Below are positions 1 through 64,000 of a stretch of DNA of 64,000 nt, piece by piece. The first letter of the stretch is position 1; each line of letters begins with the position of its first letter. Below the pieces are notes generated by a model, which saw only the letters and a program-made list of their open reading frames with translations, was not told where the DNA came from and ran no database searches. Source of the DNA: Diaporthe sp. PMI_573 (Eukaryota > Ascomycota > Sordariomycetes > Diaporthales > Diaporthaceae); the NCBI GenBank assembly GCA_021399435.1, contig JAJTUP010000011.1, positions 744,001 to 808,000 of the forward strand, given 5' to 3'. A program made the translations under genes and the position numbers.

Positions 1-38
1 TGAGGCTGGCGTTGTCCGAGTCCGGGTGCGTGCTGCTC

Positions 39-69
<31 letters not shown>

Positions 70-421
70 ACGATGAGCCGGGCCCGGAGCCAGAGGCCGC
101 AGCCGCGGCGGCGGAGGGGTCATTAAAGGTGATCTCATTCTCCGAGGCGGCGGGCGCGTCATTCGATGGGTCTGGCTTTGCAGCGCTGTCGTCGTGTGTG
201 GGCGGGTGAGTCGGCGCGCTGCCATGATCGTGAGGCTTGGGCGGCGCCGAGGTGGTGAGGGCAGCGTGGACCTCGGCTGCCGCTGTTGGTTGGCCGGCTG
301 TCGCTTCGGCCTCGTGTCCAACGGTTGTAGGGGGTGGTGGTCGCGCCGCTGCGGGAGCTGTGCCGTCCTGGTTTGCTACCATGTCGGGCGGCGGATCGAT
401 CAGTAGGTCGCGGATGTCCAT
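1..421 (-). CDS. N-terminal part of a low-complexity protein (runs off left edge)
   Basis: The minus-strand frame is open from an ATG at 421 to the window edge, giving about 140 residues. It begins MDIRDLLIDPPPDM and is then dominated by Pro, Ala, Thr and His, followed by an Ala run, a run of about ten Gly and a Ser/Thr-rich stretch; the Gly run is encoded by the (GCC)n tract at 41-68. No domain is visible in this part. A short MDIxxLL-type start followed by disordered sequence is common in fungal transcription regulators, and the 6.4 kb of gene-free DNA upstream fits a heavily regulated gene, but both points are inference. The plus-strand open frames over this stretch (polyproline) are its shadow. 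Confidence 0.6.
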
Positions 422-1905
422 TGTGCCTCGACCGCCCAAGACGGGACGAAGGGCGCCTAAATAAACGGTTTCTTTTTTCCTCCCTCCTGGGTGGTACGCA
501 GCAAGCAGCAGGACTTGGATCTGCAAGACGGGAGCTGGCTGTGCGTGCGTGCGTGGGAAAAAAAAAGGCGGGAGGGGGGGTGATCTTCGGCGGGGATGGT
601 CTCACATCAGCCCAAGCCCAGGCTGGCCCAGCGCAGCGCAGTTTGCAGCTGTTCCGATGAGCCCAGCGCAGCAACCTAGGCTGCAGTCAGCAGGATGGCC
701 CGGCTTGGGGTCCTCGTCGAGTGGTTCCCTGTGCGAATCCGCGAATCCACGTGAGGAAAAGCGCGGCTTGGTGCTTGGCCGACCAGTGAGGAGACACAGA
801 ACAAAGCGTCCAAGACGATTTACTTGACAGTAGTGTGTCCTGCAGGAGCGCCACAGACGGAAAGTTTGGGAGGAAGAGAAGCACGGCGAGGACTGGGGAG
901 CGCCACGTTTTTTTTCTTCTTTACCCGAATCCGTGGTAAGTGAGAAAGAAAAAGGAGATTCAGACAATGCGGCTCTTCAGGTGTACTGCTGCGGACCCGC
1001 GGTGCATGTACGGGTTACTCGGATTGGGGCGGGATCAGGATCGCGACCAGGGTCAGGACAAGGGGACAGATTACTCCGCCGGGGATCCGCGTTGACAGTG
1101 TCCAGTGAGTCCACCTCGTCGACCAACCGTCACTTATCAAATCCTCAACAGGAGACTGGAAGAGGCGCAATTGTCGTCGTTGGCCAGGTTGGCCGGCAGT
1201 ACCGTGTAGCTATCTCGAGCGGGGAGGACGGGGAGGACGGGCCAGGGTGGGTTCGTCGAATTCCTCGTAGGCCTCGGGCCTCGTGGACGGACCATGGGAG
1301 CGGCAGCAGAGGGCGTCGCAAGTATTGGGCCTAATGGCGGCCCTGGGCCCCTGGTTGAGGAAGGTCGACCGATGTGGTGCGAGGCAAATACGATGCAGTG
1401 TAATGTGAGGGCATGCAGGCTCGCTGCAAAAAGGACCAACTCCTCTACCGAGCAGCCCGACGGTTGGTCAACAGCGACGGGTCCAGCTTAGCCAACGACA
1501 ACTGCGTGGGGCCACCACATGCTCAGCTCAGTTTCTCGCCGTCGTAATTATGACAGACGCAAGGGACGGCGATGCTGGTTGCTGAGTGTGTGTGTGTGTG
1601 AGTGCGTTTGTGCGTGTGTGTGTCAGCATTTGTGGGTGGGTGGATGCGTCGATGCGTGGTAGTCGGCATTGGAGGTCTGAAATTCCGGTTGTCTGCCGTC
1701 AGTCTGTCAACCTGTCAGTCTGCCTCTCCCAGTCAGATAGTGCAGATCGTCACCTGCTGTCAGAGTGTCAGTGTTCCATCCAGTGGGGTGACCCGACTGA
1801 CTGCCCGACTGGATTTTGCATACGCTGTGTCATCCCCGCCAGCCCAGCCCAGCCCAGCCCAGCCCAGCTTATAGTGGGACCCCTTCCCCTCTTCCCGTAC
1901 ATCAC

Positions 1906-1939
1906 GACAGACCTGACAGACCTGACAGACCTGACAGAC
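1906..1939. repeat. Short tandem repeat, unit GACAGACCT
   Basis: Three full 9-bp units GACAGACCT are followed by a partial fourth, GACAGACG. A separate AGCCC x5 array lies 40 bp upstream (1841-1868). Both are simple-sequence repeats in non-coding DNA. Confidence 0.8.
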
Positions 1940-3641
1940 GGGCAGACAGGCAAGACATTCCCCATCTTCAGCCTCCTGACTAAGCCGGACAACATCGCCT
2001 CAACCATTCTGCCCATTCGGCCGAATTCTGCCATCATCCTATCTATCCAGCCAGCCACGTTGTAAACTGCCCCGGCCCTCCCCACCTCTATCCTTCATAT
2101 TCCTCAGCATGGCGATCACTTATCGCTGGTGACAACTCCTGTCGGTTGGCCAGCAGGATTGGATCCCGTTGTCTCCTCATCCCGCATCCTTCTTCGTCCT
2201 GGCGCAAGCGTTGGCAGGTTGGTTTGACTGCGGACATTTGAACCCTACCATGCACTCAGGGGTCTTTTGTCCCTTGGCACCCTGACTCGACGGTATCTTC
2301 CTCGCTTTTGACATTCGACATTGGCAGGATCCGGGTCACCAGACGACTGCCGAGAGAATGGCTGTCGTCGAGCAATGACTGACACAATCGGGTGATTCCA
2401 TTTCTCCCCACCCATTTTCCCATTATCTGTACGCCACAACCCTATATTCTTTTCTGGGCGAACCACGTGTGATCGCCGCCGCCTGCGTACGAGGTCGGCG
2501 ACCTCGGAACATCGGTGGCTGTCTCGCCTGCATCGACTAGCATAGCCGAGATATGCCCTGGTTCCAGGCACGACTTTGCGGCTCAGTTGGGGGAAAGGGG
2601 GGGGGGGTGGTTGCGCGATCCTGATGGAGCTGCCATGGTAGGGGTAGATACCTAGTCGCCCCGGAGAGATGACAGTTGACGTGCACATGCAAACCCCTGG
2701 CCCTCCGCGTTGCCAACGGGCATGCTGTCCCACAGGGGCGGTTGGCAGGTGATCGAGCCAAGGACGTTGAGCAACCTGCACTGCTCTGCAGGTGTTGGGT
2801 CTAGACTGCATTGAAATTATTGCCAATCAACGCGTATGCTTTTGACCGGGGAGTGTATCGTCTCACAATTGTGATGACGTTGTTCGGCGTCTTGCTGTTC
2901 TCCTCCGATTCACATTGCTCGGGGCGTCTCCTCCCACCTCGGTTTGGGTTAAGAAGTCCGGGCAAGATTTCTCTGGACTATCCTCTGTATTATCCTGCCT
3001 CCTTCGACGGTACTGGTCTTATGTGCTGCTGGATTAGCCAATCTGTTGGTATACATTATGATCTTTCGGTCGGCGGACTTGATTTGCTAGCAGTAGTCAA
3101 GCTTCATGTCACCTCGAACTGTGCCCATGTCAAACTGGTGGCTGTTCTTTCGGGCTTGTCCCCTCGGAGTGATTATCATCGTCAGGTGTACTCTCCTGTA
3201 CTGTCTTGCCAACTAATATCGGTGGCATGGTTAGCGAGGAGGGAGTATGAAATAGGAAAATCCCATTGGAGCCGCCATGAAGGAAGCCAGCACACGTGAG
3301 GGTCATCGGAGAGAGGCACGCACAAATAAACACATACTTGCGTCCCCGCCCCGGCCCCCTATTCACAGCCATCCGATCTAATCGGACTCCAGCATATCAG
3401 GGAGCGCCTTTTACCAGACATCAACAACGGTTGGATGGCGGATTCGGGAGAGCGGGGGCCACGAAAACCCCCGCGATCTTGGGTTCATCCCGCCGGCTGA
3501 ACAGTAAAAGACTGACGGTGCTCCCTGGGCGTTTTACGGCCGGGTTCTAGAGTAGGGAGTTTCTGACTTCCGGGTCCATCTGGGCGTTCGCCCTGGCTGA
3601 TGGGTCTGGAAGGGTCTTTTTGATTATGAACTGCATTGATC

Positions 3642-3669
3642 TTTTTTTTTTTTTTTTTTTTTTTTTTTT
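3642..3669. repeat. Poly-T tract (T28)
   Basis: Uninterrupted run of 28 T in the gene-free interval. It could be a polyA remnant of a retroposed sequence on the minus strand, but no element body or target duplication is recognisable next to it. Confidence 0.8.
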
Positions 3670-6600
3670 GGAAAGCCTTCCTTTCAACTACACCTCACAT
3701 TAGTAACGGAAGCCTGTACGAGACCCCGGGAGTTGTGAAAATGAGAGCGGCTGGTGACCAGCCCAATGAATGATTACGGTCTCCTCACTTGTCGATTCCC
3801 AGGACTGAACGATGACTTAATTAAGTCTGGTGCCCATTGGCATCCAAGAACTCCAAACCGCCGAATTCCATGCCGTGGCCGCCTTCAATAACCTTTCCCT
3901 CAATTTTCAAAGACCCTCGATACCCTGCTGGGGTTTGGTCATGCTTCTCTGTTATTTCTCTTCTTTTTAAAAATTGCTATTAGAGCACCGAGAGTTAGAG
4001 TGCTTTCTTTGTTTCATCGTGCGTAATCAGGAATAACCTTCAATGTTGTCCCTCCTGAGCTGGGCTAATTTGAACGGGTCAATACGAAAGAGAGAGCTGC
4101 GTACTGAGGCCAAAAGGCAAATTGAAGACGAGACTTCAGATTTGCAATGACCAGAAGAGTGTGTCAATCAGAATTGTGGGAGACGGATGAGCCCGAGGGA
4201 GTGAGTCCCTACGCATATATCTCGTGATGCGAGGAGATCGCCAACGTTTTCAGCACAGCTTCAACCAGTATACATTTAATTATTCAGTCAGCTGTGAAGC
4301 TCCTGAGTCACCTCTAGGGCACAAACTCATGTTACCTTCGCTCTTTATATCTCATGCAAGGGACCTTCTACCATTGCGGTTGTCTCCCACTCAAATGCAT
4401 GAGTTTCAATCAGCTCATGGTTAAATTCACACTGCGTTTAGGGGTAGTCACTTACGCCTGTACAATTTACTAATAAGCAAGCACTCAGCCCCTGGAAAGT
4501 TCGACGGCGAATTAATGATGGTTAATATTCAGACAGCCCCCGTCACACGACATCGCATGCTGATAGTGATGGCTCTGAGGTACGTGTCCAAGGCATGCAC
4601 ACTCTTGCCCCTTAAAACCACGATTAGTATCACGTCCATCGTGTTCATGAGTCGACCGACTGACCACATTGGCTGAATCTCGGCCCCCGAAGCCGTCACT
4701 GACAGGACCGTGATGCTTTACACGCCGAGTCAGGGGTGGGGGGAGATTATTCAGCCTCGGAGACAAAAAGTTCGAACTTGATCTCCGGCTTCTCCAGCGC
4801 CAACTGCGCACTCAAGACTCGGGATTGTTGCCAGAAGGAGTCATGTTAATGGTGAAGACTCTATGTTCAGCTAGTTCGGCGACGGTAACTCAGTTCTCAG
4901 CCCGGCTGCAGAATTTGCTGAGGGATTAACTTGGTTCAGTCCAGGATGGCCTAGGTCTCTTGTCGACACCCTCAGTTCTCTCGACCATATTTTTGCAATC
5001 TCTTGTGGTCGGTCGTGGCCGGGCCATCACTCTCCAGGGCACATATTCAATATCGGCCAGTGCTCGGATCGTCGACTTCGTCTCGAAGCTCTTGTCCTTT
5101 CATTGGGTGTGCCGTAATTGCCGGGTATTTGAAACCCCCCTTAGACTATCACCAGAATCATCAGCACAATCCCTTGTCGATTAGATTGAAGGGGTTCGAG
5201 AGATGACAATGGCATACGAATATCTATACTACTACTAGGTCAGTCGAATTTCGCAGAATGCGCCACGGAGAAGAATACCCCATTCGTGTGGATGAGGCCC
5301 ACCCACGAGCTGTGGGTATCAACCACACGGGAAGTGGTTGTTCTCCCGGTGAAGGCTCTCGCTACCAGGGCGGCAATTTTGAGGCCCACCGCCGCAGCTT
5401 CTGCTTCATTCCATCCAGCAAATCGTGGTGTCTACCCGACCCAGCCCTTGATACCGGTCAGCACCGCAGCCGCTCCCAAATGCGAGCATACTGAAGCACT
5501 GATGTCACAGCGTCTCAGGATGTCAGCTTGGCAGGTCAAGTCTCGGACGGGTTTCAATGGCAGCACTTCAGACGGCCCTAACAGCCCTGCAAGACCCCGA
5601 GAAGGTTATGAACATGAGTCGCCAGCCGGCATCGTGGAGAATAGTGGAGAAAATGACGGTGGTACCGACTCCCAGGCAATGGGTATCTCGCCGCACAGTC
5701 GTCGCACAGGCTCTGCCTGGTCGGAATATCGGTGTACCACGTGGCGGGATTTCAACTGTATTTTGGCAGACTCCACACTCCTCGTAGCCTACTTTGCTCC
5801 GGCGGGAAATACACAGTACGTCTATCTCAAAAGAGTATTGTCTGGATTGCCGGCACTAGTATTGTTGATCTCCCGAGACTTGCATTTAGCTACATGATGA
5901 GGCTCAATGCAGCCGAGCCTATGCCACGACCTGAAGACTAATCAGAAGAACAACAAGAAAGTTTGATCTGGCAAGAATTCAGATCGTCTGCAGCAGCAAG
6001 GGGCCTGTCGGGCAAGGATGGCGATCTTTGATCAGCCGCTGAAGGGGAGGCATTCGCGCATACGAGTCAGCCAATCGGTATGATCGCCCTTGCAACGCCC
6101 TGCATCTCATCCTGATTTGCTGCTGCGAACCAACGGGCGCAAATTCGATTCTAACTTTGGAATTGATATCCGGCCCTTCAGCTCACCCAGGACTTGCCGA
6201 ACGGTGAGAGTTCGTCTTGCAGTCATCCACCCATCGGCAACTACATCCGTTCCAACTCCGTGCCTCCTGGGCACCACGATCACATGGAGTACATGGTTTC
6301 TCCAGGCAGAGTCTCGGGAAATTGCTACAGACACAAAGATCCATCAACCGTGCTGAGCAGCAACCTGTTTGACTCCAGGCCCACTCCTATTTCCTCCGAT
6401 GTCCACACAAATACTGGAGGTCGAACTGTAAAAGTCCGGGGGCTTCGCACCCTTGGTCTACCACACCCTCGCGAAGCGCATTCCCGCATTCCTGTTTTTA
6501 TAATCCAATCATGCTGGACATACACTGAGGCGCAATATCCCGCGAGTAAATATTCACGGACTTCGAGACAGTGTTTGGAGCCGGCTCTCCATCATTCGTT

Positions 6601-6786
6601 TCTGTCCCAAACGTGCTTGCATATTAGGAGGATAACCTCTCACTCGACGGCATCAGCTGGGGGGACAACAAGGGGAAATATCGAAGAGCTCGACCTATAC
6701 CACACCTACCCCACAAGCAGCCAAGTAACTCGCCGGTACTTTGAGACTACCTCTTTGCGGAACAACCCGAACAACCCATTGTCAAC

Positions 6787-7968
6787 ATGCCCTATGAGCC
6801 ATGGGTTGCGATACCGACTCTGGTGTGCAGCACTTTGTCTGCATTTGCCACGGGGTCGGTGATACTGTTGTGGCTACTCACGAGACATGAGGAGAAGCAT
6901 TCATTTCGATATGCACTGGTGATGAACTTGACGATCGCTGGTAGGTAGCAAGTCCAGCCAGCCACGTGTGGGTTACTGTACCTCACATATACTGACTCTC
7001 ACTTTGCAGAATTCATCAACTCATTTAACAACACAATATCCGGAAGCATAGTCGTATCTACAGAGAAATGGCTCAAGCTCGGGCTCCCCTGCGACATGAA
7101 CGGCTGGATCGGCCAGATCTCAGTCCAGGCCGCCGACTTCTCCGTCCTCGCCATCGCGGTGGTGACCCTGCTCACCGTCAACTTCAACCGCTGGATCATG
7201 CACTGCAGCACGACCGAGCAGCGCCTGATCTGCCTCTTCGTGTGGGTGGTCCCCTTCTTCACCGCGTCGCTGGCCCTGGTCACGGACAAGATCGAGCCCG
7301 TGACGGGCAACTGGTGCTGGATCGCGCAGGACCCCCCCTACCTCCGCTACGTCCTCGGCCACGGCTGGCGCTTCGCCATCTTCCTCGCCGTCATCGGCAT
7401 CTACGTGGCGGTATTCTTCAGCGTGCGCCGCCGCCTCTCGAAGCGCAACCAGGAGCCCAAGCTCCAGCGCAGCTACTCCTTCAGCATGTACGCCGACGCG
7501 GCGCCCGACGTCAACGCCGTCATGAGCAACAACGAGCTCATCCGCGGCAAGCACACCATGCCCACGACTGTGCGCGAGGCGGTCACCAGGTCCAGCTCCG
7601 ACCGCAACAAGACGACTGGGCTCGAGGCCGCGCAGGAGGCTAAGCTCGGCGCGCAGCAGCGCCTCGGTATCAAGCCCCGCATCCGTGTGATTCAAAGCAG
7701 TCAGCTCGACCACGACACGAGACACTGGCTCCTTCTTTCGCTGTTCCCGATGGCGTATATTGTCGTTTGGATCCCAGGACTGGCAAACCGGTTCGCGGAG
7801 CTGGCCGGGCGGCAAGAGCAGTGGCTTATCGCGGCCCAGGCGACGACGCAGCTGACGGGGCTGGTGAACGCGATGGTGTATGGGTTCAAGGAGCATAGGC
7901 ACATGATGAGGCGGAGAAAGAAGTCTCAAGAGCTTGTGAGAAAGAATGGTTTGGATCTGGATGTTTGA
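6787..7968 (+). CDS. cAMP-receptor-like G-protein-coupled receptor
   Basis: Model join(6787..6940,7010..7968), 370 aa; the 69-nt intron (GTAGGT..TTTGCAG) is phase 1. It belongs to the fungal GPCR class that resembles Dictyostelium cAMP receptors (the GPR-1/2/3 group of Neurospora). Seven hydrophobic segments are visible. TM1 is in exon 1, TM2 contains EFINSFNNTISG, TM3 contains ISVQAADFSVLAIA, then CLFVWVVPFF, a WRFAIFLAVIGIYVAV segment after the conserved VTGNWCW loop, and TM6-7 near residues 275-345. A long basic third cytoplasmic loop (about residues 195-270) separates TM5 and TM6. The tail is short and rich in Arg and Lys (HMMRRRKKSQ). The protein should lie in the plasma membrane and signal through heterotrimeric G protein. 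The ATG at 6787 is the only one giving a complete TM1 in phase. Confidence 0.9.
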
Positions 7969-8865
7969 TCGAGGGAGATATTGTGGTCACTGTCACTCCC
8001 TACGGCAGCTATTGTATGGGCCATGTGTCACCAGCTTGATCGGAAAGACCCTTGAAGAGCAAGTGGTGTAATGATGTAAAGTGTATAAATGAATGAAACG
8101 GCTTGATGACGAGAGATGGCCACTAGCCTGTTTGTTGCTGCTCAAGTGCAGTGTGGTTCAATTCCAGAGATCCCAGACCTCTCCTAAAGTTTCCCATGAG
8201 TGGCGCAAAGCAATGACTGGTCGATCTTGTTGATGACACTCCAGAGTCTCAAGGTGTAGTCATTAACTGGGTCTGTATTTAACTTGACTTTTCTGGCCTT
8301 TTCCTCCTGTCCCAGATTATCTCTACACCCTCCAAGATTTCAGCACGATTGATCATTACATGCTAAACTGTTGCCCTTGAAATTTGCAGACAGATTCCGA
8401 GCACATCAAAGTGGTAGCCTACCCAGGTGAGTGGTTCGATTCATTGTTTGCCCAGACAAATTTCTTTGTTGAAGGAAGAAGGTCTCGACAACAGACGAAT
8501 CTTGCCTGGATGATCTATCATTTCTGGCCCGAGATCACTGGCTTGGATTCCTTTCTTCCAAATTTCCAACCATCCACCCTCCAAACTTATAACTTCTCGA
8601 TCCTCGACGTTGAGATCTCCGCATCTGAAAACGTACCACTTTGGATCTCATCCTTCAGAGTGTTCCACGCAGCGTGCGTACCGGTCAATCAACACAGCCT
8701 GCGCCCCACATCACGTAAGTACCGATACAGAAACCCGCGAATATGGACTATGGACTATTTGTATTCTTTAAGTTCCTCTACTAAGCCGGAACAACAATGA
8801 GTGTCCTATAAGGACAAGAGATAATTTGTATGCTTCGTCTACTAATTTATTTGACGCCTTACAGC
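7969..8865. other. Intergenic, including a 5' leader intron
   Basis: No gene seen. The 3' part is the leader of the following F-box-like gene. A pyrimidine-rich CTTCCAAATTTCCAACC stretch (about 8556-8580) and a consensus donor CACGTAAGT at 8715 pair with an acceptor TTACAG ending at 8864, just before the ATG. The next paralogue has the same arrangement (donor 11294, acceptor 11353), so the duplication included the leader. Confidence 0.5.
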
Positions 8866-10478
8866 ATGTCACACGGTTTACCGAAAGACCCTGGCCAGAG
8901 CAGGGGGCCCCTCACTGCATCTCAGTCAGGAAGTTTTGATACCAACAGCCTCCTGCTCGATTTAATACGGACGGATGCGGGCGTCGATGCCCTCGCAAAC
9001 ACACTGAAACACCGACAGATCCGTGATGCCCTCAAACAACGTGGCGTTCAGGTCCGCGCAGCTACCGACGTCGGTTACAATTACTTACCACTGGAGCTCC
9101 GTGAGCAAATTCGAGGATACGTCATCTCGGATCTTGAAAGTTACGAAAGGTCCGGCGGCAGACGTAAATGCTGCCCTCGGATGTCACATTACGCCTGCAT
9201 CGACGCCGAGTGGCGAGCTGCGATCGAGTCTATCACCTTTGAAAGCATTCGTATAGGATATTCGGCGGCGGATCTCAACGAAGACTTGGAATGCTTTGCA
9301 CGTTATGTTGTGGGCAATCGACGGAGGTCCCTCCAACATGTTCGCCTTCCATGTACAGCGCCGGCAAGGCATCCGTCTTTGCAACTAGACCACGACGATG
9401 AGGAGAAAGTGTACATCTACACCAACCTGATCCGGCGACTGTTCAATTGTATTGGAAAATGGCACGATGTTGACACACGGGGGGGGGAGACTTCCACCTC
9501 GAGTTGGAACGGATTTACCTACCAGGCTGGGCCGATCCAGGCCCACGAGATACCAACGATGCACGGAGCGACCTTTCCGGTCTTCCCATGGCCCCAATTG
9601 TCACTACATTCACGTATTCTGGACGGCCTCTACTGGGAATTGAAGTATTCCTGGCCCTGCTCTCGCGCATGCCTCGTCTTCGACATCTGTCGATCGGATG
9701 GTCAGACCTTGACTTCAAGCCATGGGAGAAGAGAGATGGTGGACACGATTGTCCCTCTCGAGTGCAGCGTGATTCCGGAACCAATTTGAGTTGCTGAATA
9801 TCTAAAATCTCATACAAGAACTAACCGAATCTGCCAGTCTTCTTCGTCACTCTATCCCAGACTGTGCCAAGCCTCAAGGGTCTGAAGATCAGCACGGAGA
9901 TGGAATACATGGATTGTCCCATGCCCGAGTATAGAAGGGCACTTATGTCCTACTCTCAGAAGCTCTACGACATGTCCTTGGTGCACACATTTTATGAGGA
10001 CATACTCGACTGTTTCTCTCCATTTTGTACCGAGAAACCCGACGCTCACGCGCCACCCCTGCTTTCGTGGCCCAATTTGACGGCACTCGAGATACGCACA
10101 GTCTTGGATGCAGGCGGTAAAGAAGAAACTGTCGAACGCATGAACCAGTTGATGGTAGTAATCGGTCGGGCCGTCAGACACATGCCTCGTATCCAGAGCC
10201 TGGAGCTTGAAATGGAATACATGTACAGAGAAACACGCACCCGGCGAGAAACCAACTACATCTTCTTCACCCTCAGGGTGCCTCGTAACGGTTCTTCTGA
10301 CAGGCCATAAGCGGAATTGCTTATCAGTTCCGAATGGTTCAAGTCCGAATGGAATGTGGTCGAGGCCGTGGTTTCCGAAGAGGTGACGGAGCTATGGAGA
10401 GAGTCTCTACTGGAAAGGGCGAACGCTGTCTTGGAAGTTCATGTAGAATTCGGAAGCAACGTGGATTACCTCATTTGA
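8866..10478 (+). pseudogene. DUF6546/F-box-like protein, copy 1 (disrupted)
   Basis: The frame from the ATG at 8866 begins MSHGLPKDPG. It then shows the F-box-like core of fungal DUF6546 proteins, LPLELREQIRGYVI, followed by MSHYACIDAEWRAAIESITF. Comparison with the next copy shows two lesions. The frame shifts at a run of nine G (9479-9487); the homologous continuation (DFHLELERIYLPGW..) lies one frame away, and its alignment length fits seven G. A TAA at 10308-10310 replaces a Leu codon, after which the homologous C-terminus (VVSEEVTELWRESLLERA) stays open to a TGA at 10476. An intron 9769-9837 matches the one in copy 2, but its donor is the poor GTGATT. Without the lesions it would be an LRR-like F-box-type protein of about 515 aa, presumably a ubiquitin-ligase adaptor. 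A sequencing error in the G run cannot be excluded. Confidence 0.75.
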
Positions 10479-11354
10479 CAAGGCGATATTTCAGCATACC
10501 TCACATACATTATTACAGTACCATATGGAAACGAATTTGGAAACCTCATGGCAGGGCCCCCGTTGCTTGGTTACCTTCTGTCTGGTCATTCTAGGGGAAA
10601 TTGTTCCACGAAAGGCTGTCCCGCAGGACGCTTTCCCGAGGGAGGTTATACCATAGGAGGTTATCCAATAGAGACATGTCTTACGAAGAGGGTTGTCCCT
10701 TGGGAGGCCGTCCAGAAAAAAAAATCATACCACAGGAGGTTCATCTTACAGGAGGTTGGGTAGTGAGCCCACGTACACAGTCTACTAGACCTAGATGCTG
10801 TGGCCGCGTAGCGGAGACCCAGGCAAACCTCGTACAAAGCAATACAGAAATTTGCATCGGTGACAGGCAATATCAACGCGTGCGGAATTGATGGCAGGTC
10901 GCATGGCACAAGGGTTGAGCCTCTTACCCACACGGCAAGACGGTTGATACCCTAGCCCCCTTCCAAAGCATTTACTTTCAACTCTACGTCTAGCTCTTAG
11001 GCAGCTCGCCTTGAAGCAACACAGTGACAGTTTTGCTGCTCCCAGCCAGACCTACTCAGGTGCCACCTGAAGCTTGGCCAACTTCAACCGTTTGTTGCCT
11101 GTTCCCACCTTCCCACCTCCTCGCAACTTTCCAACCGTCCAACCTTCCAACTTTCCAACCTCCTAACCTCCATCGTTGGAAGCAAGTTCTCAAGACCTTA
11201 AGGTATCTTCGTGGTCTCACAAGCCACTTGATTCCACTAGACAAAGTGTCTGTACATGACCAGTCAATCAAGACAGCTGCCGCATCACATCACGTAAGTA
11301 CATCCACCACTGCACCGGCGACACCTTCACAACTAAGATCTCAACGCATGCAGA
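10479..11354. other. Intergenic between the two F-box-like copies
   Basis: No gene seen. At 10630-10760 there are several imperfect GGAGGTT(A/C)-containing units (for example GAGGGAGGTTATACC, ATAGGAGGTTATCC, ACAGGAGGTTCATC). At 11126-11165 a pyrimidine-rich array of TTCCAAC-like units forms part of the leader of copy 2. The leader intron is 11294-11353. Confidence 0.5.
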
Positions 11355-13038
11355 ATGCCAGACGGCCCGTACCAGGACACTGGAGATGGCTTGGCATCAT
11401 TGCCCGCCATTCCGCCTGGAGGCTTTGACGTCAAAGCCCTTCTGGCCAACCTGATACAAACAGAGGCAGGTGCCGCCAGCCTCGCAGAAGCGCTGAAAGA
11501 TCGACGCGTCCGCGGTATTGTCAAGCAACATGGCGTCAAAATTCAGACGGATGGCGACGTTGGTTAGAATTCCTTGCCCTTCGAGCTTCGTGACAACATC
11601 CGGAAATTCGCCATTGCTACGGCACCACCTGACGTGGGCTTCCATCTCAGATGCCCGCGCTGCCCTCGTTTGGCCCCATACGCCTGCATCGACTCAAAAT
11701 GGCGACATGCAGTCGAATCCACCACATTTCGGCGTCTGAGGTTAAAAGGGGGCAACGAGGGGATCACGAAAGACTTGGAATTCTTTGAACGCTACGTCGT
11801 GGGCAGTCGACAAAAGTATCTCCAATACATCTGCCTTCCAGCTTACTGCCCTCGAACGATGATTACGATTGTTGAGGGGTTTGAGGCTCATATTGAAGAG
11901 GGATGGACTAACGCATTCATCTCTTCCATCCATCGACTCTTCACCTGTGTCGAGCAGTGGCATGAAAGCAGCACCCGCAATGGCAACCTCGGCATTGAAA
12001 TCCAGACGATACGCCAGTTTGGGAATGCATCGACGATGTCCCTGGACCGGCTCCATGCAGGACTGAATGATCTACCTACAATTCCGCAGATCACACATCT
12101 CTGCGCTTCGCTGTGGGGACCCACAGACATTAGGTCCATGCTGGCTCTGTTTTCACGTATGCCTAATCTTCAATCCACGACTATTGTCCTCGGCTCAAGT
12201 GAACGACCGGAACGCGACAGTAGTTCTGAGATACAGCGTAAGCCTCCATTCATCTCAAGTCCTTGTACTAAATTTTAATTAACATAGACGGCCAGTGTTC
12301 TTCGATTCTCTGTCTCACACTGTCCCAAACTTGGAAACCCTGGAGGTCAAGTACAGAGACAGTTTTCAGGCTGACGGTATCCGGAGAAGGTTTTGCACGA
12401 CTGCACTGTCCTTCTCGCAGAGGCTTCGCAAGTTTTCTTTGACGGCGCAGGGATACTCTGGATCTCCCACACTCCGCTCAGTTCTTGCGCCTTTTTCCAC
12501 TTCCAGATTCAACCCTGATGCGCCATCGCCGCTTGTGTGGCCAAACTTGACACACCTCAATATTGCAAAGTATCAAGTTACTGAGGTTCTTGAGACACAG
12601 GGTGAAGTTGACAAGGTGCTCAACGAGTTCATGTTGACAGCCGGGCGGGCCATCAGATACATGCCCCGTATCCAGAATCTGGAGATGGGGTTGACGTGGG
12701 ATTACACTGGTACAGATCGAGACGGGAGTCAGATTGGTTTCCATAAAGAAACTGGCATCGTGTTCGACCTCGGGTCACTCCAGGATGCCCCTGGTCGCAG
12801 CCCGCTGGCAAAATTGTCCGTTACTCACCGCAACATTGGATGGGACCTCACTGAGACCATACCTTCGGAAGAGGTCAGAGATCTATGGAAAGAGTCTGTT
12901 CTGCACTCTGCGAAAGCTACCTTGGAAATTGAGGTCATTTCTGAGGACCATGAAGCAAGATGGGGTTCAGCGACGGGAGAGGTTGTGGACTTGGTGACGT
13001 ACCCAGTGGGCTTCGTGGAAGGTCATTTTAACCCGTAA
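11355..13038 (+). pseudogene. DUF6546/F-box-like protein, copy 2 (in-frame TAG)
   Basis: Model join(11355..12237,12296..13038). The sequence is clearly paralogous to copy 1 throughout. The N-terminus GGFDVKALLANLIQTEAG is followed by the F-box-like LPFELRDNIRKF, then LAPYACIDSKWRHAVESTTF and a long leucine-rich half ending HFNP. The only lesion I find is a TAG at 11565-11567, exactly where copy 1 has TAC (Tyr) just before the F-box core. The frame is open on both sides of it. The 58-nt intron (GTAAGC..GCCAG) is phase 1. Without readthrough the product would be only 70 residues. It could be a recent pseudogene, an allele-specific nonsense mutation, or a stop read through at low level. Full length would be 541 aa. 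Confidence 0.75.
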
Positions 13039-13444
13039 ATCCCAGGGTGCCAGAGCTACATTTGACGTTTTTGGAGTTGATCATAATGCATTTGCCAACA
13101 AAGGTTCATCGAATAAGTAGGGACTGAAGTAAGTACCTAGACAGCAATGGCAGAATTTGCATCGATGAAACACAATGTCAACATATGTGCAGTTGCCAGC
13201 TTTAGTTCCTCTTCTCAATATGTGTATTTTTGCAGCTGTGGTATTGTTGATTACAGTGGTGCAGCAGCCTTCCTGCAAGTAGCCCCCAAACCCACTACCC
13301 GACAGCCACCGGAAAGTGACGTCCAGACTTTCCAACTTTTCCCCACTCAGAAACCAGATTGAGACCCTTTCTGAAGTCGAAGATAACCCCGACAAGTGGC
13401 CCAGTTTCAAGTTGAACACGTCTCCCGACGCGGAAGATGCGACC
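13039..13444. other. Intergenic / 5' leader
   Basis: No gene seen. The reading frame of the next gene is open upstream to about 13316 but offers no ATG before 13445. A possible leader acceptor (TTTTTGCAG) ends at 13236. Confidence 0.4.
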
Positions 13445-15172
13445 ATGAACGATGAGCATGAACGGCAACAGCGCGACCTGCGGCGCGCCACCTCGCTGCT
13501 TGGGTCAATGCCACGAGAGGAGATGGTTGAAATGCTCCTCGACATTCTATCCAACGAGCGCTCAGATAATACCCGCAGGCTGTCGGATTGGATGGCGTTT
13601 CAGATCATTCTTCATGATGAGACTCGTCACGCGCGAAAGCTACTGGCGCAGCTTGGCAAGGTGAGTTCCTGTCATCTCTAATCAGGTGCGCTGGAGCTCT
13701 GAGGAGTCCCAAATTTCATTCTCAGCAGCACGAGTCGCGACGGACCTGAGACTTGATCACTGCTGACTGGTTTGACACAGGACGGAAGGAGTCGCCTAAG
13801 GTCCCAGATCTCCCAGATGCCAAGGGCCAGCCGCCACAGCCCCACGTCCTCAGGACAAGACTTCAAACTACTACAAGATGATGCTCTAGACGACGAGTCG
13901 AGCTCAACCGCCTCGTTCGCGACCTGCCCCGAGGCGGAGCTCGTCAATGTCATCCAACTGAAGGACAACGGGGTGGACGATGGAGCCCCGGCTGAAGTCC
14001 AAGGCATCAGTGGTACATTGACTATTACGAAAGAGACACAGCTCGGTGACAAGCAGATTCCCGACAACGGTTCCCCGTCCTCAATGTCGGAAGGGAAGGG
14101 CTTAGGCCGAGGCAGAGACAAGCGCGCTTCCTGGGTGCAGTGGTGGTATGAAACTGTTCTTCGGCGCAAGCCTGGAATCCTCTCGGAATCGAACACCAGC
14201 AAGAAAGAACATCATCGGCCTGGAGCTTCTATGACGCCTACCTCACCGAGACTTCAACTAGCAACCAGTCAAGGCGACCTTGCCCCGAGGATTCGTCTAC
14301 ACGCATCCGGCAAGATCCGGAACACGTCTGTAAAGATCAAATCATTGAAGACGACGAACGAATTAGGGTACAAGAATTTGGCAGAGCTGTACGCAAGATA
14401 TGACAATGTTCGAGGAACACGACAAGAGACAGAGCCTGAAAGCTTCGACACTCCGGCGAGCTCTCATGGTTTAGCTGTGACCGCAAGCATGCACGCTTGT
14501 GAGGATATGAAGAAGATGCAGTGCCGGTTCTGCAGTGTCTACTTCACCCCTGAGCAGAATTTACGCGATCTCGACAGCGGCCTGAGCCCCTGTTCCTTTC
14601 ACCCAGGTAAGAAGCATAGCGGCACAACAAAGTTTCGAAGACTTATAACGGTAACAATGTGATAGGTATACCTCAGCGCGGCGTAGCAAGTGCCCTTACA
14701 ACCACTGACAGCCGGAAAGCCTGGAATTGCTGCCATCTTATCCTATCCATGGATGAATCCAGGGCTGGCCCGAAGAAAGCTCCAGGATGTGTGAGTGTCT
14801 ACCATGGTGAGATAAAGAAAGTCCGGTGTCATATGTGTGACCGCCTCTTCACGGAGGAGGAGAATGATGTCCAGCCGGACGGCTCATCGCCTTGTTCATA
14901 CCACCCAGGTAAGCGGTGTTTCCTGAGTTGCTCTCGCCATAATGACCAGACCAAGACTGACGCAAGAATTGACATGGGCAGGCTGGCCAGTACCGGATGG
15001 AAGCGTAGGTCAGATATGGACTTGTTGTCAAGAAACAACGAACTCCAAAGGTCCACTGTGGGATCGCGCTTTGGACCCAAAGTCACCAGGTTGCAAAGCA
15101 GTCTACCATCAAGCTCGTAGAGACACTTGGGGAGGGGGGTTTGGGTTCCAGAAGCCAATACCGTTTCCATAG
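13445..15172 (+). CDS. CHORD-like zinc-module protein A (two modules)
   Basis: Model join(13445..13660,13781..14606,14666..14908,14982..15172), 491 aa. Residues about 1-72 form a helical acidic/basic N-terminus (SMPREEMVEMLLDILSNE). Residues 73-320 are low complexity. Two tandem zinc modules follow. Module 1 is CRFC ... CSFHPG, then AWNCC ... GCVSVYH. Module 2 starts a few residues later with CHMC ... CSYHPG, then IWTCC ... GCKAVYH. Each has eight Cys/His in the order C,C,C,H,C,C,C,H, as in CHORD domains, but the first pair is C-x2-C instead of C-x4-C. Introns 2 and 3 both interrupt the Gly codon of HPG in phase 1. CHORD domains bind two zinc ions and in RAR1/CHORDC1 contact Hsp90; a similar protein-interaction role here is inference. 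No CS domain is present. Confidence 0.7.
14509..15112 (+). other. Tandem CHORD-like modules within protein A
   Basis: Module 1 runs from the first CxxC to the His of CVSVYH, module 2 from CHMC to CKAVYH. The linker between the last ligand of module 1 and the first of module 2 is only six residues (GEIKKV). Spacings: C-x2-C-x19-C-x2-H-P-G and W-x-C-C-x18-C-x4-H in module 1; x18 and x21 in module 2. Confidence 0.7.
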
Positions 15173-15633
15173 ATCCGATGTCAATGTGTTTCCAATTTCT
15201 CTTCATCGATGACTGGTTAATCAAATCCTCCGGGCTTATCTTGGACGAGGCTTTGCTGTCCTCACAGGTACGGGGGTACTTAGGTACAAAGCTTCCACAA
15301 GAGAGACGCATGTTCCCTGTTTTCAGCGCAGCACTCAAGTCCACACTTCGCCTTCAAGCCTGCAAACCTACCATATCTTGTCCCCCAATCGAGCCACATG
15401 AGAGGTGCTTGAGTCTTTTTACAGTCAATTCCTCGCTCCCACGCGCATCATATCGAAGATCGTCCTCCATCTCTTCTCCCTTCCTATGCTGCCTTCCATC
15501 TAGTGTTGGCCGTCTCGCGGCCATCAGACTACCCACGCACATTGGCGCTCAAACCTTGGGTGGGTCAACAGTCACGTCAGTCAACAGACTGAAAAGCTGC
15601 ACCACGAGACTTCTTCAATACACGACGATCACG
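15173..15633. other. Intergenic / promoter of protein B
   Basis: No gene seen. A pyrimidine-rich segment with TCTTCTCCC-type motifs precedes the ATG at 15634, as expected for a fungal promoter and leader. Confidence 0.4.
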
Positions 15634-16785
15634 ATGTATGAGTCATCTCCGCGCTCCAGGGAGGTAGCGAATGCTATTTCCCAGATTGAGAGGTTGACGG
15701 AGGACCAAACTCGTGCCGTCTTACGCCACCTCACGATTGACGATGCCATCATGAGCGAGGCGCAGTGTTCCCACATCGCCAGCCTCATCAGCGGCACCAT
15801 GCACAAAGTGCCACGTGAAGGCGTCAACGCGGCGCTCACCTGCGGCACCAGCTTGGCCGCAGCTTCCCATTGGGAGAAGTCATTCGCGAGCCATCCTGGC
15901 GTAAGTCTCGATATTGTGATCACCCATTGAGTCAGGAGCAATGCTGATGCGAGTGCTTTTACAGCATGTGTCTGCCACTTTTCAAAAGAAGATCACGAAT
16001 CACGAAACCGAGGCCGACAAGACCACGAAACAGGTAGTCTTGTACAAACCTGAGGAGTCGGGGCCTGCGTCGATCCACGATGGGTCCAAAGGTACCACGC
16101 CTTCCGTCGGCCTCCCTCCAGATCCCAAAGGTCTCACTATCGTCAACCAGGGACAGTTGACTTTACATTACCATTCTTACAATGAAGTCTCGTCCCCTGC
16201 ACCTCAGTCAGTCGCGGTTTCCCGCAAGCGGCCCTTAGACAGAGGCGATGGTGAAGGTTACTCCGAAGCTCTCGCCTCTTTGATGGAGTTTGACTTATCT
16301 CCTGAAAGCCGCCGAAATCCTCCATCCACTTCAAAGCGCCAACGGCTGGAGGATCCAGACATCGAGCTGGAGGAGCCTGAGGTTGAGAAGCCTCAAAACG
16401 GAAACAAGCAGGAGAAAGTCCAACCCGTAGAGACGAAGCCGAAAAATAAGGGCAACATCTGTACGCAGTGCGGAAAGGGGTTCAACCCCAAGCAAAACAA
16501 GGGCTCCAAGCAGCCTTGTACCTACCATCCTGGTACGTCGATCATTGGTGACCAGTTGAGCCCTCACTCAAGCAAATTCAGAAGACAGGGCACTTGAAGG
16601 CACAAGACTGACCATTACAATCACTTCAAGGAACGTTCAAGAATTATCCCCAAGGAGTGAAGCCGAAAGGGAAAAAGGGGGCGGCTAAAAAGCCACTGCA
16701 CGACGCATGGAGCTGTTGTCGACAAGGCAGCGAAGCCAAGGGATGCGTCAGTGGAAAGCATGTGAAGGGAAGGGTCGCCAGTTGA
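15634..16785 (+). CDS. CHORD-like zinc-module protein B
   Basis: Model join(15634..15900,15965..16532,16631..16785), 329 aa. The N-terminal helical motif is LTEDQTRAVLRHLTID, shared with proteins C and F. A short beta-like segment (LTIVNQGQLTLHYHSY) and two basic clusters (SRKRPLD and SKRQRLED, possible nuclear signals) follow. A single C-terminal zinc module then reads CTQCGKGFNPKQN ... CTYHPG, intron, AWSCCRQGSEAKGCVSGKH. It is the member closest to canonical CHORD: CG..F.P..N, CTYHPG, WSCC and GC..G.H are all kept, apart from the C-x2-C start. The 98-nt intron after HPG is phase 1. The function is unknown; a nuclear or nucleocytoplasmic zinc adaptor is inference from the basic motifs. Confidence 0.75.
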
Positions 16786-16977
16786 GAAGTTCATTGCCAG
16801 AATGAACAGCGCGCCAGAAGATGGCAGGCCGGACTATTGCTCATCTTTGCGTGGGCCCAACAGAGCATTGAAATCACTTCGCCATACGAGCGTTTGCGGT
16901 TCTTTTCGGTCGACGGGTGAACGACGAAATGGCGTTCTGAGACGTCTCGAGAAGTGACACGGCAGGTCACTCTTCGC

Positions 16978-17016
<39 letters not shown>

Positions 17017-17563
17017 CTTGTCTTTCTGCTGAGCTTTGTTTTCGTATAGGCTGGTTTCCAGGGAATGCATGCATCGGGGTGGATTGAGGCAACTGAGCCT
17101 CAAAGAAGGAAATCTCCTTCCCACTGCCTGTAGAATCGCATAGCAGTACTATCAATACAAAAGGGCACGAAAGGTTTGAGAATTTTGATCTGGCATAAAG
17201 ATTCTGCGCGTTAGCAAGGAAGCGGTTTGTGGTTCGTTCTCGTCACTCGTCACCAGATCCGTTCCCGCCATTTTTGGACTCCGCGCCAGAACGGCAGATC
17301 GATGTTGAAGTCCTTTCCCTAGGTACTTAAGTACCCGTTCTCAGATTATGGCCGACCTTTGCCAATTTATTTCCCATCGGGTGACCGCAGTGGCAGCCCT
17401 CACCCCTTGATTAGCCATCTACCCGCGCCTGCCCGAAAAAGGCGTGCACCTAACCTGCACATTGAACCACCACTCTTACTTGCCTGCTAAGGCACATGCA
17501 TCTTGTACACAATACTCGCAAGCAAACTGATGGTCGCCTCGTCAGGATCATTTCTTTTGAACC
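16786..17563. other. Intergenic with long poly-T tract
   Basis: No gene seen. It contains a T32 run at 16980-17011. The 3' half (TACTTAAGTACC near 17321) is the upstream region of protein C. Confidence 0.5.
16980..17011. repeat. Poly-T tract (T32)
   Basis: Uninterrupted run of 32 T between zinc-module genes B and C. It might be the polyA scar of an integrated RNA copy on the minus strand; no flanking duplication was identified. Confidence 0.85.
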
Positions 17564-18475
17564 ATGTTCGGCAACGGCGGCCGTGACCAGGCACGCGATC
17601 GCGTTGTCAACGAAATGCTGCTGTTGATCGACAACCTAGATCTTGACCAAGCGCGAAGCATCCTCCGCTGTTTCTCCATCGACGAAGAAAGTTTCGACAC
17701 GCGGGCCCTCACGAAGGTTACGGAGACAGTGCGCGCGACCTGTCACAGGTCTGGTGGTGACTATGATGCGTCGTGTCACTTCCCCGACGCTGAGACGGCT
17801 CGAGTGAACAGAGAGCATCTGCTGAATTCGCTGTCTGCTTCGAGAGAGGCAGAAAGGGCCGTGAGTGACCTCTTTGGGCATACGATGCGATCGGAAATGT
17901 CATTCATTGACCTTTAGAAGACCCAACAAGCTGAAACAGCCCAGTCCACCAACAATGAAAACAGCACCACAGGAAACAGCACCACAGAGGGGCATCCTGA
18001 CCAGCAGCAGCGAGGCACTGAGACCCGAAGCCCGGCTCCTGATCTTGGAGACCCCGAATTCGAGAAGTCGGAGACCCAACGTTTGTTCCGCGAGGGCCAC
18101 GTGACGATCAATCATTATTACATGAATAAAGGCCCTGAGGTCCAGCCACAGCCTGAACCAGCGCCTCGGCCCAAGGGTCACCTCTGTGCTCTGTGCAATG
18201 AGTGGTATTTCGAAGAGGACAATGTGCTTGACGAGGATGGCAGGCCCCCCTGTGGGTACCACTCCGGTATGTGCCGCCTTCAAGGACAGCCGTTCCCCGC
18301 CCACTGACTTTGTGCCTTTTCCCCTGCAGGACAAGTTGTGAACTACGAAAGAAGTCTGGCTGCAGCGTACCGCAACTATGGATACCGTGTGACTGGCTGG
18401 GCATGGAACTGCTGCCGTCGCGCGGAGAACGAGGCAGGGTGTCATCCAGAGTTCCACCGGCCAGCCCAGCTATGA
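17564..18475 (+). CDS. CHORD-like zinc-module protein C
   Basis: Model join(17564..17860,17918..18266,18330..18475), 263 aa. The N-terminal helix LDLDQARSILRCFSIDEE aligns with protein B. The middle is Gln/Asn/Thr-rich, with a beta-like VTINHYYMNKG segment. The zinc module is CALCNEWYFEEDN ... CGYHSG, intron, GWAWNCCRRAENEAGCHPEFH. Spacing is C-x2-C-x18-C-x2-H-S-G and W-x-C-C-x8-C-x4-H. The 63-nt intron splits the Gly codon after CGYHS in phase 1, as in the other family members. The stop follows eight residues after the last His ligand. Role unknown; see protein A for the family. Confidence 0.75.
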
Positions 18476-19134
18476 GACGAGGGAAGAGAAGGGTCTTGAC
18501 GGATAAAGTGCTCAAGTATTGTTCTGCGTGAGGCTGAAGTTTGTACACACCGAAATCCCCAAGTGGGTGTCATGTTGTTGGCGAGGCTGTGCCAATGGCA
18601 AAAGCACTTTGTCCCTTATCGTTTGAAGAGATGAAAAGCAACAAGGAGATTAGATCTCAAAAGAAGAACCTTGCTTTGATTCTGGTAGTTTTTCATTCTG
18701 ATTTTCTTGCTCCCGAGCCCAAAGGTCAAACCTAATCAATGGCGTTGTCATCACCACGTAGTGCTCTGTGTCAATGGACCCGGCCGTCCTGGATGTTTCC
18801 TACAGGTGACCCATGAGTTTTCCAGCTTTCCAGCATTAGCTTTCCTTGTTACTAGCAACCAGCAGCAAAAATTGGTACCGTCTCTACGGCAAGCGCACGC
18901 ACGCACACACCGTTCCACCCCCACCACCACCCCACCAGACATTGCGTTTACTTCGTTCCACGTCTATCCTCCCTAATCCACCCCTTTATTTCTCGCTTGG
19001 ATCACTCTAGGCGTCTCTAGACACATCAAGTACCTGTCGATTCAATTCACTCGCGCTGACCTGCTTCTCACTCGGCACAAACGGCCGCAAACTGCTGCTT
19101 GCATCATTGACAGAACAACACCTTGACCACCAAC
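18476..19134. other. Intergenic / promoter of the collagen-like gene
   Basis: No gene seen. A CA/CCACC-rich stretch (about 18895-18945) lies in the presumed promoter. Confidence 0.4.
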
Positions 19135-19731
19135 ATGCCCAAGGATGACGGCGGAAACCTCGACCGGCCCACGGGCGAGCTCTGGGTGGAGCTGAGTCGG
19201 GAAGCGAAACAAAAGATCTGCAACGCTCTCATCGATCGCAACCAGTCCGACGTGCTGCAGGAGTTTGCCTCCCTCGTCCGATTCACTCGACGCAATCTTA
19301 GCGCGCAGCCGACTCAGTCGCAGCCCTCTTTGGGACTGCCGGGACCTCAAGGATCCCGGGGGCCTCCGGGGCCTCCGGGGCCTCAGGGACCACAAGGACA
19401 ACCAGGACCTCGAGGACTGCCTGGACCTCAAGGGCAGCAGGGACTTCGAGGACTGACTGGACTTCGAGGACAGCCTGGGTCACAAGGCCCTCAGGGACCG
19501 CAAGGAATACAGGGACCGCAAGGAATGCAGGGACCACAAGGCCCGCAGGCTCCGCGAGGGGCTCCAGAGCCAGCGGAAAGGGTCATGCCCCCTGCACCAT
19601 CCTCTTCGACTTCGAGTACGCAACCTCTCGACTATGGAGCAGGGAAGCGCAAGTATGATGAGGTACCATCGGACACGTCCAGTCAGCAAGCGAAGAGACG
19701 CTTACTGGTCAAATTCACGAAAAGAAAGTAA
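19135..19731 (+). CDS. Intracellular collagen-like (Gly-X-Y) protein related to the zinc-module family
   Basis: Single exon, 198 aa, ATG at 19135. Residues about 15-53 ([20 protein letters not shown]) align with the N-terminus of protein E (VVWSGLTDRRRRNVCNVLAS), including the following F..LV. Then come 24 uninterrupted Gly-X-Y triplets, rich in GPQ, GLP, GPP and GLR. The C-terminus carries [11 protein letters not shown] and [13 protein letters not shown], matching the bipartite basic motif of proteins B, E and F. There is no signal peptide and no zinc module, and none is found in the next 400 bp. Collagen-like repeats form trimeric triple helices in known proteins, so this may be a trimerising relative of the neighbouring family; that is inference. 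The triplet codons are near-identical in places, suggesting expansion by slippage. Confidence 0.8.
19390..19560 (+). repeat. Collagen-type coding repeat (part of the Gly-X-Y array)
   Basis: Nine-base periodicity of GGACCNCAAGG-type units encodes Gly-X-Y triplets; GPQ triplets are most frequent. The whole array extends from about 19336 to 19555. Confidence 0.75.
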
Positions 19732-21518
19732 AGGGGGGATCCTCGTTATCGTGACTATGAGTATGACGAGAACGAGGATGCCCTGGAAATCAATTAGGAA
19801 CCAACATCGGTCTGCTTTTGGCTTTCCTATACTAATTCTTTTTCTTTTTCAAAGCTGCCTCTACAATTTTGGTCCCACAGTTGAGGATTTTCCGGGGGAA
19901 CACAATCTCCCGCGTGAAGCCCAGCGGTATTCAACTCAGTTCCATCAACTTGAATTATGCCGTCAGAGGAAAATGGATGCACCCATGCCTCTGCAGCATG
20001 GTTTTGGGCTCTGTGTGCCTGACTGGATTCAACACATCGCTGCCTTTGGAAAAGAATGAGGTGCACAAGAGAATGACACATCCGAGGAAGACTCTGAAAA
20101 GGGGGGGGGGGTGGACGTCCGAAAAGGGTTCCACGTCGTACTAGGAACATCTGTGTTCTGAGAGCTCTGGTCATCTGGATCATCATCCCGTTCTAAGATC
20201 AAGTGTATTCGGTGGTACTACAGGCAAATTCAGCAACGAAGGCATTTCAATCCAACAATTCTTTCAGCACAACCGCATGCAAGGCACCTGGCACCTCAGC
20301 CTTAGAAACTCGGCAGCGCAGTATTCATGCCTCGATCCTCAGTCGCAATACAGAGCACTCGAGGAGCCCATTCCATAACGAACCAACGCTACAGGCCTCG
20401 TCTGAACTACGAAGGATCAGTCACCAACCCGCCATAACCAACTAACGCCCCGGGAGGTACGGGGTAGTAGCACCATTGATCAAATTTTCCTGGGCTGAAT
20501 CTGAATACTCTTCCGAAATTCTCCTCCTAAGCAACCAGTCTAGACAAACCTCATCTTTTGGCCGTGCGAGCTGCAACAGTCGCATGTGTGCGCATTCTCC
20601 CAGGCTTTCTCAGTGTGGCTGAGACCTTTCCATTTTTGCGAAGGAAATATGCGGAGGCTGCAAATCGGACTGGCTTTACTGCTCTACTTGGAATGGGATG
20701 TTGGATGTTGGTCGGAGAATGAGAGTGGCAGTGCATACAAGGGGCCCTTTACACAAACTCAGTGCATTTTTCACCTGCCAAGCAATTGACTCTAGCAATA
20801 CATGGCTATTTTTCCGTACCTTTCGACTGCCGAGAGGCTTGGAGCCTCATCTCTATCGATAATCAAGGCTTCTCGAAAACGGATATTGCAAGACTTCATA
20901 ACCGCTATGGCCAGGGCGAGCCGTAATTTGTGTGCACACAAGACGGAAAATTACGTGGGCAATGCATTCCCGGTCTCTCAGCACGATTATCGGCACGAAG
21001 TACCTAGTATCAAAATTCCTTTATTGCTCTAACCCAGCACATTCCGATTGATCCGTAATTCCACATTAGCAACCCACTGCAGGGACAATATTGGTGGAGA
21101 ATAGTCACAGTTGCCGCTTTGTCAGGCCAGTCCCCATCGTCACTAAATGGGAAGTCTGTGGCTCACCAGCCACGCACGCACGAGCCCACTCAGCAGCTGC
21201 AGATACCCCCGGCGTTTTTGAGTAAGTAGTTGTGGAGACAGTGGGTATCACCACAACGGGTGGATCTGGTTTCGAACTGCCCCGGAAATGGAGGCGGTGA
21301 CGTGTCAGGTGTTTTTCTGGAGAATACGTTCAGGAATCCTGATTGAAAACTGTTGTGACGAAGACTTGCATGTGCCTTTAACACCTGTTAGACATCTCCT
21401 TAGCATCCGTCACACTTCTGAAAACTCAAGAACTTACACTTTTCTGCATCTGGCTTTATTCTTACACCAACTACTCAGGCTCATCCGAGATATATCAACA
21501 TTTTGCAGTTTATCCAAC
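19732..21518. other. Intergenic, 1.8 kb
   Basis: No convincing gene. Short open frames (20203-20445, 20586-20789) lack start context and family resemblance. A G11 run lies at 20101-20111. The 3' end is the leader of the PLD-like gene, whose frame is open upstream to 21288. Confidence 0.45.
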
Positions 21519-23972
21519 ATGGCAAAAGGCAGGCGAAATGGAGATGACGACGGTGCCTGGAGACCGTCGGCAGAAGATGCCTATATAGAGGCTGATGATG
21601 AGTTCCTGGAGCAAGAACTCATGGGTGACGGGCCTAAAGATGAGGAGAAGTCTGAAACTCAGAAGACATCTCAGGCTACTCCTCAAAAGAAGGCTCCTGT
21701 TGCGCAGCGAAAGAAGGTCAATAAGCGGTCAAAGCGCCCAGAGGATGAATGGAAGCCCACGGACGAAGAGCTTGAGGACGAAGAGCTCGAAGTCCAGGAG
21801 ATGGTAAACGAGCAGTTATTGACTGAGGAACTGGAACAAACAAAGACTGCCAAGAAGTCACCCGCAAAGGCTTCAACGACCACCGATCGCCAGAAGCCTA
21901 AGCCGCGGACCAGAAACGAGGAGGATGAGGCCTGGACCCCCGAGGACGACGAAGATTATGAAGAATCCGGAGACGACTATTTGGATTACGAAACTCTGAA
22001 AGACAAGATCGGCGCGAATGACGTGCCTTTCAGTCGAAAGAGCACACCACCAAGGAAGTCCAAGAAGGCCTCGACAGACAAGAGCGACGCAGAAGATGAG
22101 CCTTCGAGTGGAAAGAGTACACCACCCAGGAAAACTAAAAAGAGACCCGCCGTGGTCTCCGCCGGGAGTCCCGAGCAGCACAAGAAGCCCGCCCCCAAGC
22201 CGCTACCCCTACGCAAACACAACCTCGCGCCAGCCAGAAACGAGGCTGCTCCTGATTTCATCGTCACGGGCCAGAACTCAAAGGCACCATTCACGTTCGT
22301 TGTATACCGTGGCGAGGGAATGTGTATGCTTGCCATGAACTGGAAGAACGGTGGCACGCCTCCTGATGACTTTGTCGGTTTCGTGATCGAGTACCGGGAG
22401 CCACAGTCGACCGAGTGGCGCGAGATCCCAAACTTCCTCACTTTTCCCGGGGAGGCCCCCCAGTCCGGCCCTGACGCCCGTTCCAGTCGTCGGTCGCCGA
22501 TCCAGAGGTTCCGTTGGGTGCATTTCCCGTACACGGTCGACGTGCCCGGGCATTTCCGCTACCGCGTCACCCCCGTCTTCATGAAGGGTGGAGAGGAAGA
22601 CCGCGAGCTGATCTATGGAGAGCTGCAGGAGGTCAAAATCCAGATCATGGCCCAGACGTACCCCGGCAAGATGAACATTGCCTTCACACGAGGCTTCGTC
22701 TCTTCAAAGGCTTTTACCAAGAAATTCGGGAGCGATGGCGGTGTGGGGACCATCCTGCCCGTCAAAGCTGATGACGGCCTTGAGTTCAGGCCCGAAGACC
22801 CAGAGCTTCAGGAGAAGGCGTTGTCCTGGATGGGATTCGAGGCTCGTGAGGTGATGCTCGGGGCGCTTGATTCGGCCATCGAGGACGAGACCGCTCAAGT
22901 TCGCGTGCTCGCATATGATTTGAACAACCCCGAGATTGTCCTCCGACTGAAGAAGCTCGGCAAACGTGTCAAGATCATCATTGATGACTCTGATCCACAC
23001 AAAGAAGCCGATGACGCTGAGACCAAAGCGGCCGTAATGCTCGAGCGATCTGCGGGAAAGAACAATGTTCAGCGTCAGCACATGGGAGGCCTGCACCACA
23101 ACAAGGTCATCATCGTGGACGGAGAGAAGACTCAGATTGCCATTGGAGGGTCGACCAACTTCTCTTGGCGCGGTCTCTATGTCCAGAACAACAACCTCAT
23201 TGCCCTGGAGGGGCGAGGCCCGGTGGAGGTGTTCACAAAGGCGTTTGAGAACTACTGGGAGCACCCCAATGACACCGACGGATTCTACAACACCGAGTCG
23301 GCGCAGTGGCAACACCTCGGTCTCAGCGGGATCGACGCGCAGGTGACATTCTCGCCGCACAGCTCCAAGGCGGGCACCCTGGAAGGCATCGGGAATGACA
23401 TAGCCTCGGCCGAGTCAAGCCTCTTCTACTCGCTCGCCTTCCTCTACCAGACGCCCGGCGTCATAAGGGACGCCATCGTCAAGAAGACGGCGCAAAAGGG
23501 CATCATGGTCTACGGCCTGTCGGACAAGTCCGTCAACGAGCTAGAGCTCCAGACCAGCGACGGCAACCCGCCCGTCGCGTACCCGGAGAGCTTCGACAAC
23601 GAGTCGGCCGGTGGCTCGGGCGCGCGGATGCACCACAAGTTCGTCGTGATCGACTTTGACAAGCCGACCGCGCGCGTGTACACCGGCTCGCACAACTTCA
23701 GCAACGCGGCGGACCTTAAGAATGCGGAGAATCTGTTCCTCATCCGGGACCAGCGCGTGGCGACGGCGTATATGATTGAGGCTGTGTCCATGTTTGATCA
23801 TTACGAGGTCCGGAACCATGTGCAAAAGAAGAAGGATGCCGAGAAGAAGGGAGAGAAGCATAAGATCCACTTGAGGCTGCCGCCGAACAGGAAGGAGGGA
23901 GAGAAGCCGTGGTGGGATCAATACTGGAGTGTGAAGCAGAAGATACGTGACCGAGAGATGTTTGGGGTCTAA
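21519..23972 (+). CDS. Phospholipase D-like domain protein with acidic N-terminus
   Basis: Single exon, 817 aa from an ATG in good context (CCAACATGG). An in-frame ATG at 21288 would add 77 residues but reads like leader sequence. Two HKD motifs are intact: HNKVIIVD at about residue 527, followed by GGSTNFSWRG, and HHKFVVID at about residue 705, followed by TGSHNFSNA. This is the catalytic pair of the PLD/nuclease superfamily, which cleaves phosphodiester bonds through a phosphohistidine intermediate. Residues 1-230 are highly charged with three W-x-P repeats (GAWRPSAED, DEWKPTDEE, EAWTPEDDE) and two RKSTPPRKSKK-like basic motifs, suggesting nuclear localisation and nucleic-acid binding. The substrate (lipid or nucleic acid) cannot be read from sequence; the basic/acidic tail favours a nuclease-like role. 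The next gene on the same strand is unrelated. Confidence 0.85.
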   Translation: MAKGRRNGDDDGAWRPSAEDAYIEADDEFLEQELMGDGPKDEEKSETQKTSQATPQKKAPVAQRKKVNKRSKRPEDEWKPTDEELEDEELEVQEMVNEQLLTEELEQTKTAKKSPAKASTTTDRQKPKPRTRNEEDEAWTPEDDEDYEESGDDYLDYETLKDKIGANDVPFSRKSTPPRKSKKASTDKSDAEDEPSSGKSTPPRKTKKRPAVVSAGSPEQHKKPAPKPLPLRKHNLAPARNEAAPDFIVTGQNSKAPFTFVVYRGEGMCMLAMNWKNGGTPPDDFVGFVIEYREPQSTEWREIPNFLTFPGEAPQSGPDARSSRRSPIQRFRWVHFPYTVDVPGHFRYRVTPVFMKGGEEDRELIYGELQEVKIQIMAQTYPGKMNIAFTRGFVSSKAFTKKFGSDGGVGTILPVKADDGLEFRPEDPELQEKALSWMGFEAREVMLGALDSAIEDETAQVRVLAYDLNNPEIVLRLKKLGKRVKIIIDDSDPHKEADDAETKAAVMLERSAGKNNVQRQHMGGLHHNKVIIVDGEKTQIAIGGSTNFSWRGLYVQNNNLIALEGRGPVEVFTKAFENYWEHPNDTDGFYNTESAQWQHLGLSGIDAQVTFSPHSSKAGTLEGIGNDIASAESSLFYSLAFLYQTPGVIRDAIVKKTAQKGIMVYGLSDKSVNELELQTSDGNPPVAYPESFDNESAGGSGARMHHKFVVIDFDKPTARVYTGSHNFSNAADLKNAENLFLIRDQRVATAYMIEAVSMFDHYEVRNHVQKKKDAEKKGEKHKIHLRLPPNRKEGEKPWWDQYWSVKQKIRDREMFGV

Positions 23973-24607
23973 AGGCTACCTACGTATGACTTTCCGGCAC
24001 CTAAATCTTGTACCTAGCTAGCTACACATACCATTGGAGTTGCAAGACGGCTCCAAACATTGATCCGAGTCCGACACATTCACGCATGTGAAGAATGCCG
24101 GTGTTGCCACAGTCTTGTCCTTCGCGAGCTGTCTGTTCGATCATTTGGCGGCCGATACCTTTGTCCTGTCAGAGGAGAGTGTTACAGGACAAACGTGTGT
24201 CACGGTATCATTTCTCGGTGGCTAGCTCTTGAGGCTCAAATATCACAGCGATAGGAGCTGATTACCCTTAAAAGAGTAGCTTAAGAGCAGTGTCTCGTAG
24301 CGTCGTTACTAGTATGACACCATCACCAATCAGTCCCTGGCGTGCAACCACACGAAGACTCACATGTCGCCCTTATTTGATGAACATGTGGCCTCTTTGC
24401 AACTGCTAAGCTCCAGGGCTTCTATCCCATTTCAAACTGTCTATCTACGATCACCACCAATATTGGACCCATTTGCCGCCATTTCTCTCTTACAAAACCG
24501 ACGCCCTTTTGCCTCACTTGCGGCGGGATTCGGACTGACGTCGAAGTTCACTCTTCTCAGTCACTCTCTGGTGTTATATTCGCGGAAAGGGTCAAGAAAC
24601 ACGCAGA
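23973..24607. other. Intergenic
   Basis: No gene or element recognised; terminator of the PLD-like gene and promoter of the following one. Confidence 0.4.
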
Positions 24608-25605
24608 ATGGAAAATCAAGAGTCCTCTGATTCTGAGCTCCTGAAGTCGAGGTGGAATGACTTTCTGTCAAGATGCTACACTTCCTATCCGGAAGTCCCA
24701 CCCGACAACGCTTCTCAACTGCGCCAAGAATTCAAGGCCGAGGAGGAAGAGCGCGAGCGTAGGTTCAAGAACCACGAGATGTCTAAAGAGGAGTTGCTTC
24801 ACCACCTACGCGGAGTACGGGAAAAGCAGCATCGCGGGCGCATTCAGCGTGCCTTTGACCATCACCCTTTCTGTTGGAACTCAAAGCCGACACAACGCTC
24901 TTGAAGGAAGCACGCCTTTGGCGGCCAGGGAGGATTGATCACCACCGATCCTACAAACGCGTCTTCTGGGAGGTCTGTAACAATTCTGTACTTTTGTACG
25001 TGCTCACAGGCCCACGGCTCGGAGAGCTTGACCACAGCATCAGCATGGCTCATGGCTGCTTGCGGAAGTCTCTTTGCTGCTACCTTAAAGCAATATCGAT
25101 TTCAACCAGTTCATCGCCAAGATAATCGTCCCAGTGGACTTGGACTGTGGCGACACGCGGCCGTCCGCAGCACTGGTTGACGACGTCGTCAAGATCAACA
25201 AGGAGATTGTCGGCTACATCAAGGCAGCTAAAGAGGGCACAACCGCGGAGTATCTTAGACGAGTCGCAGCACGAAAGAACCCATCATGGCAAGAACGCAA
25301 GCTGGCTGCGTCTTCACGTACAGCGTTGCATCACCACTCGGTCCCAGCACTCTTCAAATCCTTGGGGGTCATCCTGTGCACGGAAGCCTGGGACAGAACC
25401 GGACCTTTTGAGATTGGTAATACTTCCGTCTGCATGTTCCTGACAGGCATGGAAGACACTGGTCTCAGCGCACCCATCACGTTCGACTCCATCGAGGACA
25501 AGATCCAGGCTGTCCTGCCGCGCGGCCCGAAGAAGGCTGTTCAGACAACGCTGGACACAGCTATTGACTTTATCATGCAGCTGGAACGTCGAGAGGCCCA
25601 AGTCT

Positions 25606-25645
<40 letters not shown>

Positions 25646-25880
25646 GATTCCTTCATCCCCCCTTTTTAGGGCGGTCTACCCGAAGCCCGAATTCCTGGAG
25701 GCGTACAACCATTTCTTCGAAGGGGTGACTGCGTGGGGCCCATCTCCAGGATGGATCGATGCCAATGCCTACCAGAAGTGGTCTGGCCCGGGAGCGGGGG
25801 CGGACTTGGATTCTTTCAACACATGCATGGAGGAGCATGAGAAGATGGTGTGGAGGTGTGTCGAGAAGCCTGATAATTAG
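24608..25880 (+). CDS. Hypothetical protein with polyalanine tract (exon structure uncertain)
   Basis: Two coding blocks are convincing. The first starts at the ATG at 24608 (MENQESSDSELLKSRWNDFL, then a charged helix with EEEERERRFKNHEMSKEELL). The second is open from about 25090 to the TAA at 25880 (FIAKIIVPVDLDCGDTRP ... CVEKPDN). One phase-0 intron 24815-25109 (GTACGG..AACCAG) joins them into 325 aa. The region 24815-25109 is also open in other frames and could hold a small extra exon (possible intron GTCTGT..CTCACAG at 24973-25009). A (CAG)13 microsatellite is read as twelve Ala. I recognise no family. The C-terminal half contains LERREAQ before the Ala run and a Trp/Pro-rich end. Confidence 0.45.
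25606..25644 (+). repeat. CAG trinucleotide repeat (13 units) encoding polyalanine
   Basis: Thirteen perfect CAG units, read in frame as GCA (Ala x12). Likely length-polymorphic between strains. Confidence 0.9.
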
Positions 25881-26378
25881 TTGAAGTGAGCTACCGCACA
25901 CTAAAATAGAAAAGCAACTCTGAGCATACCGCTGCACATATTGGCAGAGTTTCTGTGACGCCTCTGTCCCAACGGCTGTAAATGCTCTCGCCAGCTGAGC
26001 TAAAATTTTCCATGGAGCTGTCGAGCCGGGCCAGACTGCCAGCCTCCCCTGACAGCCATTCATGCCTTGGACGGTTCAAGCTCCTGGCCGCGCCTTCCCA
26101 GCAGCTTGCCACAACGGCTTTCTCAGAAACGCCTCCCAGTTCTGAGACCCCAAACCTGAGCCTTTTCCTTCCTTGGTCAAGCCCTACCTATTGATTTAGA
26201 TCCCCTGAGACCCCCATCTCGTGCTGCCATTCTCCCCTCTTCGTGTCGTTCCTCTCCCGCAAACAACAGATCTTCATCGCATCGCGCCCTTCCATACATT
26301 TGAAGCCCACCATTGGCGGCTCTGTCATTCCAATTCCTAACTTGACCCTTTGCGGCGGCTGTGCCCCCGCTAGAGACC
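25881..26378. other. Intergenic
   Basis: No gene recognised; pyrimidine-rich sequence in the second half precedes the ATG of protein E. Confidence 0.4.
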
Positions 26379-27518
26379 ATGGCTCCAGAAGCTGATAGCG
26401 CGTTTTCGGCCAACGTGGTCTGGTCTGGTCTCACCGACAGACGCAGGCGAAACGTTTGCAACGTCCTGGCCAGTTACCGCGGCCCAAATGCCAGAGAACA
26501 CTTCGAGCAGTTGGTCCACGGAGCGCATTCCATTCAACTTAGGTTGGAAGCCAAGACCCAGTCGCCGCCGACTGGGAAGCGCACGCTGGACCACGGTGAC
26601 GCGGCTGATGCTCCATCCGCTTCGAAGAAACCAAAAGTCTCCGAGGCCACGGAGCCGTTGCAACCTGACAAAATCGACATCGTGGCTCCAGATATCCCCT
26701 TCGTGTTCCCTACATGTCGAAAACCGCCCATTCAAGTTGGTCATCCGACGCTCTGGTCCACAATAGGCGGTAGATCACCGGATGCCAGGCCTTCATGGTT
26801 TGCGACGCGATCCACCTTCTTACCCAGCATACGGACTACCGTTCCCCCTTTTCCCACGACTTCAAGACCAGTTTCTGTCTTCTCCCTGTCCCAGTCTGCA
26901 AACACCACGACGAAAACATCAGGCCAACGAGAGCGAGAATGTGATGAACTGTTCACCATTGCCGACCGCAGATCCTCCCAACCTGAAACTATTCGACCGC
27001 AAAGCCCATCAGCCGAGGACGAAAAGTCCGATCAGTCTCCGTCAGTATCGCTCAGAACATCGTCACAAGGAGCCGATGGAATGCCTACAGTGTCTACGGT
27101 TTACAACCCTCCGTTTTCCGGAGTTGACATGTCATCCTTGAAGATCCCAGCCAATTCCAACGTCAGTGTCACTCTGAACGTCTTCCAGGCTCCTTCTTCA
27201 CTTCACCAGAACACAGACAATGACGCAACAAGGATGCTCAAGTGCATTCGATGCAGTGCCGTCTACATGGAAGCTCAGAGCACAGCGTTGGAGTGCCTTC
27301 GGCACACAGGTACGAGACACTGTTGCCTTTGCGGGTTAACAGACAGAAGGCAGCGACTGTTCGTTTATTGACCTTTCCTCACAGGCCGTTTGATGAGCTC
27401 CAATGACCCGAAATTTGACTACTATGACCTTCCCGCCGGAGCAGCTCATGTCTGGGACTGTTGCCGAAAAGTTATCACAAGCCAAGGTTGCCACCCGTGT
27501 GGCCACTCCGCTGAATGA
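26379..27518 (+). CDS. CHORD-like zinc-module protein E
   Basis: Model join(26379..27309,27385..27518), 354 aa. The N-terminal motif WSGLTDRRRRNVCNVLASY is shared with the collagen-like gene at 19135. A basic motif follows (GKRTLDHGDAAD..SKKPKV). The Ser/Thr/Pro-rich middle ends in a beta-like segment (NSNVSVTLNVFQA) comparable to LTIVNQGQLTLHYHS of protein B. The zinc module is CIRCSAVYMEAQS ... CLRHTG, intron, VWDCCRKVITSQGCHPCGH, with spacing C-x2-C-x13-C-x2-H-T-G and W-x-C-C-x8-C-x4-H. The 75-nt intron splits the Gly codon in phase 1. The usual Pro after the His is replaced by Thr, and there is an extra Cys between the last two ligands. The protein ends three residues after the last His. 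Confidence 0.75.
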
Positions 27519-27847
27519 TTGCTGAGTGCAATGAGGCGAAAATTGGTGTCGAATGGGTTGTACTTCAGGGAAGACGACCGGAAAATGTTTGACACAAACG
27601 AGAGAAGGCTAGGGGCTTTCTGTCCGCCACCTAATATTTGTCTTTTCAACCATTCTTTAGCTCGCTGGTAATTGTTCAGGGAAAGGTGATTTGGAGGCGA
27701 TAATTCTAGGTGGCGGTGGACACAAGGCAGGAAATTGAGCAACGAGATTCAGCAGCTGTCTACCACGGCACAATATTCCATGTCAAATTCCTCCAGAAAT
27801 CAAGTTTCCCATGGGCCATGTTGTACCAGATGTGGTCAAAGACGGCC
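27519..27847. other. Convergent intergenic region
   Basis: Tail-to-tail spacer between protein E (plus) and the coiled-coil protein (minus); no feature recognised. Confidence 0.5.
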
Positions 27848-28606
27848 TCACTCGGTCGTTCGCGCCTTATCCCGTGCAGGATCAAAGTCTCGGAATACCG
27901 CACCACCCCTAACAACATATGTTTTCCCATCGGGCTCCTCGACCTCATAGTCAAGCGTCTGCGTTTTCTGGTGCGGTCGAGGCGGCGCAGGTCGATAGTT
28001 TCTATTGCTGTTGTTGCCGGGCTGGCCGCGGGTCTGTCCTGCTCCGTTACCGCTGGGGCCATGATTGTTTCGCGGTGGGTAGGCGCCGTTGTGTTGGGGG
28101 GCCGGGCGATGGGGATAGGTCTTTCTCTGCTGGGGAGGGGGCGGCATGTGTTGCTGGCCTTGCTGGGCGTTGGGTGGGTGAGTTGGACGTCCCTTGGGAT
28201 GGTGGTGATGTTGTGGCGGAGGTTGGTTCGGGCGTGCTGAAGACATTCAGAGTGTGTCAGTGATCCGGGTCGCTTCTGAAAGGAGCTGTTCTCTTTGAGT
28301 GTCGGACAAGATGGATTTAGGAGAGGAGCAAACCTTTCTCTGGAGTCGGCCGCGCCCGCCGGAGATGGTCGTGCTCGGTTTGGTACCCCAAGAGCCTTGA
28401 TGGAAATACGAAGTTAGCGATGAGTGGCATGGATGTGTGGAGATACATCCTCGCAGAGCTCACTGTCTTTTGAGGTCCTCGAGTATGTCTCGGCTCCTCA
28501 TCCTGTCGTACCGATCCCTCGCCTTGTCGTACTCTCTCTTCTCGCGCCTAATATCATCTTCGAGGTCATCCAGTTTTCGTACCAGGTAGTCGAGTCGGCT
28601 TGACAT
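27848..28606 (-). CDS. Small protein: N-terminal coiled coil plus Pro/Gln/His-rich tail
   Basis: Model complement(join(27848..28236,28334..28395,28464..28606)), 197 aa. Start ATG at 28606. Exon 1 encodes a charged helix (MSSRLDYLVRKLDDLEDDIR..) with heptad spacing of Leu/Ile, likely a coiled coil. Exon 2 gives LLGYQTEHDHLRRARPTPEK. Exon 3 is rich in Pro, Gln, His and Asn (NQPPPQHHHHPKGRP, then NNHGPSGNGAG) and ends with a small ordered-looking segment (TYVVRGGAVFRDFDPARD). Intron 2 ends TGTCTTCAG; a spurious ATG inside its 3' end would give a 132-aa single-exon model. No known domain; convergent with protein E. Confidence 0.65.
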
Positions 28607-30169
28607 TTTGAATCTTCTTGGTCTTCGTCAGTTTGAGATAAGCGAGTATAAAATTTGCGTTCAAGGCAGGTTGCATGCAAAGCTCTTCCACGCCGCGCCG
28701 AGCAAGTGAGCAGAGATGATGAGTCCTGGCTTGCTCTGATATACCAGTCAGGATTCGCAAGAAGTCTACTTTCTGACAGAGTAAGTTTGGCATCTTCCCA
28801 GATCGGCGCGATCCTTACTAGATCCTTACCATAACTATGCCCCGGGCAGATCGTGCTAGTTCATGTTTCTGCAGCCTGGAAGGATGAGAAACGAGCACAA
28901 CACCATCAATTGAATTGAATCATAAAGCGGTCGCCAAGTTGGCCAGATACAGATAGATGTTTCGGAGCTTTCCGGCAATCTCAGACGGGCCTCGATCCCC
29001 AGGCCGGCCTGTATCACCCGGCCGTCAACGGCCCAACAGCCCGGCCTGGAGCGTCATCTGACAAAGCAAGCTTGCTTGGGCAACAATGGTAATCCTTGCG
29101 TTATTTCTACACTCTTCTGCGTAGATTGATCTCCCTGAATTTCCCAGGATTTCATCCTGAAATGGTTTCGTGACTTGTTGAAGTTGGTTTCTTTGCCAGA
29201 GTGTATATGCTGTCTCAGCACTCTTTGTGTCTTTCAAATGCCCGAAATTAGGCAACGGCCATGTCACAAGCGGCATCGTTACGGCCTCGGGAGAGGAGAA
29301 CCTTGCATAGAATGAAATGTGAAAGGCTCGACCCAAACAACTTCCGTGTGGTATCACCTAATGGCCGTTCAATTCTGTTGTTCAAGGGGCAATTTCCTCC
29401 ATACTCTATGCCCAAGTAACATTTAACTGGCCAGAGTTTCTAGGACTCCCCACAGTGAGACCTTTTGTATGAGACACGACATACCCCTTCCTGGCCAAAG
29501 GCCCCGGCAGTAGACGAGGCTTCCTGTGCCACTACCATTCTGCTTGTGACAGAACAGCTGGGAAGACCGCACCACATCAAACCAGATATCCCAGGACTCT
29601 GATCTTTAAAGATTCATGCCATAGTGCTGTCAATTCCAACCTACCTTCCTGGAGTGCAGCTACTACCTAGGTACCGCGTTACTTAGGTGGGCAAGTAAGT
29701 ACTTCCAGCGCTGGGCCCCTTCCATCCCTACCTGGACGAGCTTTTGGGCAGGCCAGGTTTTCCCACTGACACCTGGGCACCTGTCCGCCTCAGCTCCTGC
29801 TGGTTTTCAGTACTCTGAATTTCTGCTAGCGACGAAGGTTCTGACTCCACAGCGCGTCTCCGTGTCGTGCGTCCCCTATCATTCAGTCGCGCTTACTCAA
29901 CCCCGTCTCATTCTCTTCATCGTCGCCCTTCGCCCTTCTGTCACCAAATTCGACGGTGAGCAGATTTCTCTCCAAGTTGCCTCGATTGGTCTCTCTTGGA
30001 TGCATGGTCACGTAAGGTTGCATCACATCTTCAATGTCGCCTTGAGGGCTCTGTTCAGCTGCAACGACTCCGACAACTGCAACTTGTTTCACTTTTCACT
30101 CGATCCACGCGCCGCCACACGCGCAATTATGCCCATCAAACCAGGCACCGCAGGGCAACCTCAGCAGAA
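28607..30169. other. Intergenic, 1.6 kb
   Basis: Divergent promoter region between the coiled-coil gene (minus) and protein F (plus). No gene recognised; the minus frame 29025-29357 has no support. Confidence 0.45.
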
Positions 30170-30173
30170 ATGA
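30129..30173 (+). promoter_or_regulatory. Upstream ORF overlapping the start of protein F
   Basis: A 14-codon frame (MPIKPGTAGQPQQK) ends with a TGA that overlaps the main ATG in the arrangement AAATGAA. If transcribed in the leader, it would permit termination-reinitiation or reduce translation of protein F. Confidence 0.4.
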
Positions 30174-31989
30174 ATACCAACGAGAGGCTCGCTCTATCGG
30201 AGCGAGTCAATCACGCTTCGGAGGATCAGATTAAAAGAGCTCTGCATTTCATGATTTTGAAATGCACTGTTACGCAAACCACTATCGCACGTGCGATCAG
30301 GGATGCTATCGAGCGCCATACACCAACGCCAACCGTCGTATTTGAGGACGATGAGGTAATTCTCGCTTCCTCTCACAGAAAGTCCACCAAGAAGGAGGAG
30401 GATCAAAGCAGTGCCAGCGAGGACGAAGACGAGGATGCCGACCCCCCTACCACGACTTCAAAACACCACCGAAGCACTGGTCGTCGAGAGAAGAAGTCCA
30501 AGACTAAGCTAAAGGGCAAAAAGAAGGCCATTGATGACCAAGAGGGAGGGCAGAACCGCCCAGATTCGTCGAGGAAGAAGAAGAAGAAGCACAAGAAGCT
30601 CAAGGATGCACCCAACTTTCAAACTGGACCCAACCAGAGCAACTCTGAAGATTCCCTGGGAGGACCTTCCAAGCAAAGAAAGCCGGCTATCATTGATCTC
30701 GTCACGTCATCTGACGTTGAGACCCATGCCACGGAGCAGTCCGCGAGTCACGTTCTCAACAAGACCATTTCCAACGATCATGGCTTAGACCATGACAGCT
30801 CCAATGATCACCGCTCTGACAGCGACAGTTCAGATGTCGAAGGTTTCTCAAATGAGCAGCAAGACGATTCCCTTGCTGGCAGTGTTAGACTCTCCCAGGA
30901 AGGCTCCAGAATGAAGATCACACAAGCCGGCGCGAGACATGGTGAGGGTGATAGTCGTGCTCAGTCGGTCACAGTCTCCATGGCAAGGGCTTGGAACCAG
31001 CACGGCCACAACAAGATCGGCTCCTCTGGCTTGGACAAGAAAAGAAAGGCAGTGGAGCTTGCGGTAGAAGACGTCCACAGAAACCAGCCTGCGAAGTCAG
31101 CTACCGATGTCCATCTGGTCAAAAGGCCCAAGCAGAATTATTCGAAAGAGACACAGGTGCCACCAGAAGGACGAAAATGTGAGAAATGCAACAAATCATT
31201 CCCAATTTTCGAGCTGATGAAGCACCGGCGAGCCTGCAAGTGTACAGCTGCTTCAGTTGATCGCCATCACCTCCCCAAGGCGCCAGCAAATGATCATCGC
31301 CATGAAATCAAGCGAATCCAAAAGGGTGGTGACCCAGTCGGCGATATTCTCACAGCTGAGTCCCGAAGTACCGTGCAGCTTCCTTCAACCCCACTCCAAA
31401 CAGTCCCAGCAGATCGGGAGTTATCAAAGCCTCCACCAAGTTTTGTACAAAAGCCAAACAACTTCCCACGCGGCCCTACACCCGTGCCCATGGCTCTCGC
31501 GCGTTCAGATGCAGGCACCCAGTCACTGCCATCGTACTCTTTTCGGGGAATGAAGTCAGAAGCCTCTTCGGACGCTTCTACGGATAAGCAACCAATATCT
31601 CCCCAGCCAGAGCCCTTCCGACAGCACCTCCTCCCAGTATTCGAACGCAAAGAATGCATATTTTGCACAAGGTGGTTCAGTCACTGGGACAACTTGGAAG
31701 GTGTCTGCAAGTGCCATCCAGGTATGTGTCGGTCCTCCTCGTATCTCTTCAGCAACCAGACGTTGAACCAACCTTATTGATCTAACTCATATTACACGCT
31801 ATAGGTAAATACCGCCATCTCACAGAGGTGAATGTAGGTCAATTCCGTGCCAAATTCGGCGTTGATCCTATTCAGCCATTGCTAGCTTGGACCTGTTGTC
31901 TCCGTCAAGGAAAGTTTGCACCACCTTGTCGAACGGGTCGACATGTGTTATTGACGCATCCCGCGAAGTCAATACAACGTGGAGGGTGA
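30170..31989 (+). CDS. CHORD-like zinc-module protein F (with extra C2HC finger)
   Basis: Model join(30170..31721,31805..31989), 578 aa. The N-terminal helix ASEDQIKRALHFMILKCT matches LTEDQTRAVLRHL of protein B. A very charged disordered region follows, with acidic runs (SASEDEDEDAD) and Lys runs (RKKKKKHKKLKD). A SUMO-interaction-like IIDLVTSSD lies near residue 180 and a basic KKRKAVE near residue 290. An additional finger is at about residue 336 (CEKCNKSFPIFELMKHRRAC). The C-terminal module is CIFCTRWFSHWDN ... CKCHPG, intron, LLAWTCCLRQGKFAPPCRTGRH, with spacing C-x2-C-x13-C-x2-H-P-G and W-x-C-C-x9-C-x4-H. The 83-nt intron is phase 1 at the Gly codon. A nuclear role is inferred from composition. 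It is the largest member of the cluster. Confidence 0.75.
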
Positions 31990-32532
31990 CGGAACTGGTG
32001 AGAGCAGCACGTCTCTAGGGTAGTCCCAAATCATCCAGAGAGGCTGCATCAATGGACTTGTGAATTGGTCATTTCTTCATCGGGTGCGGTAGTCGGAGTG
32101 GTTCATACTGCTGGCTAGGCATCTTCGACAGGAATACACATGCATTGCTATTATTTTCTGGGGCTTGCCGTGAGGCGAGTCATTCGAGGAGTATCTGATG
32201 CGAAGTCATTACTGGCAACAGGTTCTTAATGAAAACTCCATTTGCCTTTATGTCAAAGTGGATTGAAAGTAAGCAGCGCTCGGTCCCGAGTGGAGGCCGA
32301 GCTGCATTCCTCCGTCCGCGCGCACAGTCGGGCCCGTCGGTGGTCTGATCCAAGCTGACAGGGCCAGCCAAGGCCCCAGCTGCAGCGGACGGATCCGGAC
32401 TTTAACGGACATCCCCAAGACATACATAATTAAGCGCTCCGCGGCTGAACCGGAACGTCACCACTATCCAAGCACCATCAACCACTCACTGTGCAGTCAT
32501 AAAGCCGCGCTTAGCCATCGATTGCGCCCATC
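31990..32532. other. Intergenic / promoter of the b5 reductase gene
   Basis: No gene recognised. A GC-rich stretch at 32280-32400 is followed by a CACCATCAACCACTCACTG leader before the ATG. Confidence 0.4.
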
Positions 32533-33542
32533 ATGAATTCGTTCCGCATATTCTCCCAAAGGCTACGGCCAGCACTAAACGGCAGAATGTCGACACAAGA
32601 ACTTGTAAGCACGTACGGGCCGACGGTGTTCAAGGGCATCGCGGTTGCTGGCATAGGAGGAGCCGTTCTCTCGCAATTGATGAGGAAAGCAGAGGCTGAG
32701 TCGGGAGAGCCGAAAAAGATGTTCCCACGGCCAGGGCCTTCATTCACCAGGCTCACCCTGGAGAATTCCGAGGATGTCAATCACAATACCAAGAGGCTGC
32801 GGTTTTCGCTACCCGAGAATGCTTCCAGCGGGCTTCCATTGACATGTAAGCTCTGACGCCGTCTGCGAACTTGCGATGAGACCAAACACTGACCATTACA
32901 GCGGCCCTGCTCACCTTCGCCATCCCCAAGGGCAGCTTTTTGCCGGTTCTCCGGCCATACACACCCATAACGCCCGCAGACACAACAGGCCACATGGACC
33001 TCCTGGTAAAGCGGTACCCACAGGGCAAGCAGTCCACACACCTGCACTCCCTGAGCCCCGGCGACAGCGTCATGTTTGCTGTGTGCATCCCCGGGTACAA
33101 GTGGACGCCCAACAAGCACAGCTCGGTGACGCTCATCGCCGGCGGCGCGGGCATCACCCCGATCTACCAGCTCGTCCAGGGGATCCTCAACAACCCAGAG
33201 GACAAGACCAAGATCACGCTCGTCTTCGGCGTCAACAGCGAGCAGGACGTGCTCCTCGACGAGGAGTTCAAGAAGTACGAGACTAGCCACCCAAGCCAGT
33301 TTAAGGCCGTGTACGCGGTGAGTGGCCTCAAGGGTGAGAGTGACCGCTACAGGAAGGGGTATGTTACCGAGGCCCTGCTGAAGGAGGTTGCCGCGCCGGC
33401 GTCGGATGAGAACACGAAGGTCATGGTCTGTGGGCCGCCTGCGATGGAAGAGGCGCTGCTGGGCAAGAAGGGCTGGGGAGGCAAGAGCGGTGGAATCCTA
33501 GAGAAGCTGGGTTATCGGAAGGATCAGATTCATCAATTCTAG
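32533..33542 (+). CDS. NADH-cytochrome b5 reductase, mitochondrial type (Mcr1-like)
   Basis: Model join(32533..32845,32902..33542), 317 aa; the 56-nt intron is phase 1. A short basic N-terminus (SFRIFSQRLRP) and one hydrophobic segment (VFKGIAVAGIGGAVLSQL) fit an outer-membrane/intermembrane-space anchor as in yeast Mcr1. The FAD-binding RPYTPITP motif, the NADH-binding GGAGITPIYQ motif, VFGVNSEQDVLL and the C-terminal VCGPPAM are all present, so the enzyme looks intact. It transfers electrons from NADH via FAD to cytochrome b5 for sterol and fatty-acid metabolism and for reduction of ascorbate radical. The length is standard for the family. A core housekeeping gene directly after the accessory cluster. 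Confidence 0.93.
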
Positions 33543-34612
33543 GCTGAGGTTGGGGAACTTGTATTTGTATTTAGAAGAGCGCCGGTCGTGGGTAGAGAAT
33601 GTGCGGGCGTTGATACGTGGCAAGAATTTGGCCCTGGCGTGGCTTCCTGCAAGCTCAAACTGCGCGTCGCATTTCTGCTCTGAGTGGAAACATCAGCAAC
33701 CACTGTGACCCTCAATCTCTCTGCTCTGTGGCTTCCACTAAACCTTTCACACTCTCGACCGAATCTTCCTCGATGGTGGGCCCCACAAATCACAAACTCA
33801 TCTATAGCTCGCCCTCGAGTTCACTCAAGCTCTCTTGCGCGACCAAGGATACACATAACCTCTTACCCATGATGCGCAGCCCCTAGCTTCCCACCGTGTC
33901 AGCCCAGCTACTGATACAAAACCACACAAGCTCTCTCATCGAATGTCGCTGAACGCGCAACATGAACACTCCTACCAACAAGACCGGCATCGACGTCAAC
34001 AGTCACGCTGGGAGCGCGGCTCGGTATCTGAGGCTCGCCCGTGAAGGAGTAACGAGGTCAAGCCTGTATGTACCCTTCCGTCCTGGCCCAAGCTTCAGGC
34101 AGGAGCTGCTCAGCCTAAGGCTAATGATGAAGAGACAGGCACCACAGCTGGTTTTGCAGAGACAACCGCACATCGAGACTTAAAAAGCCCTCACAAGGAC
34201 TGCCCCCTGAAAGACAGAGACATGATCCACTTCAACACATTGGAAAGTCCATAGAGTACCGTGCCACTGAGAGTCGGGCCGGGCTCAAGGGACCGCGCCG
34301 CAAGCGTCGCCCACGCAAAGGCACCTATCACAAGGACCGGATGTTGATGGATGTAAGAAGGGCGACACAGGGCGAAAAGAACATGAGTTCTTTGGATCAA
34401 TGCAAGGCTGCATCTCACACGGCAGAGGCGCATCCTGTATACTGGAAGCTGCTGCAAGAGGTCCTTTCAAACCTAGGTCTGACAGAGGATCAATGGAGGA
34501 CGATGTACGTTGGCGAATGAAGCACTGGGATAGCGAAGAACAAACGAATGGATATGGACTGCCTCCTGTGGTCTCACATGTCTTAAATTGACATATGAAG
34601 TTGAAAACGTGG
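33543..34612. other. Intergenic, 1.1 kb, with a weak small ORF
   Basis: No well-supported gene. The plus frame 33962-34183 (MNTPTNKTGIDVNSHAGSAA..) starts at an ATG and contains a plausible intron (GTATGT..CTTCAG, 34067-34099), but the sequences on either side do not join into a recognisable protein; the most protein-like downstream frame is out of phase. Confidence 0.4.
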
Positions 34613-35726
34613 TCAAGTCTTCCATTCAGGCGTCCTCTTCTCCATCCAAGCACTGATCCCCTCCTGAGCATCCTCACTCTGTGCATGCATCGCCATCACA
34701 CCGCCGGCCCAGCGTGCTGCACCCCCGTACTCATCCATGACGCCCCTCTTTGCATAACCGCGCTCGATTCCCAACTGCGTCCAGTAGGCCCACTTCCCGA
34801 AAGCCTGCGGCTGGCCCGCGGTCTCCTCGGCCAGCCGCCTCACCACCTCCTCCACCCTCGCCTCGAACGCGTGCGCCGCCGTGTCGGTGGACTCTGCGTG
34901 CTCGGGCACGGGGACGACGTCGAGCACGCCGGCCCCCAGCTCGCTCGCGGAGATGCTCTCCCCCGTCGCGAACAGCCTGTACGCGAGGGCCGCGGGCAGG
35001 CGCCGCGACACGGCTGTCGCGGGGCTGGTGCAGGGGAGGCCGATCTGCATCCCAGGCAGCTGGAACCTCGTGCTCCCCAGCGCGATGGGGAAGTCGGTCG
35101 TCATGGCGAGCTGGAAGCCCGCGGCGGTGGCGAGGCCCTGGACGGGGCAGACGATGGGGGCTGGGGAGCGCTGGATGAGCGCCATGACCTCGGCGCAGAG
35201 CCCAAAGATCCTCTTCGCCTCGTCGTCCGATGCATTCCGCAGCTCCTGCAGGTCGTGGCCGGCGCTGAAGACGGGCCCCTCGCTGCGGAGGACGAGCACG
35301 TTGGGCAGCCCCTCGCGCTCATGGCGCCAGGCGGCCGTGTCAGTCAGCCACCTGGTTGGTCCATTGCTGCGTTTACCTCTGTGCTCCTTGAGGGTCGCGA
35401 GAGTGTCTGGCTGGAAGTGTGGGAGGAGCAGTAGGTTGCCTGTCCGCGGCGAGGTGAGGTGGCGAACGAGCTGGGCGTGGAGATCCTCCAGCACGGATAG
35501 GCTAAGTGCATTGCGCTTCTTTGGGTTTTTGAGGTGGATGTAGGCCGCTCTGGCCGGAAGCTTTGGAAATGCCATTGATAAGTCTTCCAGAAGTGTCGCG
35601 TTTAGCTTTGATGAGTCCCTCTAACGTTTGCCCGGAGATGATTGATGGTCTCAGGTTCTCACGCTTGTAGAGCCCCCTAACCCTTCTGATGACACCACAT
35701 CGACGGAACGTTTGTATGCTGTACAT
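34613..35726 (-). CDS. Enoyl-CoA hydratase/isomerase family protein (ECHDC3-like)
   Basis: Preferred model complement(join(34613..35583,35663..35726)), 344 aa. The single-exon alternative starts at the ATG at 35575 (320 aa). The crotonase fold is clear: LKNPKKRNALSLSVLEDL, the CoA-binding/oxyanion segment LRSEGPVFSAGHDLQEL, and the second oxyanion segment PVQGLATAAGFQLAMTTD. The aligned catalytic Glu positions of classical hydratases read FQLPGMQIGLPC, as in ECHDC3-type proteins. The upstream exon MYSIQTFRRCGVIRRVRGLYK is Arg-rich and amphipathic, like a mitochondrial presequence, and joins in phase through a 79-nt intron (GTGAGA..TGGAAG). The exact reaction is unknown; ECHDC3 proteins are linked to mitochondrial fatty-acid metabolism. 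An in-frame ATG at 35762 would add 12 residues. Confidence 0.85.
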
Positions 35727-36123
35727 GTTACATGGGTTTAACTTTGGAAGACATTTTTGCAATTAATTCTTCTCCTGGGACAGATAATTCCAGTAAAAGG
35801 ATAGCCTCTTGTCTGTAAAAACGTCTAATTACTGACATATGTGCTTCCCACCTTTGACCCTGACAGCACAAATGTGCAACCAGCCCTCGTCTAGTCCGAT
35901 ACCTCACTCTCTACCATGTCCTCGAAGCTCACACTGTACCAGAATTCTTGAATCCCCGTCTGCTTGGATTCTTTACGGCGCCGCTTTAACGCCTTAATGC
36001 GACCTTCAGTGTTCAGACAGTCTGCGCGGCCCAACCCAGGCTTGCTGGTGCCGCCCACGTCTCGCCACACATACTTTTCCCAACAGAAGTGATGTAGCAT
36101 ATCTACTGAAACCCAATCTCATC
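35727..36123. other. Short spacer with a minus-strand small ORF
   Basis: Holds the 69-codon frame described separately at 35891-36100 and otherwise nothing recognised. Confidence 0.4.
35891..36100 (-). CDS. Possible small ORF downstream of the methyltransferase
   Basis: A 69-codon minus-strand frame starts at an ATG at 36100, only 23 nt after the methyltransferase stop, and reads YVWRDVGGTSKPGLGRAD, then a basic KALKRRRKESK and an acidic tail SFEDMVESEVSD. Composition is protein-like, but there is no recognisable domain. It might be a lost C-terminal extension of the methyltransferase, its 3' UTR, or a separate small gene. Confidence 0.2.
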   Translation of the reverse strand: MLHHFCWEKYVWRDVGGTSKPGLGRADCLNTEGRIKALKRRRKESKQTGIQEFWYSVSFEDMVESEVSD

Positions 36124-38560
36124 TCAGACCTCGCCATAATCCCCATCGTCCTCAGGCATTAGCACATCCTCAACTGGGCCTCTTGCATCATCTGATAAGC
36201 TCGAGCCTGTGCGGGAGCCTTCACGGCTGGATGAGTGAGTCCGCTCCCTGCGACCGGGGGAGATTCGTGGACGCTTGCTGGGTGTCTGCAAGGTCTCCGG
36301 GCCACCATCGTCATTGTCACCATCACTCTCTGGCTCCTCCTCAAACACGGCCCGCTCCCGCCTCCGGCGAAGAGCTGCTGCGCGCTGGCCTGCGATGGAT
36401 TGGCCGCTGGCAGCGGGTGTGGGAAGTTGCTGGGCCGGCGAGGGGGTGTGTGACGCGGGTTCCGCGTTCTGCTGAGCCTCTGGGGACATTGTCAACCTAG
36501 GCGAGAAAGGCATGGCAGCAGGTTCGATGCGTTGTCGACTTGTAGATCTGACAGGATGCTCGTTGCTGCGAATCGTCTCCATGGCGTCCGGCATAGCTTC
36601 ATCGGGTGGGGCACTCGGTGCCTCACCCGGCTGTGGGCTGCCCGCCTCGTTGGGGTTGCCAGTCTCTGGCAAATTCGACGTACTAGAAGTTCCAGACAGC
36701 TCGAAAGGCTCAGGCGAGCTTGAATGAACGCCATCGACCTCCTCCAAATGCTGCCGAAGGTGCTGATAAAAGGCCATCGCGACCGACGGAGGGAGAGCAG
36801 TGCTAATCTGCTTCTTGAGGTAGGAGCCCTTAAACTCATGATATGTGGGAAACCCTTGTAGGCAGGCAAGTTCCCTAAGCGTAAACTCCCGCTCGCCGTC
36901 TGGGTGAGGATACGCCGAGCCGCTGGTGCTGATTGCGGAATCAATCGGCTTGTCTGCGTCTCGTGCTGCCCGGTTAATCACCCGCATGGAATCTGGGTTG
37001 TGCAGAGAATGGAGCCGAGGGTTGAGGCCGCTGATGGCCTCCTCTTCTGTGATGAATCGCTGCTGATCTCCAGTCGGGTCCAAGCTGTGGGTAGGTGCAG
37101 GCCACGAGGGCAGCTTCTCGCCCGGACCTGCGCCGATCATGATGAACCGCTTGCGTACCTGCGGGAGGCCATAGGTAACCATGTGAACAGGCTTCCACTG
37201 GATCGAGTAGCCAGCTTCTGTAAAGCTTCGGAGGATCGCATTAAGAAAGGGGGCTTTCTGTTCACTTGTTATGGTAGCAGGCTGCTCCATCGTAAGAACT
37301 CGCGGGTGAAACTTCTCAAGCAGATCTGTGCACATCTCCTTGACCGCCTCCTCATCGTCGCCCGCAGCGCTCAGGGCCGATGATGATATGTGAAGGAAGT
37401 CGGCAGCGTACTGACTCTCGTCCGCAGTGAGCTCTTTGGTAGCCATCTGGTAGAGCTCGGTGTTGGGGAAGTTGGCTCTGTAGCTGTCACATGCGTGAGG
37501 GCAGGGCTCTGTAGCCAGTACAACCTTGAGGCCGGCCAACTGGGCTCCGCGAGAGGCGCCACCAGCGCCGGCAGAGACCTCGGCGAAGGAGTACTTCTGA
37601 ATGCGCTCAGGCTTGCTGTCCTCTTTCTCGCCTTTGACAGGCTCAGCCTCAATTGCTGATCCTCCGGGGATCGTCTCGCCGCGCCACTTGCGAGAACGCT
37701 GTTGGTCGATTCCGAGGTTTCGCTTCTTGATCTTATGGCTGTCACGCTCAGAAAGATGCTCCAAGGCCTGGCCCTGAAGTCGACCGGCACGCCGCTGAGA
37801 AGGGTCTCTATACTCTGCGCGCATCTTCCAACGGCAGGTAAGGGGCGCCTTGTGTTTTTTCTGCTCATCTGTGACGTATACGAACGGGTCGAAGCGGCAG
37901 TCAGGGAAGGGCTGGTTCGTGTTGGTCAGAATCCTCTTCCTCAGGATTTGCTCGGGTTCAATCTCGAGGAGCGCCTGCTCCTCGTCGGGGCGCGCATCGT
38001 CGACGTCGACCTCGAGAATCAGGCAGACTTCGTTCCACTTTCGAGGGAGGCAGCCATGGAGGTTACGGGTTCGGGCAAAGGGAAGACCTCGGATGACGAC
38101 GTTGTCAGTCTCGTTGTGGGCGTTGATGGACTTGATCTCGATGAACTGAATCTGTTCCATCTGTTTAGCCATTTGTTTTTGCCACTCGAATAGTGGCTTG
38201 GAACTTACCTTGTGTGCGCCTGCAGGCTCACGAAGCTCGACAAACTGTCCCACCTGATAATTAATACCATGGACTGCTACTTGTTTGACAGATCGGTGAT
38301 CTCCATCCAAGGAGTAATTTCGAAGGGACTTGTTGACGCGCGGGACAGCTTGCTGCGGATGCTCAAGCTTGACTTCGTCCACGCCGGTGAGATCGATTAG
38401 CTCGACGCCGTCAAGCTGCTGGTCAATACCGTTAGTTCTGACCCATTCAAGAACTTCCCCACGGTGCGTTTCTCACCTCGCTGGCATCACCGAAAGGGTC
38501 CTCGGGTTGAAAAGCGCTATCAGCGCGATTCAGGTTCTTGTGATGACAAGTGCTGGCCAT
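36124..38560 (-). CDS. RID/Masc1-like cytosine-5 DNA methyltransferase lacking the PPCQ motif
   Basis: Model complement(join(36124..38160,38209..38418,38477..38560)), 776 aa. The second intron (GTAAGT..CTAAACAG, 48 nt) has no stop and a length divisible by three, so it would be read through in a naive ORF. The N-terminal third resembles a BAH-type region (YQVGQFVELREPAG ... WNEVCLILEVDV). Methyltransferase motif I (FAEVSAGAGGASRG), motif VI in EQ form (LTMEQP), motif VIII (YGLPQVRKRF) and motif X (STALPPSVAMAFYQHL) are present. At motif IV the protein reads FLHISSSALSAAGDDEEA, where RID-type enzymes have LHISPPCQxFSPAHT..G.DDE, so the catalytic Cys and flanking Pro-Pro are missing. RID is needed for repeat-induced point mutation. 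This copy is predicted catalytically inactive. The C-terminal 230 residues are disordered. Confidence 0.85.
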
Positions 38561-39437
38561 TTTCTGTGATCCAGCCTTTGTAATACAAGAATGTACTAGC
38601 AGATTCTCAGAAAGAGCTCAAATGTGACAACAGCTCTCGGGACTTTGGGGGGCTGCAAGGCGCGAAGGGTGCTGGCAGATATTTGGGAAGGAGTTTCGTC
38701 TTGATCAGAAGTCCCTCTCACGAGCCTTTGGAGACAGTAGCAGAAGGCTTGAAGGAGTTTCTTGTCAGTGAACTGAGGAGGGGAAGGTTGACGCCGTTGC
38801 TAGAGCTGGAAGTGTTCTCACTGGGATACACCATGTGTTAAGGAGAGTCGGTAGTTGAAAGATAGAGAGAAAGGTCAAGAGTTTTGTCGCAGCGAAAAGG
38901 CAGTTTGCTCCTCGACGACAATTTGGAAGTGCCCGCAAGGCAACGAAAAACCAAAGTACAAGAGACGACTGGAAGGTTTGCAAACGGGGTGAAAGTGTGA
39001 ACAGTTTTGATTTTCTGCTGGGCCACAACTTGAAGTTGACAGTGGGTCCACCAAGAGATGGCGCAGGCAAGCTCAGTAATCACTTGTGAGGTAAGTAGCC
39101 CTGAGTGAATCATCCCCAATTGGGAGCCAGCTAAAACTTTTCACACCTACAGCTGTCTTGTCAGCCCCTTGTGCTGGCTGACCTCTGATACCGCACTCGG
39201 TCTCGTGGGAAATAGGAAACACCTGGGCACATTCACATCTGCAAATTTGAAAGAGGAAACGGATGCTTCTTGAAACACAATGGGGCCAGTGCAATGTTCT
39301 GTGTAATTGGATAGCGCTAGAGATGTACAGATAACGCATCACATCATATACATGAAGTAGGAAGAAGTCCAGAACCAAGTATGGCAAATCATCATCGCAT
39401 AAAGTTAAAACATCCAAAGTCAGATCTCCAGGGCCAC
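38561..39437. other. Intergenic
   Basis: No gene recognised between the methyltransferase promoter and the 3' end of the GMC gene; GAAAGG/AGTTTC-rich sequence. Confidence 0.4.
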
Positions 39438-41699
39438 TCAAGCCGAGACACCCTTGATGATATCGGCAGCCTGTGAGACAAACAGTCAGTATGTGTTAAT
39501 TGTATGGTTCCAGAAAGGAAGTGATGGCTTACCTTCTCAGCAACCCCGAAGACGGTCGTCATGATGTGCGTAGCAGGGAGCAGTGGGATGACACTCGCGT
39601 CCACGACACGCAGGTTGGCGGCGCCGTAGACCTTCAGGTCAGTACCGACGACACCACCCTCCTCACGGGGTCCAAGCTTGCAGCTACCAGCCGGGTGGAA
39701 CAGCGTAGCAGCGTTCTGGCGGATGAAGGCCTCGATGTCAGCGTCGCTGGTGACGCTCGCGCCAGGCAGGACCTCGACAGGCTGCAGCTCCTGGACGGCG
39801 GCGGTGTTGCGGACGACACGGGTGAACTTGACGGCCTCGATGAGGAGCTGCAGGTCGGTCGGGTTGGCGAGCTGGCCGGCGCTCTGGACGGGGAGGTCGA
39901 AGGTGCTGCTGCTGACGGCCTTGACGTTGCCGCGGGAGAAGGGGTGCTGCAGGCCGATGACGAGCACGCCGGCGTCCCAGATCAGCTCGAGGATGGCAGA
40001 GTCGTTGGACGTCAGCTTCTCGGCGAGGATGGCCTGCTGCCTCTTGTAGCCGAGGACGACCTCTGCAGGCGTATCGGCGGGGAGGTACTGCGTTCCGTCG
40101 TTGGCGGCGGCCGTAGCCGCGATCTGGGCCGAGGCGTTGCTGTAGGTGTTTAGGGGCAGGAAGAGGAGGAAGTCGCCGGTGGGGGTCGAGTAGGGGCCTG
40201 TGCCCTGCTCACGGTACTCAGCCATGGCCTCGGCGGCGAAGGTGGCGTTGCTGGTGAGGTCGGAGGAGGTGACCTCGTCAGTGGTCACGGTGGCGACGGT
40301 CGTCAGGAGGACGTGGTCCTCGAGGTTGTGGCCCACGGCAGGGAGGTCGATGACAGTCTCGACGCCGATCTCGCTGTGCAGCGCGCTGTCGCCAATGCCC
40401 GAGACCTGGAGGATCTGGGGGGTGAAGAAGGGACCTGCTGCCATGATGGCCTCCTTGTTTACACCTACTGTGGACCTAGCTGCGTCGGCCGATGCGGCGT
40501 ACTGTGTGGTAGGTCGTGTTAGCTGTGCTTCTGCTTCCCGCAGGCGTTTGGGTTTGAGAGCTCACCTCGACGCCCGTGACTGTGACTGAGGATGGAGAGC
40601 CATAGCCATAGCTCGTTGAGTTTTTGCCTGTGATCAGCTTGGTGACGTGCTGAGAAGTGACGAGGTGCAGGTTGGTCCTTGCTTCGGCAGAGTTGTAGTA
40701 GGCCTCCCTTGCTGAAGATCTTGTGACATTGGTGATGTCGATGTTGTGAGGGCAGAAGTAGCCTCCAATGGGTTGTCCGGAAGCTTGGTCTGTTGGGACA
40801 CGGATGCCCAACTCGTTTGTAGCATCAATGATGTTACCTGGAACAATTTAGAACCAGAGCTAGAGACATAAACTCGGCACCGGGAAAGGGGGTCACATAC
40901 GGGTTAGGGGGTAGAACCAAGGTGAGTAGGTGACGTTGATTTGACCGGATTCACCATGAGACTCCGGTTCGAACTCAACACCCCATTCAGCAACAATGTC
41001 ATCACTGGGAGGTGTGAAAATCTCTTGCTGTCAAATTGTCAGCACCTTTTCCACGAGATTCAAAGCTGATCACTGGTCTGCCAACCTTCTTGAAGTAGGG
41101 GAAGAGGCCATCATAATCCCAACCAGGGTTTCCCAGCTCAGCCCACCGGTCAAAGTCTGACTTTGATCCGCGGTCAAAGACCATTCGGTTCAGTTTTGTG
41201 CCACCTCCGACGATCTTCCCCTGAGGAATAGAGACTGTGCGGTTCTGCAGATTCGGGTTTGGCGCGTAGGTTGTGTTCCAGTCGTACTTGGTGCCGACCG
41301 CACCCCCGGCCAGTCCAGGGATGGTAACGAAGTCCTCATTTGCGTCGCTACAACAAAAGTCTAGTCAGTACTAGTGCCCGGTGGCGTCCGTAGCATTCAA
41401 CGGCTCCTGCAATATCGGGAAACTAACAACTCGCCGGCCTCGATGACCAGGACAGAGACGGCTAAATATTCGGTTAATAACCTCCCCAGTTACCGTAATT
41501 GGGGGTTTTGGAGAAAGTCGTGCTCACCACTGTCCTCTGAAAGCCTGTTTGCCACCGTGAGGCCGCTGGCACCTCCTCCCACAATCACATAGTCATAGCT
41601 GTCGAGGAGCTCGTTCTGCCTCAGGTGGATCCCATGGAAAGGGGCAGCGTTGGCTACTGCTATGATGAGAGCAGCGCTCAGCTGGGCGGATAGGAACAT
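39438..41699 (-). CDS. Secreted GMC-family FAD oxidoreductase
   Basis: Seven-exon model complement(join(39438..39470,39533..40501,40566..40837,40901..41027,41086..41347,41428..41461,41528..41699)), 622 aa. All introns are GT..AG and in phase. A signal peptide (MFLSAQLSAALIIAVANA) is followed by the FAD dinucleotide motif VIVGGGASGLTVANRL at residues 38-53. GMC signature segments follow (IPQGKIVGGGTKLNRMVFDR and AAGPFFTPQILQVSGIG). The active-site His lies in TLFHPAGSC (about residue 557), and the end reads THIMTTVFGVAEKAADIIKG. The family oxidises alcohols, including glucose, aryl alcohols and choline-like substrates, using FAD; the substrate here cannot be assigned. The signal peptide and several N-x-S/T sites indicate a secreted glycoprotein, as in plant-biomass- or host-associated fungi. 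Confidence 0.9.
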
Positions 41700-44584
41700 T
41701 GTGACCGATCAGTGTGTAAGTAAAGAATGACAAAGGTTGACAAGACCTCAAAGCGAAGGACAGATGATTCGTGATGGAAAGGTGAGGTGTGATCGAGGGG
41801 AGCAATGGCAGCTTGTGGTCCGGGCCGGCTTTTATTTTATCATAATATCCTGCCTGTTGGTGACGATGCCCCCTGATAGCGCGACTCAGGGAAGGGAGAC
41901 CTCGATGAGAAGTGTCCCCGAGAGCACCCTGTCGATATGCCCTTGCAAATCCCTGGCGCGGATCCGGAGCGTCGGCAGCTAACGACAGCATCTCAGCGTA
42001 CCGTGGATCGAGGACGCGGCGGAATGCGAATGGGGGGTTTTCCAATTCGATCACCAACGATCTATAAGTCCTGCCAAGACAGCTTGCATCTACCTAGTCC
42101 GGTAGAAAGAGCACAGCGTAGTACAGCATGTGCCAATGTGAGCCCCTGCTGGCGTGCCGACGCGCGCGCCCATGTTAGACCCAAGACTTGGACGCAATAG
42201 GGGACCATCGACCCAGACAAAGGAATGCCTTTCAATGCAACCCCTCACGGGATGCCCATGCCCGACAAGGCAACGAGGTCGAGGGAGGCAGTGGAGGGCC
42301 CCGATGAACGACCCGTCCGGTGAGGAGGCGGTCCCGAATTAATTTAAAAAGTGCTTGGATCTCCGCTCCGGCGCTTTTACATGCAGGCCAAGCTAGACTG
42401 ATCTTAGGGGCACAGGCGGGCAGAGCCCACATATTCCAACAAGCCTGCAAGCCAGGCCCCTGTGCTGCATGGTCCCGATCCTTGACTCGGCCGCCTCTCC
42501 CTTCCCCCAACTGGGACAAAGTGCTACTCTAAATTCTTAGTCGGAATTTACATAGCAGAGCCCCCCCCCCCCATCGCCAGGACGCCCGCCCTGAATCCCC
42601 GATGCCTACCCTACCAATGGTACATTGGCTCTCACCCTCTCACGCGGCCTCCACGTGGTCACAGTGTCAATGTGGCTTGTCAAGATTGGCGCTGTTCACT
42701 CGATCGGCTGCGCTGCTCTTGGTCGCTGCATACGCATTGATGATGGTGGCGTACGGCCCGCACAGAACAACTAAAAGAACAGACGTTGGGGCTGGGGGGC
42801 GCCACTTATTTCTGGGCACCGGGCGGTGCCACATGCTTAGGAGGGTGCCTAGTCTATATCGTGCCGCATATCTGCTTACGAGTGGTGCGCTCCTTACTAC
42901 GACACACGTACCCAGGCACATGTGTGGTGCTGTGCTCATCCGTCCCGAGTTCGTCATCGTGTCCCCGTTTGGGTCCCCATAGTATTACACAGTACCCACT
43001 GCACCCCCTTGGCACTCCAGAAAACAAACTTTCGATGGGCTCCCGGGGCTTGGGCCATGTTCATCCCCGAGTTCGATTTCTTGATCTCAAAAGTCCCTCC
43101 CGGCTCGACGATGTCCCGCCGTGGAGACCATTCCAAGCTAGAGGTTGACGGTGTCACTGCGTGGACATCTGCTCTTCTGCCAACGCTCGCGAACATTGAA
43201 CCCTGACAAGACGGCCCGGCCGACGTCACAGGGACATTGTCATCTCATGGTTAAACTTATTCTAGAAACGTCGGGGCGCATTGGCTAGTTTCGATTTGAA
43301 CGAACTCTATGGCGTTTCACCAAAGCCAAAAGTTTCGCCAATCTCCGCCAGGATGGTGTCGAACAGCCGAACCGACATTCGATGTCCCTGCCAGTTGTGT
43401 GGTCTAGACGTCGCGGTGCAACTGCAGCAATCCCGGCTCTGAGCAAAATCAAGAAGGTAGAATCATGGAATTTCGGGTTCAAGTGGCAGTTTAGCCAAGA
43501 ACGTTGCAAATTTCCTTCGGAAGAAATAAGTAGACGGGGGCTGCACACCGTGGTGAGAGGAGCACAGGTGCCGGGAGCCAGATATCAAACCAAACACACA
43601 GGAAAGCTTGGAGGTGGGAGTTAGGTGTTCAACTAATGAACTTAACCTGTAGTATTGCTCCAACAACCGCTTCACCTTCCAGATCGGGGTCTTGAAGCGC
43701 GACTCATATTTTGAAGATACTTGTGTACTTAGTAACTACTGAGCTCCTTTGCTCATGAAAGCCTTAGTGAGTCAAGTGCACCAGTAAACTGGGCAGGCAA
43801 AATCGAGGGTATGACACGATGCGGGTGAAAGAAGGCTGGAGTCTGTCAGTGAGACAGGGCTATGGTTTGCTCCGATTACTGTTACCTAATGCCCAAAACT
43901 GAGTCTTGGAAGAGACAAGACAGTCCGTTCCTCACGGGTTAAACTGTCTGACAAGTTGCAGCTGAACAGAACAAGCAGGGAGTGATCAGCAGCCCTGCGT
44001 CCAACACTGAAATGTAGCGAGAGGAAAATGCCGTGAGGGTGTGGGGGCTTACTGACTCTTGAGAATGCGTAAAGGGCTTTTCCCTTGATGGAATAGACAT
44101 GGGGCTGTACTGTTGAGCTGCAACAGGCTCTGCCTAAATTTTGGTTTTGTTTGCACTTGGATGACGGAGGCTGAAGATGGATTTCCTGCTACGTTGGTTG
44201 CTCGTGTAGGTTTTAAATTTATGCAGATTATATTTCGTAGATGAACAGCAGAAAAGTAATCAGATAAACCGTTGGTTGCAAAGTTGTCATAATGCCAAAC
44301 GCCAGTTCTCATTGCTCCAGGAGGTCTGCCAGTTGTTTGGAAAATGGGAAGACACCAGTCAATTCCACGCCCCTTCAAGTGACAGTCTGAACCTGCAAAC
44401 AACACAGATCTTTTGACGGCCGTTTGTAAGGTCCAAAAGCTTCCTGCAGCATTTTGGTGTGTGACTTCCAATTTTCCCACCTGCGCAAGTTCATCCACAA
44501 CGATCACAGATCACAACACCACTTGGTCCCAAGACTCCCCTCAATCACACAAACGATCAGTGTGCATCGACACAAGCCTTCATC
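41700..44584. other. Intergenic, 2.9 kb
   Basis: No gene recognised. It contains a C12 run (42561-42572) and a GC-rich stretch around 42130-42320. Several open frames (42602-42982, 42786-43148) overlap each other on both strands and look accidental. Confidence 0.45.
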
Positions 44585-45442
44585 ATGAACTACATCATGC
44601 TTCTTGTCTCCGCATTGGCGGGCATCACGCTCTCCTCTGCTGTAAGTCTTCCCTCCGAGCAGAGCAAGGCGCAATGCAACGCCTCTCTGATTGGAGGTTG
44701 AAACTGACCATTGCTTCACAAGACTCGTGTCGGTAATGCCTTTGTCGATCTCATGGCCAACGCCTCCATCGTCGACATCGAATGGATCGTTCCCATCAGC
44801 CCCGACCGCAATGACACCGTCATCGGAACAATCCAGGATGTCGCGAAGCACCTCGAGATGGTGGACCCCGAGCGTTTCGCCGCTGTCAACAAGAGCATCA
44901 ACGAAGCTGTTGCCGCCCCTTTCCCTCAACGCCCTGCCGTCTCTTACAGCTCCAGTGACGATCCCGGCATGTACGACCCTACAGACTACGCCTGCTTCGT
45001 GTATGATTGGAGTGCAGATGGCCTCCGCATCAAGCAGGGTATTCAGTACTTACGCAAGGTCCCGGGTACCCCGGGCATGGGCCCTGGTCCAGTATGTCTC
45101 AGCACCTTTTACCAGATAGTTCTCCGTTTGTTGACTCCGTCTCAGAACGCCTGCGGCCGCGTGAGCTGCTCCTGGAGGTCAGCCATCTACTGGTGCAATT
45201 TTGTAAGGGCCCCGTGAACCCCACCGCTCTGTTTCTTTGAACTTGCAAGGTTGACTAAGCCCTTCGCATAACAGAGTGACCACGACATCGTGCTTGACAG
45301 CTACGGCCGGATCGCAGACGGCGCCCAGGACCTCATGACCTCTTGCACCTTCATCCAGGACGACGGTGTTATAGGCGATTTCAACGGAAACCAGTTGTTT
45401 GGAGGCGATTGGTGGGTCGTTGTGCGCTACAACGAATGTTGA
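44585..45442 (+). CDS. Small secreted six-cysteine protein (effector candidate)
   Basis: Model join(44585..44641,44723..45091,45146..45202,45275..45442), 216 aa. Exon 1 is exactly a signal peptide (MNYIMLLVSALAGITLSSA) and every intron is phase 0. The mature part has six Cys: YACFVYDW, NACGRVSCSWRSAIYWC, TSC and the terminal YNEC. The conserved-looking core RVSCSWRSAIYWC is followed by DSYGRIADGAQDL and then WWVVVRYNEC. I do not recognise a named domain, but the architecture (signal peptide, even number of Cys, no transmembrane segment) is that of fungal secreted effector-like proteins. Intron phase symmetry suggests exon-level modularity. It lies next to the secreted oxidoreductase gene, divergently oriented. 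Confidence 0.85.
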
Positions 45443-46696
45443 GCATACAATTTGGGCATAGAGCGATAGATTCCCTTGGCGGCGATGCAGGTGATGTGAC
45501 AAGCCTGTGTCAATTTGCTCGCATACAATTGTGGCCGGAGGGCTTCCGCCTGGGTATGCCAGGTAGCTGACATCTACGAAATGGAAACTTCCTACATGGG
45601 CCATGAACAGGATTGCGTTTTTCTCCTACGGCCGCAGTTGTGGAACATTGACCTGGAACCCAGCCTCGGGTGTTCGATACGAGTACAGTCGGGCTAGGCT
45701 CTATCACCAAGACTTGTCAGGGGGTTGAGTCGATGCATAATGAGTCCCAGTGAGGCTCACTCTAAACGCGGTCGTTCTGGAGCGTTGACAGTCTTTTGAC
45801 AGGAAGAACGTAATCGGTGGTTCCAACAGATGATTCTAGCCAAGCGTCCGCCCTGCTAGCCGCGAGCAAGTGAGCCGCCATTGCCTTGGGGGCTCTAAAA
45901 GCGGGATCGCCAGGCCAAGCCGGTGACGTCCCAACCTGGCACCCAGTTGACGGGTGTCCCCGCCAAGCCAACTTAGCAGGGGACAACTTGGAGCTATAAG
46001 GACGACTCACTAAGAACCTGGGGGCCAAGTCAGGGGCAGAGCGCGCGCCGGCCACGAGGAGGCGCGGCGGGAGATATATCACCCGTACGTCCCTCCCCTT
46101 TTTTGCACGCAGGCTTTCTTGGTCAGGACAGAATAATCAAGTTGCAACTTGGCCGACTGGGTAGTTCTGAGTCTAAAACCAGGCTTGGGGACCTGTAAGG
46201 TTTAGATTACAGATTGAGCTTATGCTGTGGGGACGAACACATGGACCTACTGGGACACGTGGGGCTGTGCCTGTCTCATAGAGCGGCGGCCCTGGTGAGG
46301 CTCTTCGGCTCTTCGGGGACGCCAGCTAGGACCTCGGCAAGAACGGGGAGACTGCTACCAAGGCAACAAGTTTCTGTGCACGTCACTTCGGATACTGTTC
46401 ACCCGTCCGTTGTGATGAGGCAGACGGACCAGGTCAATGTTCAGAAACAGCTTGCAGGTTGTCCCGTGATGCGCATCATCAGACATGAATCACCCAAAAA
46501 GTTAATCTGTGGAGTAGCTGGCCCATCACAATCTGTAAGCAGAAACTACGGCCCCCACCGAGCTGGTCATGCGGGCAGAAACATTTAGGTTTCAGCCGTT
46601 CAAATAACAAATACCGTGACGCCATGCTCCCACAGGACGTTCGGAAGCCATCACGGCCACGAGGGAAGGGCCACTACCTAGGTACATATAGCACCT
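45443..46696. other. Intergenic, 1.25 kb
   Basis: No gene recognised. The plus frame 46214-46588 and minus frame 45762-46082 lack any support. Confidence 0.45.
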
Positions 46697-47891
46697 CTAC
46701 TCACCCTCCCCGTTCTGAGGACGAATATCAAACACCGAGTCTGCTTTGGTCTTCTCAAACTCCTCATCCTCGTGGAAATTGGCCCTGACCTCAACCCTGC
46801 CACGCGCTCGACCAATGAAGAACTCTTGCTGTGAGACAGGAAGATGGAGGCGCTGCTTGTAGTTCGGATGAAAAGGGCTCTGACGCGTCGCACCGGTATC
46901 AGTACACTCGGCCTAGCCATCCCATCTACATTCATTTCTAGAGATTGACTCACCTGGTATCCCAACCCAAGCATGATCCGGTGCTCACCACTATGATTCG
47001 GCATCCCCGCGTGCCACGTCCTCAGGTCCCGGATCATGATATCCCCACGCTTCACCTCGGGCTGCACGGGCGGCCTCACTGCACGGCGCGCATCCTTGGC
47101 CTCCTCCGAGATCCAAGGGACGCGGTCCGTGGCCGTCTTGGGCTTCCAGGTCTCGCGCGTCGCGTCGGTCACGGGCTGCTGGTCCTCGAGGCTCGTGGCC
47201 GCGTGCGACCCGAGCCAGAACTCGGTCGCGCCGTTGGCTGTCGAAAAGTCGCACAGCGGGACGTTGGCGATCATGTAGTAGGGGCACTGCGGGTGGTCGA
47301 ACATGGAGTCCTTGTGCTCGGGCTGGCGCATCCCGGCCGTGTTGGCCAGGGCCGTGTTTGCTGTGAGCCAGTTCCAGATGGGGGGCTGGCCGACGTAGCT
47401 GTTGTTTCCCTATTGGTGAGCTTTGTCCCCGGAGACGGCGCTCACGAGGAGGCTTGTTTTGGTGAAACTTACGCGCCTGCGACTTGCAGCAGGAAGGAGT
47501 TGAGGTAGACATCTTCATAGAGGAGGTCCGGCTGGTTCACCGGCGGCCTTTGCAAGAAGTTGGCTGGATCATTTCTCCTGTCAGTGCCACACTCCCGTAA
47601 TCTCATCTACTCATACCTAGATATACTGTGTGACGAGTGAAGGGACTTACATTTGAGATCATGATTGAAAACTTGAGTGGGATCGGCAATCTTCTTTTCC
47701 GCGTCCTCGCACATGGCCTTGTTCAGTGCATCAACATGACTGAGGTCTATCACACCCCTCAGTACCACCAGTCCATCTTGATGCAGCCCTGACAGCACCC
47801 GCTGCAGATTCTGCGGTGAGAAGGATCCGGCGCTTCGCTCCTTTTCCGTGGGTGCAATAGCTTGAGGGGCGTCTCCGTGTTCAGCCTTCAT
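46697..47891 (-). CDS. Phytanoyl-CoA dioxygenase (PhyH) family protein
   Basis: Model complement(join(46697..46879,46954..47398,47473..47563,47651..47891)), 319 aa. Intron 2 must use the acceptor CAACAG ending at 47399; the nearer AATAG at 47410 breaks the frame. It is an Fe(II)/2-oxoglutarate dioxygenase. The metal-binding H-x-D is HKD at residues 139-141 (RQPEHKDSMF), the distal His is H240 in TWHAGMPNHS, and the 2-oxoglutarate Arg lies in HRIMLGLGYQ. RGDIMIRDLRTWHAG and ANVPLCDFSTANGATEFWLG are typical of fungal PhyH-like enzymes, many of which act in secondary metabolism. There is no signal peptide or peroxisomal tail. The substrate is unknown. No biosynthetic core gene is nearby. Confidence 0.85.
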
Positions 47892-48710
47892 TTTCGCGTC
47901 ACAAGATATGAACGATCACGCAGCTTGGGGTTGAAATTCCAATTACCGGGTTTGATGAGTTCAAAGAGTCGGTATTAGTTGAATTGCTAGCATGCTACGG
48001 TCTGTCGGGTTCGTGTGCTATCGAGATGCCAGACGGCGCGGTTCTCCGAGGAGCGGGACCGGCGGAGCGGGGCACGACGGGCATCATCAGCATTGCCCAG
48101 GAGCGATGTGAGTCATATCCGCACGATGTGAACGACGTGCAAGGTGCGGTCAGCATCTTGGCGAGTCTTTTAAGACGCTCGTATAATCTTACTGCCTAGT
48201 TACTCTGTGGTGGGTCTGGCTACTAGATTACGTGGTTTGCGGAAAACTTCGTACTAGTTGTGTAGACAGATGAGTATTCTCGAAAAGAACGGGCATTTCA
48301 AACTTTATCATACTGCTCAAATGCTGTGATTGTGGCGCCGCGGCAGATTTAGACTTCCGTTAGAGTACAGGGAGGATTTGAAGCGAATGGATCCTATTGT
48401 GTCCTATGAAGCAGGTGATAAGCGGAGAAGTCTCAAAATATACAAGCCATTGCAAAAGATCAATAGTCTCAACACTCTGAGGGAGAGGCTGGATCCTGGC
48501 AGTCTGGCTGTTCTCAGTCAGGACCGACTGGCAGTGTCTCGAGTAGGCCAGCGCTGTCAAGTGTATGCGACAATGGCCCCCCGGGTCTCTTGATATTTCT
48601 CCGTTCCTCGTCTTCAAGGAATAAGTTCCGGCCTGTGCTATAACACAAAATATTCTTCCTTCACATTTACAGCATTGTTATACATCTCAGCTGTGACGGC
48701 CTCGAAATGA
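47892..48710. other. Intergenic
   Basis: No gene recognised between the start of the PhyH-like gene and the end of the PD-(D/E)XK-like gene. Confidence 0.45.
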
Positions 48711-49322
48711 TTACCAGGACTGCCTTTTTTTCGACCCCTCCAGCACCCGGTCATGGGCCTCTTTGGTCAGACTAATGCCCAGCTCGGTGTACTGGCACGG
48801 TCGGTAATGTTTTGCCACGCTCTCGCGCTTCCCCCAGTCCCCCTCGAGCTGTTTGGCGAAAGACGGGATTTCCGTGTGCTGGTCCCGGCGGGACCGGGAA
48901 ACCCACTTCGCTTCGGGCAAGTCGTTCGACTGTGCAAGCACATCGTCTTGGGTGGGGATTCGGCAGTCCTGGTAGACGCTCTCGCACTTCAGCTCGATAA
49001 TGTTGCGGAAGCGACCCTCTACGACCACAACGTCCACAGCCTGCTTGTGATCCTTGTAGACGTGCTGTTCCCGGTGGACAAGTGTGCCCTCCTCAGACTG
49101 GGTCTGCAGCCAAAGGGCCAGCTCAACCTGTAGCCAGCGTAGCCAGTCCTCCCATCCACCTTTGTGGCGGAAGGCCTCGTTCACGTATTTTATTTTGTTT
49201 TCGTTGGCCCATCTGAAGAGTCTCTCGCGGGTTCCGTAGTCGAAGACCTCTAAGGGCTCGAGTTGGCGCCCTTTGTCGTTGTGATTGCCAGGGCCTAGGC
49301 GGACACTGATGCTGTTCCCCAT
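48711..49322 (-). CDS. Small PD-(D/E)XK-nuclease-like protein
   Basis: Single exon, 203 aa, ATG at 49322. After an N-terminal basic segment the protein has a Trp-rich helix (GGWEDWLRWLQVELALWL), then a strand-turn-strand pattern with D97 in AVDVVVVEGRF and E110-x-K112 in NIIELKCES. D-x(12)-E-x-K after an upstream helix carrying a Glu (E67) is the arrangement of the PD-(D/E)XK nuclease fold. The tail is charged and Lys-rich. No fused helicase, methyltransferase or toxin domain is present, so it is a stand-alone protein. The role is unknown; relatives of this fold cleave or bind nucleic acids, but the fold assignment rests only on these residues. Confidence 0.6.
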   Translation of the reverse strand: MGNSISVRLGPGNHNDKGRQLEPLEVFDYGTRERLFRWANENKIKYVNEAFRHKGGWEDWLRWLQVELALWLQTQSEEGTLVHREQHVYKDHKQAVDVVVVEGRFRNIIELKCESVYQDCRIPTQDDVLAQSNDLPEAKWVSRSRRDQHTEIPSFAKQLEGDWGKRESVAKHYRPCQYTELGISLTKEAHDRVLEGSKKRQSW

Positions 49323-50885
49323 ATCTCAGTAGCCTGGCCAATATTTCGGAGACATTTTGTTGCAATGATGAATGATGCACTTCGGAAAATGGGTGAAGAC
49401 TTGGTGGTTCCACAGAGCATAGAATGACGTCGTCGTTCGATAAGTTACCTATCACGTACGGCCTGGTGACGAGCATTTTGAGCGCCAAGAATAGGCCGTG
49501 AGTATGCTATACATGGGGATCAAGCAATGACCGCCAGCCATCAGAGGTGGCTGAGGCGGAGCGATGCTGTACATCCATGTGCATCCACACCTGATGGGTT
49601 CAATGTTACTAGTAAGGCCCTAGTTGCTAACATTGGGGACACCAGAAGTGGCCTGATAAATATAGCAGAAGACTTGGGCAAGTGGCAGGTGATGAAGTCC
49701 TACCCATGTTGCTTTACACCACGTAATGCCAGATGTCATGGATATCATTCAAGATACTAAGTCTTCGTACTGTGAAACCGTGTATAAAACAGATCAGTAT
49801 AATATAGAATAAACGATCTTGACGCATCACTCTTTAATTCAGTCTTATTAGACGCTGATATACTTCAAAGTGATCTAACTGGAATTAATTTGGGACCAAC
49901 ACACACTGTAAAACAGACCTGCAAATTTTCCCTGTGTACATCGGGGCAGCACGCATGAGGCTCGAACCTGCGAAAATCTGAACGTTTTGGAAGAGCAGCG
50001 AGCTATTTACTGAACGACTCCACTAATAGATGTGCTCTTATATTTCGAAGGATTCCCTTGGCTTGCACATCTCCTGTGCGTCCATACGTGCAGTGGGCCC
50101 CAGCAGAACCGAATGGTCACTGGATATGACTTGCTGACGAAACAACCTCAAGCTATAGGACGCAGTTATTGGTCGGTGGATGAGGTGTCGTTGCTATAAT
50201 TTGCCGGACCGGCATGATGTGCCTTTGCGAAGCGTAAGCTACGTGTGATATTCTAGGCGACCCGGAGTTCCCCAGCCCAGTCCGCCTACCTCAGCCCCTC
50301 CAGCAGCCATAGAGATGCAGGAAGTTGGCGGAACCACATCATCCCAATCAACAAACACATTTCAGTGAGATCCTGAGTCTAGGCTATTCCACGCTGATTC
50401 TATTGGGACTTGGTTCACTAGCCCGAGCCCAAGCTGAGCAACCTGAGACATTTGTCGTCCTCCTCGAAGCCGCTGTGCCGCATTTGATGGTACCTAGGTA
50501 ATGAGTTTCAAGTTCCGCACAGCCTTGATTGAGGAAGGGATATTATTCTTCGGCTGAAAGAAAATGTATCTTTCCTCTTAGTCTGAATGATTAGTGCTGT
50601 GCTAGTCACTGGTTTCGGAGCAAAATTGCGACCCAGGCTGGGGACAAGTAACAACAGGCATTGGAAGGAATTTATCTAAGTCAGTCAGACGGCTGGTTCG
50701 GTGAGATTGTGCATATCCATATGATATTTAGTCTCCAGGGCCCGCTCTAAGGGTTGTCGCTCCCACTACCCCTGAATGTTCTCAGTAGTCACCCCATGTG
50801 GAATGAACTGCACCAGTCGAATACCAATAATCTTTCGCCCTGCCAGAGATTGTCCTATTTGCTTGAAGTTGAATCAACGCCCGTC
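49323..50885. other. Intergenic, 1.6 kb
   Basis: No gene recognised. AT-richer than its neighbours. A tRNA-like GGTTCGAGCC box on the minus strand near 49965 has no cloverleaf. The reading frame of the next gene extends upstream to an ATG at 50796. Confidence 0.45.
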
Positions 50886-52164
50886 ATGAGCTGGCGCGAT
50901 CAGTTGATTGGACTATTTGTGTTCTTCACTGCCCTCAATACGACCACAATCGGCCTCCGCCTGTTCACACGCATTAAGCTTACAAAAGGAGCCTTTGGCT
51001 GGGATGACGTTGTTCTCATCTTTTCGCATGTAAGTCGTCATCGGCTTTTTGAGATAGCACACTTACCAGAGTCTTGCTTGAACAACCTGAGCTAATTTCA
51101 AGGGAACTTTAGGTAGGAATGGTTCTCTTTATTGCGTTTTCATTGAGGTCATTGCATTACGGGCTGTTTGCCATGGGAAAAAAGCCCTGGCATGATGATC
51201 CGAAAGCCAAAACCGTGAGTAGCACGCAGTCTAGCTCTTGTTCTACAACACTAACATGATTTAAAGTACTACTTTGCTATGGGCGTCGTTTGCTACATCA
51301 TCTCCGGCACTGTAAAGATCAGTGTTGCCCTTGTCCTTTATCGCCTTGATGGCCGTAAATTCATTCGTGCTATCATTTTGTGCGACATCATAACATGCTC
51401 CATCTGGACCCTCTTTACCACAATCACAAACTCTCTAATTTGCATGTCAGGGAGTCCATATCAAGGTGCTCTTGATAGAACAACGTGTCGCAATGTCACC
51501 TATGCTGGCGAATCTCTCTATATTATTTATGATGTCTTTCATGTTATGTTACCTATTTTCATCCTACGCAAGGTCAAAATTAGTAAAGGACTGAAATGCA
51601 GCGTTATTGGTCTATTCAGCCTTGGGATCCTGTGAGTTGATCCTTGACTCCTTGGGGGAGGTCTCTGTTGCTCTAGTTACTTCTGTCCTCTTTGAGAAGA
51701 TATCCAATGCTGACAAGAATCATCGCTATAGAGCGGCCATCGCTGCTGGTATGAAGCTGAAACTCATCCGCGAGGGCTCTCATTCTCGGGACAGCACCAG
51801 CAGAATCGCTAGAGGCTACCAACTCATGATATGGTCTGCTGTGGAGCACGGTTTATCCATTTTTGCCAGCTCTCTCCTCGCCCTCCGCCCCGTGATGAGG
51901 CTGATCCCCAAAGGATGGAAGACGCTCTTGAGTACCTTCTATGGTCGCGGCAGCGCCAATTCGTCTGGTCAGAGCAGCTCATGGCCAACATCCAAGAAGC
52001 CAGACCGGTCCAACACGACCGAGTCGAACGAGCTGGGCAGAATTGGTATCCACAACTCAGTCACCGTCAGCTCTGAATACACGCTTGACTTTCCCATTCA
52101 GGGACCTGAATATCATGCAGAAGTGCGTGGTAGTAGCTTCGAAGCCAGTAATAGGCTGGTGTAG
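50886..52164 (+). CDS. Fungal rhodopsin-domain (SAT4-type) membrane protein
   Basis: Model join(50886..51029,51113..51214,51267..51631,51732..52164), 347 aa. The last intron (GTGAGT..GCTATAG, 100 nt) is placed by phase and restores the family's GIL-A join before the final membrane segments. Seven hydrophobic segments are visible, starting LIGLFVFFTALNTTTIGLRL. The family landmarks LFTRIKLTKGAFGWDDVVLI, a YRL motif after TM3 (VALVLYRLDGRKF) and IWSAVEHGLSIFASSLLALRP are clear. The start at 50886 gives the usual short extracellular N-terminus; an in-frame ATG at 50796 would add 30 residues. Members are plasma-membrane proteins of largely unknown function, some PTH11-like. The C-terminal tail is Ser/Thr-rich. 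Confidence 0.85.
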
Positions 52165-52781
52165 GGGAATGGGAAAGATTATAACGACACATGGGTTGGC
52201 GATGGGGAGTTTCATCGTTTGCAAAGTAGGAGTATTAGTTGCCACCTTCGCGCTCACTATGATGCACGAACTTTAGTTACTGGTCATTCTTCATCAAGCG
52301 TACTGGTCATTGGGACTCGGAATGGTGTCTAATATCCAGAAACTAATGAAGGACACAATTATTAGTTTATATCAACCAAGGGACCAGAAGCAGTGCTGCA
52401 GGACACTTCTCATGGTCCGCCTATGCCGCATCGTTCAAACATTGATGTGATTATATTTTAAACCCCATCCACTATCCATATACTTGTACATCCCCTTCGA
52501 TGGGGGAGAGCCCCCAGACAAGGTTGAATGGCTGAAGCAAAGGAAGAAGACGCGACAGAATTCATAGGGATGCAAGTAACATTATGTTCTTAAAGCGCTG
52601 GAAGGCGCATCATGCAATAGTGGGCTGGAGCAAATAGACTAATGCTTCTGCTTCAGCAAAATAGTATTGTGAATCACAAACACTTTGATATTGGCCGAGT
52701 ACCTTCTGAATACCAATGACAAGAAGTCCTTATTCAATTTGATTGAACTTCTGAAGACCAAACCCGAGCTTCGATTCCAGA
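52165..52781. other. Convergent intergenic region
   Basis: Tail-to-tail spacer between the rhodopsin-domain gene and the sugar transporter; no feature recognised. Confidence 0.5.
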
Positions 52782-54568
52782 TCAAGTCTTGGTGTCAAGT
52801 TTCTCAGTCACTGCAATTCTGTCCCCTTTATCCTCATCATGATGCGCAATTGCCTTCTCTGTGGCCTTGACCGCCTCGTCCGCAAGCTTCTTGTCTTCGA
52901 ACACTGTTCATAAGTCAGCAAAACTGCCCACACTTATGTAATACTCCTAGATGACCAGGATGACTTACTGAAAGCGAGTTCCTCAAGAGTACGCCCGAAT
53001 GTTTCAGGGAACATGAAGTAGACAAATGCGACCTCGAATGCAAGCCAGCAGCAGTACGAGATGAGATACCTCCAGCCCACACTTTCCAGCCCGATGGGGT
53101 TGACGAAGGTAGTGAAGAAGCCAGCCAGTCGGCCAAAGAGCTGGAAGACAGAAATACCGCGGGATCGTTCTGCGTACGGCCATACCTCCACCATGTAGGC
53201 TGAAGTATTGAGTCAGTAACGTTCAGTACAACTAGCTGAGACAAGACTTACTGTATGTTAAAGCATTATATCCCATGTTGTAACATGGACTGTAGGCATA
53301 AATGAAGAACAGTGTTGCAACGTTCGCCGAGCCATTTGGTGTCCCAGCTTCCGCTGCCGTCTGGGCTTTCTGCATAGAGATGGTCCAGGCGATGTAGCAA
53401 AGCAGCAGGCTGATGGTGCACATCAGGTACATGACCCTTCTTCGGATCTTGACCACCAGCAAGGCCACAATAGTGGCACAGACCATACTCCAGCACGCGA
53501 TCGACACGTTGATCTTCTGCACGTCAGTTGAGTTGGTCATGCCAATCATTCCGAGCAGGTCGCCGAGGTAGTAGCTGATCAGGGTGTTGCCGGACCACTG
53601 CGTAAACAGGCCCAACATGCAGGTGATGAGCAGGCGGCGGCGCATCCCCGAGGTCGCGAACAGGTCTGCCCAGGACTTTTTGGAGGCCTCGATCTCGAGT
53701 GAGATGGTGGTGTGGATCTGGGCCATCTCCGCCTTGACAAACTCCGAGTCCGCCTCGCCTTCCGCATGGTACTTGACGAGGATTGCTTGCGCTTCTTCAA
53801 CTCGGTCCTTGGTTATGAGCCAGCGGGGGGATTCGGGGAGGAAGCTAGTCAAAGATGTGGTCAGCCTTTGCAATTTATATGGGCTTCTCCTGCGTATGAG
53901 GGCGACACTTACAATACGAAGGAAATCTGGAGCAGAGAGGGGCAGATCTGCAATAGTGAAGGTATCCTCCACGACCAATCACTCCGTATGCCGTTTGTAC
54001 CAAAGCAGATGGCTGCGGCAGTAATCTGGCCAACAAAGTAGGCAACGTTGAACAAGGACGTGAGTACAGGACGTTCCTTGGGGTATGCCAGCTCGCCGAT
54101 TAGAGAGGATCCAGACACGATACATGTTGGGATTCCGAAACCGAGGATCATTCGGGCTACAATGTACATGCCAACGTGCTGTGAGAAACCCTGGATGAGA
54201 GCGCCAACCACCATAACGAGTGAGCCACCCAGGATCGATCCACGTCTACCAAACTTTTCGTTGACCATTGGGATGAACGGAAGGGACAAGATAGCGCCCA
54301 AGGAGTATGCAGCCGCGATGATGCCCTTGAGTGAGCCTGTTGGATTTCCAAAGTACTCCTTCCATGGTTCCACAATCTGGAGAGCATTGATCATCTGAGA
54401 GTCGAATCCTGAGGTCAACTCGATCCCCATACATGTTGGGAAGAGCATGAAATAAAGGTATCGCAGGTTCGGCTTCTTGAACCATATCTTCTTGTCCTCG
54501 TTGGCAAGCCGGGTGAGGATAGGGTCCGACTTCCCCTTCTCGGCTGTCGTCGCTGAGCCGATGGCCAT
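52782..54568 (-). CDS. Sugar transporter (MFS, hexose/lactose-permease type)
   Basis: Model complement(join(52782..52903,52969..53199,53252..53844,53913..54568)), 533 aa; all introns are in phase. Twelve hydrophobic segments are split by the central charged loop after FFLPESPRWLITKDRVEEAQ. Family signatures: GFDSQMINALQ in TM1, GRRGSILGGSL after TM2, ARMILGFGIPT, ESPRW at mid-protein and the terminal PETFGRTLEELAF. The VWPYAERSRG segment, where other transporters have Y..E..P...R, marks the lactose/oligosaccharide-permease-like subgroup. It should be a proton-coupled sugar importer in the plasma membrane. The substrate (hexose or disaccharide) is not deducible. The C-terminal 40 residues, encoded by the last exon, are charged and cytoplasmic. 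Confidence 0.9.
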
Positions 54569-57500
54569 TTTGGAGTCAGAAACAGTCTTGCCAGGGGAGC
54601 GTCTGTGTTGTCGGCTTCAATGAGCCGCTTCGTACAGTGTCGACTGGTGAGTCCCGATAGAAGGACTATGCAGACGGGACCTTGGAGCACACAACGTAGC
54701 ATTTTAAAGGACGCGTCTCTGTGATATATGAACTGTATCTGCAACCATTTAAGTTAGGCGCCGCGGCTGAATCAGACCTCGTGGCTCGCGTTTCTGGGGC
54801 ACCCACGCCAAGAAAGCCACAACCCCCAACAATCCGGGGAATAATCCTCCAGCATGCGGGGTCACCAATCCCGGAATGCGAGCCAGCGAGTGAGAAGCCG
54901 GGCCCGTCAACGAATACGGTGCAATTACCGGCGCCTTGGCGGCAGCTGGCCTTCTTGGCACTGCCAGATTCCCATGTCGAGTCCTGGATTTCGGGTCATC
55001 AAACCGACGAAAGGAGAAGCGGCCAGCGGTGAGCCAGTGGGAGGGCTGGGTTCAAGTTGCTCATGGAAGAATCCGGCTAAATGCAACGTCAAGACGGTTC
55101 CTTCAACGTCTACTTCCGCTAGTGCGTGTGGCCTAAAATGAGACTGCCGACCCCAGACATGGCAGCCGTCGGGTTGGTGCCTTTTTACTGGGACGGGATG
55201 ATACGAGGAGGATGCAAAGAACTTTTTCGAGCACGAGTGAGCATGCTATGAGTACAACCGCCAAGCTCTGACAACATTGTAAACATATCTACAAGAAACT
55301 TCCAGCAATGTAGCCTCGCAGGAGAGGAAAGGACAAGACAAAATCCGGGAAACCGGGGCGGGGTCCTGCAGCCTTGGTAGGTAGATGATGGGCTGCTAGG
55401 GCTGGAGTTCAGCTTGCCATGCAGAAAACATGGGCAGCCAAGATGTGTCATTTAAAGGCAGGCAATCGTTGACTGACAATTCTGTTCAACATAGCCGTCC
55501 TAGGACATAACCTTTGTAATGTTCGTTTTTCGAATCCGATATCCAAACAAAAAAGACACGGAATTGCCTGTGACGAGTCCTACACATCCTCAATCATTCT
55601 TCCAATTCCGAGGGAACAGACCAGACGTCCAACCATCCTCGCCCTGTGTCGATCTCTGGGCGCCAATAAAAACGACTGGTAAGTACTATGCAGCTTTTGT
55701 GCTGTTTTTGATCAGCGGTATGGTCAAGTTTGCGACAAGCGTGCCGGTCCTGCGCACTTGTGCTTTGCAGTTCCAGCTGCAGGAATCAGTCAGCACTATC
55801 CTCTTTACGAACTTGGCTGCGATCCGCGGGATATGTCTACATAGAGAACCCAGCGATGAACGATGCAAGGCAGGGGCCATATTGAGAGCGAGCCTTCACT
55901 AGACTGAGAAGTCCGAGATGGCGGCCGACGCGGTGCTGGCCAGTTGTCAAAGGAAGGTAATGAATAGTAGCCTCCTAAAATGGAATCCCGCCTCCAACCA
56001 GCAATGCGCATGAATATGTGTGGGAAATTGTCCGACCAGCATGACGGGGGCTCGAACAGCCTGTGCAGACTTTGAGTACCTGGGTAGCCTCGAGGGCCAT
56101 GGCGAACGTCCTTGTCGGATGAGGAACACCGACACATACTCCGACGCGTACACCGCGTGAGCTTGTCCAAGGATCTCGCTTGCGTCACGAAGCCAGTCGT
56201 TTGAACGTGTTTGAAGGTGGATGCATGCGTTGCTGTTCGACTATATGTGTAGTGAACTGCTTTTGTCAAATAACTGATGAGACTGTGCATAATGCCTTTT
56301 CAACAAGATCCACAGCGGCACGGTGTTCCATAAGGGCTCATATCATGAGTAATGACACATCTCGGCGATGGCCGGGCTCCCCCTGCGAATACACATGCGT
56401 CGTCTGCGGGCCGTTGTTGTTGAACTTGATGCTGCTTTGCTCTGCAGGATCTGCAATGCCTCACTACAGAACAGCCCCAGTGCAAGACACTCACTTGCGT
56501 GTTCCGTCCCAGAATTCGAAGTGCCATACTGAGGGGCTGAAGTGTATGCTATTGTAGTTATCGCGATAGCCAAGCTGAAACCGCTTCTAACACTACGGCT
56601 CACGGCAAGGCTGCGATAGCTATTTAGCAAGCTTAAAATTATGTTACAGCCTTTCGCCGCTCTTGATCTCTTCTAGATCAGGATGCCATCAGCAAATGAA
56701 TAGAAATTTCAATAGAAACCTCCACTAAAGCACGGTTGGACCAAAGTCAGGTAGACCGCCAGCAACCACGACGGGCAGGAGCGTCATGGTCCGCGACCCG
56801 GCCAAGCCTCCATCAGAAGGGTGTGCCTGCCTCGCTTGACCACATCCGTACCTGAATGAATCGGATCCAGGGAACGGGTGGGAACTGCTTCGCATGAGGT
56901 CTTGCACAAGCTGGTCCGGTGAGATTAGAACACGCTTCGCCCAGGATTCGTCTCCCGACTGGACGTGGCTTGTACTCAAAGGGAGAGGCGCTTCGCCTCT
57001 GCATCCAAATCTTGTATACAGCATGTTGAGCATTGTCTGAGATCACTCCTGGGCTCCCAGCTCCCTGACCACAATGGCTGATTTCTCACGGAAGGAGATG
57101 GCCACCGCAGGTAAAAGGAGGCACTCGCTCCTCGCACAACACCCAGTACTACATGACACCTAAAATTGACTGAGCTGTGTTTATTTCGCCAATCTTTGTC
57201 TTTGCCAAAACATCATTGCCCATTTGATTGTGGCAAGTCCCGACAGCTTTTTCTACCTTCTCCCAACATTTCGGAGACGTGCCACGCATGAGAAAGGCTG
57301 TGTACAGAGGTCGTGAGCCAGCTGCAGTCAAGGGGTAAGAATGGAGGAGCTCTAGGATTGGTGGTCCACCAATGGAACCTAGGCTTTCGGTGATTGAGCA
57401 ACAGCAACACATGCTCATATCAATATAGATGTCGATCAGGCGATAGCAAGGCAAAGACACACATTGAGTAGAACAATTAATATTACAACAGCTCAGAATC

Positions 57501-58042
57501 CTCATGGAATTGTCCGGCTCCCGAGGCTATGTCTTGTGCTTGAAGCAATGTCTCTCCGGGTATTGTCCTCCCAAACTTCAATACTTCCAAATGCGTACGT
57601 ACATTGCATTTAGTTCTGGGAATTTTCACGTAAGCACGTCTTGGTTTACGCCCGGGTGTTTTGGGGTCAATACAGTACACAACTCCACGATCGAGCCACG
57701 TTCAGTTGATTGCCAAAAGAAAACACATTTCCTCCGTCCCATCGCAACTCATATTCCCAGAAGACGACCATGGCCCACCCCTATGACCTCCGTATGCAGT
57801 GGCTCCCCTGCACCGGCGAGGATCCATGACAGAACGCCCCAATCGTTGTCCAGGCGTATCCCTCAAATCTGTCAACAGGCAAATGTGATCAAGAGAGGCG
57901 ATCTGGTACGCACAATTACAGAACCTTGTGGACATGATTTGATATGGTGAGCCATCCATGAGTTGACTGCACGTGGCGAGAGGGATCTATGAGTGTTTCA
58001 TAGGAAAGAAAGCAGTGACGCGACGCTCCTGTCTCAGAGCGA
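54569..58042. other. Gene-poor interval, 3.5 kb
   Basis: No convincing intact gene. Plus frame 55519-55902 (starts MFVFRIRYPNK, one hydrophobic segment) and minus frames over 57149-57700 (for example LEVLKFGRTIPGETLLQAQD and GGPPILELLHSYPLTAAGSR) are protein-like in places but broken, and may be remnants of decayed genes. Confidence 0.4.
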
Positions 58043-60172
58043 TCAAGTGTTGTACCGCCATATCACCACCCGTGCTCCCGCCGCACCTCCAAGGGCCGTA
58101 GCTCCACACCTGCGACCGGAACATACCACCGTCCGACCAATACTTTGACCGTGGAATTCTGCAAATTTCATGGCGAAATCCCTCTGGTTCAGTGGAACAG
58201 TCCGGACAAGGCTGACGGTAGATCCTCCACGAACGGTGTATGTTATCGAGTTACCTGTCCCAGTGAAGGAAATATTGTCTATCGGTGTACAGAGAGAGTG
58301 ATCCCCGCCAAGAGGAGACATCCGACGCATCCAACAGTTCTTCTCCGATGTCCATAGCCAAATCTCCCCCTTATCAGTCCCACAGGCCACTCTGGTACCA
58401 CCCGGGGAGACTGCGACGGCACTCGCACTGCTAGGGTACTCAATGACCTGAATATTCTCCCAGTGAGAACTTGAGGTATCCTTTATGACGGCCATGTTTT
58501 CGTAAGCTGCGACGAGCCTGTTGCCGTCCGTGGTGAACGCCATGCTCTTGATGTTCTTGGCCGCAGAGGCGTCGTAAGCCGGGGTCAATGAGCCGAGATA
58601 TCTATCGAAGCACTCCCAGCTGGATGTCTCAATCTGCGAAAGTAGGTCGTTGCAAGCTGTGACCAAGTACTTTCCATCTGGGGAGAATGTTGATATCTTC
58701 ACGCCCTGGCCACTGTTTTCCAACCGGTCTTGTATCTCACACACAAACTCCAGCGTCCCGACATTGAAGAGCAAGGGGGGCCTCCGGCAGTCGGCCTGCG
58801 TGACGCACAAAAGTCTACCGTCTGGTGATACGGAGGCTTGGGAAAATTCCCAAGGCTGGCCCTGGCCCCTGTTGCTCTTGAGAGCTCTAGCGACCTTCCT
58901 ACTTCTCATATCCCAAAGATAAATGTTGTGGCTGGTGATTACAACCAGGTCATTCATGTCTGGCGTAGAAAGAATGAAAGGCTCGTCTTTGCCCTTGCAT
59001 CTCAGGGTGTTTATAGCTTGGACCTCAAAGCCCTCGTATGCATTCGGCACGCTGAATGGCCACCGCAGCGTCTCCAGGGCATAGGTTGCTGATGGGCGAG
59101 ATGACGGCCTCGGGGCCATGCATTGCTCAATAAAGGTCACTCCGTCGGCAGATGTACCCGCCTTCAACAGGGCACCACGAGGGAACCTGGTTTGTGACAT
59201 TGTGTACAGCATGAGCAGACGGAAGTCATCATTAAATGACGCCTTGCCAGTCAGGATTCGAAAAACAGTTTCACCAGCAGCCCACAAGTCGGCTGCTTTG
59301 CCTTTCGCAAGTCGCGATAATTGCTGGCCGCCCGCATCGAACCCGAGCATTTCCGGTGCCATGAATCCGAGCGTGCCGCAGACGGTATTTGAAAGCGAGC
59401 CGGACTCTTTGATATCCCTGCTGATTCCAAAGTCCGAAATCTTGACCCACCACTCGCCGGTCGGAGGCCGAGATTTTACCAAGAGGTTGGCAGGCTTCAT
59501 GTCTCCGTGGATGAAATTGTTGGCGTGCATGAATTCGATGCCCCTGAACATCTGCCCGCTGATGTACTTCGCCTCTGTCTCAGAGACAGGGCCGTGGTCG
59601 AGGAGGAATGATTGCATATCTCCAAGATGGCAGTACTCCATTGCTATGAAAAGAGTGGAAAGACTCTCGTACCACCCAAATGATTTGACGAAGTGGTATT
59701 CATACTGTTTAAGAATGAGCGAATTGCGCCTATCGAGGAGCACTGGGGCTAAGCTCACTGCAGGACCCGAGAAGCAGATTAGGCTGTTCAGCTCGCGCAC
59801 TGAAGTCTTGGACAAAGAGCTCTGGTTCTTGGCTTTCTGTATCCGTTTGACTGCTCTCAGTTCGCCAATTTTGTCGTCATCGTCGTGCTCAACGTGTCCA
59901 GTTACTCCGATGCATTTCTCTAGGTAGACTGTGCCAAACCCACCACAGCCAAGAGACTTTTGCCGTTCCCATTGTTCCTCTCGAGTTGTCGTTGGTTCGA
60001 TGGCATTTCGAAAAGTGTGGTAGGTCACTTGGGGATCATCCTCAGAATCAAAAGTGGCTTGCAGTCTGGCCTGTTTCGGCTTCAACACGGCATCCCGTTT
60101 CGCGTCGTGTTCCTCCACGGAGATGAGGGGGCCTAACATAATAGGCCCCGTTGCAAAGGGTTGCATCGTCAT
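58043..60172 (-). CDS. Serine/threonine protein kinase (non-RD) with C-terminal beta-propeller-like half
   Basis: Model complement(join(58043..59704,59759..60172)), 691 aa. The 54-nt intron (GTGAGC..CTTAAACAG) has no stop and is a multiple of three; splicing it restores the normal kinase join before YEYHFVKSFGWYES. The kinase domain (about residues 70-310) has the Gly loop GCGGFGTVY, the ATP-binding Lys in LRAVKRIQK, a catalytic loop IHGDMKPANLLV, SDFGIS and a GTLGFMAPE segment. The HRD Arg is Gly (HGD), so it is a non-RD kinase; the catalytic Asp is kept. Residues about 330-691 carry WD-like blades (DMNDLVVITSHNIYLWDMRS, ASVSPDGRLLCVTQ, AVAVSPGGTRVACGTDKG). Kinase plus propeller fusions occur in fungal signalling and NLR-like repertoires. 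The target is unknown. Confidence 0.85.
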   Translation of the reverse strand: MTMQPFATGPIMLGPLISVEEHDAKRDAVLKPKQARLQATFDSEDDPQVTYHTFRNAIEPTTTREEQWERQKSLGCGGFGTVYLEKCIGVTGHVEHDDDDKIGELRAVKRIQKAKNQSSLSKTSVRELNSLICFSGPAVSLAPVLLDRRNSLILKQYEYHFVKSFGWYESLSTLFIAMEYCHLGDMQSFLLDHGPVSETEAKYISGQMFRGIEFMHANNFIHGDMKPANLLVKSRPPTGEWWVKISDFGISRDIKESGSLSNTVCGTLGFMAPEMLGFDAGGQQLSRLAKGKAADLWAAGETVFRILTGKASFNDDFRLLMLYTMSQTRFPRGALLKAGTSADGVTFIEQCMAPRPSSRPSATYALETLRWPFSVPNAYEGFEVQAINTLRCKGKDEPFILSTPDMNDLVVITSHNIYLWDMRSRKVARALKSNRGQGQPWEFSQASVSPDGRLLCVTQADCRRPPLLFNVGTLEFVCEIQDRLENSGQGVKISTFSPDGKYLVTACNDLLSQIETSSWECFDRYLGSLTPAYDASAAKNIKSMAFTTDGNRLVAAYENMAVIKDTSSSHWENIQVIEYPSSASAVAVSPGGTRVACGTDKGEIWLWTSEKNCWMRRMSPLGGDHSLCTPIDNISFTGTGNSITYTVRGGSTVSLVRTVPLNQRDFAMKFAEFHGQSIGRTVVCSGRRCGATALGGAAGARVVIWRYNT

Positions 60173-60489
60173 AGTCCTGATAATTGTTCTCTAAAGGCGT
60201 GATGTTCTGTGGTCCAATGATCGTGTTGGTACTTAATCAGGAGTGGTGGTGTTGTATTCAACGATTGAGCCCATGTGTGAGACCAGGAATGTGTAGGATC
60301 CGGGTTAGACCTACAGGGGAAGAGGAGGCAAAGCCCTGGGGTCAAGTCTAAACAAAGAGGGGTGGCCACAAAGAGGGCTGAGGCCCTCTGCAGTAGTGGC
60401 AGAATCGCCAGTGAATGATGGCATTTCACACAAGCTTTTCAGGACAGGACTGAGCGGGGATGTCATCTATATGTTTGACCATTTGACAT
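60173..60489. other. Intergenic / promoter of the kinase gene
   Basis: No gene recognised; contains the left target-site copy (60482-60489) of the adjacent MITE. Confidence 0.5.
60482..60489. repeat. Left target-site duplication TTTGACAT
   Basis: Perfect 8-bp direct repeat with 61069-61076, directly abutting the left inverted repeat of the MITE. Confidence 0.85.
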
Positions 60490-61068
60490 GAAACCGGATA
60501 TTCGCGTACCCTCAATCGGATGCCGTGTACCTTTTGTTTACTAAGCAGGGCTGCATCTAATCATAGCCTCCCATTTCATTACACGCCACCAGTTAACATG
60601 ATGCGTTTTGCAGCCTCAACCATATACTCTGGTAAACCTCTTCAACCCACCAACATTCAACCACCCACCCACCACTAATGCTTTATGATATCAATTAAAT
60701 ACTTCGTGGAATCGATCAATTCAGCATTAAAGACATACCCTAACTATTCAGATATCGTTTCTGTGGTGTTGCTGCGAGACAAGATTATCGCCGTAATGCC
60801 CGGCTTTGTTGACTTCCTATTCGACTAGCTGGGTTACATGGGCGACAATGTAGGCAACATTTGCCAATTCTTGAGTCTAATAGTTCTTATTTGGTGCCTT
60901 TCAGTGTGTGGGAATAGTGGTATGTAGCGGTATGTTAGTCGGTGTAATTACGTTAACTATTTGTATGGTGAACCTATAGTGTTTTTTAATTTAGGCATAG
61001 GGGTCGGCATGATTAGTTAGAAAAAAGGTACGCGGCATCCGAATGAGGGTACGCGAATATCCGGTTTC
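60490..61068. mobile_element. MITE: 579 bp with 48-bp terminal inverted repeats and 8-bp TSD
   Basis: The left end (60490-60537, starting GAAACCGGATATTCGCGTAC) and the reverse complement of the right end (61021-61068) match at 45 of 48 positions; mismatches are at repeat positions 25, 37 and 47. The element is flanked by identical 8-bp direct repeats TTTGACAT at 60482-60489 and 61069-61076, the footprint of a cut-and-paste insertion. The interior is AT-rich and has no transposase frame, so it is non-autonomous. An 8-bp duplication is typical of hAT elements, but the terminal bases are not the usual hAT CAGGG/TAGGG type, so the superfamily is uncertain. Confidence 0.9.
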
Positions 61069-61076
61069 TTTGACAT
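61069..61076. repeat. Right target-site duplication TTTGACAT
   Basis: Perfect copy of 60482-60489, directly abutting the right inverted repeat. Confidence 0.85.
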
Positions 61077-62748
61077 TTCTTACCAGCATCAGACTAGGTT
61101 GAGCTCGTATCTCGCAAATGGCTTCAACCTTGACGGCTTGTCAACAGCACCGGCGCAAATGGACAAGCGGCGGAGACTGGACACAGCTCAACGCTAAGAC
61201 TTATAGTGCGAAGGAACACAGGCTTACAGAAGTAGATTAGAAAGTCACTGTCTAAATTCATACATAGCGAATCTCACTGTAACTAACCATCTATTTATCG
61301 GAATATCTCTATGGACTATCTATTAAGGGTGATTCTCCGTGGAATTGGAGTAATTCCATGTAAGTCAAATATATATGGGGGCTTAGAATGCCCACTTACA
61401 TAACCCTCAAATAGTCTAAATATATACTATTATAATTATTCTCAGACTTTAAGATACATTGCCTGTCCATATAGGCTACTCATTGTCGTTCCTGCTTAGT
61501 ACAGGAACTCAAAGAATACAAATAGTCTATATGTTCGACTATGACACTTTAACTTTAGCACAGGCCCACAGAGCAAACCTGACTCCAGGGTCTTACTAGG
61601 GAGGGGAGATTGTGCATTTGGGACATTTGGATACAGGACAAAGTGATCCAATTTCCCAACCTGATATGTGTTGTTCCTGCTGCCTCACCCTCATCATTAT
61701 AATTCTGTCCAGGCAATTTGATTGGTAGTGGCATTACACTCTGTTGGGAATATATAAGACGTTATATCATGATGTCAAAGCCTCTCTTCTGATGCCACTC
61801 TGCCACAACATGCCCAAATCCATCTCGCTGACCCATCCACTGCACACTGAATGTTTCAGACCGTGGATAACTTCAATAGAAGCGGAAAGAATTCAATGCG
61901 TCCGGATAGTATTTGGATACCAGGGCGACAGCCTGTCTAGCTTTGTGGGTCTCCTGGCTAGATTAAGTATGCATGCAGCTGCGCGGAAAATGGTCCTAGT
62001 CTAGAACTCTGCTAGACTAGTTTCTCTCAGAGAGATCAGAAAGCAGGAGGCCACGCAGGAACTTTTACCAATCCATAGGAGATGAGAAACTTTTGAGGTC
62101 GCTGCGTTCGACACTAGGATTTAAAGCTCGACAAGGCCATGCTATGGCAGGATCACGTTGACGACCAAAATCGCCCACAATTATAATTAGTACTGAGCCT
62201 ATATACATCTGGTCAAGTCTTGAATGTAATCCCCCATTCAAGGAAAGGCGTTGCCGTGCACACACCATCATTCGCACCCTTCGCCGTCGACACCATCGGT
62301 CCCGGTGAGACAGCACTATGTGCTCCACAGAGCTAGCTCAGCCGGGATACGAAATTTTTCCTCCTCTTCCAGCTCCTCTCTTCCCTGTTTCCAACCCCTG
62401 AAAATAACCTTGATCCACACTCAAGCCTCGAGCGAAGACGGCGAAGCCTCGCAGGCCGTTATTGGCGTTGGTTGAGTGGCCCTGATATCAGGTGTCGACA
62501 GGGTGCGGCGATGATGTGTTGGCAATTAGTCGGATATATGGGAGGCGTGTGGTTTCTCGAGAGCCGAACTCGAGAGTCGTCTAAAGATCTCACACCGTTT
62601 CTAGAATGGTATCTAGTTCCCCGGCGGCACGTGTGCCCGTCCACAAGTCGCGTGGTGAGGTCGCCACAGTCCGTCCCCCTCTGCTTTGTGGCGCGGCGGA
62701 GTCGGTTTCCTGTTGCCTGGTTTTCCTCCTCGGCGATAAACTCTGCTC
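61077..62748. other. AT-rich gene-free interval
   Basis: Markedly AT-rich around 61200-61560 and rich in TA dinucleotides. Around 61740 a TGTTGGGAATATATAAG sequence resembles the start of an LTR, but no partner end was found. No gene recognised; the last part holds the 3' side of the CFEM gene. Confidence 0.45.
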
Positions 62749-63448
62749 CTACAACACGGCCGCGCCCATTATCACCACGGGCACGACATATCGGATGGCG
62801 TTCAAGCCCGGCGTCGCTTGTGCCGCGGCACCGACCACCGAGGCGGTGGCGATGGGTGACACGCTCGAGTAGCCGGTGAAGGGGGTGCCGCCACCGCCTC
62901 CAGCTCCCGCCCCTCCGGTCGTACCGGATCCCCCACCGCTGCCGCCGCCTGAGGTCGCTGCTGGTGCTGATGCCGATGTAGCAGTGGCTGAGTTTGTCGC
63001 CGGGATGCTGCTCCCGATGCCCGAAACACTTGCTGTCCCTGCTGCGACTGCTGCTCCTCCTGCTGGGGCAGCACATCCACAAACTATGATGGTGTTAGTT
63101 TGGCTGCTGGTATATGATTGAAAGAGACGGCACAGATCATAAGCCGGGACGAATGCGGAGGATGGACAACTCGGGGCGCGTACCTTCTTCGGATCCATCA
63201 ATGACAGCCTGGTAGCTGGCGGATGGGCATGCCGACGACACACAACCCTCGACTGCGGCGTAGAGCGCCGCCGACTGCGCGCATTGGCAGCTGAAGTCTG
63301 TTCCCTGACATCCTATCGATGGTGCGCCATTGAGGATACAATTTTGAGCGCAGCCGGGGATCGCGGTCAGGGCGACGTTGATGCAGTCTTGTGCGACAGC
63401 GACACCACAGGAGAGAAGCGCGAGCGCGTGTAACGAAAGCAGCCTCAT
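62749..63448 (-). CDS. CFEM-domain protein with GPI-type C-terminus
   Basis: Model complement(join(62749..63083,63184..63448)), 199 aa; the 100-nt intron is phase 1. Signal peptide MRLLSLHALALLSCGVAVAQ. The CFEM pattern is complete: IPGCAQNC, nine residues, CQGTDFSCQC, twelve residues, C-x4-C, fifteen residues, then C in VCGC. The Asp of GTDFSC is the position that ligates haem iron in characterised CFEM proteins. A Ser/Thr/Ala/Gly-rich stalk with Gly runs follows. The C-terminus is hydrophobic (AIRYVVPVVIMGAAVL), consistent with GPI anchoring in the plasma membrane or cell wall. CFEM proteins bind haem or iron or act in host interaction. Opposite-strand frames here (poly-Pro) are shadows of the Gly-rich stalk. 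Confidence 0.92.
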
Positions 63449-64000
63449 TGTTGGATGTGTGTGTATGGTAACAACGGATTAGATGTTTTTATGAAATATT
63501 GCGTGGGCCTAGACCCATCCTCTTGTGCATCCAAACGGGATTATCAAAAATGGTCGTCCCAAGATGCAGAGATGATGGAGAGCTTGGAGGCAAAAGATCA
63601 GGAAAAACAAACGAGAGACCGGCGTAATTTGGTACTCGGGGCTGCAGAGCAAGGGTTTCCTCTGGGGATGTGACGGTGAAGAAAAGGAAATCTGAGCACT
63701 GATGTAAGTGGCCGGGGGCGAGAACTGATCACCCACCTTCCCAGGTGTGCCCCGGTAACCTTTCACGGCGGGATGGACGCCTTGTGCATGGGCACTCGAG
63801 CCCATGCAGTGTGCGACCGAAGTATAATTGGCTTCTGCTGCCCCCGCACAAACAACGGCTGGGCCGACGGGGCCCTTCAAGGCTCGTGTGGCTGGGATTG
63901 GGCTGAGGTCGACAGCCAACAACATCACCATGCAAGGACTTTCACATGGCCGACTAGTCGTGGGCGTTGTGTGTGGAGAGCTCGGTATGATCTCACAGCC
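63449..64000. other. Right-edge sequence upstream of the CFEM gene
   Basis: No supported gene. The minus frame 63509-63931 begins with a hydrophobic stretch but has no recognisable features; it probably lies in the CFEM promoter. Confidence 0.4.

Follow-up and report, generated by a model that had tools for sequence, protein, structure and literature searches.

Five plus-strand genes of Diaporthe sp. PMI_573, here called g1 to g5, carry six cysteine- and histidine-rich modules within the 64,000-nucleotide stretch of DNA that we analyzed (the window). We read them, with a probability of about one half, as a cluster of paralogues belonging to Diaporthe and its close relatives, whose modules belong to the CHORD superfamily, bind two zinc ions each, and serve in nuclear adaptors as opposed to Hsp90 co-chaperones. 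CHORD modules have been described in Hsp90 helpers (PMC2935968) and, since 2025, in Rex3/REXO1 (PMC12129344). If this reading is true, five clustered genes reusing the module, minus its Hsp90-contact segment, would show that the CHORD scaffold is able to become an adaptor of general use and to diversify inside a single group of fungi.

Gene models and module pattern

The five genes start at ATG codons and give open proteins after splicing (Table 1). For g1, g2, g3, and g5 the splicing was deduced from GT-AG borders and by aligning the proteins with their relatives, while spliced g4 is identical to the public protein F5883DRAFT_661548 of Diaporthe sp. PMI_573 (354 aa, 100% identity over 100%). 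The N-terminal part of g1 aligns with D. eres SLS64_012500, D. amygdali N8I77_006718, and D. ilicicola diail_827, and g5 is near-identical to the JGI metagenome protein P0032, a model that continues into the module intron.

Table 1. Features of the cluster, in window coordinates.
Feature	Position	Strand	Description
g1	13445..15172	+	491 aa; two CHORD-like modules; 4 exons 13445-13660, 13781-14606, 14666-14908, 14982-15172
g1 module a	14522..14805	+	intron 14607-14665 splits Gly codon of H-P-G
g1 module b	14827..15109	+	intron 14909-14981
g1 stop codon	15170-15172	+
g2	15634..16785	+	329 aa; 3 exons 15634-15900, 15965-16532, 16631-16785
g2 N-terminal domain	N-terminus of g2	+	predicted helical
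g2 beta-like motif	16130-16183	+	conserved
g2 NLS-like stretch	16226-16345	+	basic, bipartite; by eye
g2 module	16460-16761	+	intron 16533-16630
g3	17564..18475	+	263 aa; 3 exons 17564-17860, 17918-18266, 18330-18475
g3 beta-like motif	18089-18133	+
g3 module	18185-18457	+	intron 18267-18329
gC	19135..19731	+	198 aa; collagen-like; single exon; no zinc module
gC N-terminal domain	19177-19284	+	homologous to N-terminal domain of g4
gC Gly-X-Y repeat	19333-19548	+	24 uninterrupted triplets
gC NLS-like stretch	19642-19701	+	by eye
g4	26379..27518	+	354 aa; 2 exons 26379-27309, 27385-27518
g4 N-terminal domain	26415-26522	+
g4 NLS-like stretch	26574-26639	+	by eye
g4 beta-like motif	27132-27200	+
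g4 module	27243-27506	+	intron 27310-27384
g5	30170..31989	+	578 aa; 2 exons 30170-31721, 31805-31989
g5 IIDLVTSSDVE	30689-30721	+	SUMO-interaction-like
g5 extra C-x2-C knuckle region	31178-31243	+
g5 module	31655-31944	+	intron 31722-31804

The modules fit C-x2-C-x(13-19)-C-x2-H-x-G ... W-x-C-C-x(8-21)-C-x4-H, with spacings of C-x2-C-x13/15/18/19-C-x2-H-x-G-x11..27-W-x-CC-x8/9/18/21-C-x4-H. A preliminary description of this DNA had placed six such modules in these five genes, and a regular-expression search of the window in six frames confirmed it. The search returned six first halves (C-x2-C...C-x2-H-x-G) and six second halves (W-x-C-C...C-x4-H), all on the plus strand and inside the five genes, with a second half at most 400 bases from every first half; no further module was found elsewhere in the window. 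In 200 windows simulated from a first-order Markov model, first halves averaged 0.165 (maximum 2) and second halves 0.035 (maximum 1), and 0/200 contained a pair. All six modules start with C-x2-C and keep eight ligands in CHORD order. Ten columns are invariant among them, namely the eight ligands, the Gly of H-x-G, and the Trp, and the same ten are invariant in 12 modules of g2 to g5 and their relatives. Every module (6/6) is interrupted by a phase-1 intron that begins within the H-x-G glycine codon.

Relation to CHORD domains and Rex3

Canonical CHORDs (PF04968; RAR1, CHORDC1/CHP1, and the genome's own two-CHORD gene on contig C1) share with the modules the order of the eight ligands, H-P-G, and W-x-C-C, but start with C-x4-C instead of C-x2-C. 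In both plants and animals they come as tandem pairs, to which animals add a CS domain (PMC2935968).

At the level of profiles, the modules are remote relatives of CHORD, in line with the preliminary description. Against PDB chains, the best match of a six-module profile was human CHORDC1 2yrt (sequence E 9.8e-6; stretch E 3.3e-4, in register over positions 6-72), with RAR1 2xcm at E 0.026 and C2H2 fingers also among the weak matches, one of them at E 0.0035. Without g1 the 2yrt match stood at E 0.0067, its best stretch alone at E 1.8. Aligned to four canonical CHORDs with hhalign, whose values vary by direction and partner, the family reached 96.8% with g1 and 95.6% without it; the scores were 50.8 and 43.2, versus maxima of 21.5 and 26.1 in 100 column shuffles each, and throughout, shuffling either columns or residues 100 times for each comparison gave values well below the real alignments. 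Single subfamilies gave 0.5-6.5% (g4), 1.2-46% (g5), and 0.7-50.4% (g3); the link of these three to CHORD runs through g1 and g2.

A search of PF04968 with the spliced proteins, proposed in the preliminary description as a check, counts against the relation. None of the five whole proteins reached the cut-off of 24.6 bits (g1 came to 23.3), while among modules scored alone one of six passed (g1 module b, 25.0 bits), two scored 14.6-14.7 bits, and those of g3, g4, and g5 gave no line. Run on the genome in six frames, the same model found the canonical gene only, missing the cluster because its modules are cut by introns and are weak besides. No Pfam or NCBIfam model reached its cut-off for a whole protein in any zinc-module protein scanned. 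The preliminary description held that strong hits to a named but unrelated zinc-finger family would count against it; none was found.

The shortened first knuckle has a precedent, contrary to what had been supposed. A Rex3-like protein of the same genome (L079), located via the DEDDh part of Rex1 (E 6.4e-18) and named solely from its order of module then DEDDh, has C-x2-C, H-P-G, and Y-x-C-C-x9-C-x4-H. PF15870, the model for Rex3, matched nowhere, controls included, and PF00929 matched five places, none of them Rex3. PMC12129344 describes the corresponding region of Rex3/REXO1 as CHORD. Rex3 resembles the cluster in its C-x2-C knuckle, C-x2-H-P-G, aromatic-x-C-C, and lack of an FHE segment, and g2 to g5 in having a single module with a short last loop (x8/9-C-x4-H), as seen in the one Rex3 sequence compared; g1, with two modules and longer last loops, differs from it in these respects. 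In hhalign the family matched this module at 90.7%, or 71.0% without g1, over nearly its entire length. We weighed, as a possible if unlikely origin, a Rex3/REXO1-type exonuclease whose DEDDh domain would have been lost, leaving the zinc module as a docking site for transcription or RNA-processing machinery. Against this, three of four canonical CHORDs outscored Rex3 when single sequences were compared with the family (49.5, 40.5, and 40.6 versus 34.6; the fourth, 26.1), and the comparison set is a single Rex3 sequence, which as an hhalign query did not exceed 61.2% with any of the CHORDs or modules. The first loop of Rex3 is x22 as opposed to x13-19, and its DEDDh nuclease follows the module, whereas g1 to g5 stop 3-20 residues beyond their last His. 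Pfam detected no DEDDh in the five proteins, although it also missed that of the Rex3-like protein. The Rex3-like module lies in one open frame, and the H-x-G intron was seen in the cluster only.

Rex3 has an N-terminal KIX domain (PMC12129344), and the N-terminal domains of the cluster gave hhalign values of 0.1-0.9% to the helical region of the genome's own Rex3 picked by eye as KIX, leaving a KIX in the cluster heads unsupported. A 14-module HMM was set aside as a test of kinship, with two CHORD-locus frames (12.8 and 12.2 bits) and Rex3 (11.9) not clearly above the best of 3000 shuffles (11.5). The Rex3 module searched against PDB with phmmer returned two irrelevant lines only.

The second half of the module also resembles the BTK zinc motif (PF00779), which binds one zinc and is located after a PH domain; g1 module b, g2, and the Rex3 module score 15.6, 16.4, and 17.7 bits, all under the cut-off of 24. 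In structure prediction, which the preliminary description named as a refuting test, the AlphaFold models were poor (mean pLDDT 49.3 and 43.2, from alignments of 31 and 11 sequences), and Foldseek with the first of the two gave no match under E 1. Together with the weak C2H2 matches, the weak single-subfamily scores of g3 to g5, and the basic linkers, these BTK matches and models lacking a usable fold are what one might expect of an independent zinc fold, perhaps one binding nucleic acid, that converged with CHORD on ligands and on the H-P-G and W-C-C turns. We find such convergence improbable: the eight ligands stand in CHORD order, the spacings C3-x2-H4 and C7-x4-H8 coincide, as does the place of W in W-x-C-C, and shuffled hhalign controls score far lower.

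The preliminary description's link to Hsp90 is weakened by the absence of a segment between the module halves. PMC2935968 assigns the eight zinc ligands and names His188 and Asp189 as contacting nucleotide; FH[DE]xx[KR]G[WY] is the contact of RAR1 to Hsp90-bound nucleotide. This segment occurs in 4/4 canonical CHORDs (one with a hand-joined exon border), 0/6 modules, and 0/1 Rex3. Since the modules lack it, the cluster looks like a lineage-specific family of protein adaptors. In an alternative reading, g1 to g5 would be diverged co-chaperones of Hsp90/Sgt1 that correspond in fungi to RAR1/CHP1 and serve clients particular to the lineage. This would suit the profile relation to the CHORDC1 and RAR1 CHORDs and the two modules of g1, which recall RAR1. 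We nonetheless hold it to be distinctly improbable given the missing segment, the lack of any Pfam CS-domain line in the five proteins, as first described, and the canonical two-CHORD gene elsewhere in the genome, by which the co-chaperone role is presumably filled.

Distribution in the genome and in relatives

By the searches run, the family has one locus in this genome. The pattern TGYNNNNNNCAYNCNGGTRNG, which is limited to GTRNG donors and to NCN separating His from Gly, had 62 matches in the genome and 49 in a backward control; among 57 distinct contexts, only the six of the cluster have an upstream C-x2-C (13-19 residues) and W-x-C-C within 600 bases downstream. Protein-query searches, in which g2 was not among the queries, linked paralogues only once (g3 to g1 module b, E 0.19); they otherwise leave known paralogues unjoined and are thus a weak test of absence elsewhere.

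Three database searches gave 31 relatives (for g2), 7, and 24; g4 of the window itself is among the 24. Six relatives belong to g3 (P0033-P0038), four of them named Diaporthe. Following the proposal to look for other fungal loci, we found that all named relatives are from Diaporthe, apart from one from Cytospora schulzeri, within the reach of a search that depends on common 5-residue words and comparable length and that, in the 7- and 24-relative searches, scored the candidates sharing most words. With neighborhood assumed from consecutive locus tags, g3, g2, and g1 lie together in D. eres (SLS64_012498-012500), g2 with g3 in D. citri (INS49_012019-012020) and D. australafricana (Daus18300_012795-012796), and g1 with g2 in D. 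amygdali (N8I77_006718-006719) and D. ilicicola (diail_826-827). At the H-x-G intron, several database models of family members either end or run straight on; because of this, and because the six-frame Pfam search misses the cluster, the intron is a useful handle for finding missed relatives. A literature search limited to open papers listed no publication on this family. Of the undescribed fungal expansion first proposed, the clustering, the restriction to a lineage within search reach, and the want of whole-protein database assignments stand; the knuckle was already known.

N-terminal domains, linkers, and proposed function

We hypothesize that each of the five proteins has a compact C-terminal module holding two zinc ions, the first through C1, C2, C3, and the last His, and the second through the first His, the C-C pair, and C7, both by homology with RAR1 CHORDII. 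Each would begin with a small, probably helical domain, joined to the module by a long linker with basic clusters resembling nuclear-localization signals; in g2, g3, and g4 the linker also carries the short conserved beta-like peptide. Such proteins would most likely be nuclear adaptors, the module binding one protein partner and the head another or itself, with paralogues differing in the partners joined, and we do not expect them to act as Hsp90 co-chaperones.

One head common to all members was rejected: in 15 comparisons of N-terminal domains only g2-g3 (93.7%) and g4-gC (94.8%) hold, and those of g1 and g5 matched no other member. The collagen-like gene gC, absent from the preliminary description, is related to the cluster via this domain. 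We regard as very remote the idea that the locus was built by shuffling two kinds of head (g2/g3 and g4/gC), one collagen-like rod, and, in the rest, CHORD-superfamily modules into a set of interacting nuclear proteins, which might scaffold a system for recognition or genome defense in the lineage. A PLD-domain gene lies inside the cluster and a C5 DNA methylase gene 4 kb from it.

Zinc-module genes and their copies

A six-frame scan of the window found the first and the second half of the module C-x2-C-x(13-19)-C-x2-H-x-G ... W-x-C-C-x(8-21)-C-x4-H six times each, all on the + strand and all in g1 to g5, in agreement with the six modules in five genes of the preliminary description (g1 carries two, a and b). 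Each first half has a second half after it, and no paired halves occurred in 200 Markov windows with the window's dinucleotide frequencies. All six modules are interrupted within the Gly codon of H-x-G, where an intron of 59-98 bases begins in phase 1. Besides the eight Cys/His, the glycine in H-x-G and the tryptophan in W-x-C-C are invariant, ten columns in all, and the same ten are kept in 12 modules from g2-g5 and relatives.

Zinc-module genes, the collagen-like gene gC and other features of the window
Feature	Position	Strand	Description	Intron borders
g1	from 13445; stop 15170-15172	+	spliced protein 491 aa	GT-AG
g2	from 15634	+	spliced protein 329 aa	GT-AG
g3	from 17564	+	spliced protein 263 aa	GT-AG
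gC	19135-19731		collagen-like, basic C-terminus; 24 unbroken Gly-X-Y triplets; Pfam Collagen 56.4 bits	
PLD-like frame	21222-23972		long open frame between gC and g4; PLD-like domains (PF13091, two stretches); N-terminal part long, charged	
g4	from 26379	+	spliced protein 354 aa, exactly matching F5883DRAFT_661548 (Diaporthe sp. PMI_573)	GT-AG
g5	from 30170	+	spliced protein 578 aa	GT-AG
g5 peptide	30689-30721	+	IIDLVTSSDVE, resembling a SUMO-interaction motif	
Methylase	36127-38472	-	C-5 cytosine DNA methylase domain (PF00145), ~4 kb downstream of cluster	
Kinase frame	58046-60190	-	single frame; protein kinase domain, then WD40-type repeats	

Within its own genome, C-x-[FY]-H-P-G^GT occurs three times, always within the cluster. 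A relaxed pattern gave 62 matches versus 49 for a backward control, and the six of its 57 distinct contexts with C-x2-C before and W-x-C-C after are all from the cluster. Genome protein searches with g1, g3, g4 and g5 returned the cluster itself, plus one match at E ~2 for g3 and one for g4. Since these searches scarcely detect known paralogues (g3 reached g1 module b at E 0.19), they carry little information on remote genome copies.

Three database searches gave 31, 7 and 24 relatives (the latter two among the candidates scored); those named among the matches scored are from Diaporthe species and one Cytospora schulzeri. The whole module was found by pattern in 11/62 proteins, including g4 itself. 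In two of the 11 the sequence between the halves resembles a retained intron, and several further models end at the H-x-G intron. By locus tags, counterparts of g1, g2 and g3 adjoin in D. eres; D. citri and D. australafricana have that of g2 beside that of g3, and in D. amygdali and D. ilicicola the g1 counterpart lies beside the g2 counterpart.

Relation to CHORD and Rex3

We take the six modules to be probable divergent members of the CHORD superfamily, a likeness proposed earlier and supported by profile comparisons. Against PDB chains, the six-module profile matched the human CHORDC1 CHORD best (2yrt, E 9.8e-6; stretch 3.3e-4), followed by a C2H2 protein (0.0035; another of its chains 0.025) and RAR1 (0.026). 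Without g1, 2yrt was still top (E 0.0067; stretch alone 1.8). Against four canonical CHORDs, hhalign gave 96.8% and a score of 50.8 with g1 and 95.6% and 43.2 without it, versus at most 21.5 and 26.1, respectively, in 100 column shuffles each. The eight zinc ligands of RAR1 given for the Hsp90-Sgt1-RAR1 structure (C159, C164, C178, H218 and H181, C196, C197, C213; PMC2935968) correspond in order to those of the modules. Single-subfamily comparison with CHORD was good for g1 and g2 but poor for g3, g4 and g5, which connect to CHORD via g1 and g2.

The Pfam CHORD check suggested earlier succeeded in part: as a piece, g1 module b scored 25.0 bits, above the cut-off of 24.6, but the other five modules (g1 module a 14.6, g2 14.7, no line for g3, g4 and g5) and all whole proteins (g1 23.3, no line for g2-g5) did not reach it. 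Both AlphaFold predictions were of low quality, with mean pLDDT of 49.3 and 43.2; a Foldseek search with the first found no match under E 1.

The C-x2-C first knuckle, hinted earlier to be new, already occurs in the genome's Rex3-like exonuclease (L079), a 758-aa open frame with a DEDDh domain after the module C-x2-C-x22-C-x2-H-P-G-x18-Y-x-CC-x9-C-x4-H. Its short last loop (x9) is like that of g2-g5 (x8 or x9). Both CHORDs of the genome's canonical CHORD gene begin C-x4-C. The Rex3/REXO1 region was named a CHORD domain on structural grounds in 2025, with Cys, His and their spacing stated as conserved (PMC12129344), so the C-x2-C start appears to be a known sub-type. In the L079 frame from 2187, the module reached the cut-off neither for the BTK zinc motif (17.7 bits) nor for Pfam CHORD (9.4), and Pfam did not list the DEDDh domain; the Rex3-like sub-type thus escapes Pfam.

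Descent of the family from Rex3 rather than CHORD would fit its hhalign scores against the single L079 module (90.7%, 34.6 with g1; 71.0%, 28.1 without), which exceed shuffles (at most 20.6 and 20.2). However, 3/4 canonical CHORDs outscore Rex3 against the family as single sequences, so this descent is not established.

Heads, linkers and likely function

gC lacks a zinc module but has an N-terminal domain homologous to the g4 one (94.8%, E 5.3e-8), and the g4 profile picks up gC among the window's frames (E 4.3e-5). The N-terminal 69 residues of gC found no second copy in the genome. g2 and g3 also share a head (93.7%, E 1.9e-7); the g1 and g5 heads matched no other head of the cluster. These likenesses suggest that heads and tails recombined in the cluster, or that one tail was replaced.

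RAR1 contacts nucleotide through His188 and Asp189, according to PMC2935968, and we place these residues in the F-H-D/E segment ahead of W-x-C-C. This segment is present in 4/4 canonical CHORDs compared, but in 0/6 of the present modules and 0/1 Rex3. Pfam listed no CS domain in g1-g5, as first described. The most economical account is that g1-g5 form a family of putative nuclear protein-protein adaptors. By eye, the linkers of g2, g4, gC and g5 contain KR-rich stretches, which we read as putative nuclear signals, and the conserved beta-like peptides of g2 (LTLHYHSY), g3 (VTINHYYM) and g4 (VTLNVFQA) seem to correspond to one another.
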